This document shows, in pieces, positions 1 through 64,000 of a DNA stretch of 64,000 nt (positions within the stretch are counted from its first letter, which is position 1; each line of letters begins with the position of its first letter). A program made the translations under genes and the position numbers. The notes below the pieces were generated by a model that was not told the origin of the DNA, did not search any database, and saw nothing but the letters and a program-made list of their open reading frames with translations. The stretch spans positions 1,364,001 to 1,428,000 of the forward strand of contig NZ_JAHVIT010000002.1 in the NCBI RefSeq assembly GCF_019801605.1, in the 5' to 3' direction. The stretch comes from Maritimibacter alkaliphilus. Its GTDB lineage: Bacteria > Pseudomonadota > Alphaproteobacteria > Rhodobacterales > Rhodobacteraceae.

Positions 1-449
1 AGGGGCGCCTTGCGGCGCTTCTCCAACTCGTCCTCGGTGGGCGCGGCGCGAAAGGCGTCGAGCCCGGCCACGCAGGCGCCGGCAAGGGCGGACAGCGGTC
101 CGAGGTCACCGGTGGGCACGAGGGCGAGGAAGCCCTTCATGCACTGCAGCGTCAGCGGTCCGGTGGTGACCGGGGCCAGACCGGCGCAGAGCCTGCGGGC
201 GCTGTCGGCCAGCTGCTCGGGCGAGCGGCCCTCGGCCAGGCGGATCGGGGCCTTGATGGTGCCATGCAGCCCGTACTTGCGCGGCGTCGCCGTCAGGTCG
301 GAGATGGCGCGCGGCAGGTCTTCGATCTCGGGGTGGGTCACGCCGCAGCCTTCCTGGAGGTCCCAGCCCAGCCATGCAGCGCCGAACTCGGCCAACGGGC
401 CCGGTTCTGGAGCGTAGTAAATCGCGTAACGGTTGAATTCTGACATCAT
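1..449 (-). CDS. DUF1045 family protein (phosphonate-operon type), partial
   Basis: Reads leftward off the window edge, so the C-terminus is missing. The start is one of two tandem ATG codons (447-449 or 444-446), giving MMSEFNRYAIYYAPEPG. The visible part has the DUF1045 / TIGR03223 pattern: RYAIYYAP, GAAWLGWD, then YGLHGTIKAP, whose H-x-T is the first half of the 2H-phosphoesterase signature, followed by GFLALVP and LDAFRA. Family members sit in phosphonate (phn) operons and are assumed to be RNA-ligase/2H-like phosphodiesterases; no phn gene is visible here because the window stops. The second HxT motif cannot be checked. A rightward open frame over the same bases is a codon shadow. Confidence 0.8.
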   Translation of the reverse strand, partial: MMSEFNRYAIYYAPEPGPLAEFGAAWLGWDLQEGCGVTHPEIEDLPRAISDLTATPRKYGLHGTIKAPIRLAEGRSPEQLADSARRLCAGLAPVTTGPLTLQCMKGFLALVPTGDLGPLSALAGACVAGLDAFRAAPTEDELEKRRKAP

Positions 450-577
450 AACAATAGGGTCCGCTCGTGGTCTGTCCTCGCTATCCGGTGGGCGGTGACA
501 GGACCATGTCAAAAGCGACTGCTTACGTCAGGTGACCGGCGGTGGCGATATTCCGGGCGTCTGGAGTGGGCGTTTGC

Positions 578-1642
578 CTATTCCGCAGGCTGAAAACCGG
601 TGATCAGCTGCCGCAGCCCGAGGGCCGCGCCCGCAAAGATCGCCGCGAAGGTCAGCGGCGCGGACCAGGCCAGCACCGAAAACGCGGACACGCCCTGGCC
701 GATTGTGCACCCCATGGCAACAACGGCCCCTGCGCCCATGAGCGCCGCGCCGGTGATCTGGCGGCGCAGTTCGCGCGGATCCTCGCAGGCCTCCCAGCGG
801 AACCGGCCCTGGCTGAACGAGCCCGCGAAGGCCCCGAGCGCCACGCCCACCACGGAGCCCACGGAGAAGGAGAGATCCGCCGCAGCGCCCGTCATGGCGA
901 AGAGCAGCGTCTCCCCCAGCGGGGCCGAGAAGGAATGCGAGACGACGGGCAGGGCGGCAAAGCCGTGGTGCGCGATCCAGCTGGTGCCGGCCCAGCCGGT
1001 GAGGATTGCCGCCGCCACCACCGCCGACCAGAAGAGCGCCCGGCCATCGCGCAGGAAGTCGCGCGAGGCCAGCACGCCCGCGCAGATCGCGAGGCCCAGG
1101 GCGAGGCCCGTGGCCCAGACCGGCGCCCCCGTCCGGGCCGCGATCATGTGGGCGATGCCGGGCACCGGGTCCCCGGGGGTGACGGGCAGCTGGTGGAAGA
1201 GGCTGTCGCGCAGTCCGGCCAGCGGCCCGCGCAGCACGAGGTAGGAGGTCAGCCCCATGACCAGCACGATGACGAAGGCCCGCAGGTCGCCGCCGCCCAG
1301 CCGGGCGATCGCCCCGAAGCCGCAGTTGCCCGCGAGCGCCATGCCATAGCCGAAGGTCAGTCCGCCGAGGATCGCGGCCACCGGCATCCAGCGGATCGAG
1401 AGGTAGAAGGTTTCCGTGGGCACGAACAGGCCCGCGCCCATGAGCCCGAAGGCCCCCACGACGGAGAGGCCGATGGCCAGCCCCCACATGCGCATCCGTT
1501 TCGAGGAGCCGCCGTAGAGCAGGTCCTCGATCGCGCCGAGGGTGCAGAACCGTCCCATCCGGGCGGCAAGGCCCAGCATCACGCCGCCCGCAAGGCCGAT
1601 CAGCGCGGCAAGCGCCGGTTCTCCGAGTGCCAGAAAGTCCAT
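578..1642 (-). CDS. YeeE/YedE family sulfur-compound permease (TsuA-like, full length)
   Basis: 354 aa, inner membrane, about nine hydrophobic segments. It carries the cysteine motifs of the YeeE/TsuA family that mark the substrate path: GRFCTLGA near the N-terminus, GNCGFGA in the middle and GCTIGQGVSA near the C-terminus. TsuA proteins take up thiosulfate or other reduced sulfur. It lies 98 nt downstream of soxR on the same strand, so soxS-soxR-yeeE is probably one leftward unit divergent from soxV. Role (inference): bringing sulfur species across the inner membrane, or exporting sulfane sulfur to the periplasmic Sox system. The ATG at 1642 is the first in a hydrophobic-start frame. Substrate is not determinable from sequence. 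Confidence 0.85.
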   Translation of the reverse strand: MDFLALGEPALAALIGLAGGVMLGLAARMGRFCTLGAIEDLLYGGSSKRMRMWGLAIGLSVVGAFGLMGAGLFVPTETFYLSIRWMPVAAILGGLTFGYGMALAGNCGFGAIARLGGGDLRAFVIVLVMGLTSYLVLRGPLAGLRDSLFHQLPVTPGDPVPGIAHMIAARTGAPVWATGLALGLAICAGVLASRDFLRDGRALFWSAVVAAAILTGWAGTSWIAHHGFAALPVVSHSFSAPLGETLLFAMTGAAADLSFSVGSVVGVALGAFAGSFSQGRFRWEACEDPRELRRQITGAALMGAGAVVAMGCTIGQGVSAFSVLAWSAPLTFAAIFAGAALGLRQLITGFQPAE

Positions 1643-1740
1643 GCCCGATCCTCCCCATCCGACATGTGGTCCGCGACGCGGTCGCGGTCAGTCACCGGTC
1701 CGGTGCCGCCCCCTCCCGGGCGGCGCGGGACCGGTGTCTC

Positions 1741-2118
1741 TCAGTCGCAGAAAAGCTCGTAGACGAGTTCGAGAACCCGCTTCGGCTTGTCATCCGCGAG
1801 GCTGTAGTAGATGGCCTTGCCCTCGCGCCGGGGCACCACGAGGCCCTCCAGCCGCAGCCGCGACAGCTGCTGCGATACGGCGGCCTGCCGGGCCGAGAGC
1901 AGGTTCTCCAGCTCGGTCACGGATTTCTCGCCGGTGACGAGGTGGCACAGGATCATCAGGCGGCCTTCGTGGCTCACCGCCTTCAGAAAGTTCGAGGCCC
2001 GGGTGGCGTTGTCCACCATCCGGTCCATTTCGGCCTCCGAGAGGTTCTCGTCGAAGGCGGGCAGGGTCGTCTCTTCGACGGATTTCGGGGCGGCGCCGGT
2101 CTGCATTGCGAGGGTCAC
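1741..2118 (-). CDS. soxR: ArsR-family persulfide-responsive repressor SoxR
   Basis: 125 aa winged-helix regulator. The core has the ArsR recognition region ARQAAVSQQLSRLR and the wing RREGKAIYYSL. Cys58 (in MILCHL) and Cys124 (in ELFCD) match the pair that forms a tri- or tetrasulfide bridge in SqrR/BigR-type sensors; this family shuts sulfur-oxidation genes off until reactive sulfur modifies these cysteines. Position next to soxS and divergent from soxV matches soxR of Paracoccus and Pseudaminobacter. The start shown is GTG at 2118; an in-frame ATG at 2106 is equally possible. Likely targets are the soxS-soxV and soxW-soxX intergenic regions. This is not the MerR-type SoxR of enterobacteria. 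Confidence 0.9.
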   Translation of the reverse strand: MTLAMQTGAAPKSVEETTLPAFDENLSEAEMDRMVDNATRASNFLKAVSHEGRLMILCHLVTGEKSVTELENLLSARQAAVSQQLSRLRLEGLVVPRREGKAIYYSLADDKPKRVLELVYELFCD

Positions 2119-2173
2119 TTCCAGAATTTCCCTTTCGAAACAGAGTATACTAAAATCTGCGGGAGGCCAGCGG

Positions 2174-2560
2174 CTAGCCGGCTTTATCGGTATCGACCTG
2201 CTCGGAAAGCATCTTTTCGAGCAGGCCCCAGAAAAAGTCCTCGCCCGGGTAGCCCTCGATCCGGCCCAGTTCGGCGCCCTCGTCCACGAGGACGAAGGTC
2301 GGGGTGAAGACCACGGGCCGGGTGAAGGTGACGCCTTCGGGCGGTTGCTCAGAGATATCCATGCGCACCAGCGGCGCGCTCTCTCCGGCTGCGGTCTTGG
2401 GGTAGATCGGCGCGATGGTGCGGTCCCATGCGGCGCAATAGTCGCAGCCGGGGCGTTCGACCATGATCAGCTCCAGCGCCGCAGCGGCCCCGGGCAGGAG
2501 GCTGGCGGCAAGGATGAAGGCGGGGACCAGAGCAGGGGCGAAAGCGGGCAGAAGGCGCAT
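2174..2560 (-). CDS. soxS: SoxS periplasmic thioredoxin-like protein
   Basis: 128 aa from the ATG at 2560. The N-terminus is a signal peptide or anchor rich in Leu/Ala (about residues 1-28), followed by a thioredoxin-fold domain with C39-D-Y-C42 as the redox pair and a cis-Pro region at VVFTPTFVLVDEG. In Paracoccus SoxS is a periplasmic thiol reductase that keeps the SoxY carrier cysteine active, receiving electrons through SoxV. The frame stays open upstream to 2686, but that part has no signal-peptide character and overlaps the intergenic control region, so the shorter start is preferred. It precedes soxR by 55 nt on the same strand. Confidence 0.9.
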   Translation of the reverse strand: MRLLPAFAPALVPAFILAASLLPGAAAALELIMVERPGCDYCAAWDRTIAPIYPKTAAGESAPLVRMDISEQPPEGVTFTRPVVFTPTFVLVDEGAELGRIEGYPGEDFFWGLLEKMLSEQVDTDKAG

Positions 2561-2692
2561 GGGCCGGTGTCCTGTGAAACGGGGCTGGCCCCGGGGGCTG
2601 GGGCATGCCGGAGACATGGCATAAGATATCGGGCCAGACATGGCATCGGGCGGGGTGGGCGTCAAACGCAGCCATCGTCGCATCACGGCGGA

Positions 2693-2722
2693 TTGACGAG
2701 CCGCTGACGTTCTATCTAATGT
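2693..2722 (+). promoter_or_regulatory. Candidate soxV promoter
   Basis: TTGACG at 2693-2698 and TAATGT at 2717-2722 are separated by 18 bp, a reasonable sigma-70-like pair 35 nt upstream of the soxV start. A TTC-N10-GAA element (2710-2725) overlaps the -10 region and loosely resembles the better palindrome before soxX, so SoxR may repress here. Computed by eye only. Confidence 0.45.
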
Positions 2723-2757
2723 GAATATGTTTATGGCTCAAGGGTAGGGAGGCCCTG

Positions 2758-3495
2758 GTGCTGGAAATCTCTTACGTCGGCGCGGCGCTTGCCGGGCTTT
2801 TGTCCTTCTTCACCCCCTGCATTCTGCCGATGGTGCCTTTCTACCTGTGCTACATGGCCGGGCTCTCCATGTCCGAGTTGCAGGGCGACGGGGATATCGC
2901 GCCCGGCGCGCGCAAGCGGTTGGTGCTGTCGGCGGTGGCCTTCGCCCTCGGCGTGACCTCGATCTTCGTGCTGCTGGGGATGGGGGCGACGGCGCTGGGG
3001 CAGGCCTTTGCCCAGTGGAAGCAGCCGCTGTCCTATGTTGCGGCCGCGATCCTGCTCCTCTTCGGGCTGCATTTCCTCGGCGTGCTGCGCATCCCGCTGC
3101 TCTACCGCGAAGCCCGCCTCGAATCGAAGGCCGAGCCGACGAGCCTGCTGGGCGCCTATGTCATGGGGCTGGCCTTCGGCTTCGGCTGGACGCCCTGCGT
3201 CGGCCCGGCGCTGGCCTCGATCCTGATGATCGCCTCGGGCATGGGGGATCTGTGGCGCGGGGCACTGCTGCTGCTGGTCTACGGGCTGGGAATGACCGCG
3301 CCCTTCGTCATCGCGGCGCTCTTCGCGCGGCCCTTCCTGGCCTGGGTCGGCCGCAACCGCCGCTACATGGGATACGTCGAGAAGGCGATGGGGGTGATGC
3401 TGATCCTCTTCGCCCTGCTGATTGCCACCAATACCGTCAACCTGATCGCGGACTGGCTGATCCGCACCTTCCCCGGCTTCCTGAACGTCGGGTGA
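2758..3495 (+). CDS. soxV: SoxV, CcdA/DsbD-type membrane electron carrier
   Basis: 245 aa, six hydrophobic segments, inner membrane. GTG start preceded by AGGGAGG eight bases upstream. CcdA hallmarks are present: FFTPCILPMVPFYLCYM near the N-terminus and GFGWTPCVGPALASIL around residue 145, the two Pro-Cys motifs whose cysteines relay electrons from cytoplasmic thioredoxin to periplasmic partners. In Paracoccus SoxV is specific for the Sox system and cannot be replaced by CcdA. It heads the rightward sox operon; soxW follows after 45 nt. Fusion or truncation is not seen; the length is normal for the family. Confidence 0.95.
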   Translation: MLEISYVGAALAGLLSFFTPCILPMVPFYLCYMAGLSMSELQGDGDIAPGARKRLVLSAVAFALGVTSIFVLLGMGATALGQAFAQWKQPLSYVAAAILLLFGLHFLGVLRIPLLYREARLESKAEPTSLLGAYVMGLAFGFGWTPCVGPALASILMIASGMGDLWRGALLLLVYGLGMTAPFVIAALFARPFLAWVGRNRRYMGYVEKAMGVMLILFALLIATNTVNLIADWLIRTFPGFLNVG

Positions 3496-3540
3496 GGCCT
3501 GCTTGCTCCCGCAAGCGGATGGCCCTGAGGAGGAGAAACC

Positions 3541-4110
3541 ATGAAACACGTTCTGATCGCCATGGGCACCGTGCTGGCCCTGGCCACCGGTGCCGCCGCC
3601 GCCACCCTGGGCGACGACGGGCTGCACAAGGCACCCTGGATGCGCGACACCTTCAAGGACCTGCGCGAGGACCAGGCCGAGGCCCAGGCGGAGGGTCGAC
3701 GCCTGATGGTCATCGTCGAGCAGCGTGGCTGCATCTACTGCACCAAGATGCACAACGAGGTCTTTCCCCAGCCCGAGATCGAGAGCCTGCTGATGGACAA
3801 GTACTTCGTCGTCCAGATCAACATGTTCGGCGACGTGGAGGTGACGGACTTCGACGGGGAATCGCTGCCCGAGAAGGAGATGGTCCGGAAGTGGGGCCTG
3901 ATGTTCACGCCGACGATGATGATGTTCCCCAAGGAGGTGCCCGAGGGCCTGTCTGCCGCGCGGGCCGCGGCCGTCACCATGCCCGGCGCCTTCGGGAAGG
4001 GCACGACCTTCGACCTGCTCACATGGGTTCTGGACGAAGGATATAACGGCGAAGAGCCGTTCCAGAAGTACCACGCGCGGATGATCGAGGCGCGGCAATC
4101 TTCCAAGTGA
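3541..4110 (+). CDS. soxW: SoxW periplasmic thioredoxin
   Basis: 189 aa with a cleavable signal peptide (about residues 1-22, ending AAAATLG). The redox motif is C64-I-Y-C67 in EQRGCIYCTKMHNEVF, and FTPTMMMFPKE supplies the cis-proline loop. SoxW accepts electrons from SoxV in the periplasm; in Paracoccus it is partly dispensable. A GGAGG-rich ribosome site (GAGGAGAAACC) sits before the ATG. After soxW there is a 123-nt gap that carries a palindromic operator candidate, so soxX may have its own regulated promoter. Confidence 0.92.
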   Translation: MKHVLIAMGTVLALATGAAAATLGDDGLHKAPWMRDTFKDLREDQAEAQAEGRRLMVIVEQRGCIYCTKMHNEVFPQPEIESLLMDKYFVVQINMFGDVEVTDFDGESLPEKEMVRKWGLMFTPTMMMFPKEVPEGLSAARAAAVTMPGAFGKGTTFDLLTWVLDEGYNGEEPFQKYHARMIEARQSSK

Positions 4111-4132
4111 ATCCTTCGCAGGCGCAGCAATC

Positions 4133-4158
4133 ATAAGTAAATTCGACTTATTGAATTT
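4133..4158. promoter_or_regulatory. Palindromic operator candidate upstream of soxX
   Basis: Two overlapping perfect inverted repeats are visible: AAATTC-N8-GAATTT (4139-4158), and ATAAGT-N7-ACTTAT (4133-4151). ATTC-N8-GAAT is the consensus reported for the SqrR/BigR/YgaV ArsR repressors, to which this SoxR belongs by its cysteine pair. It lies 75 nt before the soxX ATG in the soxW-soxX gap, where SoxR has been reported to bind in other species. Inference: SoxR binding site. Confidence 0.6.
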
Positions 4159-4233
4159 GATGTTGCGCGGGTTTGTCGCACCGCATATGCTGATCACGAG
4201 GACGCGACCGAAAAGGTAGCTGAGGGAGGAAAA

Positions 4234-4716
4234 ATGACACGCAAGTTGATGCCGATGGCCTTCGTGCTGGCGGCGGGGGCGGCCACGTCCCTGGCGGCAG
4301 CGGAGGTAGCCCCGAGCGACGTGGTCTATGACGATTACGGCGCGATCGAGGCGCCGCTGACCGAGACTGCGGGCAGCGCGGAAGAGGGCGCCAAGGTCAT
4401 GACGAACCGGGGCCTGGGCAACTGCGTGGCCTGCCACGCGGTGACGGCACTGGAAAGCGCCCCGTTCCATGGCGAGGTGGGCCCGCCGCTCGACGGTGTG
4501 GCGGATCGCTGGTCCGTGGCCGAGCTGCGCGGGATCGTCGCGAACGCCAAGAAAACCTACGACGGCACCATCATGCCGGCGTTCTACAAGACCAGCGGCT
4601 ACATCCGCCCCGGGGATGCCTTCACCGGCAAGGCCGGGACCGAACCGCTGCCGCCCCTGCTGACCGCCCAGCAGATCGAGGATGTTGTCGCCTTCCTGAC
4701 CACTCTCAAAGAGTGA
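4234..4716 (+). CDS. soxX: SoxX, c-type cytochrome subunit of SoxXA
   Basis: 160 aa with a signal peptide to about residue 23 (SLAAAE). One haem motif C64-V-A-C67-H68; Met114 in GTIMPAFY is the likely sixth ligand, giving the His/Met electron-transfer haem typical of SoxX. C-terminal LTAQQIEDVVAFLTTL is the usual closing helix of class I cytochromes. SoxXA couples the sulfane of thiosulfate oxidatively to the SoxY cysteine, releasing electrons to periplasmic cytochrome. Preceded by TGAGGGAGG. First gene of the core soxXYZABCD block. Confidence 0.96.
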   Translation: MTRKLMPMAFVLAAGAATSLAAAEVAPSDVVYDDYGAIEAPLTETAGSAEEGAKVMTNRGLGNCVACHAVTALESAPFHGEVGPPLDGVADRWSVAELRGIVANAKKTYDGTIMPAFYKTSGYIRPGDAFTGKAGTEPLPPLLTAQQIEDVVAFLTTLKE

Positions 4717-4741
4717 TCCGGACGGCCTGATCGACAAGGAG

Positions 4742-5164
4742 ATGACTATGCAGATGACCCGACGCGACACGCTGGCCCTTGGCCTTGGCGCCGCCGCGCT
4801 GACGATCCTTCCCTTCCGTGTGAACGCGGCGGCGGAAGACAAGATCGCCGAATTCACCGGCGGTGCGGAGACCTCCGGCACCGGCCTGACCCTGACCGCC
4901 CCCGAGATCGCGGAGAACGGCAACACCGTTCCGATCAGCGTCTCGGCCCCCGGCGCGACGGCGATCCTGGTGCTGGCCACCGGCAACCCGACCCCGGGTG
5001 TGGCGACCTTCACCTTCGGCCCGCTCGCCGGCTCGCAGGATGCCTCGACCCGCATCCGTCTTGCCGGAACGCAGGACGTGGTGGCGATCGCCAAGATGGC
5101 CGACGGCAGCTTTGCCAAGGCTTCCAGCACCGTCAAGGTGACCATCGGCGGCTGCGGCGGCTGA
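4742..5164 (+). CDS. soxY: SoxY sulfur-carrier subunit
   Basis: 140 aa. The twin-arginine signal is MTRRDTLALGLGAAAL. The mature domain ends in the family-defining swinging arm IGGCGG; Cys138 is the covalent attachment site for thiosulfate-derived sulfur. SoxY is exported folded with SoxZ through Tat. Gene order and spacing (23 nt to soxZ) fit translation of a SoxYZ heterodimer. M1, M3 and M5 are all ATG; the exact start is uncertain but does not change the Tat motif. Confidence 0.97.
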   Translation: MTMQMTRRDTLALGLGAAALTILPFRVNAAAEDKIAEFTGGAETSGTGLTLTAPEIAENGNTVPISVSAPGATAILVLATGNPTPGVATFTFGPLAGSQDASTRIRLAGTQDVVAIAKMADGSFAKASSTVKVTIGGCGG

Positions 5165-5187
5165 GCTCAGGAAAGAGGATCAAGACA

Positions 5188-5517
5188 ATGGCATCTGGTG
5201 TGAAACCCCGGGTGAAAGCCCCGAAAACCGCATCCGCTGGCGAAGTGGTCACGATCAAGACCCTGATCAGCCACCCGATGGAAAGCGGTCAGCGCAAGGA
5301 CGGGAACGGCAATCCGATCCCCCGGTCCATCATCAATCGCTTCACCTGCGAGTTCAACGGCGAGAGCGTCGTGGACATCGCGATGGAGCCGGCGATCTCG
5401 ACGAACCCCTACTTCGAATTCGAAGCCAAGGTTCCCGAGAGCGGCGAGTTCAAGTTCACCTGGTACGACGACGACGGGTCTGTCTACGAGGATACGAGCG
5501 CGGTGACGGTGTCCTGA
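5188..5517 (+). CDS. soxZ: SoxZ, partner of SoxY
   Basis: 109 aa, no signal peptide, as usual for SoxZ, which is co-exported with SoxY. The sequence shows the SoxZ beta-sandwich pattern: PRVKAPKTASAGEVVTIKT at the start, ISHPMESGQRKD, RFTCEFNG and FKFTWYDDDG near the end. It has no catalytic residues of its own; it presents SoxY to SoxXA, SoxB and SoxCD. RBS AAAGAGG lies before the ATG. Confidence 0.97.
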   Translation: MASGVKPRVKAPKTASAGEVVTIKTLISHPMESGQRKDGNGNPIPRSIINRFTCEFNGESVVDIAMEPAISTNPYFEFEAKVPESGEFKFTWYDDDGSVYEDTSAVTVS

Positions 5518-5548
5518 GGGACACCGCACTTTCAGGGAGGAGCAACGC

Positions 5549-6421
5549 ATGACAAGAACGAAGCTGACCCGCGCGACGTGGAGCACGACGCTGGGGCTGC
5601 TCGGCGGCCTCGCGCTCGCCGCGCCCCTCGCCGCGGACGAAAACGCTGACCTCGTGATCAACGGCGATCTCAACATCACCGTGCGCACCGAGGCACCCGC
5701 GCATCTGGACGGCGCCCTGTCGGAGATCACCTCCGGCTGGGTCTACCGCTCGGACGAGACGCAGCAACTGCAGATGGACGACTTCGACAACCCGGGCATG
5801 ATCTTCGTCGATCAGGCCATGGATGTCTGGGGCACGCCCGATGGCACCGAGGGCAAGAGCTGTGCCTCCTGCCACGACGATCCCGCCGTCAGCATGAAGG
5901 GGGTCCGCGCGGTCTATCCCAAATGGAACGAGGAGGCCGGCGAGGTTCGGACCCTCGCCATGCAGATCAACGCCTGCCGTGAAAGCCGCATGGGCGCCGA
6001 CAAGTGGGATATCGTGAAGTCCGACATGGTGAACATGGAGGCGCTGATCTCGGTCCAGTCGCGCGGCATGCCCGTGAACGTGGCGATCGACGGCCCGGCC
6101 CAGGAAACCTGGGAGAAGGGCAAGGAGATCTACTACACCCGCTTCGGCCAGCTCGAACTGGCCTGCGCGAATTGCCACGAGGACAACTACGGCAACTACA
6201 TCCGCGCCGACCACCTGTCCCAGGGCCAGATCAACGGCTTCCCGGCCTACCGCCTCAAGAACGCCAAGCTGAACGCGGTGCAGGATCGCTTCAAGGGCTG
6301 CGTGCGCGACACCCGCGCCGAGACCTTCAAGCCCGGCAGCCCCGAGTTCAACGCGCTGGAACTCTACGTCGCCAGCCGCGGCAACGGCCTCTCGGTCGAG
6401 GGGCCCTCGGTCCGCAACTGA
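5549..6421 (+). CDS. soxA: SoxA, diheme c-type cytochrome of SoxXA
   Basis: 290 aa with a signal peptide ending near LAAD (residue 30). Two haem motifs are seen: C105-A-S-C108-H109 and C206-A-N-C209-H210. Cys143 (INAC) and Cys251 (FKGC) fit the axial thiolate ligands; the second is the catalytic cysteine persulfide position in the Rhodovulum sulfidophilum enzyme. So this is the two-haem form, not the one-haem form of Starkeya-type SoxA. It acts with SoxX to attach thiosulfate to SoxY. Start has AGGGAGGAG upstream; 119 nt separates it from soxB. Confidence 0.96.
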   Translation: MTRTKLTRATWSTTLGLLGGLALAAPLAADENADLVINGDLNITVRTEAPAHLDGALSEITSGWVYRSDETQQLQMDDFDNPGMIFVDQAMDVWGTPDGTEGKSCASCHDDPAVSMKGVRAVYPKWNEEAGEVRTLAMQINACRESRMGADKWDIVKSDMVNMEALISVQSRGMPVNVAIDGPAQETWEKGKEIYYTRFGQLELACANCHEDNYGNYIRADHLSQGQINGFPAYRLKNAKLNAVQDRFKGCVRDTRAETFKPGSPEFNALELYVASRGNGLSVEGPSVRN

Positions 6422-6540
6422 CACCTGTCCTTGGCCAGAGTACGGCCTGAAACGAGTACCCCCTTCCGCCCCGGCGGGAGGGGACCTGTTCCCTGCATCC
6501 TGACGCCTGTTTCCAGACGCCCTACGACGGAGCCCGTCCC

Positions 6541-8238
6541 ATGATCTCCCGCCGCGATTTCCTTCAGGTCTCCATGGCCGCCTCGGCCCTGCTGGGCGCC
6601 TCCGGCTTTGGCAGCTGGTCCCGGCTGGCCGCGCAGCAGGCGCTGACGCAGGACCAGCTGCTGCAGTTCGACACCTTCGGGAATGTCTCGCTGATCCATG
6701 TCACCGACATCCACGCACAGCTGAAGCCGCTCTATTTCCGCGAGCCCTCCGTGAACCTCGGGGTGGGTGGCAACAAGGGCGCGGTGCCCCATGTCACCGG
6801 CGCCGACTTCCGCAGGCTCTATGGCATCGACGACGGCTCGCCCTCGCATTACGCGCTCTCCTCGGGGGATTTCGCGGCGCTGGCGGGGATGTACGGCAAG
6901 GTCGGCGGCATGGACCGCGTGGCCACCGTGATCAACGCCATCCGCGCCGACCGGCCCGATGCTCTGCTCCTCGACGGCGGCGATACCTGGCACGGCTCCT
7001 ACACCTGCCTCAAGACCGAGGGGCAGGACATGGTCAACGTGATGAACGCGCTCAAGCCCGACGCGATGACCTTCCACTGGGAATTCACCCTCGGCTCCGC
7101 CCGGGTGCAGGAGCTGGTGGAGGGGCTGCCCTTCGCCGCCCTCGGCCAGAACATCTTTGACGCGGAATGGGACGAGCCGGCCGAGCTCTTCAAACCCTAC
7201 AAGTTCTACGAGACCGGCGGTGTGAAGGTCGCCGTGATCGGGCAGGCCTTCCCCTACATGCCGATCGCCAACCCCGGCTGGATGTTCCCGGAGTACTCCT
7301 TCGGTATCCGGGACGAGCATATGCAGCAGATGGTCGACGAGGTCCGCGCGCAGGGCGCCGAGCTGGTCGTCTGCCTCAGCCACAATGGCTTCGACGTGGA
7401 CAAGAAGATGGCGGGCGTGGTGAAGGGGATCGACGTGATCCTCACCGGCCACACTCACGACGCGCTGCCCGAGCCGGTGCTGGTGGGCGAGACGATCCTG
7501 ATCGCCTCCGGCTCCAACGGCAAGTTCGTCTCCCGCGTCGATCTGGATGTGCGCGACGGCCGGATGATGGGCTTCCGCCACAAGCTGATCCCGATCTTCT
7601 CGGACGTGATCACCCCGGACGCGGAGGTCGCCGCGCTGATCGACGAACAGCGCGCGCCCTACGAGGCCGAGATGAGCGAGGTCATCGGCCAGACCGAGGG
7701 GCTGCTCTATCGCCGGGGCAACTTCAACGGCACATGGGACGACCTGATCTGCGATGCGCTGCTTTCCGAGCGGGACGCGCAGATCGCCATGTCGCCCGGC
7801 GTCCGCTGGGGCCCCTCGCTGGTGCCGGGGCAGGACATCACCCGCGAGGATATCTTCAACGTCACCTCCATGAGCTACGGCAAGGCCTACCGCTCCGAGA
7901 TGAAAGGCGAATTCATCAAGGTGATCCTCGAGGACGTGGCGGACAACATCTTCAACCCCGATCCCTACTACCAGCAGGGCGGCGACATGGTGCGCATCGG
8001 GGGCATGGGCTACCGGATCGACGTGTCGAAACCGCAGGGCGAACGCATCAGCGAGATGACCCTGCTGGCCACTGGCGAGCCGATCGATCCCGCCAAGTCC
8101 TACGTCGTTGCCGGCTGGGCCAGCGTGAACGAGGGCACCGAGGGGCCGCAGATCTGGGACGTGGTGGAAAGCCATATCTCCAAGCTGGGCACCGTCCCAC
8201 CCATCGACCGTGACAGCGTCACGGTGACCGGAACCTGA
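6541..8238 (+). CDS. soxB: SoxB sulfate thiol hydrolase (dimanganese)
   Basis: 565 aa. Tat signal MISRRDFLQVSMAASALLG, then a metallophosphoesterase-fold domain with the metal motifs HVTDIHAQLKP, LDGGDTWHGS, VCLSHNGFDVD and LTGHTHDALP, followed by a C-terminal 5'-nucleotidase-like domain (NVTSMSYGKAYR, NIFNPDPYYQQGGDMVRIGG). SoxB hydrolyses the sulfone group from SoxY-bound thiosulfate, releasing sulfate. Length is normal. The 119 nt before it contains no obvious terminator, so it is probably in the soxX-D transcript. Confidence 0.97.
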   Translation: MISRRDFLQVSMAASALLGASGFGSWSRLAAQQALTQDQLLQFDTFGNVSLIHVTDIHAQLKPLYFREPSVNLGVGGNKGAVPHVTGADFRRLYGIDDGSPSHYALSSGDFAALAGMYGKVGGMDRVATVINAIRADRPDALLLDGGDTWHGSYTCLKTEGQDMVNVMNALKPDAMTFHWEFTLGSARVQELVEGLPFAALGQNIFDAEWDEPAELFKPYKFYETGGVKVAVIGQAFPYMPIANPGWMFPEYSFGIRDEHMQQMVDEVRAQGAELVVCLSHNGFDVDKKMAGVVKGIDVILTGHTHDALPEPVLVGETILIASGSNGKFVSRVDLDVRDGRMMGFRHKLIPIFSDVITPDAEVAALIDEQRAPYEAEMSEVIGQTEGLLYRRGNFNGTWDDLICDALLSERDAQIAMSPGVRWGPSLVPGQDITREDIFNVTSMSYGKAYRSEMKGEFIKVILEDVADNIFNPDPYYQQGGDMVRIGGMGYRIDVSKPQGERISEMTLLATGEPIDPAKSYVVAGWASVNEGTEGPQIWDVVESHISKLGTVPPIDRDSVTVTGT

Positions 8239-8357
8239 TCCCGGCCGCTCCGGTCCGCCGGGGCGGTCCCACGGGCATGAGTTTGTCAAAAATTTTTGCC
8301 CTATACATGCACAATGATGAATGAGATGATTTGTAAAAGAGTGAGGAGGTCAGCCAG

Positions 8358-9632
8358 ATGAGTGAGACATCCAAGGGCAAGCGTCCCTCCCGCCGGGCGT
8401 TCCTGAAGGGCGCCGCTGGCGGGGCAGGGGCGGCGGTTCTGGGCGCGGGGGCCGCACGGGCCGCCGGACCCGATCCGCTGATCACGGAAGTGCAACCCTG
8501 GGCGCAGGGCCTGGGCGACGGGGTGGATGCCACGCCCTACGGGCTACCGATCGAATACGAGGCGGACGTGATCCGGCGCAACGTGCCATGGCTCACGGCG
8601 GACCCGATCAGCTCGATCAACTTCACCCCGATCCATGCGCTGGACGGCACGATCACCCCGCAGGGCTGCGCCTTCGAGCGGCACCATTCCGGCGCCATCG
8701 AGTTGCGCAAGGAAGACTACCGCCTGATGATCAACGGCCTCGTGGATCAGCCGCTGGTCTTCACCTATGCCGATCTCGAACGCTTCCCCCGGGAAAACCA
8801 CGTCTACTTCTGCGAATGCGCGGCCAACACCGGCATGGAGTGGGCAGGCGCACAGCTGAACGGGGCCCAGTTCACCCACGGCATGATCCACAACATGGAA
8901 TATACCGGTGTTCCCCTGCGCGCCCTGCTGGAAGAGGCGGGCGTGCAGCCGGAGGGCAAGTGGGTCTATGTCGAGGGCGCGGATGCCTCCTCCAACGGCC
9001 GCTCGATCCCGATGGAAAAGGCGCTGGACGACGTGCTGGTAGCCTTCAAGGCCAACGGCGAGGCGCTGCGCAAGGAACACGGCTATCCCGTGCGCCTCGT
9101 GGTGCCGGGCTGGGAAGGCAACATGTGGGTCAAATGGCTCCGCCGGATCGAGGTGGGCGACCAGCCCTGGGAGAGCCGCGAGGAAACCTCCAAGTACACC
9201 GACACGCTGGCCGACGGCACCAGCCGCAAGTTCACCTGGGTGATGGATGCGAAATCGGTCGTGACCTCCCCCAGTCCGCAATCGCCGATCACCCATGGCA
9301 AGGGGCCGCTGGTGATCACCGGCCTCGCGTGGTCGGGGCGCGGTGCGATCACCCGGGTCGATGTCTCCAAGGACGGTGGCAAGACCTGGGAAACCGCCCG
9401 TCTGGCCAAGCCCGGCGAGAAGATGGCGCTGACCCGCTTCTACCTCGATACCACCTGGGACGGCGAGGAGATGCTGCTGCAATCCCGCGCCATGGACGAC
9501 ACCGGCTATGTCCAGCCGACAAAGACCCAGCTGCGCGAGGTGCGTGGCGAGAACTCGGTCTATCACAACAATTGCATCCAGACGTGGTGGGTGAAACCGA
9601 CCGGGGAGGCCGAAAATGTCGAAGTGTCCTAA
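8358..9632 (+). CDS. soxC: SoxC, molybdenum subunit of sulfane dehydrogenase
   Basis: 424 aa, related to sulfite oxidase. Tat signal SRRAFLKGAAGGAGAAVL. The conserved molybdenum-ligating cysteine lies in YFCECAANTGMEW; NGRSIPMEKAL and VVPGWEGNMWVKWL are further Moco-domain blocks, and a C-terminal Ig-like dimerisation domain follows. With SoxD it oxidises the sulfane sulfur remaining on SoxY, giving six further electrons per thiosulfate. The 119-nt gap upstream is AT-rich around 8281-8340, unlike the rest of the operon, and may hold an internal promoter. Its end overlaps soxD by 17 nt. Confidence 0.96.
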   Translation: MSETSKGKRPSRRAFLKGAAGGAGAAVLGAGAARAAGPDPLITEVQPWAQGLGDGVDATPYGLPIEYEADVIRRNVPWLTADPISSINFTPIHALDGTITPQGCAFERHHSGAIELRKEDYRLMINGLVDQPLVFTYADLERFPRENHVYFCECAANTGMEWAGAQLNGAQFTHGMIHNMEYTGVPLRALLEEAGVQPEGKWVYVEGADASSNGRSIPMEKALDDVLVAFKANGEALRKEHGYPVRLVVPGWEGNMWVKWLRRIEVGDQPWESREETSKYTDTLADGTSRKFTWVMDAKSVVTSPSPQSPITHGKGPLVITGLAWSGRGAITRVDVSKDGGKTWETARLAKPGEKMALTRFYLDTTWDGEEMLLQSRAMDDTGYVQPTKTQLREVRGENSVYHNNCIQTWWVKPTGEAENVEVS

Positions 9633-10686
9633 GCTCGCTGCCGCGCTGCTGATCAGTGGCCTTGCGCTGCCCGTGCAGGCCGAGACGCTGGGGCTGGGCC
9701 GTCCCGCCCTGCCGGAAGAGATCGCGGCCTGGGATCTCGACGTGCGCCCCGACGGTCTGGGCCTGCCGGAAGGCTCCGGCGATGTCTGGACCGGGGACGA
9801 GGTCTTCTCCGAACGCTGCGCCTCCTGCCACGGTGACTTTGCCGAGGGTCGGGGCAACTGGCCCAAGCTGGCGGGCGGTCAGGGCACCCTCGATCACAAG
9901 GACCCGCTCAAGACCGTGGGCAGCTACTGGCCCTATCTCTCGACCGTCTGGGACTACGTGCACCGCTCGATGCCCTTCGGCGACGCGCAGAGCCTGACCG
10001 CGGACGAGGTCTATGCCATCACGGCCTACATCCTCTACTCCAACGACATCGTGGGCGATAATTTCACCCTGTCGAAGGAGACCTTCTCGGACGTCGTCCT
10101 GCCCAACACCGAGGGGTTCATCGTCGATGACCGGGCCGAGACGGAATACACGGCCTTCTCGGGCGAGCCCTGCATGACCGACTGCAAGGACACGGTCGAG
10201 ATCACCATGCGCGCCGCCGTGCTGGACGTGACGCCCGACACGGAGGAGGCCAGCAGCGAGCCGGTGGTCGAAGCCGCAGCCGAAGCGCCTGCCGAAACGC
10301 CCGCCGAAGCGCCTGCCGCAGAAGCCCCGGCCACGCCGGAACCCGCCGCCGCGTCCATGCCGGACCCGGCCCTCGTCGCGGACGGCGAGAAGGTGTTCCG
10401 CAAGTGCAAGGCCTGCCACGAGGTCGGCGCAGGGGCCAAGAACCGCACCGGGCCCGAGCTCAACGGCATCGTCGGGCGCACCGTCGCCGCGGTGGATGGC
10501 TTCCGCTACTCCAAGCCGATGGACGAGATGGGCGCTTCGGGCACGATCTGGTCGATGGACGAGCTGCACGCCTTCCTCGCCAACCCGAAAAAGCACCTCA
10601 AGGGCACCAAGATGTCCTTCCCGGGCCTGAAGAAGGACGCGGATATCGACGCCGTCATCGCCTACCTGCAGGCCAACGGCGGCTGA
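9616..10686 (+). CDS. soxD: SoxD, diheme cytochrome c subunit of sulfane dehydrogenase
   Basis: 356 aa with signal peptide (LPVQAE near residue 22). Two cytochrome c domains: C68-A-S-C71-H72, and C264-K-A-C267-H268 in a mitochondrial-cytochrome-c-like domain with NRTGPELNGIVGR and KKHLKGTKMSFPG. Between them, roughly residues 215-245, is an Ala-Glu-Pro repeat linker, as in Paracoccus SoxD. It passes electrons from SoxC to soluble cytochromes. The ATG lies inside the last codons of soxC, implying coupled translation. It is the last gene of the operon; no soxE or soxF follows. Confidence 0.96.
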   Translation: MSKCPKLAAALLISGLALPVQAETLGLGRPALPEEIAAWDLDVRPDGLGLPEGSGDVWTGDEVFSERCASCHGDFAEGRGNWPKLAGGQGTLDHKDPLKTVGSYWPYLSTVWDYVHRSMPFGDAQSLTADEVYAITAYILYSNDIVGDNFTLSKETFSDVVLPNTEGFIVDDRAETEYTAFSGEPCMTDCKDTVEITMRAAVLDVTPDTEEASSEPVVEAAAEAPAETPAEAPAAEAPATPEPAAASMPDPALVADGEKVFRKCKACHEVGAGAKNRTGPELNGIVGRTVAAVDGFRYSKPMDEMGASGTIWSMDELHAFLANPKKHLKGTKMSFPGLKKDADIDAVIAYLQANGG

Positions 10687-10809
10687 ACCACGCGGGGTGC
10701 GCCCCGGTCCGCCCCGTGGCGGGCCGGACCCCTCTACGGCCCTTCTCCGGCCCATGGGCCGGGCGGTGTCGCGGCGGGGGGCTTTTGCCCCTTCACCCCC
10801 GTCCGCACG

Positions 10810-10842
10810 AAAGGGCGGCGCCCAGACGGCGCCGCCCTTTTC
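10810..10842 (+). terminator. Terminator after soxD
   Basis: A 13-bp perfect stem (10810-10822 with 10828-10840) closes a 5-nt loop CAGAC and runs into TTTTCCTTT. It is a strong intrinsic terminator. It sits in the 319-nt gap 10687-11005 between soxD and clpP; the rest of that gap has no supported gene, and I see no convincing heat-shock promoter before clpP. Confidence 0.85.
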
Positions 10843-11005
10843 CTTTGGCGCAGCGGCGGATAGCGACGCGGCCTTCCCCCTGTCCCGGCGTTCACCATGG
10901 ACACATGATTTCGCCGCCCGGCCTTGCAGCCGGTCAGGTGCGTGACTAAGACTCTATCAGGACCTGATCACTAGGGGTCAGGCAACCAGATGAGGCGGGG
11001 CCAGA

Positions 11006-11641
11006 ATGCGCGATCCTATTGACCATTATATGAACAACCTCGTGCCGATGGTGGTGGAGCAGACCAGCCGTGGCGAACGGGCCTACGACATTTTCTCGCG
11101 CCTGCTGAAGGAGCGGATCATCTTCCTCTCCGGGCCGGTGCACGACGGGATGTCCTCGCTGATCGTGGCGCAGCTGCTGCACCTCGAAGCCGAGAACCCC
11201 TCGAAAGAGATTTCCATGTACATCAACAGCCCGGGCGGTGTCGTGACCGCGGGCCTGTCGATCTACGACACGATGCAGTACATCAAGCCCAAGGTCTCGA
11301 CCCTCGTGGTCGGTCAGGCCATGTCCATGGGCTCGCTGCTGCTGGCCGGCGGGGCCGAGGGCATGCGCTTCTCGCTGCCCAACTCCGAGATCATGGTTCA
11401 CCAGCCCTCCGGCGGGTACCAGGGCCAGGCGACGGACATCCTGATCCACGCCGAGCACACGAAGAAACTGAAAGAGCGGCTCAACCGTATCTATGTCAAG
11501 CACACCGGCCAGACTTACGAAGACGTGGTCGATGCGCTGGAGCGGGACCGCTTCATGTCGGCCGAAGAGGCCAAGGATTGGGGCCTGATCGACGAGATCG
11601 TCGAGAGCCGGGACAAGGGCCCGGACACCGACGGCAAGTGA
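11006..11641 (+). CDS. clpP: ATP-dependent Clp protease proteolytic subunit ClpP
   Basis: 211 aa cytoplasmic serine protease. The catalytic Ser is in [11 protein letters not shown], the His in [14 protein letters not shown], and the Asp lies in the following [16 protein letters not shown] block. The N-terminal propeptide-like [19 protein letters not shown] precedes the [14 protein letters not shown] start of the core. It forms the tetradecameric barrel that degrades proteins fed by ClpX, encoded 143 nt downstream. Family length is normal. Confidence 0.97.
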
Positions 11642-11784
11642 CGGCCCCGGCGTCACGAAGGGGTTTGTGACGCATTTTTGACGTTGTGGTGCCGGTAGTG
11701 CTGTCCTAATCTGTCCTTTAACAGGCGGAAGGGGCGGTACGCCGGCCCCTCAAAGGCCCCGGAACCGGGGGAAAGGTGCGCAAA

Positions 11785-13047
<1,263 letters not shown>

Positions 13048-13069
13048 TCTCCGGATCGCAACAGACAGC

Positions 13070-13096
13070 AAGGCCGGGCCCCGTGCCCGGCCTTTC
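13070..13096 (+). terminator. Terminator after clpX
   Basis: A 10-bp perfect stem (13070-13079 with 13085-13094), loop CCCGT, then TTTCG. Short U-run, but the stem is entirely GC-rich and it lies 23 nt after the clpX stop. Confidence 0.7.
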
Positions 13097-13311
13097 GCGT
13101 TCCTGAAGGCCCCCTCCGCCCACGCGGACCACCGGATGGGCTCCCGAACACACCGGCAGGGCAGGGGCATCCGGCTTCATCTTTCCCCAAATACTCATCC
13201 CCTGCCCACGGCACGGCACAACCGCGCGAGGGCACGATTCCCACGTCCCCGGGGACTGGACCTTTGCCCCCGATTGCGCCATATCGGGAGGGAGATCGAA
13301 GGAGGCATTCC

Positions 13312-13695
13312 ATGGGCATTCTCAACGGCCTGCTGCGCGGCGTTACCTGGTGGAACGGCGCCACGCTGAACACGCTGCTCTACACCCGTCGTCACGGCCA
13401 GAAAGTGGGCGAGGACGATCAGGGCAATGTCTTCTACCAGACGTCCGACGGCAAACGCCGCTGGGTCATCTACAACGGCGAGGCCGAGGCCAGCCGCGTG
13501 AGCCCCGACTGGCATGGCTGGCTGCACCACACCTACGACGAGGTGCCCACCGAAAAGCCGTTGGCGCACAAGTCCTGGGAAAAGCCCCACCTCGAGAACC
13601 TCACCGGCACCACGCTGGCCTACGCCCCCGCCGGGTCGCTGCGCCGCAAGGAGCCCGCGCCGCGCGCCGATTACGAGGCGTGGCAGCCGGAATAA
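13312..13695 (+). CDS. NDUFA12-family complex I accessory protein
   Basis: 127 aa. The NDUFA12/B17.2 family signature is clear: [46 protein letters not shown] and [15 protein letters not shown]. It is a supernumerary subunit or assembly factor of NADH:ubiquinone oxidoreductase shared by mitochondria and alphaproteobacteria. The ATG at 13312 follows GAAGGAGG; upstream in-frame codons lack family similarity. It forms a small operon with the MlaD-like and DUF2155 genes, the common arrangement in Rhodobacteraceae. Confidence 0.93.
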
Positions 13696-13705
13696 GGCGA
13701 GCCTC

Positions 13706-14161
13706 ATGTCCGAGAACACCACAGAAATCGTCGTCGGCGGTCTGGTCGTGGCGGTCGCCGCGGGCTTCCTGTTCTACGCAGGTCAGATCGTCGGCCTTGC
13801 CGCGCCCTCGGGCAGCTACCCGCTGACCGCCTCCTTCCGCTCGGCGGAAGGGATCAGCGCCGGCACCGACGTGCGTCTGGCCGGCGTCAAGGTCGGCACC
13901 GTGACCGGCATCGACCTCGATCCGCAGACCTTCCGCGCCGTCACCACCTTCTCCATGTCGACCGGCATCGAAGTGCCCGACGACAGTTCGGTCGTGGTCT
14001 CCTCCGAGGGGCTGCTCGGCGGCAACTTCGTCGAGATCCTGCCCGGCGCCTCGGCCTTCAATTACGCCGCGGGCGACGAGATCGTGGACACCCAGGGCTC
14101 CGTCAGCCTGATCTCGCTGCTGATGAAATTCGTGGCCGGCGGCGGGAGCGGCGGCGAATGA
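13706..14161 (+). CDS. MlaD/MCE-family outer-membrane lipid asymmetry protein
   Basis: 151 aa with one N-terminal membrane anchor (EIVVGGLVVAVAAGFLFYA) and one MCE domain: YPLTASFRSAEGISAGTDV, VRLAGVKVGTVTGIDLD, SSEGLLGGNFVEILPG. MCE proteins such as MlaD form periplasmic rings that hand phospholipids between membranes. No mlaE/F permease or ATPase is adjacent. Start at 13706 is 11 nt after the NDUFA12 stop, and the stop overlaps the next start by ATGA. Confidence 0.88.
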   Translation: MSENTTEIVVGGLVVAVAAGFLFYAGQIVGLAAPSGSYPLTASFRSAEGISAGTDVRLAGVKVGTVTGIDLDPQTFRAVTTFSMSTGIEVPDDSSVVVSSEGLLGGNFVEILPGASAFNYAAGDEIVDTQGSVSLISLLMKFVAGGGSGGE

Positions 14162-14532
14162 TCCGCGCGCTCCTCGTGGCGGCCCTCAGCCTGGCGGCGC
14201 TGCCGCTTCAGGCCCAGCAGGTGCAGGAAGCCACCACCACCGGCACCGGCGCCGTCCTGCGCGGCCTCGACAAGATCAACGGCAACGTGGTCGACATCGA
14301 CATCCAGAACGGCGGCGTGGCCCGCATGGGCGGCCTCGTGATCCGGATGCGCGAATGCCGCTACCCCGAAGGCAACCAGGCGGGGGACGCCTTCGCCTTC
14401 CTCACGGTGACCGAGCCGGAGAAGACCGACGACACGGTTTTCGAGGGCTGGATGATGGCCTCGGCCCCGGCGCTCAACGCCATGGACCACGCGCGCTACG
14501 ACATCTGGGTCCTGCGCTGCAAGAGCTCCTGA
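14158..14532 (+). CDS. DUF2155 secreted protein
   Basis: 124 aa with a signal peptide (MIRALLVAALSLAALPLQAQ). The rest matches DUF2155: VLRGLDKINGNVVDIDI, MRECRYPEGNQAGDAFAFL and DDTVFEGWMMASAPALNAMDH, with two cysteines that could pair. Function unknown; it recurs in alphaproteobacteria beside complex I accessory and aat genes. Translationally coupled to the MlaD-like gene. Its 3' end overlaps the convergent aat gene by 37 bp. Confidence 0.88.
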   Translation: MIRALLVAALSLAALPLQAQQVQEATTTGTGAVLRGLDKINGNVVDIDIQNGGVARMGGLVIRMRECRYPEGNQAGDAFAFLTVTEPEKTDDTVFEGWMMASAPALNAMDHARYDIWVLRCKSS

Positions 14533-15140
14533 CCATTTGCGGGGCCCGGCCCCGTGAACTCTGCCTCGTATGACAGCGCCTCTGCCAGCTGCACCCGGTA
14601 AGCGGCGCGGCTGATCTCCACCGCGCCGAGTGAGGCGAGGTGACTGGTCAGGAACTGCGTGTCGAAGAGCGTGAAGCCCCCTGCGCGCAGCCGGTCCACA
14701 AGCCACGCAAGCGCGATCTTCGAGGCATCCCGGCGGCGGGAGAACATGCTCTCCCCGAAGTAGGCCGCCCCCAGCACAACGCCATAGACCCCGCCGATGA
14801 GCCGGTCCTCCAGGTCATAGACCTCCAGTGAATGGGCATGACCCATCTCGTGCAGCTGCTGGTAAAGCTCCGCAATCTCGGCGTTGATCCAAGTCTCGGG
14901 CCGGTCGGCGCAGGCCTCGATCACGCCGGCGAAATCCGTGTCGATCCGCACCCGGTAGTCATCGCGTCGCAGCGTCCGCGCGAGGGAGCGGGAGATGTGG
15001 AACCTGTCGAGGGGAATGACGCCGCGCCGCTTGGGATCGACCCAGAAAATTTCCGGATCGTCGCGGCCTTCGGCCATGGGAAAGACGCCGGACTGGTATC
15101 CGTAGAGCAGAAGCTCCGGTGTCAGCGCGTCGGGGTCCAT
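14496..15140 (-). CDS. aat: Leucyl/phenylalanyl-tRNA--protein transferase
   Basis: 214 aa cytoplasmic enzyme that adds Leu or Phe to proteins with N-terminal Arg/Lys, marking them for ClpAP. Motifs: LLYGYQSGVFPMAEG, the family block IFWVDPKRRGVIPLDRFHI, ETWINAEIAELYQQLHEMG, VYGVVLGAAYFGESMFS and FTLFDTQFLTSHLASLGA. ATG at 15140. Convergent with DUF2155; the two coding ends overlap by 37 bp, so no separate terminator fits between them. Confidence 0.96.
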   Translation of the reverse strand: MDPDALTPELLLYGYQSGVFPMAEGRDDPEIFWVDPKRRGVIPLDRFHISRSLARTLRRDDYRVRIDTDFAGVIEACADRPETWINAEIAELYQQLHEMGHAHSLEVYDLEDRLIGGVYGVVLGAAYFGESMFSRRRDASKIALAWLVDRLRAGGFTLFDTQFLTSHLASLGAVEISRAAYRVQLAEALSYEAEFTGPGPANGQELLQRRTQMS

Positions 15141-15275
15141 GGGAGTGTCACCTGCTCTTGTCCGGCCCAGCCTGCCACGGCCCGGCCTGACACGGCGAGG
15201 CGCCTGATACGAGCGTGGAGGAAGAGGAAGCGGGGCAGGGGGCGCCGAGGCGCCCCCGCCGGTGGCGGAACGGGC

Positions 15276-16628
15276 TCAGTCTGCCTTGAAGGCGGTTTCG
15301 AGCCACTTTTCCAGCCAGTGGATGTTGTAGTTGCCCGACTGGATGTCGGGCTCGCGCAGCAGCGCGTCGAAGAGCGGCACGGTGTTCTCCACGCCGTCCA
15401 CGATCAGCTCGCCGAGTGCGCGGTGCAGGCGGGCGAGTGCCTCGGGCCGGTCGCGGCCGTGCACGATCAGCTTGCCGATCAGGCTGTCGTAGTAGGGCGG
15501 GATCGAGTAGCCGTCGTAGAGCGCGCTGTCCATCCGAACCCCAAGGCCGCCGGGCGCATGGTAATGCGAGATCCGGCCCGGGCGGGGCGCGAAATCGGGC
15601 AGGCGTTCGGCGTTGATCCGCACCTCGATGGCGTGGCCGTTGATCGTCAGGTCGTCCTGATCGAAGGACAGCGGATAGCCTTCCGCCACGCGGATCTGTT
15701 CGCGCACGAGGTCCACGCCGAAGATCGCCTCGGTCACCGGGTGTTCCACCTGCAGACGGGTGTTCATCTCGATGAAGTAGAACTCGCCCTTCTCGTAGAG
15801 GAACTCGATCGTGCCGGCACCGGCGTAGTTGATCTTGGACACCGCGTCCGCGCAGACCTTGCCGATGGCGGCGCGCTCTTCGGGGGTGATGATCGGGCCG
15901 GGCGCCTCTTCGAAGACCTTCTGGTGGCGCCGCTGGAGCGAACAGTCCCGCTCGCCCAGGTGCACCGCCTTGCCCTTGCCGTCACCGAAGACCTGGATCT
16001 CGATGTGGCGCGGGGTGGTGAGGTACTTCTCGATATAGACTTCGTCGTTGCCGAAGGCGGCCTTGGCCTCCGAACGCGCGGTGGAGAAGGCGCGTTCGAT
16101 GTCCTTCTCGCTCTGCGCCACCTTCATGCCGCGACCGCCGCCACCGGCGGTGGCCTTGATGATCACCGGGTAGCCGATCTCGGCGCCGATCTGCTTGGCG
16201 GTGGCGACGTCGGGCACGCCCCCGTCCGAGCCGGGCACGCAGGGAACGCCGAGCGCCTTCATCGTGTCCTTGGCGGTGATCTTGTCGCCCATGATGCGGA
16301 TGTGTTCCGCGGTGGGGCCGATGAAGGTGATGCCGTGGTCTTCGAGGATCTGCACGAAGGCCGCGTTCTCGGACAGGAAGCCGTAGCCCGGGTGGATCGC
16401 CTGCGCACCGGTCACTTCGCAGGCCGCGATGATCGAGGGGATGCGCAGGTAGCTGTCGGTCGAGGAAGGCGGGCCGATGCAGACGCTTTCGTCCGCCATC
16501 CGCACGTGCATCGCATCCGCATCGGCGGTGGAATGCACGGCGACGGTCTGGATGCCCATCTCGCGCGCGGCACGGATGACGCGGAGTGCGATCTCGCCCC
16601 GGTTGGCAATGAGGATTTTATCGAACAT
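15276..16628 (-). CDS. accC: Acetyl-CoA carboxylase biotin carboxylase subunit
   Basis: 450 aa. Starts [18 protein letters not shown] (ATG 16628); a GTG two codons upstream is in frame but not needed. ATP-grasp features: [14 protein letters not shown] glycine loop, [39 protein letters not shown] and [14 protein letters not shown]. Carboxylates biotin on AccB, which is encoded 11 nt upstream. Normal length. Forms the accBC operon of fatty-acid synthesis. Confidence 0.97.
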
Positions 16629-16639
16629 GGGCACGGGCC

Positions 16640-17134
16640 TTATTCGATGATCATCAGGGGGGTGCCGAACTCTACCGCGCCGCCGTCTTCGACGAGGATG
16701 CGTTTCACCACGCCGCTGCGCGGGGCAGGGATGTGGTTCATGGTCTTCATGGCTTCGACGATCAGCAGGGTGTCACCTTCATCCACCGTGGCACCGACCT
16801 TGGCAAAGGCGGGTGCGCCGGGTTCGGGCTGCAGGTAGACGGTGCCGACCATGGGCGAGGTCACCGCGCCGGGGTGGCTGGCGGGGTCCTCTGCTTCGCC
16901 GGCGGCAGCAGCCGGGGCGGCGGCAGCGGCGGGCGCTGCGGCAGGGGCCGGGGCCGCGACGGGCGCGGCATAGGTCACCGGGGCGGCTTCCATCTTGCGG
17001 CTCACGCGCACGTTCAGGCTGTCGTCCTCGCCGTAGTCGCGCTTGACCTGCAGTTCGGTCAGGTCGTTGTCGCGCAGCAGTTCGGCCAGCGCCTTGATGA
17101 AGGCCACATCCGCGTCATGCGTGTTATTGGTCAT
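16640..17134 (-). CDS. accB: Acetyl-CoA carboxylase biotin carboxyl carrier protein
   Basis: 164 aa. N-terminal domain ([19 protein letters not shown]), an Ala/Pro-rich flexible linker about residues 55-85 and a C-terminal biotinyl domain with the EAMKTMNHI motif, whose Lys is biotinylated. First gene of the accB-accC unit. The 200-odd nt upstream hold its promoter region and the terminator of the PRC-barrel gene. Confidence 0.96.
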
Positions 17135-17281
17135 GGGTTCCTCGATCGCTACATCGGCGGCCAGTGCAGTTTGGCTCTTGCAGGTGGCCCTTGTTCACGT
17201 GCGCTTATAGGCGAAGCGATCCGCAGTGAAAAGAAGGCGGAAACGCAATCGTGAGCACCATCTCGCAGGGGCAGGGATGCG

Positions 17282-17311
17282 AAACGGCCGCCCCGGTGTC
17301 CCGGAGCGGCC
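17282..17311 (-). terminator. Terminator of the PRC-barrel gene
   Basis: An 11-bp stem with one G-U pair (17286-17296 with 17301-17311), loop of 4 nt; on the minus strand it is followed by GTTTC. It lies between the stop of the PRC-barrel gene and accB. The plus side is followed by ATTTCTCTCTC, so termination could work both ways. Confidence 0.55.
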
Positions 17312-17357
17312 ATTTCTCTCTCTCAGATGCCCCGAAGGGCAGGGTCAGGCGCGTCGC

Positions 17358-18158
17358 TTACGAGCGGCCGAAGGAGACGATTTCGCTGTCTTCGACAGCC
17401 TGTGCGGTCTCCTTGTCGTATTCGGCCATGCTCTTCAGCTGCTCCTCGGTGTAGCCGAAGGCGGTGACGTTCTCGCCTTCCACGTCGAGGTCACTCAGCG
17501 GAAGGGCCACTTCGTGCTCGCCGAGGCCGAGGAAGCCGCCGACGCCGATCACGGCCATCACGTCATTGTCGACCCGGACGAACTGGTCGATCTCGCCGAT
17601 CTCTTCGCCGGCCGAGCTCATCACCTGCGTGCCGACCATGGAACCGGCTTCCACTTCGACGGCATTGGCCATCTCTTCACCGGCCATCTCGTCGCCCGGG
17701 GTCATCTCCGTGTCGTCCTCGGTCACGGCCAGATCGGTGGAGCTGTCCGCTTCGACGGCGGTGTCGCTCTCCATCGAATTCTCGGCGCTCTGCTGCAGCT
17801 CCGAGGCCTCTTCCGAGATCTCGTCACCCGCGTTGTCGGCGGCATCCGCGGTGGCTTCGGCACCGTCTTCGATGCTTTCGCCCGCGCTTTCAGCCATGTC
17901 GGTGGCGGCATCGGCACCGTCTTCGAGGGCCTCGCCCGTGGCGTCGATCGCGTCACCGGTGGCGTCGGCGGCCTGATCCATAAGGCTTTCGTCGTCGGCC
18001 TCGGCAGCGGTCTGGTTCTGCAGCGTGACGCTGGTGTCGGCGCTGTCGGTGGACATCTCGGTGTCCGTGGTCACGTCGGCGGTCTGGGCGGCAACCGGGC
18101 CCGAAACAAGTGCAAGGGCGGCCGCACCGGAGAGCAGGATAGCTTTCACATTGGTCAT
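17358..18158 (-). CDS. Secreted acidic protein with C-terminal PRC-barrel domain
   Basis: 266 aa from the ATG at 18158, which follows AGGAGTACGACC. Signal peptide MTNVKAILLSGAAALALVSG cleaves after VAAQ. Residues about 25-165 are very acidic, rich in Ala/Asp/Glu/Ser/Thr with heptad-like repeats (DATGDAIDATGEALEDGAD, AESAGESIEDGAE), predicting an amphipathic helix similar to stress or LEA-like repeats. The C-terminal region (VGTQVMSSAGEEIGEIDQF to the end) is a PRC-barrel fold. PRC-barrel proteins bind partners or RNA; secreted versions are common in Rhodobacteraceae and unassigned. Monocistronic by its own promoter and terminator. Confidence 0.8.
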   Translation of the reverse strand: MTNVKAILLSGAAALALVSGPVAAQTADVTTDTEMSTDSADTSVTLQNQTAAEADDESLMDQAADATGDAIDATGEALEDGADAATDMAESAGESIEDGAEATADAADNAGDEISEEASELQQSAENSMESDTAVEADSSTDLAVTEDDTEMTPGDEMAGEEMANAVEVEAGSMVGTQVMSSAGEEIGEIDQFVRVDNDVMAVIGVGGFLGLGEHEVALPLSDLDVEGENVTAFGYTEEQLKSMAEYDKETAQAVEDSEIVSFGRS

Positions 18159-18445
18159 GGTCGTACTCCTCAAGGTTGTCATGTCCATCTGGGCAGACAA
18201 CACGCGCCCCTCTGTCCGGTTCCGGCAATTATTTCGGGCCCCGAAGGGAACCGGCGGCGCCTCGCCTGCCGGCACGGCGCAACGAGGCGTTAAGGAATCA
18301 GGCGTAGAAATGCAGGACGGGGCCGGCATGGTGACCGACCCCGTTCCAAAGGACCCAGGCTTGAAAGGATCTCAAGCTCCAAAGGATCCAAGCCGTGTGG
18401 CTGGCTGAACGTCCAGTTGCCTGAACGTCTGGCTGGCTTGCTTGC

Positions 18446-18486
18446 CCGCACCACGCCTGCCTCCCCTCTCGGCAGGCATGGTGCGG
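18446..18486 (-). terminator. Hairpin after acs (terminator-like)
   Basis: 16-bp stem (18446-18461 with 18471-18486) with a single G-U pair on the minus strand and a 9-nt loop, 28 nt past the acs stop. There is no U-tract, so it may be a 3'-stabilising hairpin rather than an intrinsic terminator. It is the only clear structure in the 355-nt gap 18159-18513; that gap contains no supported gene. Confidence 0.5.
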
Positions 18487-18513
18487 GGAACTGAAGCGAG
18501 CGGGCGAACTGCC

Positions 18514-20460
18514 TTAGCGGTTCATCCGGTTGTCGATCAGGTCGTCCACCACCGCCGGGTCCGCCAGCGTGGAGGTGTCGCCAAGGGCGCCGTAGTCATT
18601 CTCGGCGATCTTGCGCAGGATACGGCGCATGATCTTGCCCGACCGCGTCTTGGGCAGGCCGGGGGCCCACTGGATCAGGTCGGGCTTGGCAATCGGGCCG
18701 ATCTCGGTCCGGACCCAGGTTTCCAGCTCCTTACGCAGTTCGTCGGAGGGTTCGACCCCGTTCATCAGGGTGACATAGGCATAGATGCCCTGACCCTTGA
18801 TGGCGTGGGGGTAGCCGACAACGGCGCTCTCGGCGACCTTGGAATGGGCGACGAGGGCGGATTCGACCTCGGCGGTGCCCATCCGGTGGCCCGAGACGTT
18901 GATCACGTCATCCACGCGCCCGGTGATCCAGTAGTAGCCATCCGCATCGCGGCGGCAGCCGTCACCGGAGAAGTAGTAGCCCTTGTAGTCCGAGAAATAG
19001 GTCTTCTCGAACCGCTCGTGATCGCCCCAGACGGTGCGCATCTGCGCGGGCCAGCTGTCCTTGATGCACAGCACGCCTTCGCACTCGGTCTCGTCGATCT
19101 CGGTACCGGAATGGGCGTCCAGCACCACCGGCTGCACCCCGAAGAAGGGCGTGGTGGCCGAGCCGGGCTTGGCCGGGGTCGCGCCGGGCAGGGGGGTCAG
19201 AAGGTGGCCGCCCGTCTCGGTCTGCCACCAGGTGTCGACGATGGGGCAGTTGCCCTTGCCGACCACGTCATTGTACCAGTTCCAGGCTTCCGGGTTGATC
19301 GGCTCGCCCACGGTGCCCAGCACCTTGAGGCTGCTCAGGTCGTATTTCTCGACCCATTCGGTGCCCTGGCCCATCAGGGCGCGGATCGCGGTGGGGGCGG
19401 TGTAGAACTGGTTCACCGAATGCTTCTCGCAGACGGCCCAGAACCGGCCCGCATCGGGGTAGGTGGGCACGCCCTCGAACATCAGCGTGGTGGCGCCATT
19501 GGCCAGCGGGCCATAGACGATGTAGCTGTGCCCTGTGACCCAGCCCACGTCCGCCGTACACCAGTAGACGTCACCGTCATGGTAGTCGAAGACCAGTTCA
19601 TGGGTCATCGCGGCGTAGACGAGGTAGCCGCCCGTGGTGTGCACCACGCCCTTGGGCTGCCCGGTGGAGCCGGAGGTGTAGAGGATGAAGAGAGGGTCTT
19701 CCGCATCCATCTCCACCGGCGCGCAATAGTCGTCCGCCTCCAGTGCCAGTTCGTTGTAATCGTGGTCGCGGTCCTCGACCCAGGTGGTCTGGCCGCCGGT
19801 GCGGCGCACCATCAGCACCTTCACCGTGTCCTTGCAGTGCAGCAGGGCGGCGTCGGTGTTGGATTTCAGCGGGGTCTGGCGGCCGCCGCGCGGGGCATAG
19901 TCGGAGGTGATGACCACCTTGGCGTCACAGCCGTTGATCCGCGCGCCGAGCGCATCGGGCGAGAAGCCGGCAAAGACGATGGAATGGATGGCGCCGATCC
20001 GGGCACAGGCCAGCATGGCATAGGCGGCCTCGGGGATCATCGGCAGGTAGATCACCACGCGGTCGCCCTTGCGCACGCCCATGTCGCTGAGGATGTTGGC
20101 CATCCGGCAGACGCGGCGGTGCAGGTCGCGGTAGGTGATCGACTGGGCCTGTTCGCCCGGGTTGTCGGGCTCGAAGATGATCGCGGCCTGGTTGCCGCGC
20201 TTGGCGAGGTGCCGGTCGATGCAGTTCGCGGCCACGTTCAGGGTGCCGTCCTCGAACCACTTGATCGAGACTTCGCCGAGGGTGAAGTTCGTGTCCTTCA
20301 CCTTGGTAAAGGGCTTCATCCAGTCGATACGCTGCGCCTGTTCAGCCCAGAAGCCCTCGGGGTCCGCGATCGAGGCCTTGTACATCTCGGCGTATTTCGC
20401 CGCATCGATGTGGGCGTTCGCCGCAAATTCCGCACTGGGAGGATAGGTCTGGTCCGTCAT
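18514..20460 (-). CDS. acs: Acetyl-CoA synthetase (AMP-forming)
   Basis: 648 aa, full length. Motifs: [19 protein letters not shown] at the N-terminus, the AMP-binding loop [67 protein letters not shown] and the C-terminal [17 protein letters not shown], whose Lys is the regulatory acetylation site in Acs. Converts acetate (and more slowly propionate) to acyl-CoA. It lies 87 nt downstream of livF on the same strand; the last gene of, or adjacent to, the ABC-importer operon. The context suggests uptake plus activation of a short carboxylate. Confidence 0.95.
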
Positions 20461-20547
20461 GTTGACTTTGCCTTCACTTGGGTTTCGAGCATTGGGGTTT
20501 GGAACGATGGGAGAGACGCGGCCCCCGGGGGGAGGCCGCGCGGGGTG

Positions 20548-21303
20548 TCAGATGGCGAGGTACTCGGCCCGCAGCTCCTCGTTGCCCAGCACCTCGGCGG
20601 CGGTGCCGTCGAAGACGATGGAGCCGGTGTCGAGGATCACCGCGCGGTCGGCCAGTTCCAGCGCGCGCACGGCGTTCTGTTCGACGAGGATCGTGGTGAT
20701 GCCCTGCTCCTTGATGATCCGCAGGGTGCGTTCGATCTCGTCGACGATGACGGGGGCGAGGCCCTCGTAGGGTTCATCCAGCAGCAGCACCTTGATGTCC
20801 CGCGCCAGGGCGCGGGCAATCGCCAGCATCTGCTGCTCCCCGCCGGAGAGCGTCACGCCCTCCTGCTTGCGGCGCTCGCCGAGGCGCGGGAAGAGGTCAT
20901 AGAGCCGGTCGATGGACCAGCCGATGGGCGGGGCGATTTGGGCCAGTTGCAGGTTTTCCTCCACCGTCAGGCCGGGAATGATGCTGCGATCCTCGGGCAC
21001 CAGCCCGATGCCGGATTGCGCGGCCTGCCAACTGGACATGGTGTGCAGCGGCGCGTGATCCAGCCAGATCTCGCCGCGGGTGACGGCGGGGCTGTCCATC
21101 CGCGCGATCGCCCGCAGGGTCGAGGTCTTGCCCGCCCCGTTGCGCCCCAGCAGCGCGAGGATCTCGCCCTCGTGCACGTTGAAGCTGACGTTCTGGACGA
21201 TGTAGCTCTCGCCGTAATAGGCCTCGACGTTCCAGACCGACAGGAACGCGGGCGCGGTCATCGCGTGATTGATGCCCTTCGAGAAGTCCGGTTTGACGTT
21301 CAT
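20548..21303 (-). CDS. Branched-chain-type ABC transporter ATPase (LivF-like)
   Basis: 251 aa. Walker A LLGRNGAGKTSTLRAI, Q-loop SGIGLVPEDRSI, signature VTLSGGEQQMLAIARAL, Walker B VLLLDEPYEGLAP. LivF-type ATPases pair with LivG. The first 15 residues (MNVKPDFSKGINHAM) are a slightly longer lead than usual; an internal ATG (MTAPAFLSVWNVEAYYG) is an alternative start. Follows livG with 59 nt. Confidence 0.9.
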   Translation of the reverse strand: MNVKPDFSKGINHAMTAPAFLSVWNVEAYYGESYIVQNVSFNVHEGEILALLGRNGAGKTSTLRAIARMDSPAVTRGEIWLDHAPLHTMSSWQAAQSGIGLVPEDRSIIPGLTVEENLQLAQIAPPIGWSIDRLYDLFPRLGERRKQEGVTLSGGEQQMLAIARALARDIKVLLLDEPYEGLAPVIVDEIERTLRIIKEQGITTILVEQNAVRALELADRAVILDTGSIVFDGTAAEVLGNEELRAEYLAI

Positions 21304-21362
21304 GTTCTCTCCTCCTCGGACGGCGGCAGGCGGGTCTGTCCCACCTGGCCGCGTCCTCCTCC

Positions 21363-22127
21363 TCAGGCCGCGGCGGCCGTTTCGCCCAGATACGCTTCGC
21401 GGACCTTGGGGTGCCCCTTGATGTTTGCAGGGATGTCCTCCACCAGCGGCGTGCCCTGCGCGAGGACAGTAATCCTCTCCGCGAGGGAAAACACAACATG
21501 CATGTCATGTTCAATAATTGCGATGGTGATATCCCGCTCTTCCTTGATCTGCTTCAGCAGGTCGATGGTGTTGTTGGTATCGGCACGTGCCATGCCCGCG
21601 GTCGGCTCGTCCAGCAGCAGCAGACGCGGCTCCTGGGCAAGGCACATGCCGATTTCGAGACGCCGCTTGTCCCCGCGCGACATCGAGGCGGCATGCATGT
21701 TGCGTTTGTCGGCCATCCGCATGTCCACCAGCATCTGCTCGGCCCGTTCGAGGATGTCGCGCTGCCGGGCCACCCCGGCAAGCGCGTTCATCTCGAAGGC
21801 CCCGTCGCGCTTGGCGAAGCAGGGGATCATCATGTTCTCCATCACCGTCAGATCGCCGAAGATCTCGGGCGTCTGGAACACGCGGGAGATGCCCATCTGG
21901 TTGATCTCGTAGGGCGTGCGCCCCAGCACCGACTGGCCGTCGAACATGACCGAGCCGGTGTCCGGGATCAGCTTGCCGACGAGGCAGTTGAGCAGCGTCG
22001 ACTTGCCGGCCCCGTTGGGCCCGATGATCGCGTGGACCGTGTTCTCCGCCACGCTGAGGTTGACCTCGGAGAGGGCCTTCAGCCCGCCGAAGCGCTTGTT
22101 GACGTTCTTGACTTCAAGGATGCCCAT
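21363..22127 (-). CDS. Branched-chain-type ABC transporter ATPase (LivG-like)
   Basis: 254 aa. Walker A IIGPNGAGKSTLLNCL, signature MSRGDKRRLEIGMCLA (the usual LSGG is replaced by MSRGD, which is seen in this LivG subgroup), Walker B LLLLDEPTAGMARADT and the switch His in IAIIEHDMHVVF. Partner of the LivF-like protein; 12 nt after the livM-like gene. The order SBP-LivH-LivM-LivG-LivF is canonical. Confidence 0.9.
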   Translation of the reverse strand: MGILEVKNVNKRFGGLKALSEVNLSVAENTVHAIIGPNGAGKSTLLNCLVGKLIPDTGSVMFDGQSVLGRTPYEINQMGISRVFQTPEIFGDLTVMENMMIPCFAKRDGAFEMNALAGVARQRDILERAEQMLVDMRMADKRNMHAASMSRGDKRRLEIGMCLAQEPRLLLLDEPTAGMARADTNNTIDLLKQIKEERDITIAIIEHDMHVVFSLAERITVLAQGTPLVEDIPANIKGHPKVREAYLGETAAAA

Positions 22128-22139
22128 GAGCGTCTCTCC

Positions 22140-23342
22140 TTATTCGGCAGGGTGAGATTGGGTGGCGCCGTCCTGCGGTTCCGTGGACTTGCGGCGGAAG
22201 AGGCGCGCGATGCGTTGCCCCCCTTCGACAAGGCCACCGGGCAGGAAGGTCACGACCAGCATGAAGAGCAGGCCCAGCGTCAGGTGCCAGCCGGGGCCGA
22301 CGAAATGCTCGACCACCCAGACCACGCCGTTCTCCATCCCGTCGGGCAGGAACGCGAACCATTGGTGCAGGACGCCTTCGTTGATCTTCGAGAAGATGTT
22401 CTCGAAGTACTTGATGAAGCCCGCGCCCAGGACCGGGCCGATCAGCGTACCCGCACCGCCGAGGATGGTCATCAGCACCACCTCGCCCGAGGCCGTCCAC
22501 TGCATCCGCTCGGCGCCTGCCAGCGGGTCCATCGAGGCCATCAGGCCCCCGGCCAGACCGGCATACATCCCCGAGATCACGAAGGCCGCAAGCGCGTAGG
22601 GCTTGGTGTTCAGGCCAGTGTAGTTCATCCGGGTGCGGTTCGACTTGATCGCCCGCAGCATCAGCCCGAAGGGCGAGCGGAAGATGCGGATCGCGAGGTA
22701 GAAGGCCAGCAGCAGCACCGCGCCGCAGAAGTAGTAGCCGGTGTTGAACTGGAACAGCCATGCGCCTGCGTCGAGCGTGAAGGTCGAGCGCATCTCCATC
22801 CCGAAGAGCGAGGTGACGGGGATGCCGCCATCCGCCGTGGCCGAGACGCCGAGGATGCGCGGATCGTCCAGCGTCAGTTGCAGGCCCGTCTCGCCGTTGG
22901 TGATCGGGGTGAGCACCGAGTAGGCGAGGTTGAAGGACATCTGCGCAAAGGCCAGCGTCAGGATCGAGAAGTAGATCCCCGTACGCCGCAGCGAGACGAA
23001 GCCGATCACCAGCGCAAAGACGCCCGAGACGAGAACCGCGAGAAGGATCGCCGGGATCACGTTCATGCTGAGCAGCTTGAACATCCACACGGCCGAGTAG
23101 GAGCCCACGCCGAGGAAGGCCGCATGGCCGAAGGACAGGTATCCGGTCAGACCGAAGAGGATGTTGAAGCCGATGGCGAAGATCCCGAAGATCACGAAGC
23201 GCTGCATCAGGTCGGGGTAGCCCGCGTTGAACTGCGCCATGGCGCTGTCGGCGGGGAAGGGGTTGAGGATGAACGGCGCCAGGAGAACCATGGCCGCCAC
23301 GATCAGCAGCAGGGTGCTGTCTTTCTTGTTGAGACCGAGCAT
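22140..23342 (-). CDS. Branched-chain-type ABC transporter permease (LivM-like)
   Basis: 400 aa inner-membrane protein with about ten hydrophobic segments. [20 protein letters not shown] is the LivM signature; [20 protein letters not shown] is the coupling loop that meets the ATPase. Two longer loops, about residues 145-190 and 320-350 (between [14 protein letters not shown] and DGMENGVVW), are larger than in LivM of E. coli and resemble the versions found next to acs in Rhodobacteraceae. It is 3 nt from the LivH-like stop. Confidence 0.9.
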
Positions 23343-23345
23343 GGC

Positions 23346-24377
23346 TTAGTCCTCCATCACGCCCTTGCGGCCCATCAGGCCACGGGGACGGGTCAGCAGA
23401 ATGACGATGGCGACGACGTAGATGATGATCTGGTCGATGCCAGGCAGCAGCGACTTGATCTGGTTCATCGAGGCGAAGCTCTCGAGCACGCCCAGCAGGA
23501 AGCCTGCCGCGACGGCGCCCGGAAGCGAGCCCATGCCGCCCACAACGACCACGACGAAGCTGAGCACGAGGAAGTCCATGCCCATGTGGTAGTTCGGCGA
23601 GTTGATCGGCGCGTACATCACCCCCGCAAGCCCGGCCACGGCGGCGGCCAGCCCGAACATGATGGTGAAGCGCTTGTCGATGTTGATGCCCAGCAAGCCC
23701 ACCGTCTCGCGGTCGGCCATGCCGGCGCGAACGACCATGCCGAAGGTGGTGAACTGCAGGAAGGCAAAGACACCGCCGATGATCACCGCCGCGAAGGCGA
23801 AGTAGACGAGGCGCCAGTAGGGGTAGATGATCACGTTGGGATCGAAGCCCAGCAGGACGCCGAAGTCGAGCGAGCCGCGGAAGGCGTCAGGCGCGGGCGT
23901 CTGGATCGGGTTCGCGCCGTAGTAGTGCTTGATCAGTTCCTGCATGACGATGGCGAGGCCGAAGGTCACGAGGATCTGGTCCGCATGGGGGCGCTTGTAG
24001 AAATGCTTGATCAGCCCGCGTTCCATGGCAAAGCCGATGCCGATCATGATCGGGATCGAGAACAGGATCGACAGTGGCACCGCCCAGTCGATCAGCGAGG
24101 CGCCCACCTCCGGGCCGAACCAGTCGACGAGGTAGGGCGTCTTCACCTTCAACGGGTTGCCGAGGAAGTCGGTCCGGGTTGGATCGACTGTCTCGAAGCT
24201 CAGCGAAAACAGCTTGTTGAGGGTAACGGCACAGAAGGCGCCGATCATGAACAACGCCCCGTGGGCAAAGTTCACGACACCCAGCGTGCCGAAGATCAGC
24301 GTCAGGCCAAGGGCGATCAGCGCATAGGCCGAGCCCTTGTCGAGGCCGTTCAGGATTTGAAGGATGATGGCGTCCAT
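23346..24377 (-). CDS. Branched-chain-type ABC transporter permease (LivH-like)
   Basis: 343 aa from the ATG at 24377, which follows GAGAGAGAC; 14 extra residues upstream are open but not family-like. LivH features: QILNGLDKGSAYALIALGLTLIFGTLGVVNFAHGALFM at the N-terminus and AGMADRETVGLLGINIDKRF as the ATPase coupling loop. A roughly 40-residue insertion after helix 2 (TVDPTRTDFLGNPLKVKTP) is longer than in E. coli LivH. Inner membrane; pairs with the LivM-like permease. Confidence 0.9.
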   Translation of the reverse strand: MDAIILQILNGLDKGSAYALIALGLTLIFGTLGVVNFAHGALFMIGAFCAVTLNKLFSLSFETVDPTRTDFLGNPLKVKTPYLVDWFGPEVGASLIDWAVPLSILFSIPIMIGIGFAMERGLIKHFYKRPHADQILVTFGLAIVMQELIKHYYGANPIQTPAPDAFRGSLDFGVLLGFDPNVIIYPYWRLVYFAFAAVIIGGVFAFLQFTTFGMVVRAGMADRETVGLLGINIDKRFTIMFGLAAAVAGLAGVMYAPINSPNYHMGMDFLVLSFVVVVVGGMGSLPGAVAAGFLLGVLESFASMNQIKSLLPGIDQIIIYVVAIVILLTRPRGLMGRKGVMED

Positions 24378-24514
24378 TGTCTCTCTCTCGGGGAAAGACG
24401 GGGGTGCGCCGTGACGCACCCGACCGCGATGTCAGTCCCGGTCAGAGCCCGCGGGCAGGACCGGAGAGGAGGGGCGCGCCGGGATGCTGGCGCGCCCCCT
24501 TGAGGCGGTGGCGA

Positions 24515-25861
24515 TCAGGCGCCGGGGTTGCACGACCCGAGCGCACCACCCGCGAACATCGGGTGATCCGGGGCGTATTCCACCTGCGCACGCGGGGTGA
24601 CCTCGACCACTTCCAGAAGGTCGAATTCCGAGGTCGGGTTCTCTTTGCCGCGCACCACGAGGACGTCCTTGAAGCACTGGTGGTCTTCGGCACGGTAGAG
24701 CGTCGGGCCGTTGCCGAGGCCGTCGAACTCGTAGCCTTCCAGCGCCTCTGCGATGGCGCAGGGGTTGAAGCTGCCCGCGCGCTGGGCGGCATCGGCATAG
24801 AGCAGCGTCTGCACGTAGCAGGTGTGCGCCGCCTGGCTCGGCGGGAAGCCGTACTTGGTGCCGAAGGACTTCACGAAGGCCTTGGTGCCCTCATCGGTCA
24901 GCGACCAGTGCCAGTTGGTGGAGCCGAGGATGCCCTTGATGTTCTCGCCCGCACCGCGTGCCATCAGGCGCGAGAAGAGCGGAACCACGATCTCGAACTG
25001 CTTGCCGTTGGCCATCTTCTCGCGCAGGCCGAACTGCACGGCGTTGGTCAGCGAGTTGACCATGTTGCCGCCGTAGTGGTTCAGCACCAGCACGTCTGCG
25101 CCCGAGTTCAGCACCGGCGCGATGTAGGACGAGAAGTCCGTCTGGGCCAGCGGGGTCTTGACGGTGTTCACCGTCTCCCAGCCAAGCGCCTCGGTCGCCG
25201 CAACGATGGATTCCTCCTGCGTCCAGCCCCAGGTGTAGTCGGCGGTCAGGTGATAGGCCTTGCGGTCGGTGCCGTATTGCGCCGCCAGCACCGGCGCCAG
25301 CGCCGCGCCCGACATGTAGGCGTTGAAGAAGTGGCGGAAGCCGTTGGCCTTCTTGTCCTTGCCGGTGGTGTCGTTGGAGTGGGTCAGCCCGGCCATGAAG
25401 ATCACGCCGGCCTCCTGGCACAGGCCCTGCACCGCGACGGCCACGCCCGAGGACGAGCCGCCGGTGATCATGATGGCGCCGTCCTTCTCGATCATCGACT
25501 TGGCCGAGGCACGTGCGGCGTCAGACTTGGTCTGCGTATCGCCGGTGACGTATTCCACCTTCTTGCCAAGGATGCCGTTGCCTTCCAGCACCTTGGAGCT
25601 GAAGGTCTGGAGCATGCCGCCGTCGCCTTCGCCGTTCAGGTGCTCGACCGCCAGCTGGTAGGCGCGCAGCTCGTCCGCGCCTTCATCCGCGTAGGGGCCG
25701 GTCTGGGGCACGTTGAAGCCCAGCGTCACGGACGCGCCCATCGGCTCGTTCATGTAGCCGGCCCAGGCCGCCCCGGTGAACAGCGTCGGGACGGCGAGCG
25801 TGGCGCCGACACCGGCCCCCGTCTTGAGCACGCCACGGCGAGTCAGGATGTTCTTCGTCAT
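24515..25861 (-). CDS. Branched-chain-type ABC transporter solute-binding protein, Tat-exported
   Basis: 448 aa from the ATG at 25861, preceded by GGGAGGAAATCA. N-terminal Tat-like signal KNILTRRGVLKTGAGVGATL cleaves near AWAG. The body is a periplasmic type-I binding fold of the LivJ/AmiC kind: SVTLGFNVPQTGPYADEGAD, MITGGSSSGVAVAVQGL, VIFMAGLTHSNDTTGKD, YHLTADYTWGWTQEESIVAA. First gene of the operon with livHMGF-like genes and acs. The usual amino-acid-binding residues cannot be assigned by eye; the link with acs and the ScfR-like regulator suggests a short-chain carboxylate or related ligand (inference). Confidence 0.88.
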   Translation of the reverse strand: MTKNILTRRGVLKTGAGVGATLAVPTLFTGAAWAGYMNEPMGASVTLGFNVPQTGPYADEGADELRAYQLAVEHLNGEGDGGMLQTFSSKVLEGNGILGKKVEYVTGDTQTKSDAARASAKSMIEKDGAIMITGGSSSGVAVAVQGLCQEAGVIFMAGLTHSNDTTGKDKKANGFRHFFNAYMSGAALAPVLAAQYGTDRKAYHLTADYTWGWTQEESIVAATEALGWETVNTVKTPLAQTDFSSYIAPVLNSGADVLVLNHYGGNMVNSLTNAVQFGLREKMANGKQFEIVVPLFSRLMARGAGENIKGILGSTNWHWSLTDEGTKAFVKSFGTKYGFPPSQAAHTCYVQTLLYADAAQRAGSFNPCAIAEALEGYEFDGLGNGPTLYRAEDHQCFKDVLVVRGKENPTSEFDLLEVVEVTPRAQVEYAPDHPMFAGGALGSCNPGA

Positions 25862-25907
25862 TGATTTCCTCCCTAAAGGTTTTGGGTGCGCCTCCTCCGC
25901 GCGCCCG

Positions 25908-25993
25908 TGCACTCTCGTGCAAAATGATTATGGCAAGGCGTAAGAAAATATCGCAACAACTGCTTTGTTTGGTTCGATTTTTTTGTAAACAAA
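25908..25993. promoter_or_regulatory. Divergent control region of the ABC-acs operon and its regulator
   Basis: AT-rich gap between the solute-binding protein and the XRE regulator. On the minus strand TTGCGA (25951-25956) and CATAAT (25927-25932) are 18 bp apart and could be the importer promoter. TTTGT-AA-ACAAA (25982-25993) is an inverted repeat and TGCAC-TCTC-GTGCA (25908-25921) a second one in the leader. One or both may be bound by the adjacent regulator; by-eye assignment. Confidence 0.45.
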
Positions 25994-26072
25994 TGAACAG
26001 TATGCTGTAGAATTCCGTAAAGGTTCTTATTCGGCAGCGCAGAAACGCGTTGAAAGGGCAGGGAAATCATCC

Positions 26073-27392
26073 ATGGCGAGAACGACGCTCACAGGCAGCC
26101 GCATCCGGGAACGCCGGATCATGCGGGGCATGCGGCAGGCTGAACTGGCCCGGCAGGCCGGGATTTCGGCCAGCTACCTCAACCTGATCGAGCACAACCG
26201 GCGCAGAATCGGCGGGAAACTGCTGCTCGACATCGCCGCCGCGCTGGAGGTGGAGCCCTCGCACCTGAGCGAAGGGGCCGAGGCCGCGCTGATCGCGACC
26301 CTGCGGGAGGCGGCCGCCGAACGTCCCGCGGCGGGCGCCGAACTGGATCGGATCGAGGAATTCGCGGGCCGTTTCCCCGGCTGGGCGCAGCTGATCGCCG
26401 GGGGCTACCGGAGGCTGGCGGCGATGGAGCAGGAGGTCGAGGCGCTGACCGACCGGCTGTCGCACGACCCGCATCTGGCTGCCTCGCTGCACGAGGTGCT
26501 CTCGACCGTCACGGCGATCCGCTCCACCGCCTCGATCCTCGTGGACACGCCCGAGCTGGAGCCCGACTGGCAGGACCGGTTTCACCGCAACATCTCCGAG
26601 GACAGCCGCCGTCTGGCCGAGGGGGCGCAGCGGCTGGTGGCGGAACTGGACGCGGGCGAGACCCGGGAGACCGCGCAGAGCGTCCCGCAGGAGGAGGTCG
26701 AGGCCTTCTTCACGGCGCAGAGTTTCCATTTCCCGGCGCTGGAGCCGGGCGGCGGCGGTGATCCCGCGCGACTGGTGGCGGAGGCCGAGGAGCTGACCAG
26801 CAGCACGGCCCGCGCCATGGCGCAGGCGCTGTTGGAACGCTACGCCGAGGATGCCCGCCATCTGCCCGCCACGCGCCTGCTGCCGGAACTGCCGAAGACC
26901 CCCGAGACGCTGAACCCCGCCGCGCTTGCCGATGCCTTCGGGACGGATACAGCCCGCGTGCTGCGACGGCTGGCGAGCCTGCCGCCGGGGGAGGGGACGC
27001 TGGACAAGGTGGGGCTGGTGATCTGCGACGGCTCCGGCACGCTGACCTTCCGCCGCCCGCTGGAGGGCTTCCCGCTGCCGCGTTTCGGCACCGCCTGCCC
27101 GCTCTGGCCGCTGTTCCAGAGCCTCAGCCGCCCGATGATGCCCATGCGCCGCCCCGTCCGTCTGGCCGGGCGCAGCGAAGGCGCCTTCCTGACCTATGCG
27201 GTGGCGCAGCCCAAGGGCGCGCCGCGCCTGAACCGTGAACCGCTCTTCGAGGCGCATATGCTGATCCTGCCCCGGGTCCCCGGCCCGAACGAGGCGGAGG
27301 AGGCGCCGCGCGTGGGCGTCACGTGCCGGATCTGTCCGCGCAGCGATTGCCCGGGCCGACGGGAGCCCTCCCTCATGGGAGACGCCGCCTGA
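26073..27392 (+). CDS. XRE-family short-chain acyl-CoA-type regulator (ScfR/RamB-like)
   Basis: 439 aa. N-terminal helix-turn-helix (RGMRQAELARQAGISASYL, NLIEHNRRRIGGKLLLDIA), a helical middle part and a C-terminal DUF2083-type region ending VTCRICPRSDCPGRREPSL, whose C-R-I-C-P-R-S-D-C cluster is the family mark. Relatives (RamB, PrpR/MccR types) control acetate, propionate and glyoxylate-cycle genes in response to acyl-CoAs. Divergent from the ABC-acs operon by 211 nt, so autoregulation plus control of that operon is likely. The stop codon lies inside a perfect hairpin. Confidence 0.88.
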   Translation: MARTTLTGSRIRERRIMRGMRQAELARQAGISASYLNLIEHNRRRIGGKLLLDIAAALEVEPSHLSEGAEAALIATLREAAAERPAAGAELDRIEEFAGRFPGWAQLIAGGYRRLAAMEQEVEALTDRLSHDPHLAASLHEVLSTVTAIRSTASILVDTPELEPDWQDRFHRNISEDSRRLAEGAQRLVAELDAGETRETAQSVPQEEVEAFFTAQSFHFPALEPGGGGDPARLVAEAEELTSSTARAMAQALLERYAEDARHLPATRLLPELPKTPETLNPAALADAFGTDTARVLRRLASLPPGEGTLDKVGLVICDGSGTLTFRRPLEGFPLPRFGTACPLWPLFQSLSRPMMPMRRPVRLAGRSEGAFLTYAVAQPKGAPRLNREPLFEAHMLILPRVPGPNEAEEAPRVGVTCRICPRSDCPGRREPSLMGDAA

Positions 27393-27410
27393 CGGGGGTC
27401 AGGCGGCGTC
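27381..27410. terminator. Hairpin containing the regulator stop codon
   Basis: 13-bp perfect stem (27381-27393 with 27398-27410) and GGGG loop between two convergent genes. The left arm holds the last codons and the TGA of the regulator gene. No U-run follows on either strand, so it may work with Rho or as a 3'-end protector. Confidence 0.55.
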
Positions 27411-27438
27411 TGGATGTCCGGGAGAAGAGCAGGTCGGG

Positions 27439-28353
27439 TCAGAAGGACGTCGGCTGGGCGGTGCCTTTGTCGAAGTCTATCCGCCAGGTGCTGCGGCTGT
27501 CGAAGCAATGCGCCCCGCCGCCGCTGCTTAGCATGAAGCTCTCGCAGCCCTCGGCATTGGCGTCGGTCAGGGCCTTGACCGCCACGTCCCAGCGGGGATC
27601 GCCCGAGGAGAGGGGCTGTAACTGGCCGTTCTGGTAGATGCTGTAGGCCTGCGAGCCCCAGCCGATTTCCGAGCTGTCGGAGGCCCAGATCAGGCGGGTG
27701 CCGCTCTGGCCGCCGGTGTGGAAGATCAGGTAGCGGCTGCGGTCCGTGCCGTCGCTGTCGCGGCTCGGCAGCATGTAGAGCATGTAGGCGCCGGTCTTTC
27801 GGTAATCCACGCCGGCCTGCGTCTCGAGGATGTTGGCCTGATGGTGGAAGGCGTGCGGCGTGTACTCCGGCACCATGGCAAGCGGAACCAGCGGGCAGCT
27901 GAACTCGGTCGCGAAGGTATCGAGCTTGGTGCCGTTGGTCTCGGAGATCGCCATGCGGAACGGGCGGTCTTGACGCACCAGTGCGCATTCCTCGGAGGAG
28001 GCGCGGGCCTGCCAGAGGCGGCTCCGGTCCAGCGGCCAGAGCATGGCGCAGCTGCCGACGGCGGTGCCGTCGATGGTGTTCATCGGATCGCAGGTATCGG
28101 TCGGCTTCTTGGGCCGGATATAGGGCTGGATCGAAGCGAGGGAGCTGGAGTCCAGCGGCACGATGGTCCCGTCGATCAGGGCCACCTGGCGGACATGTTG
28201 CATGGTGCTGAACGCCCAGTGGGCGGCAATGCCCAGGGCAAGTCCGGCGAGCAGGACAATACGCAGCGACAGTTTGCTGGCACGGGGCGCGCTTTCCTGC
28301 GCCGCCTTGGCCTGCTTATCAAACTGAGCAAGGAACTCTTTGTTCGACAGCAT
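27439..28353 (-). CDS. Unknown membrane-anchored protein
   Basis: 304 aa. Residues 1-27 are cytoplasmic and charged (FLAQFDKQAKAAQ), followed by one transmembrane segment at about 29-49 (SLRIVLLAGLALGIAAHWAF) and a 250-residue outer domain. The outer domain has at least six cysteines (DTCDPMN, GSCAMLW, EECALV, FSCPLV, EGCESF, HCFDS), which suggests disulfides in the periplasm, and a lipocalin-like alternation of short beta strands near the end. I recognise no family. Monocistronic, convergent with the ScfR-like gene. Codon use is like its neighbours, except for an AT-richer upstream region. Confidence 0.65.
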   Translation of the reverse strand: MLSNKEFLAQFDKQAKAAQESAPRASKLSLRIVLLAGLALGIAAHWAFSTMQHVRQVALIDGTIVPLDSSSLASIQPYIRPKKPTDTCDPMNTIDGTAVGSCAMLWPLDRSRLWQARASSEECALVRQDRPFRMAISETNGTKLDTFATEFSCPLVPLAMVPEYTPHAFHHQANILETQAGVDYRKTGAYMLYMLPSRDSDGTDRSRYLIFHTGGQSGTRLIWASDSSEIGWGSQAYSIYQNGQLQPLSSGDPRWDVAVKALTDANAEGCESFMLSSGGGAHCFDSRSTWRIDFDKGTAQPTSF

Positions 28354-28748
28354 TTTCTCAGGTCTCTCTTCTTATTCTATCCCGGGGGAGTGCTCGGATT
28401 TGGGGAGTGCTCTATGGGAAACATTCTATTTACGATTGAGTGAAGAGAAGGGCTGCAATCAGGCACTTTTGGGGCATGTTTCGCATCGTGGGACGGCACT
28501 TGGGCGCTTCGTGGGGCAGACGCCAGGTCAGCTGTTCGAGGGCCGACATGCCGGGGGGCCAGTCCTGCTTTCCCCAAGGGGCGCAATGACGGGCCCCTCG
28601 TGGGGGGCGTGCGCGGCAACGACGCTCGGTAAAGATTGGTAAAGAAAATGCCCTGCGCGGCGCAATCTTTGACACTCCGGGCGCGACAGGCGATAGTCGC
28701 TCGGATAATAAGAACAAGATATGACACGCTCATTAGGGGGAGGGCCGG
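28354..28748. other. Intergenic region without a supported gene
   Basis: 395 nt between the unknown protein (leftward) and the response regulator (rightward). It is less GC-rich near both ends, which fits two divergent promoters. Open frames of about 100 codons cross it on both strands, but they lack ribosome sites or any recognisable motif. I see no strong hairpin. Confidence 0.5.
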
Positions 28749-29117
28749 ATGAGCAAGAATGTTCTCGTGATCGAGGATGAGCCCAATATCATCGAGGCGA
28801 TCGGGTTCATCCTGTCGCGCGATGGCTGGCGGGTGGCGACGCATTCGAACGGGGAGGACGCCGTGGAGGCGGTGCGCAGCCGGATGCCGGATCTCGTGAT
28901 TCTTGACGTGATGCTGCCGGGGCGCTCCGGCTATGACATCCTGCGTGACCTGCGCGGGGCCGAGGCGACCGCGGGGATGCCGGTGCTGATGCTGACCGCG
29001 CGCGGCCAGAACCGCGACCGCGAGATGGCCGAGGCCGCAGGCGCCAGCCGCTTCATGACCAAGCCGTTCTCCAATTCCGAGGTGCTGGCCGCCGTGAACC
29101 AGCTGATCGGGGCCTGA
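28749..29117 (+). CDS. Single-domain response regulator (receiver only)
   Basis: 122 aa, just one REC domain with no output domain. Asp pocket IEDEPN, phospho-acceptor D53 in VILDVMLPGRSG, Thr/Ser in MLTARGQN, and Lys of MTKPFSN are all in place, so it should be phosphorylated. RBS TAGGGGGAGG precedes the ATG. It is the first gene of a block with a membrane protein, an SLC5-kinase fusion and a FliM/FliN-like protein; the kinase is its likely partner. In other bacteria SLC5-STAC kinases (CbrA, CrbS) work with DNA-binding regulators, so the missing output domain is unusual. Confidence 0.92.
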   Translation: MSKNVLVIEDEPNIIEAIGFILSRDGWRVATHSNGEDAVEAVRSRMPDLVILDVMLPGRSGYDILRDLRGAEATAGMPVLMLTARGQNRDREMAEAAGASRFMTKPFSNSEVLAAVNQLIGA

Positions 29118-29169
29118 GCCCGGTCCGCGGGCGCAGAGGAGGGGCGGGACAGCACGCGATGACGACGCC

Positions 29170-29712
29170 ATGAAAAGCCGCCAGACCGTCTTTCTCGAAC
29201 GTCAGAGCTACCGGCTGCGCCGGCGCGGGGACGCGATGCGTTTCCTGCCGGTGCTGGGGATCATCCTGATGCTGCTGCCTCTGCTCTGGACCGAGGGGCC
29301 CGAGGGCCTGCCGGTCAGCCGGGCGATGTTCTACATCTTCGGGGTCTGGGCCGGGCTGGCCGTCACCGCAGGGCTGTTGTCCCGCGGACAGGCCGGCGCC
29401 CGCAGCGCGGCATTGCCTGCGGATGGCGTTTTGGAAACCCTGCCGGGCAGCCGGCAGGCCTGGGTCATGGAGGACGATCTGGCGGGTCCCTTCGTCCCGA
29501 GCAGCATCGTCCCCATGGATGCGGACACCACTCCGGCAGAGGCCTACGGCCTGCGGGAAGGCATGTCCCCGGCCGGGGGAGGCGGGGCCGGACAAGGCGG
29601 CTCCGGACAGGGCGGCTCCGGATTGGAGGCCTCCGGACTGGACATCTCTGCCGGGGACGCATCGACCAAGGGCAGGCCGGGCACGTCCGGACCGGAGGAG
29701 GACGGGCGCTAG
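29170..29712 (+). CDS. Small membrane protein with two transmembrane segments
   Basis: 180 aa. A basic N-terminus (RQSYRLRRRGD), two hydrophobic segments (about 24-42 and 51-67) and a long soluble tail, of which residues 135-180 are a Gly/Ser/Ala low-complexity stretch (GGGGAGQGGSGQGGSG). The two-helix layout recalls the small subunit found upstream of sodium/solute symporters (DUF485/DUF4212), and here it directly precedes an SLC5-type protein whose ATG immediately follows its stop. I cannot confirm that homology by eye; it could be an uncharacterised accessory subunit. Confidence 0.75.
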   Translation: MKSRQTVFLERQSYRLRRRGDAMRFLPVLGIILMLLPLLWTEGPEGLPVSRAMFYIFGVWAGLAVTAGLLSRGQAGARSAALPADGVLETLPGSRQAWVMEDDLAGPFVPSSIVPMDADTTPAEAYGLREGMSPAGGGGAGQGGSGQGGSGLEASGLDISAGDASTKGRPGTSGPEEDGR

Positions 29713-32394
29713 ATGGCCTCGCTCAATCTCCTTCTCTCGGTCTCGCTCGCCTATGTCGCGCTGCTCTTCCTCGTGGCCTTTGCGGCGGAGCGGGCGGCGC
29801 TGCGCGGGCGCGTGGGCTGGCTGCGCTCGCCGCTGGTCTACACGCTGTCGCTCTCGATCTACTGCACTGCCTGGACCTTCTACGGCGCGGTCGGCTACGC
29901 CGCGCGCTCGGGGCTGGAGTACCTGACGATCTACCTCGGGCCCTCGCTGGCGATGATCGGCTGGCTCTGGGCCGTGCGGAAGATGGTGCGCATCGGGCGC
30001 AGCCAGAAGATCACCTCGGTCGCGGACCTGATCTCGTCCCGCTATGGCAAGTCCACGCGGCTCGCGGTCTTTGTCACCATCATGGCCGTGGTCGGCACCA
30101 CGCCCTATATCGCGCTGCAATTGCAGTCGGTCACCTTGTCCTTCGCCGCCTTCGCGGCCATGGACCCGGCTACCACGCTGCCCGGCGGCAGCAGCACGGC
30201 GCTCTGGGTGGCCGCGGGGCTGGCCTTCTTCACGGTGCTCTTCGGCACCCGCAACCTCGATGCGAACGAACGTCACCACGGCGTCGTCATGGCCATCGCG
30301 GTCGAGGCGGTGGTGAAGCTCTGCGCCCTTGTCGCCGTGGGGGTCTTCGTCATCTGGGGGCTTGGCGGCGGGCTGTCCGAAACGCTGGCCCGGATCGACG
30401 CCTCGCCCATCGGCCGGTGGGAGATGGTCAACGGTCGCTGGGCCGGTCTCATCTTCCTCTCTGCCGCCGCCTTCCTCTGCCTGCCACGCATGTTCCAGGT
30501 GCTGGTGGTCGAGAACGAGGACGAGCGCCACCTGCAGACCGCCACATGGGCCTTCCCGGCCTACCTGATGGTGATGAGCCTCTTCGTGGTGCCGATTGCC
30601 GTCATGGGCCTCGACCTGCTGCCCGAGGGATCGAACCCCGACCTCTTCGTGCTGACCCTGCCGCTGCACGACGGGCGCACGGGGCTGGCCATGCTCTCCT
30701 TCATCGGCGGCTTCTCCTCGGCGACCTCGATGGTGATCGTGGCCTCGATCGCGCTCTCGACCATGGTGTCGAACCATATCGTCATGCCGATCTGGCTGCG
30801 GGTCACCGGGGGCGGGGCCGTGGTCTCGGGCGATGTGCGCCACGTGGTCATGCTGGCGCGCCGGGTCTCGATCGTGGGCGTGGTCCTGCTGGGCTACATC
30901 TACTACCGCGTCTCGGGTGGGGGCGAGGCACTGGCCGCCATCGGCCTGATCTCCTTCTCGGGGGTGGCGCAGTTCCTGCCGGCGCTCGTGGGCGGCATCT
31001 TCTGGCGCGGGGCCACGCGCAATGGCGCGATGACGGGCCTCATCGTCGGATCGGCGATCTGGACGTGGTGCCTGTTCCTTCCGGGCTTCGGGGATGGCGT
31101 GGTGATCCCCGTCCATGTGCTCGAGGCCGGGCCCTTCGGTCTGGGCTGGCTGCGGCCCGAGGCGCTCTTCGGGATCGAGGGGATCGACCCGCTGGTGCAT
31201 GGCGCGCTCTGGTCGCTGTTCTTCAACACACTGTCCTTCGTCATCGTCTCTCTCATGGGCTTCCCGACGCCGGTGGAGCGGCTGCAGGGCGCGCAGTTCG
31301 TCAACGTCTACCAGTATTCCGAGAGCCCGGGCCGCGGTGCCGCGGGCCCGGTCCAGACCGAGGACCTGCTGATGATGTCGCAGCGCATCCTCGGCCCGGC
31401 ACAGGCGCAGGCGCTCTTCCTGCGCGAGGCGCGGGCGCAGGGCCTTGCCAGCTACCTGCCGGACCCGACGCCGGGCTTCCTTCAGGCGCTGGAGCGCGAG
31501 TTGGCAGGCTCGGTCGGGGCCGCGACGGCCCATGCGATGGTCGGCCAGCTGACCGGCGGGGCCGTCGTCTCGGTCGAGGACCTGATGGCCGTGGCGGATG
31601 AGACCGCGCAGATCATGGAATATTCCAGCCAGCTCGAAGCCAAGTCGCAGGAGCTGACCCGCACCGCGCGCCAACTGCGCGCCGCGAACGACAAGCTGAC
31701 CCAGCTGTCGCTGCAGAAGGACGCCTTCCTCAGCCAGATCAGCCACGAGCTGCGCACGCCCATGACCTCGATCCGCGCATTTTCCGAGATCCTGCGCGAC
31801 ACCGACGGGCTGGGGACCGAGCAGCGGCTGAAGTATGCCTCGATCATCCACGACGAGGCGGTGCGGCTGACGCGGCTGCTCGATGACTTGCTGGACCTTT
31901 CGGTGCTGGAAAACGGCCAGATCAGCCTGAACCTGCAGGAGGGGCGGCTTTCGGCGCTGATCGACCATGCGATTTCCGCGACCGGCGGGGCGGCGGACCG
32001 GCTGCGCATCCGCCGCAACCGCGTGGCCGAAACACTGCTGCTCACCACGGACCTCGACCGGCTGGGGCAGGTCTTCATCAACCTGATCGCCAACGCCGCG
32101 AAATACTGCGATGCGGAGCGGCCCGAACTCTCGATCCACGTGCGGCAGCGTGGCGGCACGCTGATCGTGGATTTCATCGACAACGGCACCGGGATCGAGA
32201 CTGACCAGCAGGCGGTCATCTTCGAGAAATTCGCCCGTGTGGGCGAGCAGAAGGCAGGCGGTGCGGGCCTTGGTCTCGCCATCTGCCGCGAGATCATGCA
32301 GCGGCTGGGGGGCACCATCGGCTACCTGCCGGGGCAGGGCGGGGCGGCCTTCCGGGTGACGATGCCGCTGGCCCGGGCCATGGCCGCGCAATAG
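29713..32394 (+). CDS. SLC5 transporter-like sensor histidine kinase (CbrA/CrbS type)
   Basis: 893 aa. Residues 1-530 are a sodium/solute symporter (SLC5) domain with about 13 transmembrane helices: YTLSLSIYCTAWTFYGAVG, SRYGKSTRLAVFV, LIGGF-like FIGGFSSATSMVIVASIALS. Residues about 545-620 look like the STAC linker (EDLLMMSQRILGPAQAQALF, ELAGSVGAATAHAMVGQL). Then a coiled segment, HisKA with H678 in SQISHELRTPMTS, and HATPase_c with NLIANAAKYCDAE, DNGTGIE and GAGLGLAICREI. Kinases of this build sense nutrients: CbrA histidine or carbon sources, CrbS acetate. Position near acs suggests an acetate or short-acid signal (inference). Starts directly after the small membrane protein stop. Confidence 0.9.
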   Translation: MASLNLLLSVSLAYVALLFLVAFAAERAALRGRVGWLRSPLVYTLSLSIYCTAWTFYGAVGYAARSGLEYLTIYLGPSLAMIGWLWAVRKMVRIGRSQKITSVADLISSRYGKSTRLAVFVTIMAVVGTTPYIALQLQSVTLSFAAFAAMDPATTLPGGSSTALWVAAGLAFFTVLFGTRNLDANERHHGVVMAIAVEAVVKLCALVAVGVFVIWGLGGGLSETLARIDASPIGRWEMVNGRWAGLIFLSAAAFLCLPRMFQVLVVENEDERHLQTATWAFPAYLMVMSLFVVPIAVMGLDLLPEGSNPDLFVLTLPLHDGRTGLAMLSFIGGFSSATSMVIVASIALSTMVSNHIVMPIWLRVTGGGAVVSGDVRHVVMLARRVSIVGVVLLGYIYYRVSGGGEALAAIGLISFSGVAQFLPALVGGIFWRGATRNGAMTGLIVGSAIWTWCLFLPGFGDGVVIPVHVLEAGPFGLGWLRPEALFGIEGIDPLVHGALWSLFFNTLSFVIVSLMGFPTPVERLQGAQFVNVYQYSESPGRGAAGPVQTEDLLMMSQRILGPAQAQALFLREARAQGLASYLPDPTPGFLQALERELAGSVGAATAHAMVGQLTGGAVVSVEDLMAVADETAQIMEYSSQLEAKSQELTRTARQLRAANDKLTQLSLQKDAFLSQISHELRTPMTSIRAFSEILRDTDGLGTEQRLKYASIIHDEAVRLTRLLDDLLDLSVLENGQISLNLQEGRLSALIDHAISATGGAADRLRIRRNRVAETLLLTTDLDRLGQVFINLIANAAKYCDAERPELSIHVRQRGGTLIVDFIDNGTGIETDQQAVIFEKFARVGEQKAGGAGLGLAICREIMQRLGGTIGYLPGQGGAAFRVTMPLARAMAAQ

Positions 32395-32466
32395 CCGGGT
32401 AAAGCCTATCGTAACCATCCTCGTCCTAGGTTGGCGCGAATGCCCGCGTCACATCTGGCGGAGAGA

Positions 32467-33603
32467 ATGGGAAAAACGTCATCCAACGCCGTGCTGCGCC
32501 GCAAGACCCTTGCTGCGCGCGAGGGTTATCAGGCGCGCGTCCTGTCGCCTGACAAGGCGCTGCGCCTTGCCCTCGCCCGTGCCGCGGACGAGGCGCTGGA
32601 CCTCGCCCTCGCGGTGCGCCGGCTGGAGGTGGACGAGCTGCCGCTGGAGGATGCCGTGGCCGAGCTGCCGGAGGCGGCGCTGACCCTCCTGCTGGAGGGA
32701 CCGGAGGGTCTGTCGGGCGCCATGAGCCTCGACTTCGCGCTGATGTCCTCGCTGGTGGAAATGCAGACCATGGGCCGCCTGCTGCGCTCCCCGCCCGACC
32801 CGCGCCGCCCGACCCGCACCGATGCCGCGCTGACCGCACCGCTGATCGACGCGGCCTTCACCGCGCTGGAGGGGCTGCTGGAGGCCTCCGAGGAGGGCTA
32901 TTGGCTCACCGGCTACCGCTTCGGTGCGATGATGGAGGGGCCGCGGATGCTGGGGCTGGCGCTGGACGCGGGCGGTTATCACCGGCTCAGGCTGGAGCTG
33001 GACCTCGCCGGGCAGCGTGAGGGCGGGCTGCAAATCCTCCTGCCGGAGAGGGAAAAGCCCGGCGCCGCGCCCCTGCCGGAGGAGGCCGGAGACGGCCCGC
33101 CGATGGCGCGGGTCGTGGGGCAGGCACGGGCGGAGCTGACGGCGGAACTGCACCGGCTGTCGCTGCCGTGGGAGGCACTCCTGAAGCTGAAGCCGGGCGA
33201 CGTGCTGCCGATCCCGCGCGCGGCGCTTGGCAGCACGATGCTGCTGGGTCCGGGCCGGCAGCGGGTGCTGAAGGTGCGGCTGGGGCAGATGAACGGGGCC
33301 CGGGCGGTCCGCCTCTCCGCCGAAGAGGGGGCGCGTACCGCGCGCAGGCTCTCCGAGGCGTGGGAGGCGGCAGAGCCACGGGCGGAAGCCCCGGCGATGG
33401 CGGCGGCCTCCACGTCCCCACCTGCGCCCGAGCCCGAGGTGCCGGAGCCCCCGCCAGATGTTCCGGACCCGCCGCCACGGGTCGAGGCGCTGGAGGACCT
33501 GCCGGACCTCTCGGATCTCCCGGGCCTCGGGCCGGAGGAGGAGGACCTCGAACCTTTGCCGATGTCCGGCTTCCCGATGGCGGATCTGTCGGACTTCGAG
33601 TGA
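32467..33603 (+). CDS. Orphan FliM/FliN (SpoA-domain) family protein
   Basis: 378 aa from the ATG at 32467 (GGCGGAGAG before it); an ATG at 32440 is an alternative. The middle part resembles the FliM middle domain (SLDFALMSSLVEMQTMGRL, PTRTDAALTAPLIDAAFTALEG). Residues about 215-285 are a SpoA/FliN-like C-ring domain (LHRLSLPWEALLKLKPGDVLPIP, VLKVRLGQMNGARAV). The last 70 residues are a Pro/Glu tail with DLPDLSDLPGL. No other flagellar gene is in the window. FliM binds phospho-CheY and FliN-like SpoA domains dimerise, so this protein could be a target of the receiver-only regulator upstream (inference). Confidence 0.78.
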   Translation: MGKTSSNAVLRRKTLAAREGYQARVLSPDKALRLALARAADEALDLALAVRRLEVDELPLEDAVAELPEAALTLLLEGPEGLSGAMSLDFALMSSLVEMQTMGRLLRSPPDPRRPTRTDAALTAPLIDAAFTALEGLLEASEEGYWLTGYRFGAMMEGPRMLGLALDAGGYHRLRLELDLAGQREGGLQILLPEREKPGAAPLPEEAGDGPPMARVVGQARAELTAELHRLSLPWEALLKLKPGDVLPIPRAALGSTMLLGPGRQRVLKVRLGQMNGARAVRLSAEEGARTARRLSEAWEAAEPRAEAPAMAAASTSPPAPEPEVPEPPPDVPDPPPRVEALEDLPDLSDLPGLGPEEEDLEPLPMSGFPMADLSDFE

Positions 33604-33850
33604 CGAAAAAGGCGCCCGGCCCTGTCGGGGGCCAGACGCCGGTGTGATCTGAAGCGCGACGGCAAGGGCCGGCGCCGGAAGGGTGGTTCGCGCGAGGCGA
33701 GGGGGCTCTCGCCGGGACCGGTTCACGCGGTCGGGCAGGTGGCGCCGGGCCGGGACGCGATCCGGCTGTGATCCACGCGCTGATCTGAACACCGCGCGAC
33801 GCCTGGGCCGAGGCTCAGGCCGCCGCGCAGTCCGGGGCTCGCTCCGGGTC

Positions 33851-34270
33851 TCAGCCCTGTTCGAGCCGGGGACGCAGCTGCGACAGGTCGTAGCCGGCCT
33901 TGGCCGTCGCGGTGAGGATTTCGTCCGCGGGGACGCCCTGCGCGGCCTGACCCAGCGACCAGATCACCGAGCAGCGCGTGCCGGAGGCGCAATAGGCCAG
34001 CACGGGGCCCTCGGCCTCGGCCACCAGCGCCTCCTGCTTGGCGATGTTCTCGGGCGTCATGGTCTGGTGCGTCAGCGGCAGCACGACGAAGTCGAGACCC
34101 GCCGCCTGCGCGGCCTCGGCCATGGCGGCGGCCTGCAGCTCGGGCGGGTTCTCGGCGTCGGGACGGTTGCAGATCACGCGGGTGAAGCCTGCGGCCTTGA
34201 TCGCCGGCAGGTCCTCGGGGAGGATCTGCGGGCTCACGGAATAGCGGGGGGTGATGTGACGAGGTTCCAT
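33851..34270 (-). CDS. TIGR01244 / Blh-phosphatase-like sulfurtransferase protein
   Basis: 139 aa from the ATG at 34270. DSP/rhodanese-like fold with the loop YCASGTRCSVIWSLGQAAQG, in which the first Cys is the catalytic position of C-x5-R, here CASGTRC. N-terminal SVSPQILPEDLPAIKAAGF and ICNRPDAENPPE are typical of TIGR01244 proteins, often fused to or near persulfide dioxygenases (Blh). Last gene of the MBL-YeeE-YeeE-TIGR01244 operon; role probably in sulfane-sulfur handling. 247 nt of non-coding DNA separates it from the FliM-like gene. Confidence 0.88.
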   Translation of the reverse strand: MEPRHITPRYSVSPQILPEDLPAIKAAGFTRVICNRPDAENPPELQAAAMAEAAQAAGLDFVVLPLTHQTMTPENIAKQEALVAEAEGPVLAYCASGTRCSVIWSLGQAAQGVPADEILTATAKAGYDLSQLRPRLEQG

Positions 34271-34280
34271 GTGCAAAGCC

Positions 34281-34715
34281 TTATTCAGCAGGCACCGCCC
34301 TGTCCAGACGGCTCCGCAAGGCGGGCGTGGCGAGCATGCCTGCGCCCATGGCGATGACGAAGATCACGCCGCCGAGCCCGTTGTAGGACAGCGAGGCGAT
34401 GGCCGGCCCCGGGCAGAGCCCGACAAGGCCCCAGCCCATGCCGAAGAGCGTCGAGCCGAGGATCAGGTTGCGGCCCAGCTTGGGGGCGGGCTTCGCCGGG
34501 AAGCTGCCGCCGGCCACCGGGGCCTTCGCGCGCTCCGCGATCAGCCAGGCGATCGCCATGGGGATCATCGCGCCGCCCATGACGAAGGCCAGCGTGGGAT
34601 CCCAGGCGCCGAAGACGTCGAGCCAGCCCTGCACCTTGGCGGTGTCGGTCATGCCCGAGACATAGAGGCCGGTGCCGAACAGGCCGCCGGCGAGGAAGGC
34701 ATAGAGATTGCGCAT
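34281..34715 (-). CDS. YeeE/YedE half-size sulfur permease protein B
   Basis: 144 aa, four hydrophobic segments. AGGLFGTGLYVSGMTDTAKV and STLFGMGWGLVGLCPGPAIASL carry the family cysteine loop (GLCPGPA). It corresponds to one half of the fused YeeE protein at 578-1642. It overlaps its partner by ATGA, so the two are coupled and likely form a heteromeric channel for a reduced sulfur species such as thiosulfate, sulfite or sulfide. Family function is transport of sulfur compounds; this subgroup usually sits with Blh. Confidence 0.88.
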   Translation of the reverse strand: MRNLYAFLAGGLFGTGLYVSGMTDTAKVQGWLDVFGAWDPTLAFVMGGAMIPMAIAWLIAERAKAPVAGGSFPAKPAPKLGRNLILGSTLFGMGWGLVGLCPGPAIASLSYNGLGGVIFVIAMGAGMLATPALRSRLDRAVPAE

Positions 34716-35140
34716 CAGATCACCCCCAGGATTTCACGGAAGATCGCCACGGTGAGGCCGCCGGCGAGGATGTAGAAGACCGTGGCCACGATGCCGCGCA
34801 GCGAGAGCCGCGAGATGCCGCAGACCCCGTGACCGGAGGTGCAGCCATTGGCAAACCGCGTGCCGACGCCGACCAGCAGGCCCGCGATGGCGATGACGAG
34901 GACGTTCGACGTCAGGTGGGTGTCGACGCGCCCGAAGACCGGCGTCAGCAGCAGCGGCAGCAGGAAGACCGCGGTGAGGAAGCTGATCCGCTCCGCCGCC
35001 GTGTCCCGGCCCGAGCCGTCCACGAGACCGCCGATGATGCCCGAGGCACCCATGATCCGTCCGTTGAAGAGAAGGTAGACCGCGCCGCCCGTTCCGATCA
35101 GCAGACCGCCGGCGAGACCGAGAATCCAGTCCATTGGCAT
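34715..35140 (-). CDS. YeeE/YedE half-size sulfur permease protein A
   Basis: 141 aa, four hydrophobic segments. VGVGTRFANGCTSGHGVCGISRLSLRG holds the NGCTSGHGVCG cysteine motif that marks the entrance of the sulfur path. Starts MPMDWILGLAGGLLIGTGGA. Its stop overlaps the start of partner B. It follows the metallo-beta-lactamase gene by 78 nt in the same operon. Confidence 0.88.
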   Translation of the reverse strand: MPMDWILGLAGGLLIGTGGAVYLLFNGRIMGASGIIGGLVDGSGRDTAAERISFLTAVFLLPLLLTPVFGRVDTHLTSNVLVIAIAGLLVGVGTRFANGCTSGHGVCGISRLSLRGIVATVFYILAGGLTVAIFREILGVI

Positions 35141-35218
35141 GAGGGTATTCCGTTTGTTGGAGGAGGAGCGGGCAGGGGCCGTGCGGCCCCCGCCCAGACC
35201 GTATGGAGCGGGCCGGGA

Positions 35219-36082
35219 TCAGAGCTTGTTGACCGGCACCTTGAGGAAGACATCGCCCTTCTCGTCCGCGGGCGGCATCTGGCCTGCGCGCATGTTCACC
35301 TGCAGCGAGGGGATGATCAGCTTGGGCATGGCCAGCGTCGCGTCGCGGGCGTCGCGCATGGCAACGAAATCCTCGGCCGACTTGCCCTGGCCCACGTGGA
35401 TGTTGAGCGCCTTCTGCTCGCCCACGGTGGTTTCCCAGGCGTAGTCATCGCGGCCCGGCGCCTTGTAGTCGTGGCCCACGAAGATCCGCGTTTCGTCCGG
35501 AAGAGACAGGATTTTCTGGATCGATTCGAAGAGCGTGGCCGACGATCCGCCGGGGAAATCGCACCGGGCGGTGCCGAAATCGGGCATGAAGAGCGTATCG
35601 CCCACGAAAGCGGCGTCTCCGATCACATAGGTCAGACACGCTGGCGTATGGCCCGGTGTATGCAGAACGTCGCCGCGCAGCTGCCCGATGTGGAAGCTGT
35701 CGCCCTCGGCGAAGAGCGCGTCGAACTGCGAGCCGTCGCGCTGGAACTCGGTGCCTTCGTTGAAGACCTTGCCGAAGGTGTCCTGCACGATGCGGATGTT
35801 GTTGCCGATGCCGATCTTGCCGCCCACCTCGCGCTGGATATAGGGCGCGGCCGAGAGGTGGTCCGCATGGACGTGGCTTTCCAGAAGCCATTGAACGTCA
35901 AGGTTGTTTTCCTTGACGAAGGCGATGATCGCATCTGCCGAACGGGTGTCCGTGCGGCCGGAGGCATAGTCGAAGTCCAGAACCGAATCGATCACAGCGG
36001 CGGCGCGGCCCTCGGGCTCGCGGACGACGTAGGAAATCGTGTTCGTGGCTTCGTCGAAGAAGGCGTGAACAATGGGTTTCAT
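35219..36082 (-). CDS. MBL-fold persulfide dioxygenase-like protein (Blh/ETHE1-like)
   Basis: 287 aa from the ATG at 36082. The metallo-beta-lactamase metal motif is LLESHVHADHLSAAPY (HxHxDH), with LHTPGHTPACLTYVIGD, FVGDTLFMPDFGTARCDFPGG and IFVGHDYKAPG supplying further ligands. The PDFGTARCDFPGG loop is the signature of persulfide dioxygenases of the ETHE1/Blh group, which oxidise glutathione persulfide to sulfite with O2. Head of the sulfide-detoxification operon. No ArsR gene is adjacent, so regulation may come from SoxR at 1741 or another repressor. Confidence 0.9.
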   Translation of the reverse strand: MKPIVHAFFDEATNTISYVVREPEGRAAAVIDSVLDFDYASGRTDTRSADAIIAFVKENNLDVQWLLESHVHADHLSAAPYIQREVGGKIGIGNNIRIVQDTFGKVFNEGTEFQRDGSQFDALFAEGDSFHIGQLRGDVLHTPGHTPACLTYVIGDAAFVGDTLFMPDFGTARCDFPGGSSATLFESIQKILSLPDETRIFVGHDYKAPGRDDYAWETTVGEQKALNIHVGQGKSAEDFVAMRDARDATLAMPKLIIPSLQVNMRAGQMPPADEKGDVFLKVPVNKL

Positions 36083-36121
36083 GACGGTGTTCCTTTGCTT
36101 TGCGATAACATATAACAAACT

Positions 36122-36136
36122 TTGCATATGATGCAA
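36122..36136. promoter_or_regulatory. Palindrome in the promoter region of the MBL-YeeE operon
   Basis: TTGCAT-ATG-ATGCAA is a perfect 6-bp inverted repeat 40 nt upstream of the MBL gene start, beside an AT-rich tract ACATATAACAAAC. It is a good place for a repressor. It does not match ATTC-N8-GAAT. The rest of the 334-nt gap 36083-36416 holds no supported gene, only the start region of the 71-aa gene. Confidence 0.5.
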
Positions 36137-36416
36137 GGGCCCGTGCAAGGCCCCGTGGGCGGTTTCGTGAGTACACGGCGATTGCGACGCAGCGGCAATG
36201 CCGCGCCGCGGCTTGGCAAGTCTCTGCGCCCGTGGGCTCCTTTTGAGGCCCTGCGCCAATTTGGGCGGTTGGCAGAGGCGCCGGGCGTCCCTAGTCTAAC
36301 GTGGCCATGCAGGCCGTGCGTTCGAGGAGGGGACGCCGCCACCGCCACCACGCGGGCATGGAGGATCCCCGGCCGTGACGACGCCCGGGGGCCACTTGGT
36401 CAAGGGAGGAACTTTG

Positions 36417-36632
36417 ATGACTCATGCAGAACTCGAAACCAGGCTGTCCGAGCTGAAGTCGCAGATCGCCAATGCCGCACCGGGGACGCGGCACGTGCAT
36501 CTCGATGGATTGAACCGTCTGGTCACCGACTTTTCGCATCATGGCACCGAGGTGCCGTCGCATCTGCGGCGTCTCCAGGACGAACTGACGAACGAGGCCA
36601 TCGAGGCGCGCTTCGACAACCTGCCGGTGTGA
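36417..36632 (+). CDS. Conserved small hypothetical protein, 71 aa
   Basis: Start ATG at 36417 with AAGGGAGGA seven bases upstream, one of the best ribosome sites in the window. Mostly helical and soluble: HAELETRLSELKSQIANA, HVHLDGLNRLVTDFSHHG, HLRRLQDELTNEAIEARFDNL. Followed by a textbook terminator, so it is a monocistronic, probably well expressed gene. I recall similar short proteins in Rhodobacteraceae but no function. Confidence 0.75.
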   Translation: MTHAELETRLSELKSQIANAAPGTRHVHLDGLNRLVTDFSHHGTEVPSHLRRLQDELTNEAIEARFDNLPV

Positions 36633-36674
36633 CGCCACTTGCCCGGTGGCTGACCCGGGCCCCTCGAAGAGCAG

Positions 36675-36702
36675 CCGCCCGTTCCGCGAACGGGCGGTTT
36701 TC
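36675..36702 (+). terminator. Terminator after the 71-aa gene
   Basis: 9-bp perfect stem (36675-36683 with 36689-36697), loop CCGCG, followed by TTTTCATTT. Strong intrinsic terminator. Confidence 0.85.
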
Positions 36703-36844
36703 ATTTGTTCGGGCAATGAAACTGGGGACGGCGCCGCGCAGGGCTCTTGCCATTCATGGTTGTATGCTGAATTCTTGCGCGACCGCAGTGAAGCGCCCGG
36801 CCAGCCTCCCGGCCACAGAGGGGCGAAGACGGAAAGAGGCAATC

Positions 36845-38875
36845 TTGGCAGCCAGCGTGACCTACCGGACAGAGGAGCGCGTCGCGATCATCACGCTCGC
36901 GAACCCACCCATCAACGCGCTGACGCCCCGGATGCGCAATGGTCTGGCCGCCGCGCTGAACCGGGCCGAGGCGGAGGAGGTCCGCGCCGTCGTGATCGAG
37001 GGCACGGACGAGGTCTTTGCCTCGGGTCTCACGCTCAACGAATACGATGACGGCTTGCAGGATATCACGCTCGGCGACCTGAACCGCCGGATCGAGGATT
37101 TTCCCAAGCCGGTCGTGGTGCGGCTGGCCGGTCTGGTCAGCGGCGGCGGGCTGGAGCTGGCGCTTGCCGCCCATTGGCGCGTGGGGACCGACCGGGTGCG
37201 CCTCGCGCTGCCCGACCTCGGCATCGGCCTGATCCCCGGGGCCGGGGGCACCCAGCGGCTGCCGCGGCTCGTCGGGGGCGAGGCGGCGCTGAACCTGATC
37301 CTGTCGCGGCAGGCGGCGGGGCCCAGCTGGCCTGCCTTCCGGCTCATCGTGGACGAGGTCCGCCAGCCTGCCACCACGCCCCGGGCCGCGCTGGATGCGG
37401 CCCTGCGTCTGGCCGAGCGGGGCGACTGGCCGCGCAGCGGGGCCCGCACCGGCGGGCTTGAGGAAAGCGAGGCCTTTCTTCAGGCGATCGAGAAGCGTCG
37501 CGCGGCCTATCTCGCCGCGCACCGCCGGGCCGAGCTCGAGGTGGTGAACTGCGTCGAGGCCGTCCAGCTCATGCCGTTCGAGGCCGGTCTGGAGCTCGAG
37601 GCGACGGTCTACGAGGAACTGGTCGACAGCAACCATTCCGCCGCCCTGCGCCATGCCCGCAAGGCCGAACGCCGGGCCGCCTCCATGGCACTCAAGGAGC
37701 GCGCCCATCCGCTGACCACCGTGGGGGTGGCCTATGCCGGGCCGCTGGCGGCCCATGCGGTGGCCGAGATGCTGGTCGCCGGGCTGTCTGTCCGGCTGGC
37801 CGATCCCGACGCCTCGGCGCGCGAGCGGCTGGTGCGCGACGTGACCCGCGCCCTTGAAACCATGGGCGAGGCGCGCAGCCTCGGCGCCGGGCTGGAACCG
37901 GCGGAGGTGCTGCGCCTGCTGGAGCTGTCCCCGGACATGTCCTCGCTCGCCGGTCAGAGCGTGCTGGTCGAAGGTGCCCCGGATACCGAGAAGGCCAAGC
38001 GTGCGGCGCTCTCCGCCCTGGCCATGCTGGGGCGGGTCCTTGGCGGGCCGCCCCCGATCCTGTCGCTGACCCACCATCTGAATGTCGCGGCCCTTGCGCC
38101 GGCCGCGCTCAAGGACAGGGTCGGGGGGCTCGCGCTCGCGCATCGCTCCTTCCCGGCGCCCTTGGCCGAGCTCTCGGCCCCGGAGGGCGAGGACGCGGCG
38201 CTGGTGGCCGGGGCCGTGCGCCTGGCCACGGTGCTCGGCCGTCGGGTGGTGCGGGTCTATCCCTCTGGCTCGGCGGCCTTCACGGGCATCGAGCTGACGG
38301 CGGCCCTGCTAGCGGCGGCGGATGCGCTGACCGCGCGGGGGATCGAACCGGCGCAGGTCGATGCGGCGATGCGCAACTGGGGCATGCGGCGGGGGCCCTA
38401 CCAGATGATCACGGAATATCCGGCCGAGACCCTGTCCCGGGCCCGCCTGCGGTTCGGCGATCCCGGGGGGATGTCGCTGCGCCGGCTGGCCGAGCGTGGC
38501 GCGCCGGAGCCGGAGCTCCCGGCGGAGGAGCCGGAGGCGCCTGTCGGGCTGGGGCCGGGCTCGGGGGAGGATGGTGCCTGGACCCCTGTGGATGTGCGGC
38601 GGGCCTGTCTCGCTGCGGTGGTGAACACCGGCACCTGCCTGCTGGACCGGGGCCTCGTGGCCCGTCCGCTGGTGCTGGACGCGGTTGCGCTGATGGGGCT
38701 CGGTTATGCGCCGGCCACGGGCGGGCCGATGAAGGCCGCCGATCTGCGCGGTCTCTTCGAATACGTCAAGCGGTGCCGCACGCTGGCCCCGCTGAACCCC
38801 GCGCTCTGGACGCCCCATCCGCTGCTGGTGAAGCTCCAGCGCGAGGGCGTGGTCTTCGACCGGATGAACGGCTGA
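36845..38875 (+). CDS. Divergent enoyl-CoA hydratase / 3-hydroxyacyl-CoA dehydrogenase fusion
   Basis: 676 aa with the FadB/FadJ layout. Hydratase part: ITLANPPINALTPRMRNG, VSGGGLELALAAHWRV with Glu104 kept, and PDLGIGLIPGAGGTQRLPRL, where the second catalytic Glu is Asp124. The dehydrogenase part starts about residue 280, but the Rossmann GxGxxG is missing: the sequence is VGVAYAGPLAAHAVAEML. The C-terminal domain keeps VNTGTCLLDRGLVARPLVLD and GGPMKAAD. Start is TTG at 36845 after AGAGG; a GTG at 36857 is possible. Probable role: remnant or altered-specificity beta-oxidation enzyme; NAD binding is doubtful. Confidence 0.8.
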   Translation: MAASVTYRTEERVAIITLANPPINALTPRMRNGLAAALNRAEAEEVRAVVIEGTDEVFASGLTLNEYDDGLQDITLGDLNRRIEDFPKPVVVRLAGLVSGGGLELALAAHWRVGTDRVRLALPDLGIGLIPGAGGTQRLPRLVGGEAALNLILSRQAAGPSWPAFRLIVDEVRQPATTPRAALDAALRLAERGDWPRSGARTGGLEESEAFLQAIEKRRAAYLAAHRRAELEVVNCVEAVQLMPFEAGLELEATVYEELVDSNHSAALRHARKAERRAASMALKERAHPLTTVGVAYAGPLAAHAVAEMLVAGLSVRLADPDASARERLVRDVTRALETMGEARSLGAGLEPAEVLRLLELSPDMSSLAGQSVLVEGAPDTEKAKRAALSALAMLGRVLGGPPPILSLTHHLNVAALAPAALKDRVGGLALAHRSFPAPLAELSAPEGEDAALVAGAVRLATVLGRRVVRVYPSGSAAFTGIELTAALLAAADALTARGIEPAQVDAAMRNWGMRRGPYQMITEYPAETLSRARLRFGDPGGMSLRRLAERGAPEPELPAEEPEAPVGLGPGSGEDGAWTPVDVRRACLAAVVNTGTCLLDRGLVARPLVLDAVALMGLGYAPATGGPMKAADLRGLFEYVKRCRTLAPLNPALWTPHPLLVKLQREGVVFDRMNG

Positions 38876-38972
38876 CGGCCGATCCGGCGTACTGCGGGCT
38901 CACGGTCAATGGGTCGCCACGGGGCCGCCACCGGGCCGCCCATGGGCGTCGTCGTCGGCGGCGGGGGCAGGG

Positions 38973-39188
38973 TCAGCCCAGCAGGATCCCCGCGATCACC
39001 ACGGCCAGCCCGAGCACGGACAGCAGCAGCGACCCGAGGTTGAGGGGGATGACCTTGCGGATCACCTCGCGCAGGGCCTCGTCGTCGAGACCGGCACGGC
39101 GGGCGCGGCTGACCTGCACGATGGCCCAGACGAGGCCGACGAGGCCGACCAGGGACAGGGCGGCGCCGCCCCAGATAAGCGTTTGCAT
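38973..39188 (-). CDS. Small membrane protein, 71 aa
   Basis: Two hydrophobic segments (ALSLVGLVGLVWAIVQV and LGSLLLSVLGLAVVIAGIL) connected by a charged loop RARRAGLDDEALREVIRKV. Reads like many short alphaproteobacterial inner-membrane proteins of unknown function. The ATG at 39188 follows AGGGAACGAGACCGCC, a moderate ribosome site. Independent of the flanking genes, which run rightward. Confidence 0.7.
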   Translation of the reverse strand: MQTLIWGGAALSLVGLVGLVWAIVQVSRARRAGLDDEALREVIRKVIPLNLGSLLLSVLGLAVVIAGILLG

Positions 39189-39345
39189 GGCGGTCTCGTT
39201 CCCTCTTGCAGAGCCGTCGCGTGGCGTTCCCCGCGCCTAAAGGATCGGCCCGCTCCGCGCAAGCCTGCCGGGACAGGCTGCCGGGACTTGCCGTGGCCCG
39301 CGCGGGCGGCTAGCTAGGGGCACTCAGGCAAGACAGAGGTGTGCG

Positions 39346-39606
39346 ATGGAAGACGACGCAATGGAGGCCAACTACCGCGTGACCGCGGGTGAGCTGCGCC
39401 AGTTCATCGAACGGTACGAACGGCTGGAGACCGAGAAGAAGGACATCGCCGAGCAGCAGAAGGAAGTCATGGCAGAGGCCAAGGGCCGCGGCTACGACAC
39501 CAAGGTCATGCGCAAGGTGATCTCGCTGCGCAAGCGCGACAAGGACGACATTGCCGAGGAAGAAGCGATCCTCGAGATGTACAAGGAAGCGCTCGGCATG
39601 AGCTGA
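39346..39606 (+). CDS. DUF2312 / UPF0335 family protein
   Basis: 86 aa. The family pattern is unmistakable: VTAGELRQFIERYERLETEK, DIAEQQKEVMAEAKGRGYDTK and MRKVISLRKRDKDDIAEEEAILEMYKEALG. Small helical cytoplasmic protein found across alphaproteobacteria, resembling GapR, the DUF2312 nucleoid protein that binds overtwisted DNA. The ATG at 39346 is the first; an internal ATG at residue 6 is also possible. Followed by a terminator. Confidence 0.92.
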   Translation: MEDDAMEANYRVTAGELRQFIERYERLETEKKDIAEQQKEVMAEAKGRGYDTKVMRKVISLRKRDKDDIAEEEAILEMYKEALGMS

Positions 39607-39631
39607 GCCCCCGCCCCGCGGTGAAGCGCAG

Positions 39632-39664
39632 AGGCGCGCTCTCCCCCCGGAGACGCGCCTTTTT
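39632..39664 (+). terminator. Terminator after the DUF2312 gene
   Basis: 12-bp stem with one bulged C (39632-39644 with 39649-39660), CCCC loop, then TTTT. Strong intrinsic terminator. Confidence 0.85.
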
Positions 39665-39792
39665 GCTTGGCGTCTTCCCGCGGGACCGAGGCACGCGCGT
39701 GCCCCAAGGCGGCCCGCCTGCCCCCCCGCGTTCAAGGCCCCGGGCCGCGCCCACCGCCGCGTCGTCGGCCCCCGGCTCCCCATCCCTTTCCG

Positions 39793-39847
39793 TTTCGCAA
39801 ATATCCTCGGGGGGAGGGGCGCAGCCCCGGGGGGCAGACAGCCCCCC
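39793..39847. repeat. REP-like intergenic element with two nested hairpins
   Basis: TTTCGCAAATATCC (39793-39806) is followed by two back-to-back G/C hairpins: GGGGC-GCA-GCCCC (39816-39828) and GGGGGGC-AGACA-GCCCCCC (39829-39847). A related TTTCCCCAAATACTC lies at 13182-13196 after clpX. This resembles the CAAATACTC-plus-GC-hairpin element scattered in Rhodobacterales genomes. It fills part of the 342-nt gap 39607-39948, which has no supported gene. Confidence 0.5.
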
Positions 39848-39948
39848 TTGCAACGGCGCCGCGCCGCACGGCTTCTCCTGTCTGGGCCCTCCCGTCTGGT
39901 CCCTCTTGCCGGGCTCTTCCTGTCTGGCCCCCGGCCGCGCCGGGGCTC

Positions 39949-40824
39949 TCAGGTCGACAGGAACCGCACGCCTTCCATCGCCGCGATGCGGCCACAGTCG
40001 GCGTCGTATTCCTCGGTCAGGTCCTCGATGAGTTGCTCGTCCCAGCCCGGCAGGTCCAGTTCCTCCTCCAGCGCGCCTTCCAGCGCGTATTTGTCGAGGA
40101 AGGCCGCCATGACCCGGTGCTTCTGGGGATCGTTCAGGTTGGGATGCGCCTTCAGGTAGGCACGGAACCGCTGCATCCCCTCGCGGCTCATGATCTCGGT
40201 CAGCAGGTCGAAGCCGCCCGTGATCTTCTGCCCGGTCGGCAGGTCGGCCATGGCGCGGATGATCTGGGCCCAGAGGAAGGGCGTGTCCTCGTTGCTCCAG
40301 ACCGTCAGCTTCAGCCGCGGCACGTAGCCCTGGATGCGCTCGATCAGGTCGGACCAGCGCAGCTGCATCGGGTCATAGCCCGACAGGAAGGCCGCGAGGT
40401 CGTCATCGGGCGCGAGGTTGAAGAGCGCGGGCAGGAAGGTGGCGGGGTTGCGCAGCGCGAGGAAGAGATGGATCTCGTCCTCGGGGAAGAGCGCGCAGAA
40501 CTGGCGCAGCTTCTCTTCCGCCATCGGGTAGAGCCCGCCGGGCCCCACCGCCAGCTTGGGCACGCAGAAGAAGTTGTCGTTCGACAGCACCATGCGGCTG
40601 CCTTCCTCCTCCTCGAGGATCGCGTCCAGAAGGATGCCGCGCGCCCCCAGCGTCGGCGGCGCATAGGCCAGACCGTGCAGCGCATCGCGCAGCAGGCGGC
40701 GGTACTTGGAGGGGCCGGGGATCAGGACACCGCGCTGCAGGAAATCCTGCTTGTTGCGCAGCAGGGTCTTCATCAGCCGGTCCTCGTCCGTTGCATGGGC
40801 GCCTGCGTGAAGAATGATCTGCAT
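39949..40824 (-). CDS. Sulfotransferase-fold-like protein, probably without PAPS binding
   Basis: 291 aa, soluble. The N-terminus MQIILHAGAHATDEDRLMKTL aligns in pattern with the HIGxxKTGTTxLQ loop of sulfotransferases found in Rhodobacteraceae, but KTGTT is replaced by ATDED, so PAPS binding is doubtful. LFLALRNPATFLPALF recalls the second PAPS motif (RNP). GWDEQLIEDLTEEYDAD is a C-terminal helix typical of that family. Possible role: degenerate sulfotransferase or binding protein. No partner gene. Confidence 0.6.
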   Translation of the reverse strand: MQIILHAGAHATDEDRLMKTLLRNKQDFLQRGVLIPGPSKYRRLLRDALHGLAYAPPTLGARGILLDAILEEEEGSRMVLSNDNFFCVPKLAVGPGGLYPMAEEKLRQFCALFPEDEIHLFLALRNPATFLPALFNLAPDDDLAAFLSGYDPMQLRWSDLIERIQGYVPRLKLTVWSNEDTPFLWAQIIRAMADLPTGQKITGGFDLLTEIMSREGMQRFRAYLKAHPNLNDPQKHRVMAAFLDKYALEGALEEELDLPGWDEQLIEDLTEEYDADCGRIAAMEGVRFLST

Positions 40825-40908
40825 CTGTCGTCCTGAACCTACACGTACCTCGGCGCAGGATAGAGCCCTGCGCTGGACAGGGAAAGCGGATTGCGGCTAG
40901 ACGGATGC

Positions 40909-42624
40909 ATGGTCTCGAACGTGTCGCCGCAACCCCACGATCCAAGCTCTCACGGGCCCCGCCCCGACGCGCCGGGCCGCCGCCTGCGCGGCTGGCCCTC
41001 GCTATGGTCGGCGGGGGCGGTGCTCATCGCGGTGATCGTGATCCTGCCGATCCTCTCGGTGCTCTGGATTGCCCTGACACCGACCTCGGCCAATATCTGG
41101 CCGCACCTGATCCAGACGACCCTGCCGCGCTATCTCAGGAACACGCTGATCCTGATGGGATCGGTCGGTCTGCTGACCGCCATGGTGGGCAGCGGGGCGG
41201 CCTGGATCGTGACGCGCTACCGTTTCCCGGCCGATCGCTGGCTGGAGTGGCTGCTGCTGCTGCCGCTGGCGATCCCGGCCTATGTCGGGGCCTATGCCTT
41301 GGTGGACCTGCTGGAATACGCGGGCCCCGTGCAGACCTGGCTGCGTGGACTGATGGGCTGGAAGACGGCGCGGGACTACTGGTTCCCCGAGATCCGCTCG
41401 CTGGGCGCCGCGATCCTCGTGCTGTCCGCAGCGCTCTACCCTTACGTCTACCTGCTGACCCGCGCGGCCTTCCGCGAGCAGTCGGGCGGCGGCGAGGAAG
41501 TGGCCCGCTCGCTCGGCGCGGGGCCCTTCGCCCGGTTCCGCAGGATCGGCCTGCCGCTGGCCCGTCCCGCCATCGCCGCCGGCGTCGCCGTGGTGATGAT
41601 GGAGACGATCAACGATTTCGGCACGGTGGATTACTTCGCGGTCCAGACGCTGACCACCGGCATCTTCTCCACGTGGCTCGACGGGAACAATGCCAGCGGC
41701 GCGGCGCAGATCGCCTGCGTGATCCTCGCCATGGTGATCCTGCTGGTGCTGCTCGAGAAGGGCTCGCGCCGGCGCAGCAAGTTCTACAACCTCGGCAGCC
41801 GCCACCGGCCCGTGACCCGCGTGGCCCTGACCGGCCCGACGGCATGGGCCGCGACAGCGCTCTGCGCGCTGCCGGTCCTCGCGGGCTTCGTGCTGCCGGC
41901 GGGCGTGATCCTCAGCCACGCGGTCGACCATGCGGGTGCGTGGACCGACCCGGCGCTGCTGAGCGCGCTTCTCAACACCCTGACGGTGGGCGGCATCGCG
42001 GCGGTGCTGACGGTGCTGGCGGCGGTCTTCCTCGTCTACGGCGTGCGCCTGTCGGGGCGCCGCCTGCCGCGCCTGCTGATGCCGGTGACGACGATCGGCT
42101 ATGCCGCGCCCGGCGCGGTGCTGGGGGTGGGCATCCTGATCCCGCTGGCGCAGCTGGATCACGGGCTGGCGGATTTCGTCGAGGGCACGTTGGGCGTGGA
42201 CATCGGCCTGATCCTCACCGGCTCGGCCTTCGCCCTCGTGCTGGCCTATTGCGTGCGCTTCTTCGCCATCGCGCAGGGGGCCTCGGACGCCGCCATGGGG
42301 CGGGTGTCGCCCTCGCTGCCCATGGCCGCGCGCTCGCTCGGGCGCAGCCACCGCAACGTGCTGGGGGCAGTCTACTTCCCGCTGATCCGGGGCACGCTGG
42401 CCTCGGCGCTGCTGCTGGTCTTCGTGGATTGCGTGAAGGAACTGCCCGCCACGCTGCTGCTGCGGCCCTTCAACTACGACACGCTGGCGACCCGGGTGCA
42501 TGAACAGGCAAGCCTTGAACGGCTGGGGCAGGCGGCCCCGGCGGCCATCCTCGTGATCCTCGTGGGGCTGGTGGCCGTGGGCCTGCTGGCGCGCTCCAGC
42601 CGTGAAAACTGGGGCCGGGACTGA
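40909..42624 (+). CDS. ABC transporter permease, fused two-domain (FbpB/SfuB-like)
   Basis: 571 aa from the ATG at 40909, with about 12 transmembrane segments in two similar halves. Each half has the EAA coupling loop: EEVARSLGAGPFARFRRIGLPLARPAI (first) and PMAARSLGRSHRNVLGAVYFPLI (second). SQ: SGGGEEVARSLGAG. Fused permeases of this type serve ferric iron, thiamine or phosphonate importers. Neither the ATPase nor a binding protein is adjacent on this side; a solute-binding protein appears at 63462, beyond the hydrogenase cluster. Upstream residues 40891-40908 are open but lack a better start. Confidence 0.85.
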   Translation: MVSNVSPQPHDPSSHGPRPDAPGRRLRGWPSLWSAGAVLIAVIVILPILSVLWIALTPTSANIWPHLIQTTLPRYLRNTLILMGSVGLLTAMVGSGAAWIVTRYRFPADRWLEWLLLLPLAIPAYVGAYALVDLLEYAGPVQTWLRGLMGWKTARDYWFPEIRSLGAAILVLSAALYPYVYLLTRAAFREQSGGGEEVARSLGAGPFARFRRIGLPLARPAIAAGVAVVMMETINDFGTVDYFAVQTLTTGIFSTWLDGNNASGAAQIACVILAMVILLVLLEKGSRRRSKFYNLGSRHRPVTRVALTGPTAWAATALCALPVLAGFVLPAGVILSHAVDHAGAWTDPALLSALLNTLTVGGIAAVLTVLAAVFLVYGVRLSGRRLPRLLMPVTTIGYAAPGAVLGVGILIPLAQLDHGLADFVEGTLGVDIGLILTGSAFALVLAYCVRFFAIAQGASDAAMGRVSPSLPMAARSLGRSHRNVLGAVYFPLIRGTLASALLLVFVDCVKELPATLLLRPFNYDTLATRVHEQASLERLGQAAPAAILVILVGLVAVGLLARSSRENWGRD

Positions 42625-42672
42625 CGCCTGCACCGGCCGGGCACGGCGCGGATACCGCAAGTGAGAACGTCA

Positions 42673-42704
42673 GGAGCCGCCCGGTGGATGCGCCGGGCGG
42701 CTCC
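42673..42704. terminator. Hairpin between the ABC permease and hypE
   Basis: 12-bp perfect GC-rich stem (42673-42684 with 42693-42704) and 8-nt loop, between convergent genes. No clear U-run on either side, so a Rho-independent function is uncertain. Confidence 0.55.
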
Positions 42705-42736
42705 GTCCTGCGCAGGCCTGTCCCGAAGGACCCGCC

Positions 42737-43780
42737 TCAGCAGATCCGTGGCAGCTGCTCTCCGACCAGCATGTCCACGATCCGCTGCCCGCCGAAGGCC
42801 GTCCTCAGCACCACGGGGACCGGGCCGCGCGGGCCCGCCCGGCCCACGATTGCGGCTGTCCGGCCTGCGTCCATGGCCTGCATCGCCTCCAGCGCCGCCT
42901 GCGCCTGATCCGCCGGCACGAAGAGCGCCAGCGTTCCCTCGTTCGCGAGATAGAGCGGGTCCAGCCCGAGGATCTCGCACATGCCCTTCACCTCCGCGCG
43001 CAGCGGCAGGGCCTCTTCCTCCAGCGTCACGGTCACGCCCGCCGCCTCGGCCATCTCGTTCAGGGTCGAGGCCAGCCCGCCGCGGGTCGCGTCACGGGCG
43101 GCGCGGGTGCCCGGGGCTGCGGCCAGAACCGCCTCGATGAGGTGGTTGAGGCTCTGGCAGTCGCTTTCCAGCGGGGTGGAGAGCGCCAGATCACCGCGCG
43201 CGGCAAGGATCGTTGCCCCGTGATCGCCCAGCACCCCGTTCACCAGCACCACGTCGCCCTCGCGGATGTCCTCCGCGGCCATGTCACGGCCCGCCGGGAT
43301 GACGCCCACGCCCGAGGTTGTGACGAAGACCGTGTCACAGGCCCCCCGGCCCACAACCTTGGTGTCTCCGGTGACGATGCGCACGCCCGCCGCCGCGGCC
43401 TCGCGCGCCATGGAGGCGACGATCCGGCGCAGCAGCGCGATCTCGGTGCCTTCCTCGATGATGAAGGCCGCCGACAGCCACAGCGGCCTGGCCCCGCCCA
43501 CGGCGAGGTCATTGACCGTGCCGCAGACCGCCAGCTTGCCGATGTCGCCGCCGGGAAATTCCACCGGGGTGACCACGAAACTGTCGGTGGTGAAGGCGAG
43601 CCGTGCGCCGGGGGCCTGCAGGGCGGCATCCATCAGCCGCGCCTGATCTTCCGAGCCGGGCGGCTGGAAGACGTCCGTGAAGACCTCTTCGATCAGGTCG
43701 CGCATGGCACGCCCGCCGCCGCCATGGGCCAGCGTCACCCGCGCATCGCGCAGGCGGGAGGGTTTGGCAGACATGTTCAT
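42737..43780 (-). CDS. hypE: Hydrogenase maturation protein HypE
   Basis: 347 aa. It dehydrates the carbamoyl group placed on its C-terminal Cys to make the cyanide ligands of the NiFe site; the tail is LPRIC, exactly the PRIC end of the family. PurM-like features: TLAHGGGGRAMRDLIEEVF, TTDSFVVTPVEFPGGDIG, ARDATRGGLASTLNEMA. The ATG at 43780 overlaps the hypD stop by ATGA. Last gene of the hup-hyp run. Confidence 0.97.
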   Translation of the reverse strand: MNMSAKPSRLRDARVTLAHGGGGRAMRDLIEEVFTDVFQPPGSEDQARLMDAALQAPGARLAFTTDSFVVTPVEFPGGDIGKLAVCGTVNDLAVGGARPLWLSAAFIIEEGTEIALLRRIVASMAREAAAAGVRIVTGDTKVVGRGACDTVFVTTSGVGVIPAGRDMAAEDIREGDVVLVNGVLGDHGATILAARGDLALSTPLESDCQSLNHLIEAVLAAAPGTRAARDATRGGLASTLNEMAEAAGVTVTLEEEALPLRAEVKGMCEILGLDPLYLANEGTLALFVPADQAQAALEAMQAMDAGRTAAIVGRAGPRGPVPVVLRTAFGGQRIVDMLVGEQLPRIC

Positions 43781-44928
43781 TCCGCAGCCTCCACTGACAG
43801 ACGGGCCCCGCCATAGGTCCAATAGGCCGCGCAGGCCCCTTCGGAGCTGACCATCAGCGCGCCGAGCGGCGTGTCGGGGGTGCAGCCCCGGCCGAACTGC
43901 GGACATTGCGTGGGTTTCATCCGTCCCGTCATGACGGACCCGCAGGCACAGCCCTCGGGCTCAGGTGTGGGGGCGCGGCCGCCCGCCTTGGCGTAGCCGA
44001 TGCCGAACTTCTCCTCCGCATCCCACGGGCGATAGGCGGCGCGGATGCGTAGCCCGCTGGCGTCGATCTCTCCCAGACCGCGCCATTCGAAGCTGGGGCG
44101 CTTCTCGTAGACGTCCTCGATCGCGGCAAGGCTGACGGCATTTCCGTGCTCGGGCACCACGCGGGCATATTGGTTTTCGATCTCGGCGCGGCCCTCGGCC
44201 AGCTGCGTCAGCACCATGAGCACCGATTGCAGCAGGTCCAGCGGCTCGAACCCGGCGACGACCAGCGGCTTGCCATAGTCGTCGGCCACGAAGTCGAGCG
44301 GGTGAATGCCGATCACCATCGAGACATGCCCCGGCCCGACGAACCCGTCGAGCACCATATGCGGGTCGTCCAGCAGCGTCTTGATCGGCGGCGGCACGGT
44401 GATGTGGTTGCAAAAGACCGAGAAGTTGGCCAGCCCCTCGCGCGCGGCCTGCTGGATCGAGAGCGCGGTCGAGGGCGTCGTCGTCTCGAAGCCGAGGCCG
44501 AAGAAGACCACCTCCCGGTCCGGATTGCGCCGCGCCAGTTCCAGCGCGTCGAGCGGAGAATAGACGGTGCGCACATCCGCGCCATCGGCCTTGGCCTGCA
44601 AGAGCGATTTCCTGGTGCCGGGCACGCGCATGGCATCGCCGAATGTGGTGAAGATCACTTCCGGCTTCTCGGCGATCTCGACGCATTCGTCGACGCGCGC
44701 CATGGGCAGGACGCAGACCGGGCAGCCGGGGCCGTGGATGAACTCGATCCCCTCGTGCACCAGCTTGTCGAGCCCGTAGCGGAAGATCGCGTGGGTGTGC
44801 CCGCCGCAGATCTCCATGATGCGCACCGGGCCTGCCTTGGTGGCGCCCAGACGGTCGGCCATGGCGCCGATGGCGGCGATCAGGGCCTTCGCGGCCTTGG
44901 GGTCGCGGAATTCCTCGACATAGCGCAT
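43777..44928 (-). CDS. hypD: Hydrogenase maturation protein HypD
   Basis: 383 aa. Iron-sulfur scaffold on which Fe(CN)2CO is assembled. Motifs: EICGGHTHAIFRYGLD, HGPGCPVCVLPMAR, FGLGFETTTPSTAL and GFVGPGHVSMVIG, with the C-terminal cluster cysteines in EGCACGSVMTGRMKPTQCPQFGRGCTP. ATG at 44928 lies 2 nt after the hypC stop. Works with HypC and HypE. Confidence 0.97.
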   Translation of the reverse strand: MRYVEEFRDPKAAKALIAAIGAMADRLGATKAGPVRIMEICGGHTHAIFRYGLDKLVHEGIEFIHGPGCPVCVLPMARVDECVEIAEKPEVIFTTFGDAMRVPGTRKSLLQAKADGADVRTVYSPLDALELARRNPDREVVFFGLGFETTTPSTALSIQQAAREGLANFSVFCNHITVPPPIKTLLDDPHMVLDGFVGPGHVSMVIGIHPLDFVADDYGKPLVVAGFEPLDLLQSVLMVLTQLAEGRAEIENQYARVVPEHGNAVSLAAIEDVYEKRPSFEWRGLGEIDASGLRIRAAYRPWDAEEKFGIGYAKAGGRAPTPEPEGCACGSVMTGRMKPTQCPQFGRGCTPDTPLGALMVSSEGACAAYWTYGGARLSVEAAE

Positions 44929-44930
44929 GG

Positions 44931-45221
44931 TCAGCCCCTCCCTGCGAGGGCGCGGTCGCCCTCGGCCATCTGCTCCAACGCCTCCTGCGCCTCGCCAAGC
45001 GCGCGCAGCGCCTCTAGCGTCTCGGCAGCCTCGTGTTCGTCGATGACGGCCATGGCAAAGCCCACGTGGATCAGCACCCATTCGCCCACAAGGTCCTCAA
45101 GCGGGCCGGTGGCCACCGGGGCGAGGCTCACCTCGCGGCGCACGCCCGAGACCTCGGCCATGCCCATCTGGCGGGCGGCGTCGGTGATGGCTGTGATCTG
45201 GCCGGGAATTCCCAGACACAT
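44931..45221 (-). CDS. hypC: Hydrogenase maturation chaperone HypC
   Basis: 96 aa, beginning MCLGIPGQI with Cys2 that binds the iron centre with HypD, and then the family stretch EVSLAPVATG, VGEWVLIHVGFAMAVIDEHEA. A slightly longer C-terminal helix (EALRALGEAQEALEQMAEGD) than in E. coli. Sits between hupR and hypD; a second HypC-like protein, HupF, is encoded at 50965. Confidence 0.96.
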   Translation of the reverse strand: MCLGIPGQITAITDAARQMGMAEVSGVRREVSLAPVATGPLEDLVGEWVLIHVGFAMAVIDEHEAAETLEALRALGEAQEALEQMAEGDRALAGRG

Positions 45222-45223
45222 GG

Positions 45224-46696
45224 CTACTCCTCCTCTGAAACCGTGGCGTGGGGCTCGATCCCGTAGCGGTCGAGCTTGGCGCGCAGGCCCACCCGGGACA
45301 GGCCCAGTTCGGCCGCCGCGCGGGATTTGTTCCACTTCATCCGGGTCAGCGTTTCGCCCAGGATGCGCATCTCGATCATCTCGACGCGGTCCTTGAGCGT
45401 GCCGTCCATCTGGCTGAAATCGGGCAGCGGCTGGCGTTCGCCCGCACGCGGGTCGCGCGATTGCAGGATGTGGCGCGAGATCAGCTCGGCCCCCAGCGTG
45501 ACCTCCTGCGCGAGGATCAGCATCCGCGTCACCTCGTTGCGCAACTCGGGCAGGTTGCCGGGCCAGTCGTAGGCTTCGAGGAAGAGCAGCGCCTCGCTGG
45601 ACAGGCCGCGCACCGGCTTGCCGTGTTCGCTTGCCGCCTCCTGCACGAAGCGTTCCGCCAGCAGCGGGATGTCGTCGGCGCGCGCCCGCAGCGGCGGGAT
45701 CGTCAGCTCGGTCACGGCAAGCGCGTAGTAGAGGTCGTTGCGGAACGCGCCCTCGGCCACCGCGCCGCGCAGGTCCACATGGCTGCCGGTGATGATCCGC
45801 GCGGAGGTCGTCAGCTGTTCGTGGCTGCCGATGGGCTGGAACGCGCCCGAGGTGGCCACCCGCAGCAGGGCCATCTGCATGTCGCGCGACAGCGTGTCGA
45901 CGCCGTTGAGGAAGATCGTGCCCCGGTCGGCCTTTTGCAGCAGGCCCGCGCGGGCCTGCGTCTGGCCGGGCAGGGCGCCGCGCCGCGCGCCAAAGAGCTC
46001 CGCCGCAAGGGCCGTATCGTCAAGGCCCGCGCAGTTGATCTCGTGGAAGGGGCGGTCCGCGCGCAGCGAGCCGTAGTGGATCGCGCGCGCCAGATCGGTC
46101 TTGCCGGTGCCCGGCTCGCCGGTGATCAGCACGGGGACGTCGAAGCTGGCGAAATGCCGGGCGAGTGCAATGGTGCCGTTCAGCGACGAGTTCGGCCCAC
46201 GCAGCACCTTGTCAAAGCCAAGCCCGGCTTGCAGCAACTCGCGCCGTTCCTGCGTGCGGGCATTGGCGGCGGTGCCGAGATAGCGCATTTCCAGCGTCAT
46301 GCGTTCGTGATCGCGGGCCAGTTCAAAGAGCGAGGCCGCGTTCTTGACCGCCATCAGCAACTGGTCGGGGTGCCACGGCTTGGTGATGAACTGGTAGATC
46401 CCTGCGTCGTTGATCGCCTGGATCATGTCGCCGGTCTCGGTGTAGCCGGTGACGATGATGCGCACGGTTTCGGGCCAGCGGTCGCGCACCTCGGTCAGCA
46501 GTTCGATCCCGGTCTTGCCCGGCATCCGCTGGTCCGAGATCACGACCTGAACCCAATGCTCTTCCATCAGGCGCCAGGCCGCATCGGCGTCATAGGCTTC
46601 GAGGACGGTGAAATCGTCCTCCAGCGCCATCCGCATGGCGGCGACGGAATGGGGCTCGTCGTCGATGACGAGGATGGTGGGCAGGGTCTCGGCCAT
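45224..46696 (-). CDS. hupR: Hydrogenase response regulator HupR (NtrC-like, altered ATPase motifs)
   Basis: 490 aa. Receiver domain with D55 in VISDQRMPG; central AAA+ domain with Walker [12 protein letters not shown] at about 193-203; C-terminal Fis helix-turn-helix [19 protein letters not shown]. Two hallmark motifs are changed: the sigma-54 loop GAFTGA reads GALPGQ (240-245), and the Walker B acids, normally LFLDEIG, read IFLNGVD. In R. capsulatus HupR activates hupS with sigma-70 and is inactive when phosphorylated by HupT; the changes fit that. Overlaps the hypB stop by TAATG. Confidence 0.95.
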
Positions 46697-47604
46697 TATT
46701 CCGCTGCCTTCTCCGTCGTGCCGCGCTTGGCGGCGGCATTGCGCGCCAGCCAGTCGAGCCACTCGGGCAGGCCCTCGCCGGTGCGGGCCGAGACGCGGAT
46801 CACCTCGATCAGCGGGTTCACCCGTTTCAGGTTCGCCTCGTAGAGGTCGAGGTCCACATCGCAATGGGGCGCAAGGTCGACCTTGTTGAGCAGCGCAAGC
46901 CGTGCGGCCGTGAACATATCGGGGTATTTCAGCGGCTTGTCCTCGCCCTCGGTGACCGAGAGGATGGCGACCTTGGCATCTTCGCCCAGATCGAAGGCGG
47001 CGGGGCAGACGAGGTTGCCGACATTCTCGATGAAGAGGGTGGAGGCGTCGTGCAGGTGCAGGTGCTCCATCGCGTGGCCCACCATGTGCCCGTCGAGGTG
47101 ACAGCCCTTGCCGGTGTTGACCTGCACGGCGGGCGCGCCCGTCTCGCGGATGCGGTCGGCGTCATTGGTGGTCTGCTGGTCGCCCTCGATGACGGCCACG
47201 TCGCCCATCCGGGCCTCCGCCATCGCGCGGATCGTGGCGCAAAGCAGCGTCGTCTTGCCCGATCCGGGCGAGGAGACGAGGTTGACCGCATAGACGCCCT
47301 GCGCCGCAAGGCGTGCGCGGTTGTGCGCGGCGTAGCGGTCGTTTTGCGACAGGATGCCGGTCTCGATCTCGATCAGCCGTTCCTGCGACATGCCCGGCAC
47401 CTCGGTGCCCGCGATGCCCTGACCGAAGTGGATGTTGCCGTGGGACTGGTGGTGTGAGTGGCCGTGACCGTGGGAATGGCCGTGATGATGCCCGTGGCCA
47501 TGCCCGTGATCATGACCGTGGGAGTGCCCATCGGAATGCCCGTGGCTGTGGCCATGCTCATGTCCTTCGACGGTGGATCCGCTGCATCCGCAAACCGTGC
47601 ACAT
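46696..47604 (-). CDS. hypB: Hydrogenase maturation GTPase HypB with nickel-storing His tail
   Basis: 302 aa. N-terminal CTVCGCSG is the high-affinity nickel site; residues about 14-60 are a His/Gly/Asp repeat with over 20 histidines ([17 protein letters not shown]), for nickel storage. The GTPase part has P-loop [27 protein letters not shown], the metal site [11 protein letters not shown] and NKVDL. Delivers Ni2+ with HypA. Starts with ATGA overlap to hypA; ends at the hupR start. Confidence 0.97.
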
Positions 47605-47945
47605 CAGATGACCTCCATATCCTTGATCTGCAATTCGTCGCCCCCCTGGGGCAGTAGTTTCCCGCCGCCGCAGTCGGGGCAGGGATCGAGCCGGTTCTCG
47701 ATCTCCACCTCCCTCATGCAGTCATAGCAGAGCGCGCGGCCCGGCAGGTCTATGATCTCGAGTGTCGCGCCTTCGGCCTTGGAGCCGCGCATCACCACGT
47801 CCCATGCGAAATGCAAAGCGGGTTTCTCGACCCCAGCAAAGCGGCCCACGGTCAGGCGCACGCGGGTGACGCGGGAAATGTCGGGCGCGGCGGCGGCCTT
47901 TTCGACCACCCGTCGTATGCCCTCGCACAGCGACATCTCATGCAT
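47604..47945 (-). CDS. hypA: Hydrogenase maturation nickel chaperone HypA
   Basis: 113 aa. The N-terminal [12 protein letters not shown] gives the His2 nickel ligand; the zinc site is [12 protein letters not shown] with [20 protein letters not shown] (two CxxC). Small soluble protein that passes nickel to the large subunit together with HypB. Overlaps hupK by 8 nt upstream and hypB by ATGA downstream. Confidence 0.97.
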
Positions 47946-48843
47946 GGGCCGCCTCCGGCTGGACCAGTTTCACGGGGCTGCAGGGGTCGAGGACCTCCAG
48001 CAGCAGGCCGCCCAGAAGGGCACGATCGGCAGGCAGCGTGGCAAGGCTGCGCTCCAGCACCCCGCCCTCGGCCAGCAGGCTGTCCGTGGGGGTGACGCGG
48101 GCGAAATGCGTGACCACGCCTCCGCTTGTGCCGATCCGCATGGCATAGGCGCCGCGCGCGGCAGGCACCAGACCCTCGCCCGGAACAGGCGCCTGTGCGG
48201 GCGGCAGGCTGCCCGTCAGCGCGGCCTCGATGTCGTAAAGCCGGGCCGCGGCGCGCCAGAGCGGCCCGCGCCCGTGGCGCTGTGCCAGACCGGTCAGCGC
48301 CGGATGCGCGACATGGCGGGCGGCCACGGAATTCTCGACCGGGGCGGTGCCCCAGATGCTGCGGGCGGTGACGGCGGGCAGGCCCTCGGCCACGGCCTCG
48401 CCGGGGGAAAACAGGCTGGCGAGCCGGGCCAGAACCGGCGCCACGCCGTGGCCCGAGACGAGGAAGGCCGCCAGCGCCCCGGCACTGTCCGGCGCCCGGC
48501 CCGCGGGGCCGAAGACGGCCTGCGCCACGGCGGCGCGGTCGCTCTGCCAGTCATCGGGCAGGCGTACGGCGGGCATCTGCATCAGCCGCGGCAGCCCGAG
48601 GTGGAATTTCATCAGGTGATCGCGGATCACCTCCTGCCGGATGCCATCGGCATCGGCGGGCTGCCCGAGGGCCGCGGCAACGGCGGCCCCCTGCGCGGCG
48701 CGGCAGAGCGCAAAGAGACGCGGAAGCAAAGCCGCCGCCTCCCCCACGGAGCGGCCAATGACCATGCGGGCCACGGGGAGACGCGGCCCGCTGTCGGCAC
48801 GCAGCGGGAGAGGAGGACGGAGGGAGGCGGCGGCCTTGCTCAT
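47938..48843 (-). CDS. hupK: HupK, hydrogenase assembly protein
   Basis: 301 aa. HupK resembles the hydrogenase large subunit without the nickel ligands and is thought to be a scaffold for Fe(CN)2CO insertion. Seen here: [75 protein letters not shown] and [16 protein letters not shown] at the C-terminus (single Cys in place of the CxxC). ATG overlaps the hupJ stop by ATGA. The family is found only in aerobic proteobacterial hup clusters. Confidence 0.9.
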
Positions 48844-49733
48844 TCGGCGGGCGCTCCTGCGCGCGCGCCTATCTCGGAAGACGTCTCGGAAGACGTCTCG
48901 GAAGGGGTCTCGGGTGTGTCGCTCGCGTCGGGATCGGAGGCGAGCCCGGCGGTCAGCACGGCGCGGCGCGTGGGCGCATGGCCCATGGCGGAGGGGGCCT
49001 CCGCTTCGGCCTCTGCGGCCTCTGCGGCTGCGGTGGCGGCGATCTCCTCTTCCCGCGCGGCCCGGATGTCGGCGCTGCGGTCGGTCTCGGCCCGGTTCTC
49101 GGGATCGAAGAGCGCGGCCATCACGGCGCGGGCCACGTCGGTGGCATCCTTGTGGCGCTGGAAATCCCCCATCGGAGAGAAGAGCGAACAGGCCTTGTAG
49201 CCCCCGGTGGCGGGGCGGCTGTTGTGGATGAACTCGTAATCGCCGGAGGGGAAGGCGATCACCTCCTTCGCGCCGGCGGTCAGGTGATCCCAGCTGTCGC
49301 CATCGGGCATCAGCACGAGGTTCATGAACCAAGGCGAGATCAGCACGCCGAGGAATTGCCCTTCCCAGAGACGGAAGCCAACGGCCTCCACGTGCAGCGC
49401 CTTGTTGACCAGCGGCACGTCGCGCATCTTGGAATGCCAGACCTCGGTGAAGTCATCCACCAGACGGGCAGTGGCGGCGTTGATCCGCGTGGCCTCGCGC
49501 AGCGCGTCGGCGCCGGGGTCTTCCAGCACCATGAACTGTTCCTTGGGGGCCGAGCAGGTCGGGCAGGACCAGTCCCCGGGCAGTGCCGTGAAGGGCGTCC
49601 CCGCGTCGATCTGGCGGCTGTCGTCGCCCTCGGCCGGGTCGTAGGGCGTCCAGCAGACCTTGCATTCCATCACGGCCTGCGGGCTGATCTTGTCCATCGC
49701 GCCAAGGAAGGAGCCTTCGAACGTGGTCTTCAC
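48840..49733 (-). CDS. hupJ: HupJ with N-terminal rubredoxin domain (HupI-HupJ fusion)
   Basis: 297 aa. Residues about 22-66 are a rubredoxin: ECKVCWTPYDPAEGDD and WSCPTCSAPKEQF supply the four iron-binding cysteines. The following part (VEAVGFRLWEGQFLGVLISPWFMNLVLMP, KEVIAFPSGDYEFIHN) is a HybE/HupJ chaperone domain. The C-terminal 60 residues are Ala/Glu-rich, ending in a tandem ETSSETSSEIG repeat encoded by 12-bp units. In Rhizobium hupI (rubredoxin) and hupJ are separate genes, so this is a fusion. The role is aerobic FeS/HupS maturation. Stop overlaps hupK. Confidence 0.92.
   Translation of the reverse strand: MKTTFEGSFLGAMDKISPQAVMECKVCWTPYDPAEGDDSRQIDAGTPFTALPGDWSCPTCSAPKEQFMVLEDPGADALREATRINAATARLVDDFTEVWHSKMRDVPLVNKALHVEAVGFRLWEGQFLGVLISPWFMNLVLMPDGDSWDHLTAGAKEVIAFPSGDYEFIHNSRPATGGYKACSLFSPMGDFQRHKDATDVARAVMAALFDPENRAETDRSADIRAAREEEIAATAAAEAAEAEAEAPSAMGHAPTRRAVLTAGLASDPDASDTPETPSETSSETSSEIGARAGAPAE
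48872..48914. repeat. 12-bp tandem repeat inside the hupJ tail
   Basis: The unit TCTCGGAAGACG occurs at 48872-48883, 48884-48895 and, with two changes, 48896-48907, followed by TCTCGGG. It encodes the ETSSE repeat at the C-terminus of HupJ, so slippage would change only tail length. Confidence 0.7.
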
Positions 49734-50548
49734 CGGATCGCCTCCGCCACTTCACGGATACGTTCCGCGCTGTCGGAGAGGTCCTCGCGGGCGGCCAGCA
49801 CCACCTCGGGCATGGGCGTGATCTCGTAGGTGTCGAGGATCAGCTGATCGGTCGAGTTGTAGAACTGCACGTGCCACGTCCGGGGCAGGGCGGTCGCCCG
49901 GATGCGGCAGTTGCCATAGCCGCGCGAGAGGATGTCGACGGAGCCCTCCCCGAGGCGCGCTTCCAGCCACGCAAGATCCTCTTCCGTATGCGGCAGTAGC
50001 GACAGGTTGATCACATGCAGCGGCGCCTGCGGATTGGCGGACTGCTCCGTCAGCTCCGCCAGCAGCGAGGGCGCGTTCACCACGCCTGCGCCGGGTTTGT
50101 CGCCCGTGCCGGGGCGGACAGGCTCATGGGCGCGCGTCAGCGCATCACTGGGCACCTGCGCCACCTCGACCGCATCGACGCCAACGGCGGAGAGGACCCA
50201 GACGCCGGCAAAGACGCTTTCCTGCACGCGCAGGGCGGGGATGCCGCGCACCTTCACGGCGACTTCGCCTTCGCCCAGCGTCTCGGCCAGCACGCGGCGG
50301 CTGGCGGCATCCAGCGTCGAAAGGTCGAAGCGTTCCGCCGCGCCGCCTTCGGCCACGCGGTCCGCCGCATCGGCCAGCTGCGCCAGCAGGTCAAGCGCGC
50401 CCTTGGGCGCATGCTCCACCTCGGGCAGATGCGCGGTGTAGGTGCGCATGTCCTGCGGCAGCTGCATATATTCCAGTTCCTTGCCGTCCTCGGCCTCGGG
50501 TTGGGAGCCGGGGCCGTAGCCGGTCGGGGGCAGGTGGAAGTTCTGCAT
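49730..50548 (-). CDS. hupH: HupH, hydrogenase expression/formation protein (HyaF family)
   Basis: 272 aa from the ATG at 50548. HyaF/HupH features: EYMQLPQDMRTYTAHLPEV, INLSLLPHTEEDLAWLEARLGEGSVDILSRGYGNCRI and YNSTDQLILDTYEITPMPEVVLAA. Acts in maturation of the small subunit FeS clusters in aerobic hydrogenase clusters. The adjacent hupG stop lies 2 nt upstream; its own stop overlaps hupJ by ATGA. Confidence 0.93.
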   Translation of the reverse strand: MQNFHLPPTGYGPGSQPEAEDGKELEYMQLPQDMRTYTAHLPEVEHAPKGALDLLAQLADAADRVAEGGAAERFDLSTLDAASRRVLAETLGEGEVAVKVRGIPALRVQESVFAGVWVLSAVGVDAVEVAQVPSDALTRAHEPVRPGTGDKPGAGVVNAPSLLAELTEQSANPQAPLHVINLSLLPHTEEDLAWLEARLGEGSVDILSRGYGNCRIRATALPRTWHVQFYNSTDQLILDTYEITPMPEVVLAAREDLSDSAERIREVAEAIR

Positions 50549-50549
50549 C

Positions 50550-50954
50550 TCAGGCCTCCTCTTCGCTGGCGGCAGGCTGTGCCGCGAGGATGCGCGGGAT
50601 CCGCGCGATGTAATCGTCCCAGTCGCGCACGCGGGCGATGCCGCCGACACAGACCCCGTCACGGAAGAAGATCAGCGAGGGCGTTTTGAGCACGCGGGTC
50701 TCCTCGCGCAGGCGGGTCTCGATCGCGTCCCCGGCCACGGCGCAGTCGAAGGCGCGCTGAAAGGCAAGGTGCAATTCCGGCAAGATGATCGCCACGTCGG
50801 GCGTCTCAAGATTGCGGGCCGCATCGCCGGGCACAAAGACGACATGGGCGCCGGGGGCCTCGGCATAGCTTTCGAGCGCGGCCCAGTCGGTGAGGACGGG
50901 ATAGCCCATCTCGGCCGTCAGGCGCGTGACGAGCGGGTGTTGCGGTGCAGACAT
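50550..50954 (-). CDS. hupG: HupG, thioredoxin-like hydrogenase chaperone (HyaE family)
   Basis: 134 aa from the ATG at 50954. HyaE/HupG family: a thioredoxin fold without the CxxC pair (VVFVPGDAARNLETPDVAIILPEL, LKTPSLIFFRDGVCVGGIARVRDWDDY). These proteins bind the Tat signal peptide of the hydrogenase small subunit. It sits 10 nt after hupF. Length is normal. Confidence 0.92.
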   Translation of the reverse strand: MSAPQHPLVTRLTAEMGYPVLTDWAALESYAEAPGAHVVFVPGDAARNLETPDVAIILPELHLAFQRAFDCAVAGDAIETRLREETRVLKTPSLIFFRDGVCVGGIARVRDWDDYIARIPRILAAQPAASEEEA

Positions 50955-50964
50955 CTGTGTCTCC

Positions 50965-51285
50965 TCAGGCGGTCGTCTTGCCCGCGGCGGCGGCCGCGGC
51001 GAGATGGGGGGGCAGGCTGGGGCTGCGGGCGTCGAGATCGGCAAAGGCATCGCCAAGGTCGCCGCCCTCCATCAGGCTGCGCAGCCCGCCGAGCGCGTCG
51101 CGGATCAGCCGCGCCTCGTCCCATGTGATGACCTCGCGGGCGGTGCCGAGGAAGGTCAGCACCCATGTGCCGGGGGCGAGAGGGCCGGTGAGCGACAGGT
51201 CGATCAACGCCTCGCGGTCCCCGTCGAGGGCCGTGGCCGCGATACCGTCGACCGAGAGGATCTTCATCGGGATGCCAAGACACAT
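50965..51285 (-). CDS. hupF: HupF, HypC-like chaperone
   Basis: 106 aa. Starts [14 protein letters not shown] with the family Cys2; [20 protein letters not shown] and [16 protein letters not shown] follow. Compared with HypC (44931) it has the longer C-terminal tail typical of HupF, which stabilises the large subunit under aerobic conditions in rhizobia. Four nt after the hupD stop. Confidence 0.94.
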
Positions 51286-51289
51286 GGGC

Positions 51290-51898
51290 CTATTCCGCCG
51301 CCGGGAAGAAGCGCGCATCCCCGATCCGGCAGGCCACCTCCTCGGAGGGGCGGCCGCCTTCGTAGACGTCGCGGTGCAGCGCCGGATCGGCCAGGTCGTT
51401 GGTCGCGGTCTGGCCCTCTGTCGCAGTGATGCCGCGCGCGCCCAGCCAGTCGCGGGCGATGGTGACGGCCTCGGGGATGCGGGCGGCGGTCTGCGGGCGC
51501 AGGCCCCCGCCGAAATCCTCAAGTTCCACCGGCTGGCAGCCGATCAGCACGATCTGGTCCGGGCAATAGCCCATCAGCTGGGCCGTGGCGATCACGTCCT
51601 GAAACCCGGTCTGGTGCAGGGACATCTTCTTGGCGCCCATGAAGGCGGGAACCTCGTCGCCCTCGACCACCTTCATCGTGCCGGGGGGCAGGCCGTAATC
51701 CACCGCGTCGAAGACCACCATGATGTCGACCTCTTCGAGGAAGGGCAGCAGGTAGAGCCCCTGCGTACCGCCGTCGAGAATGGCGACCTCCGGCCCGTAG
51801 GCCAGCGTGCGGGCGACATGTTCGACGCAGCGGACGCCGAAGCCTTCGTCTGCCCAAAGCACGTTACCGATGCCCAGGATAAGCGCCTTGTGCGCCAT
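51290..51898 (-). CDS. hupD: HupD, hydrogenase large-subunit maturation protease
   Basis: 202 aa. Metal-binding residues of the HybD/HupD family: [20 protein letters not shown] (Glu), [15 protein letters not shown] (Asp) and [15 protein letters not shown] (His). It removes the C-terminal extension of HupL after nickel insertion. ATG at 51898. It is the first gene after the 626-nt gap and terminator that follow hupC, so it probably starts a separate transcript (hupDFGHJK-hypAB-hupR-hypCDE). Confidence 0.96.
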
Positions 51899-52479
51899 GA
51901 TGTCCCTCCCTTCGTGGCGTGACCGGTGCGGGCCTTGGCAGCCTGCTTTCCGGTCTCTGCTGGTTTCGAAAATAGGCTTGGCGGTCGGCTGGTGCAGCGA
52001 TTCCTGAGTTTGCGGTGTATTTTATGCAAGCGTTTGATTTTAAATCGTTTATGTGGATATTGCTGCGCCGCGGCAAGTGGTGTGGTGGAAGTATTGTATC
52101 CAATGTGATCGGTTATGCGGATATTTAATTTGCATGATGCGGTTTGGCGTCGCCATTCTGGCGCCGCTATGGCCTGCCGTTCTGATCACTAACTTGCCAC
52201 GGAGGCACGATTTTTCGCCTTTCCTGCGCGCCCTGAACCGGGAGGGGAGCCGCGCATTGCCGGCGCGCGCGGAGGCGTTCCAGACCTCTCTGGCCGCCAC
52301 TTAATGGCAGCCAAGCTCGCCGCTCCTTTTCAAGGGACCGCCCAGCCTCACCAAATCGCCGCCGCGTGGGGGCGCGCCGGCGGTGCGCGGCGGCCTGCGG
52401 CCTTGTCCCGCGCGGGTGGTGGTCGGTGACGATGTTGCCGGGTGACGGAAGGCTGCTCGTGCGCCGGCAGCAAAGCAAA
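51899..52479 (-). promoter_or_regulatory. Control region between hupC and hupD
   Basis: About 580 nt without a supported gene. The segment 51990-52140 is strikingly AT-rich for this genome. On the minus strand AATCAAACGCTTG (52027-52039) matches the IHF consensus WATCAA-N4-TTR fully. GTTTATGTGGATATT (52047-52061) and GGTTATGCGGATATT (52111-52125) form a 13/15 direct repeat 64 bp apart, about six helical turns. GATTT-T-AAATC (52036-52046) is an inverted repeat. Together this looks like an enhancer/promoter for hupD onward. Confidence 0.5.
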
Positions 52480-52501
52480 AGGGCGGGCCGAAGCCCGCCC
52501 T
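52480..52501 (-). terminator. Terminator after hupC
   Basis: 9-bp stem (52480-52488 with 52493-52501); on the minus strand the loop reads TTCG, a very stable tetraloop, and TTTTGCTTTG follows. It splits hupSLC from hupD and downstream genes. Only 23 nt after the hupC stop. Confidence 0.85.
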
Positions 52502-52524
52502 GTCTCACACCCTAAAAGTGGGTC

Positions 52525-53268
52525 TCAGTCGTCGTCGTCCTTGAAGGTCCGCGTGCCCGAGATCATGGTCGAAACCATCGACTGCCGGGACATGATGTCT
52601 TCGCGGATCGCGGCGTAGATATGGATCATCATGAAGATGAGGATCGCGTACATCCCGAGGTGATGCAGCTGGTGCAGCACCATCGAATTGCCGATCCAGT
52701 CCCGCAGCGGGCCGAACACGAGGTCGAAGATGCTGCCCTGCTGCGCGCCCTCGGCATAGAGCGCCATGCCGGTCACGATCATGAAGCTGAGCCCCACGGT
52801 CATGAAGAAGAACATGGCGATCTGTGCCAGCGGGTTGTGACCCACGTATTTCTTGGGCGTCTTCTCGAGGAAGGCGTACCACTTCATCTCGTGCCAGACC
52901 TCGGCCCACCACGCCTTCCGGTGCAGAGGCAGGATGAACATCTGCTTGGCGTGGTGGTTGCCCACGAAGGCCCAGTAGATGCGCCCGAAGAAGCCCACGG
53001 TCATGATCATGCCGGCGGCGAAATGGGCAAAGCGGATATAGCCGAAGACGAACTGGTGCGTCGCCTCGGCGATCTGCATCGAGGGCGGCGGGGCGCCGAT
53101 GAACCAGCCGGTCACGATCAGGACCATGATCGCGGCGGCGTTGATCCAGTGCCACAGCCGGACCGGGGCCTCGTAGACGTAGACGCTGGTGTCGCGCCGG
53201 ATCGTCGCGTGATCGGCCTCGGTCGCATCCCCGGTGAGCCGCACGGCCTTGGGGGAGGGGCTGGTCAT
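52525..53268 (-). CDS. hupC: HupC, hydrogenase b-type cytochrome
   Basis: 247 aa inner-membrane dihaem cytochrome that takes electrons from HupSL to ubiquinone. Four helices with His ligands: YVYEAPVRLWHWINAAAIM, HQFVFGYIRFAHFAAGMIMT, PLAQIAMFFFMTVGLSFM, VLHQLHHLGMYAILIFMMIHIYAA. ATG at 53268 overlaps the small protein stop by ATGA. Last gene of the hupSLC transcript. Confidence 0.96.
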   Translation of the reverse strand: MTSPSPKAVRLTGDATEADHATIRRDTSVYVYEAPVRLWHWINAAAIMVLIVTGWFIGAPPPSMQIAEATHQFVFGYIRFAHFAAGMIMTVGFFGRIYWAFVGNHHAKQMFILPLHRKAWWAEVWHEMKWYAFLEKTPKKYVGHNPLAQIAMFFFMTVGLSFMIVTGMALYAEGAQQGSIFDLVFGPLRDWIGNSMVLHQLHHLGMYAILIFMMIHIYAAIREDIMSRQSMVSTMISGTRTFKDDDD

Positions 53269-53465
53269 TTGCCCCCCTCCCGGCGGCGGATCAGCAGGTA
53301 GGCGGCGACGCCCACGGCCGCCAGCAGGGCCAGCGGCCCGAGGTGGGCCGCGAGATGGCTCGCCTCGTCGTGGGTCGCCTCATGCAGCCCGTGGGCCCGT
53401 GCCGCCAGCGGCAGCGTGGCGAGTGCGGCGGTGATCGCCGCGCCTTTGCTCAGTTTACGCATCAT
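53265..53465 (-). CDS. Small secreted or anchored His-rich protein between hupL and hupC
   Basis: 66 aa. Tandem start MMRKLSK with strong RBS GAGGGAGGAG upstream; signal-like helix GAAITAALATLPLAARA; then AHGLHEATHDEASHLAAHLG with five histidines and several acids, and a C-terminal transmembrane helix LALLAAVGVAAYLLIRRREGGK. Coupled to both neighbours: 11 nt after hupL, ATGA overlap with hupC. The His/Asp/Glu stretch would face the periplasm between two membrane passages, a possible metal or haem/quinone-site role. No family recognised; it is not HupE. Confidence 0.75.
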   Translation of the reverse strand: MMRKLSKGAAITAALATLPLAARAHGLHEATHDEASHLAAHLGPLALLAAVGVAAYLLIRRREGGK

Positions 53466-53476
53466 GGTCTCCTCCC

Positions 53477-55270
<1,794 letters not shown>

Positions 55271-55273
55271 GGC

Positions 55274-56371
55274 TTACACCTCCTCCTGCGCGGACTTGCG
55301 GTCCTGCGTCTTCTTCTGTGCGGATTTCAGCGCCGAGACGGCGGCGTGCAGCGCGATGCCACCGCCCACCACGCCCGCGGCGGCAAGGCCGATCTGGTCG
55401 GCGTTCTTCTCGACCCCGAACTGGGTCAGGTCGGTGACACGGTTGTAGAAGCTGCCCTGATCCCAGAACCCGTCCTCGGAACAGCCGATGCAGCCGTGGC
55501 CGGACTGGATGGGGAAGCTGACGCCCTCGTTCCAGCGCACGGTGGAACAGGCGTTGTAGGTGGTCGGGCCCTTGCAGCCCATCTTGTAGAGGCAATAGCC
55601 CTTGCGCGCGTTCTCGTCGTCCCATTCCTCGACGAACTGGCCGGCGTCGAAATGCGGACGGCGGTAGCATTTGTCGTGGATCCGCTGGCCGTAGAACATC
55701 GCCGGGCGGCCCTGACGGTCCAGCTCGGGCAGGCGGTCGAAGGTCAGCATGTAGGTGATCACCCCGGTCATGACCTCGGCGATCGGCGGGCAACCGGGCA
55801 CCTTGATGATCGGCTTGTCGGTGATGACCTTGTGCACCGGCACGGCGCGGGTCGGGTTCGGCTTGGCCGCCTGAACACAGCCGTAGGAGGCGCAGGCCCC
55901 CCAGCTGATGATCGCCTTGGCGTCCTTGGCCGCGTGGCGCAGCTGCTCGACGAAGGGCTTGCCGCCGACGATGCAGAACATGCCGTCCTCGTTCAGGGGC
56001 GGGTTGCCCTCGACCGCGAGGATGTAGTTGCCCTTGTACTTCTCGATGGTCTCTTCCAGCGCCGCTTCGGCCTGATGTCCGGCGGCGGCCATCAGCGTGT
56101 CGTCGTAGTCGAGGCTGATCATCGACAGCACCACGTCCTTGGCCAGCGGGTGGGCCGAGCGGATGAAGCTCTCGGAGCAGCAGGTGCATTCGAGGCCGTG
56201 CACCCAGATGACGGGCGTCCGGGGCTTCGTTTCCATCGCGTGGGCGATCTTGGGCACGAAGGCGGGACCGAGGCCGAGGGCGGCGGCGGTCAGGGAACAA
56301 TATTTCATGAAGCTGCGGCGGGTGATCCCCTGCCGGCGCATCACGTCGTAGAAGGTTTCGATCTGGCTCAA
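55274..56371 (-). CDS. hupS: HupS, uptake [NiFe]-hydrogenase small subunit
   Basis: 365 aa. The start is TTG at 56371, supported by GGAGGAG 8 nt upstream and by the family N-terminus [13 protein letters not shown]; an ATG at 56341 would cut this. Tat signal [17 protein letters not shown]. FeS ligands: [14 protein letters not shown] for the proximal cluster, then [39 protein letters not shown] and [15 protein letters not shown]-terminal membrane anchor [18 protein letters not shown]. Head of hupSLC. Confidence 0.97.
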
Positions 56372-56572
56372 GCTGCGTCTCCTCCGAATTCGGGCGGGGG
56401 CCCTGCGCTGGTTCGGGCATCATGCAGCGGCATACCTTGGTGTGCGGAGGGAAAAGCACGGCCAGGCTTGAGGTGGATTTATGTCTTTTGGATCATGGGT
56501 TTGCGCTGAAATTGCCCGCCTTTCTGCGTCCGCAGCATGGTCAGGCGGCAGCCGTGGCCTCCGGGGCAGTGG
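56372..56572 (-). promoter_or_regulatory. hupS promoter region
   Basis: The gap between hypF and hupS. HupR binds TTG-N5-CAA in R. capsulatus; here TTT-CAGCG-CAA occurs on the minus strand (56501-56511), one mismatch, 130 nt upstream of hupS. No perfect IHF match is seen. Weak evidence, by eye. Confidence 0.4.
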
Positions 56573-59215
56573 TCAGGCGCTTTCCAGCCGCGTCAGGGCG
56601 ATCACCGCCTGTCCAAGCGCCAGCCCACCGTCGTTCGCGGGCGTTTCGCGATGCAGCAGGAGCGGCAGATCCGCGAGCGCCCGGGCCGTCAGATCGAGCA
56701 GCAGCGCATTCTGGTAGCACCCGCCGGAAAGTGCCACGGCCCGCGCCGCGCCGCGCTCCACTAGCGCCCGGGCTCGGCTGGCAAAGGCGCGCGCCAGACC
56801 GGCATGGAAGCGCGCGGCGCGGATCGGATCGGCGCTCTTGTCGGTGAGCAGGGCGTGCAGCATCGGCGCAGGGTCGATCCCCGGCCCGCTGCCGAAGTCA
56901 TAGCCCGGATCGCCAGCCTGTAGCGCTGCGCCGCCCTCCGGTTGGCAGGCCAGCGCCTCAAGTCGCATGGCCGCCTCGCCCTCGAAACTTTGCCGCGCGG
57001 GGCAGAGCCCGAGGAGAGCTGCCACCGCGTCGAAGAGCCGTCCGGCCGAGGACGACATCGGCGCGTTCATCCGGGCCGCCTGCCGGGCGAGCGCCAGCGG
57101 ATGCCCCGCCAGATGCGCCTCGGCCGCGATCCCTGCCTGATCCAGCCGGGCGAGCGCATTGCGCCACGGCTCCTGTGCGGCGCGGTCGCCTCCGATCAGG
57201 GGCGCGGGCGTCAGGTGGGCTGTGCGGGTGCAGCCCTCGTAATCCCCTACCAGCAGCTCCCCGCCCCAGAGCGTGCCATCCGGCCCCAGCCCGGTGCCGT
57301 CCAGCACGATCCCTGCCACTGGCCCGCCGTCGCGCGGCCAGAGGTTCTCGGCCAGACAGGCGGCGAGATGCGCGTGGTGATGCGCCACCTCGATCACCGG
57401 CAGGGAGCTGGCATGGGCGTGCTGCGTGGCGCGGTAGCCGGGGTGCAGGTCACAGGCCATGGCCTGCGGGCGGTGATCGAAAAGCTGGGTATAGTCCCGC
57501 TCGGCCTGCAGGAAGGCCTGCCACGTTAGCGCCTCGTCGAGGTCGCCCAGATGGTGGCCCAGCAGGGCCTGCCCATTTTTGGTCAGGCAGAGCGCGGCCT
57601 TCATCTGACCGCCCATGGCCAGCACCTGCTGATGGGGCAGGCCGTCGGGCAGGGGCAGGGTGCCGGGCACGCGACCGCGGGCGCGGCGCAGGATCATCGG
57701 GCCCTGCGGGGTGATGCGCTCGACGCTGTCGTCCAGCCTGCGGGCGATGTCCCGGTCGTGCAGTACGAAGGCATCGGCAAAGGGCTCCAACATCTCACGC
57801 GCCTCGTCGTTGTGGATCGCCATGGGCGCGCCCGAAAGGTTGCCGGAGGTCATCACCAAGGGCCGGCCCACGGCATCGGCCAGCAGCCAGTGCAGTGGCG
57901 TGGCGGGCAGCATCCAGCCCAGCGTGGATTGGCCGGGGGCGAGGGCCTCGGGCAGGGGCTGGCCCGCCTTCTCCAGCAGGAGGATCGGCGCGGCGGGATC
58001 GGCAAGGCGGGCCTCCTCCTCCGCGCTCGGTAGGGCGTGGCGGCGGATGAGGTCGCGCGGGGCCATGAGGGCGAAGGGCTTGGACGGGCGGTGCTTGCGG
58101 GCGCGGAGCCGGGCGATGGCCTGGGCATTGGTTGCGTCGCAGGCGAGGTGGAACCCGCCGAGGCCCTTGATCGCGAGGATATGGCCCGAGGTCAGCAGGG
58201 CCGCGGCCCGCGCGATGGGATCGGGGTGCTGCGCCTTTTCACGGCTCCCTTCGGGCGCGGGGCGCTCATCTGGTCGGGAGGCAGGCGCGCGCTCCGGTCC
58301 GGTGCGACAGGCTGCGCCCCCGGCGTCCGAGGGCGCGCCGGGGCCTGTGGCTTGCGGCGCGGCTGCCTCCTCCAGCCAGACCTTTGGCCCGCAGTCGGGG
58401 CAGGCCACCGGCTGTGCATGAAAACGGCGGTCGGCGGGATCGTCGTATTCCGTCCGACAGGCGGGGCAGAGCGGGAAGGCCGCCATCGTCGTCTGCGCCC
58501 GGTCGTAGGGCAGGCCGGTCACGATGGTGAAACGCGGCCCGCAATGGGTGCAGTTGGTGAAGGCGTAGCCTGCGCGGCGGCCCTCTGTCCGGACCTCGGC
58601 GAGGCAGGCGGGGCAGGTCGCGGCGTCGGGCGTCACCCGCGTCTCGGCCCCTGCCGCGCCCGAGGCCGCGATGATGAACCCCTCACAGGCGGGCAGGTCC
58701 GCAGGCGCGCTTTCGACCGCGTCGATGCGCGCCAGCGGCGGGGCCTCGTCACGCAGTGCCGCCGCGAAGGCATCAAGGTTCGGGCCCGCGACATGGATCA
58801 GCACGCCCTCGGCATCGTTCAACACTTCGCCCGCCAGCCCCATGCGTCGCGCCAACTGCCAGACGAAGGGGCGAAACCCCACGCCCTGCACCTGCCCACG
58901 CACCCGGATGCGGCGGGCCTGCGGTGCAGGCGCGTCGTGCGGAGATGGCGCGCTTCCAGTCCGTGGAGCGAGGCCGCTCGTGCCGGGCGCACCGGTGCGG
59001 TGCGCGTTCTGCAACGCTGTCCCGGTCGCTGTGGAGGCGTCGGGCCGGGGTGCTAAGCTCTCATCCGGAACAGTTGGGGCGACCCCATCCGGCGCACTGG
59101 TGCGGTGCACTGGCGGCATGGCTGTCCCGGTGCCGTCGGACGCGCTGCCTTCCGGCGTGTCCTCGGGGCTGTCGGGGGCCGGGGTCTTGCCGGATGTCTT
59201 GGGCGGGCGCGTCAT
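56573..59215 (-). CDS. hypF: HypF carbamoyltransferase with long N-terminal extension
   Basis: 880 aa, versus about 750 usual. It makes the thiocarbamate donor for HypE. Order: a 100-residue Pro/Ala/Thr extension not found in known HypF; acylphosphatase domain from residue 101 (RRIRVRGQVQGVGFRPFVWQL); zinc-finger pairs (CPACLAEV, CTHCGPRF, CPACRTEY, CPDCGPKVW); a 50-residue Ala/Pro/Gly insert (about 282-330); YrdC domain (HILAIKGLGGFHLACDATN); Kae1-like domain (IEVAHHHAHLAACLAE, LSGGCYQNALL). The start at 59215 follows the hupV stop by 11 nt. The extension contains two imperfect copies of GT-A-HRT-AP. Confidence 0.94.
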   Translation of the reverse strand: MTRPPKTSGKTPAPDSPEDTPEGSASDGTGTAMPPVHRTSAPDGVAPTVPDESLAPRPDASTATGTALQNAHRTGAPGTSGLAPRTGSAPSPHDAPAPQARRIRVRGQVQGVGFRPFVWQLARRMGLAGEVLNDAEGVLIHVAGPNLDAFAAALRDEAPPLARIDAVESAPADLPACEGFIIAASGAAGAETRVTPDAATCPACLAEVRTEGRRAGYAFTNCTHCGPRFTIVTGLPYDRAQTTMAAFPLCPACRTEYDDPADRRFHAQPVACPDCGPKVWLEEAAAPQATGPGAPSDAGGAACRTGPERAPASRPDERPAPEGSREKAQHPDPIARAAALLTSGHILAIKGLGGFHLACDATNAQAIARLRARKHRPSKPFALMAPRDLIRRHALPSAEEEARLADPAAPILLLEKAGQPLPEALAPGQSTLGWMLPATPLHWLLADAVGRPLVMTSGNLSGAPMAIHNDEAREMLEPFADAFVLHDRDIARRLDDSVERITPQGPMILRRARGRVPGTLPLPDGLPHQQVLAMGGQMKAALCLTKNGQALLGHHLGDLDEALTWQAFLQAERDYTQLFDHRPQAMACDLHPGYRATQHAHASSLPVIEVAHHHAHLAACLAENLWPRDGGPVAGIVLDGTGLGPDGTLWGGELLVGDYEGCTRTAHLTPAPLIGGDRAAQEPWRNALARLDQAGIAAEAHLAGHPLALARQAARMNAPMSSSAGRLFDAVAALLGLCPARQSFEGEAAMRLEALACQPEGGAALQAGDPGYDFGSGPGIDPAPMLHALLTDKSADPIRAARFHAGLARAFASRARALVERGAARAVALSGGCYQNALLLDLTARALADLPLLLHRETPANDGGLALGQAVIALTRLESA

Positions 59216-59226
59216 CGCGGGCGGCC

Positions 59227-60657
59227 TCAGTGCACCGTGCAGACCATGCAGGGGTCGAAACTGCGCACGATATGCTGGACGGAAAGCGGCGTCTCCTCGC
59301 CCTCGGCCACCTCGGCCCCGACGAGCGCCATCTCCACCGGGCCGGGCGTGCCAGTGGCGTCGCGCGGCGAGAAGTTCCACGTCGTCGGCGCGACGATCTG
59401 GTAGGACGCGATCCGCCCGCCCTCGATCCGCAGCCAGTGGCCCAGAGAGCCGCGCGCGGCCTCGACCAGCCCCGCGCCGGTCCCGGCTTTGACCGTGGGC
59501 TGGTCGCCCATGAACCGCGCGTCCGGGTCGAGCGCCCGGGCCCAGTCCTCCAGCAACAGCTGCAACCGGGCGATCTCCAGCAGGCGGCCCGCGATCCGGG
59601 CGCGGGTGGAGCCTTCGGCGGCAAGCGCCTGCGCCAGCGGATGCCCGTCGATGGCCTGCCGGGCGAGCGCCCCGACCTCGGTCACGCGACCGCCAAGGCG
59701 TGGGGCCTTGCACCAGCTGTAGGCGCTCTCGCGCATGTCCTCGTCGGGCAGGGTCTGGCCCTGGGTCGGATGCGCGGTGTCCCCCAGCATCCAGGCGTGG
59801 CTGAGGTCCTCGGTGATCTGGGTAGCGTCGTAGGGGGTGACAGCGCCGTTGTCCCACAGGCCCGGGGCCATGGCGCGACCGCCCTCCAGCGGATAGGCCC
59901 CGAAGGAGAGGTAGCGCCGCGGGCCAAAGCCACTGAGGTGCAGCCCCAGATCGGCGGAGATCGCCATGAAGAGCCCGGCATCCCCCGTCTCCCAGGCCTC
60001 AAGCTCCGCGATGGTGGTGAGGGCGGCAAACGCCTCGACCGGGGCACCGAAGAGCCCGTCTTCGAGGTAACGGCGGAAGCTGCGCAGCGTGGCCAGCATC
60101 CGCACCCGGTCCTGTGCGGCGGGCGCTCGGGTGACGCCGCCGGGCTGGATCGCCAGCGTATGGGGCCATTTGCCCCCCAGCGTGCCCGCGATGTGGAAGA
60201 GCCTTGCGCGCGCCTCGGCGGTGGCGCGGGCGGCGCTGCCCTGAAGCGCGGTGAAGCGCTGCACGGCGCGGTCGTGCCAGGCGCGGCCCGCATAGGCGGG
60301 GCGGGCGAAGTCGGGCATGAAGAAGAGGTGGAAATGCGTCACATGGTCGGCCATGTTCTCGACCCCGTGCAGGATCGCCGCCGCAAGCGCGCCTTGTGCG
60401 GGCATCCGGGCGCCCGAGGCCTCGGCCAGGGCAAAGGCCGCCGCCGCCGACTGGCTGACCGAACAGATGCCGCAGATCCGGGGCGTCAGGGTCAGCGCAT
60501 CGCGCGGGTCCTTGCCGGGCAGCATCATCTCGAACCCGCGGAAGAGGGGCGAGTTCGCATAGGCCGCGGCCACCTGACCGTCGCGGATGTCGAGCTTGAT
60601 TTCGAGGTCGCCCTCGACCCGGTTGAAGGGCCCGACCAGAAGTTGCCGTTCGCTCAT
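59227..60657 (-). CDS. hupV: HupV, H2-sensing regulatory hydrogenase large subunit
   Basis: 476 aa. L1 RICGICSVSQSAAAAF and L2 DPCMVCTVH keep the nickel ligands. The protein ends right after the L2 His, with no extension, so HupD is not needed, as in all HupUV/HoxBC sensors. ATG at 60657 overlaps the hupU stop by ATGA. Forms the cytoplasmic H2 sensor with HupU that tells HupT whether H2 is present. Confidence 0.97.
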   Translation of the reverse strand: MSERQLLVGPFNRVEGDLEIKLDIRDGQVAAAYANSPLFRGFEMMLPGKDPRDALTLTPRICGICSVSQSAAAAFALAEASGARMPAQGALAAAILHGVENMADHVTHFHLFFMPDFARPAYAGRAWHDRAVQRFTALQGSAARATAEARARLFHIAGTLGGKWPHTLAIQPGGVTRAPAAQDRVRMLATLRSFRRYLEDGLFGAPVEAFAALTTIAELEAWETGDAGLFMAISADLGLHLSGFGPRRYLSFGAYPLEGGRAMAPGLWDNGAVTPYDATQITEDLSHAWMLGDTAHPTQGQTLPDEDMRESAYSWCKAPRLGGRVTEVGALARQAIDGHPLAQALAAEGSTRARIAGRLLEIARLQLLLEDWARALDPDARFMGDQPTVKAGTGAGLVEAARGSLGHWLRIEGGRIASYQIVAPTTWNFSPRDATGTPGPVEMALVGAEVAEGEETPLSVQHIVRSFDPCMVCTVH

Positions 60658-61646
60658 TTGCCGCCCTTCTCTGCGCCGGGGGGGATTTTCAGCCGGTCGG
60701 AATGGGCGTTCACGTCGATCCGTTTCGGCGTGGCGGCCTTGGACAGCGAGGCCAGCGCCATGAACCACGCCTTGGGCATGTCCGAGGGCAGGCCGATGGG
60801 AATGCCCGCGAGGGTCGGCGTCTCGGTGAAGGGGTGGCGGGGTTCCTCGAACTCGGGCGCGGTGCAGTTGATGCAGGGGTAGTTCCCCCGCGTGCAGGAG
60901 CCGGAACCGTTCCATGGCCGGATGTTGCAATCGGCATGGGCCTGCGTGCCGACGCAGCCGAGGTGTTCCATCATGCAGCCCATCTCGGACAGCTCGCGGG
61001 CCGAGGCCTTGTATTCGTAGAACTCGTTCTTGGTGCAGGCGTGGTGCACGAGGTTGTCGGCGTAGAAACGGGGCCGCCCCAGCGGGTCGAGGTCTTCTGC
61101 CGCAAGGCGGTCCTCGGCCAGCAGCAGCAGCGTTTCGGTTACCCAGTCGGGGTGGGTCGGACAGCCCGCAACATTGATCACCGGACGCCCCGACCGGGCG
61201 CGGAAATCGCCGGGCAGGGCGCCGCCTTTCAGCTTGCCGTCATAGGCCAGCCCCACGGCCCCCGCCGGGTTGCCGCCCGCCGAGGTCACGCCGCCATAGG
61301 CCGCGCAGGTGCCCACGGCCACCACGTCACGGGCCAGCGGCGCGAGGCTGCGCACCCAGTCGAGCATGGGCCGCCCGGTGCCCGCCAGCATGTGATAGCG
61401 CCCGGTGCCCTTGGGGCCGGTCACGATGGAGCCCTCGACGCAGAGCACGTCGAGCGTCTCTTCGCCTGCCTCGATCCGCGCCAGCAGGCGGCGCACCTCG
61501 GCCCCGGTCTCGACCGAGATCGAGGGATGCCAGAGCAGGTCGATACCCGCGTCGGTCAGCAGGTCGAAGACATTCGGGTCCTCGGCGCAGAGCAGCGACA
61601 TGGTGCAGCCGCCGCAGCCTGCGGATTGAAGCCACAGAAGGTTCAC
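60654..61646 (-). CDS. hupU: HupU, H2-sensing regulatory hydrogenase small subunit
   Basis: 330 aa, GTG start overlapping the hupT stop by GTGA. Lacks a Tat signal, so it stays in the cytoplasm, unlike HupS. FeS cysteines: LQSAGCGGCTMSLLC, VAVGTCAAYGGV, VAGCPTHPDW, HHACTKNEFYE, MGCMMEHLGCVG, DCNIRPWNG, GSCTRGNYPCINC. With HupV it forms the regulatory hydrogenase. Confidence 0.97.
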   Translation of the reverse strand: MNLLWLQSAGCGGCTMSLLCAEDPNVFDLLTDAGIDLLWHPSISVETGAEVRRLLARIEAGEETLDVLCVEGSIVTGPKGTGRYHMLAGTGRPMLDWVRSLAPLARDVVAVGTCAAYGGVTSAGGNPAGAVGLAYDGKLKGGALPGDFRARSGRPVINVAGCPTHPDWVTETLLLLAEDRLAAEDLDPLGRPRFYADNLVHHACTKNEFYEYKASARELSEMGCMMEHLGCVGTQAHADCNIRPWNGSGSCTRGNYPCINCTAPEFEEPRHPFTETPTLAGIPIGLPSDMPKAWFMALASLSKAATPKRIDVNAHSDRLKIPPGAEKGGK

Positions 61647-63064
61647 GTGTCCTCCGGTCGGTCAGGAGTGCCTGTCGTGTCGCCCGTGCGGGCGGGATCA
61701 TCTCCGGTTTCGGGCCCGCCGTCTGTCTTGCTGTCTGGCCCGCTCTCAGCCCCGGTGCCAAGCGGCAGGGCGAGGCGGAAGTCGCCCCCCGGCCCGGGGC
61801 CCAGCGTCAGCGCGCCGCCATGTTCCTCGGCGATCTTCGCGCTGATGGAGAGGCCGAGGCCGGTGCCCTGTCCCACGGGTTTGGTGGTGAAGAAGGGGTC
61901 GAAGATCGCCGCGCGGTTTTCCTCCGCCACACCGGGGCCGGTGTCGCGCACGGCAAGGACGGCGCGGCCGTTCTCGATGCCGATCTCGACGGTGACGGCG
62001 GCATCGTCGCGGCCCTGCACGGCATCCATGGCGTTCTGGATCAGGTTCATGACGATCTGCTGGATATGCCCCGGCGTGCCCTGCACCTTGAGAGAGGTCA
62101 TGCCGGTGAAACTGGTGGTGAGGCCGCTTTTCGACCCGCGCTCGACCCAATGGGCAGCCACGCGGGCCAGCTCCACCAGATCGAAGGCCGAGACATTGCC
62201 CGACCCTTCCGCCGAAAGACGCCGCAGGTCGGCCACGATGTCGCGCACCCGTTCGGCCCCGTCGCGGGCGCCGTCGATGGCCTGCCGCAGGTTGCGCAGG
62301 GCGCGGTCGAGCTTCAGCTCCTCGCGCAGCGAGACGAGTTCCTCCCGAGAGGCCCCGGACTGGACGCGGTCGAAATAGGTCTCGAACCGGCCCACGTAGC
62401 GCTCCAGCGCATGGGCATTGGCATAGACGAAGGAAATCGGGTTGTTCAGCTCATGGGCCACGCCCGCCAGCAGGCGGCCCAGAGAGGCGAGTTTCTCGTT
62501 GCGCACCAGCTGCATCTGCGCCTGTTGCAGGGCGCGGTGGCTTTCCTCCAGCTCGGAATAGGCGCGGCGCAGCTCTCCCAGCGGGCGGCCCACGAGGACG
62601 GCGCCGATCAGCCGGTGCCGGTCGTTGATCCGGGCGGAGAGGGTGAACTCGAAGGGGGAGGGCCCCTCGGTGGAGATCACGTTGGCCTCGAACCGCGTGT
62701 TCGAGAGGGTCAGGCGCAGGTCGGTCAGGGCTTTCGCGATGGCCTCGCCCCGTTCGGTGCGGAAGATCTCGGCCACGGGACGCCCCACGAGGTCGGAGGC
62801 CGCGCGCCCGGTGACGGTGCAGAGCGAGGCGCTGACCTCCTCGATGGTGCCGTCGCGGCCGACCACGGCCATGATCTCGCTGACGCTGTCGAGGACCGAG
62901 GCGATGAAGCGGCGCAGCTCGTGCAGCTCTTCGCCCTGCCGTTCCAGCTGCTCCTGATGGGCGACCAGATCGGCATAGGTGCGGTCCACCGCGGCCAGCA
63001 CGTTGACCCAGGCCTCGTCGCTGAAATCGGTCGCTTCCGTGGATGTGTCGGTCCCGGGACCCAT
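61643..63064 (-). CDS. hupT: HupT, hydrogenase sensor histidine kinase
   Basis: 473 aa from the ATG at 63064 (GAAAGGGC upstream); a GTG twelve codons earlier is open. Soluble, no transmembrane segments. PAS domain about 52-165 (GTIEEVSASLCTVTG), HisKA with H204 in LAGVAHELNNPISFVY, HATPase with IMNLIQNAMDAVQ, VRDTGPGVA and GQGTGLGLSISAKIAEEHGG. Acidic Pro/Thr tail of 45 residues at the C-terminus. It phosphorylates, and so inactivates, HupR when HupUV sees no H2. First gene of the hup cluster. Confidence 0.95.
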   Translation of the reverse strand: MGPGTDTSTEATDFSDEAWVNVLAAVDRTYADLVAHQEQLERQGEELHELRRFIASVLDSVSEIMAVVGRDGTIEEVSASLCTVTGRAASDLVGRPVAEIFRTERGEAIAKALTDLRLTLSNTRFEANVISTEGPSPFEFTLSARINDRHRLIGAVLVGRPLGELRRAYSELEESHRALQQAQMQLVRNEKLASLGRLLAGVAHELNNPISFVYANAHALERYVGRFETYFDRVQSGASREELVSLREELKLDRALRNLRQAIDGARDGAERVRDIVADLRRLSAEGSGNVSAFDLVELARVAAHWVERGSKSGLTTSFTGMTSLKVQGTPGHIQQIVMNLIQNAMDAVQGRDDAAVTVEIGIENGRAVLAVRDTGPGVAEENRAAIFDPFFTTKPVGQGTGLGLSISAKIAEEHGGALTLGPGPGGDFRLALPLGTGAESGPDSKTDGGPETGDDPARTGDTTGTPDRPEDT

Positions 63065-63461
63065 CGTTGCCCTTTCCCCCAGCTCCCCGCCCCATTTCAC
63101 CGGCGGGCGCCGTCGCGGTCTTCAAGATGTAGCCCCTCGCGCGCGGGAAATCTACGGGTGCGCCGCTTGGCTGGCCGTCCCGCAGGGCAGGGGGCGCGAC
63201 TCGGCGCCCTGCAGGGGGCTGCGAGGGGCGCGCGCGCATGGTGCGCGGGGAGACGCAGCCCTGCCGGGTGGAAAGCTGCCGTAGCGGCAGGCTGGCGCAG
63301 TGAACGATATTTGACCATTTGTGCGCCAACAAAAAAGAATCCTTCTGACACGAGGCGCGGCTTGACTTGATAGTGGCGCAAACGGCTCTACTGAAGGCAT
63401 CCCGAAACGCCGGGGCGACGCCGCCCCGGTTTCACTCACGCTTACTGGACAGGTTCGCGCC
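63065..63461. promoter_or_regulatory. Divergent region between hupT and an ABC binding protein
   Basis: 397 nt without a supported gene. Promoter-like TTGACT at 63363 and AT-rich 63305-63345. TTTGTGCGCCAAC (63318-63330) and GTGGCGCAAAC (63373-63383) form an imperfect inverted repeat about 55 bp apart. GAAAC-GC-CGGGGCG (63404-63417) pairs with CGCCCCGGTTTC (63422-63433) in the 5' leader of the binding-protein gene. Function unknown. Confidence 0.4.
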
Positions 63462-64000
63462 ATGAAAAACCTTCTCACGGTCTCCCTCCTTGCCCTGACC
63501 GCCTCGGCAGCTGCCGCGCAGGCGGAAACGCTCACCATCTCGTGGTGGGGCTACAACGGCGACAAGCTCAACGAACTGCTGATCGAACCCTTCAAGGCCG
63601 AATGCGGCTGCGACGTGGTCTTCGAGACCGGCAACAACGCCGACCGCCTTGGCAAGCTGACCGCGCGCGGCGGCAAGGGCGTCGACCTGATCTACCTGAC
63701 CGACAGCTACAGCCAGGTCGGGATCGAGAACGGCGTCTTTCAGGAGTTCGACCGCTCCAAGCTGACCAACCTCGACGAGCTTTACGAAGTGGCCCGCGAC
63801 CCGCAGGGCGGCTATGGCCCGGCCTACACCGTGGGCCGCATCGGCATCGTCTACGACGCCGACAGCGTCGAGCCGATCACCTCGTGGAACGACCTGTGGC
63901 GTGATGACCTGGCCGGCAAGCTGTCGCTGCCGAACATCACCACCACCGCGGGCCCGATGGTCGTGGTGCGGGCCGGTGACCTTGCAGGCACCGACGCCTA
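63462..64000 (+). CDS. ABC transporter solute-binding protein (family 1, PotD-like), partial
   Basis: The start of a gene that runs off the right edge; 179 residues seen. Signal peptide MKNLLTVSLLALTASAAAAQA. Then TLTISWWGYNGDKLNELLIEP, CDVVFETGNNADRLGKLTAR, GVDLIYLTDSYSQVGIENG and NDLWRDDLAGKLSLPN, the extracellular solute-binding protein family 1 pattern close to polyamine/iron binding proteins. Ligand unknown. Might pair with the fused permease at 40909, which has no binding protein beside it (inference). Confidence 0.85.
   Translation, partial: MKNLLTVSLLALTASAAAAQAETLTISWWGYNGDKLNELLIEPFKAECGCDVVFETGNNADRLGKLTARGGKGVDLIYLTDSYSQVGIENGVFQEFDRSKLTNLDELYEVARDPQGGYGPAYTVGRIGIVYDADSVEPITSWNDLWRDDLAGKLSLPNITTTAGPMVVVRAGDLAGTDA

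Follow-up and report, generated by a model that had tools for sequence, protein, structure and literature searches.

The window, a 64,000-nucleotide stretch of the Maritimibacter alkaliphilus genome, probably encodes an acetate (short-chain carboxylate) two-component system whose stand-alone receiver addresses a transcriptional regulator through a docking domain of kinase origin; the neighbouring FliM-like gene most likely belongs to the flagellum itself. Many receivers stand alone, often with obscure outputs; in this case the sequence itself points to a candidate. If true, the arrangement is a new wiring of two-component signalling that offers a clean natural example in which to examine docking specificity, and most of the sampled genomes of the family, like several other alphaproteobacterial families, gain a candidate acetate sensor circuit. 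The analysis also points out the probable FliM of the flagellum type commonest among Rhodobacterales, and it cautions that a conserved neighbourhood alone is a poor guide to function.

Gene order and co-occurrence

The sequence-only reading described a module of four rightward genes, all of which are present: a stand-alone receiver (REC, 28749–29117), a small membrane protein (29170–29712), an SLC5-type transporter-histidine kinase (29713–32394) and a FliM-like gene (32467–33603). That set overlooked a fifth, conserved gene upstream on the same strand, encoding an ScfR-type transcription factor (26073–27392). In relatives, REC is the next gene after the regulator, at a median distance of 111 bp. 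In the M. alkaliphilus genome the two are separated by a minus-strand gene of 304 aa without relation to the operon (27439–28353), for whose product the Pfam scan matched no family.

Co-occurrence was counted in 149 genomes of the family (Rhodobacteraceae), from which the loci read in detail were chosen by hand; since the sampled genomes share common ancestry, p values from exact tests overstate their independence. The constant partner of the kinase is the ScfR-type (RamB/PrpR-like) regulator: 132 genomes match both, none the regulator alone, one the kinase alone and 16 neither. This goes against the earlier view that the module has no DNA-binding output. Receiver and kinase behave similarly (131 both, none receiver alone, two kinase alone, 16 neither), and the proposed pairing of an SLC5-type kinase with a stand-alone receiver holds up, the two being adjacent in 130 of 131 genomes, with the regulator directly upstream of the receiver in 123 of 131. 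One genome (G023) has a kinase match without a regulator or receiver match.

The regulator-kinase pairing extends to other alphaproteobacterial families. Regulator matches were found in 55 genomes, 31 of which form the other-family sample; four genomes of the same family were left out, together with 20 matching the C-terminal half only (G199 also over residues 1–131). All 30 selected genomes with a DHp-type regulator carry the kinase, and the thirty-first, G160, was kept with an ScfR protein lacking a DHp match and a kinase match that is a 1103-aa hybrid.

The kinase, the receiver and the small membrane protein

The identification of an SLC5 symporter-histidine kinase is upheld by matches to HisKA (1.9e-18) and HATPase_c (2.1e-22) in Pfam and by a profile search, in which the N-terminal 520 residues match a solved histidine kinase structure, 10ed, at 8.6e-90. 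We take 10ed to be CbrA, and given this match the assignment of a CbrA-like SLC5 domain is right; the Pfam symporter model gave no match at E 0.1, and no STAC model was among the matches of the domain scan. The DHp domain lies at 31714–31932, with His678 encoded at 31744–31746, and the residues S677–P683 (SHELRTP), N790, N794, D823, G825, G827, G852 and G854 are conserved in 43 of 43 kinases. HATPase_c occupies positions 780–887 of 893 residues, and the listed matches contain no receiver domain.

REC is a separate protein of 122 aa (Response_reg, 3.1e-27). Its description as a receiver-only response regulator agrees with the alignment, which also shows that the phosphorylation site is kept: the acidic pair E9 and D10, the phosphoacceptor D53 (codon 28905–28907) and K105 are invariant in 45 of 45 relatives and position 83 is Thr in 41 and Ser in four. 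The single-domain receiver Osp, described as unphosphorylated and without the acidic residues (PMC9430884), was considered and set aside; the REC site, unlike that of Osp, is conserved. On the basis of family knowledge and the conserved active sites, the kinase would sense its substrate and phosphorylate the receiver.

No Pfam family above cut-off was found for the small membrane protein, whose two hydrophobic helices were judged by eye only. Its relatives, found by tblastn with 31–58% identity between REC and the kinase, occur in 31 loci (window counted) against 47 loci with the kinase; conservation is limited to the N-terminal part.

The regulator and its DHp-like domain

The regulator matches HTH_3 (1.7e-11) and ScfRs (1.1e-10) in Pfam, as do 36 of 36 family regulators at E <= 10, and a profile search aligns its C-terminal half with the PrpR structure 6cyj (9.5e-33). 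Cysteines 342, 418, 421 and 426 are present in 56 of 56 sequences and are, by likeness to PrpR and RamB, probably ligands of a [4Fe-4S] cluster. The middle domain Peptidase_M78 is matched in two of 36 family regulators (best 0.016) and above cut-off in all five tested DHp-type regulators of other families.

Between the DNA-binding and acyl-CoA parts sits a DHp/HisKA-like domain (residues 131–188, 26463–26636), with His140 encoded at 26490–26492. Aligned by hhalign with the DHp domain of the operon kinase, it reaches a probability of 97.6 and an E value of 2.8e-12. The likeness is reciprocal: at E <= 10 a kinase-DHp model finds 36 of 36 regulators against one of 36 reversed sequences, and a regulator-DHp model finds 43 of 43 kinases against none of 43 reversed ones. 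All 56 regulator DHp domains score nearer to 62 SLC5-kinase DHp domains than to 27 other HisKA domains, two of which show the same closeness to the SLC5-kinase set. Of that set, 43 sequences come from the family alignment; the other 19 are ORFs of other loci, assumed to be SLC5 kinases solely on being longer than 850 aa with an H-box. The background originally held 29 domains, two of which the script removed as SLC5 kinases. To judge from these comparisons, the DHp-like domain is derived from the lineage of the partner kinase.

Single-sequence searches give a fainter signal. HisKA is absent from the Pfam matches of the M. alkaliphilus regulator, and per-sequence matches among family regulators are weak (8/36 at E <= 10, best 6.5e-4). 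Outside the family, four of five tested DHp-type regulators exceed the curated cut-off of 26.9 bits (31.9–38.7 bits), the fifth (L157) having no match, and a genome search gave 42.8 bits for the regulator of G227. A profile search of the PDB with the DHp-like domain returned three matches only (E 0.29–0.96), one of them a histidine kinase (0.47), and Foldseek with the whole regulator model recovered PrpR and HTH domains, with no kinase among the best 50 matches listed.

The histidine is present in 54 of 56 regulators (36 of 36 in the family, 18 of 20 from other families), placed in a helical hairpin that the AF2 model forms from helices 133–158 and 164–199. Among the genera sampled it is replaced in just two, by Gln (G265, G369) and by Phe (G189, G315, G412), and in both the regulator is located away from the receiver-kinase pair; in G358 and G149 the regulator is also away from the kinase, yet the histidine is kept. 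Outside the family, 18 of 20 regulators lack the acid following the histidine and hence need not have retained kinase-like chemistry.

Three readings of this domain can be weighed against these observations. It could be a mere dimerisation module taken from the kinase, with receiver and kinase acting elsewhere and the regulator answering acyl-CoA alone; we consider this unlikely. The loss of the histidine in two genera and of the adjacent acid outside the family would fit such a module, as would a plain ScfR protein (L201, with HTH_3, M78 and ScfRs) that has no HisKA match in Pfam, but the near-universal histidine, the joint occurrence of regulator and kinase in the family and the kinase in all 30 other-family genomes with DHp-type regulators speak against it. 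Alternatively, the domain could be a decoy or a phosphatase, lowering the level of phosphorylated receiver or competing with the kinase, so that DNA binding follows receiver binding and not phosphorylation of the histidine. Among family regulators, 29 of 36 retain the motif H-[E/D]-x-x-[S/T/N], which resembles the phosphatase motif of HisKA kinases, and a domain from the kinase's own lineage would suit this role; the motif occurs, however, in just two of 20 regulators outside the family, and we give this reading a minor, though not negligible, chance. The third and most specific reading, which we put forward tentatively and with somewhat less than even confidence, is that the regulator captured the phosphoacceptor and docking domain of its own kinase, that the receiver relays a phosphoryl group from the kinase histidine to the regulator histidine, and that acetate and acyl-CoA/Fe-S signals together set acs.

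In the broader scheme that we favour, a receiver addressing the regulator, the receiver would dock on the DHp-like domain as it does on the kinase, resulting either in transfer of the phosphoryl group to His140 or in phosphorylation-dependent binding. By analogy with PrpR and RamB, the regulator would thereby join the outside signal with an inside acyl-CoA, and probably Fe-S, signal received through its ScfR part.

A candidate operator before the regulator gene and acs

Upstream of the regulator gene, on the forward strand, lies a paired-box sequence TGTAAA-N26-CGTAAA (25984–26021), a candidate operator from its conservation and the sole match in the window at <=1 mismatch (0.01 expected). The 32-bp box spacing recurs in 29 of 39 loci. 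Across the 149 family genomes there are 111 exact paired sites. The script places 70 of the exact sites just before the regulator gene (71 with G054); 17 lie 73–162 bp before acs (acetyl-CoA synthetase) and 23 elsewhere, against 33 matches to a backward control pattern. All 41 sites beyond the regulator promoter were counted, a first 12 chosen partly by eye and then the remaining 29. The M. alkaliphilus genome holds a single exact site (L248), away from acs. In four genomes (G189, G315, G358, G412) acs stands directly before the receiver-kinase pair. From these conserved positions, we propose that the regulator binds the paired TGTAAA boxes upstream of both its own gene and acs.

The FliM-like gene

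The alignment favours ATG 32467 as the start of the FliM-like gene over TTG 32431, from which the ORF is open. FliMN_C is the only Pfam match of the product, and the proposed FliM middle domain and SpoA fold were recovered with an AlphaFold2 model (mean pLDDT 81.6), for which the best Foldseek matches are FliM structures (8umd_C at 1.6e-13; FliM middle domains 4gc8 and 2hp7). The profile aligns with other Rhodobacteraceae FliM in a match that starts close to the N-terminus and includes the SpoA domain. With the TIGR01397 FliM model the protein scores 26 bits against a cut-off of 219.6; since just 10 of 149 family genomes have any match above this cut-off, most FliM proteins of the family escape the model.

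FliM, FliY and CheC bind or act on CheY-type receivers. In the chain of the sequence-only reading, the kinase phosphorylates the receiver and the receiver docks on the FliM-like protein, by which the motor, or some other target, would be adjusted to the nutrient state. The related fold is in its favour, as is the gene's position directly behind the kinase in 102 of the 112 family genomes with both, a conserved order that places the neighbourhood above chance. Against it, 21 genomes have the kinase without the FliM-like gene, six flagellated genomes have the FliM-like gene without a kinase or receiver match at the thresholds used (10 have neither FliM-like gene nor kinase), and none of the 20 loci fetched from other alphaproteobacterial families has a match. 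The gene instead tracks FliG, which is present in 117 of its 118 carriers (one FliM-like alone, 16 FliG alone, 15 neither). Ten of the 11 kinase-bearing genomes without FliG also lack the FliM-like gene; in all ten, receiver and kinase are adjacent, and in nine the regulator is on the fetched stretch. The FliM-like protein is thus not supported as the dedicated target of the receiver, and we judge the whole chain improbable, although the receiver may interact with FliM on the side in genomes holding both.

A box, CGTAACC (32410–32416, forward strand), lies between the kinase and the FliM-like gene and is possibly part of the latter's own promoter, a separation that would also count against the chain. 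In 12 of 34 loci, compared with 0.80 in shuffles, GTAACC occurs in the 150 bp preceding the FliM-like gene; it is absent before the kinase (0/47), REC (0/45) and the regulator (0/39). A CtrA-like box (TTAA-N7-TTAA) before the gene was set aside as unspecific: it occurs in three of 34 loci at one mismatch and 23 at two (shuffles 0.55 and 5.1), and is found before the regulator too (5/39 and 21/39). The idea of a CheC/FliY-type receiver phosphatase was likewise dropped, as the fold likeness is common to FliM in general.

Most likely, the gene is a diverged FliM of the native flagellum with a predicted C-ring role, because its presence tracks FliG, its profile matches Rhodobacteraceae FliM, and in the native flagellar set of R. 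sphaeroides fliM lies elsewhere on chromosome I, off the main cluster (PMC7277832, a 2020 review). The alternative that the sequence-only reading had named as one that would refute its own idea, an ordinary flagellar FliM encoded off the main cluster, is largely borne out. A contig scan for the FliM-like orthologue gave 12 loci, none of them from R. sphaeroides or P. inhibens. The native Rhodobacterales flagellum is termed fla1-type in PMC12363192 and fla2 in R. sphaeroides. The portion of that 2025 flagellar inventory considered here does not list this probable FliM of the commonest flagellum type in Rhodobacterales. Table 1 of the same paper gives the motility hits from a P. inhibens transposon screen, in which genes outside the cluster needed two independent mutants; neither a gene named fliM nor anything named as a regulator, receiver or SLC5-type kinase is among them. 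Either FliM is then not essential there, or the gene was unhit or uncounted. In the favoured scheme, the FliM-like gene would have come to lie beside the operon in an ancestor shared by most of the family, and it would be dispensable for signalling.

Comparison with known systems

CrbS/CrbR consists of an SLC5/STAC hybrid kinase and a LuxR-type regulator of acetate use, with acs as target (PMC9100948, PMC5715377). The system described here resembles it in the SLC5-fused histidine kinase and, through the candidate operator, in acs as a possible target. CrbS, however, has a C-terminal receiver, whereas the present kinase has none and the receiver stands alone; DNA binding falls to an ScfR factor, which carries a DHp-like domain in place of a receiver domain. 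Pseudomonas CbrA, taken to be 10ed, is matched by the N-terminal 520 residues of the kinase, but CbrA works with the response regulator CbrB (PMC9100948), the present kinase with a single-domain receiver.

With the ScfR family (RamB, MccR/PrpR, PccR) the regulator shares HTH_3, the ScfRs domain, four conserved cysteines and two near-identical DNA boxes, which for RamB of P. denitrificans are separated by an 18-bp spacer (PMC10370305). The same source places Pden_1785 in a cluster with a two-component system and Pden_2985 in one with another gene; we infer that Pden_1785 is the orthologue of the ScfR-type regulator. The regulator differs from that family in carrying a HisKA/DHp-like domain between the HTH and M78/ScfR parts and in being tied to a two-component pair. 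In the Spo0F/Spo0B and ChpT relays, a stand-alone receiver (Spo0F) meets a non-kinase protein of the DHp fold; in the present system the DHp-like domain is instead fused directly to a DNA-binding factor. The FliM-like protein, finally, agrees with native Rhodobacterales FliM in its FliM middle and SpoA fold, its presence with FliG and its position off the cluster as in R. sphaeroides, and differs in scoring far under the fliM model cut-off.

Conserved gene order of the operon

All four genes named by the sequence-only reading were found in the window, which spans G000:C2:1364001-1428000, namely a receiver (28749-29117), a small membrane protein, an SLC5-type kinase (29713-32394) and a FliM-like gene ending at 33603. 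The SLC5-type assignment was borne out by a profile match (8.6e-90) of the N-terminal part of the kinase to the solved histidine kinase 10ed, which we take to be CbrA. Among 149 sampled Rhodobacteraceae genomes, matches were obtained in 118 for the FliM-like protein (E 1e-5), in 133 for the kinase, with its first 656 residues as query (E 1e-20), and in 131 for the receiver (E 1e-30). Conservation as neighbours was confirmed, as the FliM-like gene followed the kinase in order on one strand in 102 of the 112 genomes with both, 0.7-1.15 kb past the kinase match, and the receiver adjoined the kinase in 130/131 genomes. In nine of the other ten, the FliM-like gene and the kinase were on different contigs, including two (G114 and G133) where a kinase piece adjoins the FliM-like gene at a contig end, and in the tenth (G074) they were 50 kb apart.

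Within 200 bp 5' of the receiver gene (28549-28748 in the window), TGTCAAA was present in 27 of 45 loci vs 0.2 in shuffles, and is perhaps a conserved promoter element. The minus-strand genes at 33851-36259, for a TIGR01244 sulfur transferase/BLH phosphatase, a DUF6691 protein, another small protein and a metallo-beta-lactamase, resemble a cluster for sulfide/persulfide handling, and TIGR01244 and DUF6691 relatives adjoin the operon in many loci. Also on the minus strand are urea/branched-chain amino acid type ABC permeases with a periplasmic binding protein (22140-25912) and a sigma-54 type activator (45224-46864) resembling the AtoC/NtrX models, under their cut-offs.

The FliM-like gene and the flagellum

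The predicted structure of the FliM-like protein contained a FliM middle domain and a SpoA domain, in agreement with the earlier domain assignment, while Pfam detected the SpoA domain alone. FliG (PF01706) was present in 133/149 family genomes; 117 carried both genes, one (G028, 86% complete) the FliM-like gene without FliG, 16 FliG only and 15 neither, and the same classes among the 133 kinase-bearing genomes held 111, 1, 11 and 10. The FliM-like gene tracks the flagellum, not the kinase, and the idea that its product is the receiver's target was not upheld, since its presence goes with FliG and six flagellated genomes (G061, G066, G068, G077, G085 and G118) carry it without a kinase match. 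At the G061 locus (L070, 4762-7993), an acs gene adjoins the FliM-like gene.

Of the 16 FliG genomes without a FliM-like match, 14 matched the FliM model over a long stretch, above its cut-off in G030, G045 and G090 and under it in the rest, with just 37 bits in G101; G053 had a weak match, probably FliN, and the FliM-model search found nothing in G093. In G074 and G008, one and the same gene is picked up by both the FliM-like query and the FliM model. A profile of 28 FliM-like proteins was scored against FliM proteins of three groups. For ten genomes of the group just described (eight of the 16, plus G074 and G008), nine scores were 66.7-120.9 bits and one was 55.7; eight proteins taken as second flagellar type gave 35.6-57.4 bits and six taken as gamma-like type 23.9-37.8 bits. 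The alternative that the FliM-like protein is the organism's own FliM, encoded away from the main flagellar cluster, is supported by FliG co-presence (117 vs 1 without), by these profile matches and by a parallel in R. sphaeroides, where, according to a passage of PMC7277832, fliM and fliG of the native flagellar set are located elsewhere in chromosome I. In the available portion of a 2025 survey (PMC12363192), the word fliM is confined to the references. In the genome of the window, FliG matches twice (contigs C11 and C7; loci L116 and L117) and the 64-kb contig C11 also carries a FliM match of 323 aa, so that two flagellar systems are probably present.

A predicted DNA-binding regulator as probable partner of the kinase

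The sequence-only reading saw no DNA-binding output, a claim that is not supported, as an XRE/ScfR regulator co-occurs with the kinase (both in 132 genomes, regulator alone in 0, kinase alone in 1, G023, and neither in 16). Regulator matches were found in 134/149 genomes, or 132 once the weak, paralogue-like matches of G053 and G061 were set aside. In relatives its gene lies directly 5' of the receiver, immediately before it (same strand, <1.6 kb) in 123/131. In the window, the regulator (26073-27392, plus strand) is separated from the receiver by an extra minus-strand gene encoding a 304-aa protein with no Pfam match (27439-28353); the relatives' gap there has a median of 111 bp. All ten kinase-bearing genomes in which FliG and the FliM-like gene are both missing retain receiver and kinase, and in nine the fetched stretch also includes the regulator. 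Among 20 loci from other alphaproteobacterial families, selected from genome matches, the stretch held the kinase in 16, the receiver in 17, both in 15 and the FliM-like gene in none, and all 31 other-family genomes searched had a kinase match, 30 of them with a DHp-type regulator.

Regulator residues 131-188 align to the DHp of the operon kinase (28% identity, probability 97.6, E 2.8e-12), and a DHp match at E 10 was found in 36/36 regulators vs 1/36 reversed sequences. Pfam HisKA exceeded its curated cut-off in 4/5 other-family DHp-type regulators tested, placed between HTH and M78/ScfRs, and was absent from the plain ScfR protein L201. AlphaFold2 predicted a helical hairpin at this region (block pLDDT 74-95 over residues 131-190; overall mean pLDDT 89.0, pTM 0.66). 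By mean and best score, all 56 regulator DHps were nearer to a set of 62 SLC5-kinase DHps than to 27 HisKA domains of other proteins, drawn from five genomes; just 2 of the 27 were themselves nearer to the SLC5-kinase set by mean score. The DHp-like domain therefore probably derives from the lineage of this kinase. Counter-evidence to the mechanism proposed below is that single-sequence DHp scores in family regulators are weak, that a PDB profile search with the regulator DHp gave no kinase match better than E 0.47, and that the acid beside the His is missing in 18/20 regulators outside the family. The phosphoacceptor column is His in 54/56 regulators. It is replaced in two genera, by Gln (G265, G369) and Phe (G189, G315, G412), where the regulator stands apart from the receiver-kinase pair (another contig or several kb off); G358 and G149 keep the His despite separation from the kinase.

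Paired operator sites and acs

TGTAAA-type boxes 5' of the regulator gene are spaced exactly 32 bp in 29/39 loci, and an exact paired-box search of the 149 genomes returned 111 sites in 88 genomes. By automated count 70 precede the regulator gene, as does that of G054. The 41 sites outside this count were all fetched and read: 17 lie 73-162 bp before acs, with acs starts estimated from alignment, all oriented opposite to it, and the 23 left over show no excess over 33 matches of a backward control pattern. Two of the 17 acs proteins exceed the acetate-CoA ligase cut-off of 657 bits, with 1031.7 and 1031.6, and the remaining assignments rest on identities of 67-88% to the first of them. In the genome of the window, the same exact search placed no paired operator ahead of acs, which also counts against the mechanism proposed below. 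Four genomes (G189, G315, G358 and G412) have an acs gene of 68-69% identity immediately before receiver-kinase.

Proposed mechanism and comparison with known systems

Gene content, order, conservation, active-site residues, domain homology and operator placement are directly supported. In the mechanism we propose, the kinase would sense acetate as substrate, and the receiver would become phosphorylated and dock on, or transfer to, His140 of the regulator, which would bind DNA and may also bind Fe-S and acyl-CoA. No open-licence paper listed by the literature searches describes this wiring in its title or abstract opening. One sentence in PMC10370305, on Pden_1785, had already noticed a ScfR-like gene beside a two-component pair. 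In a passage of the same paper, RamB of Paracoccus is described as binding a pair of almost identical boxes separated by 18 bp.
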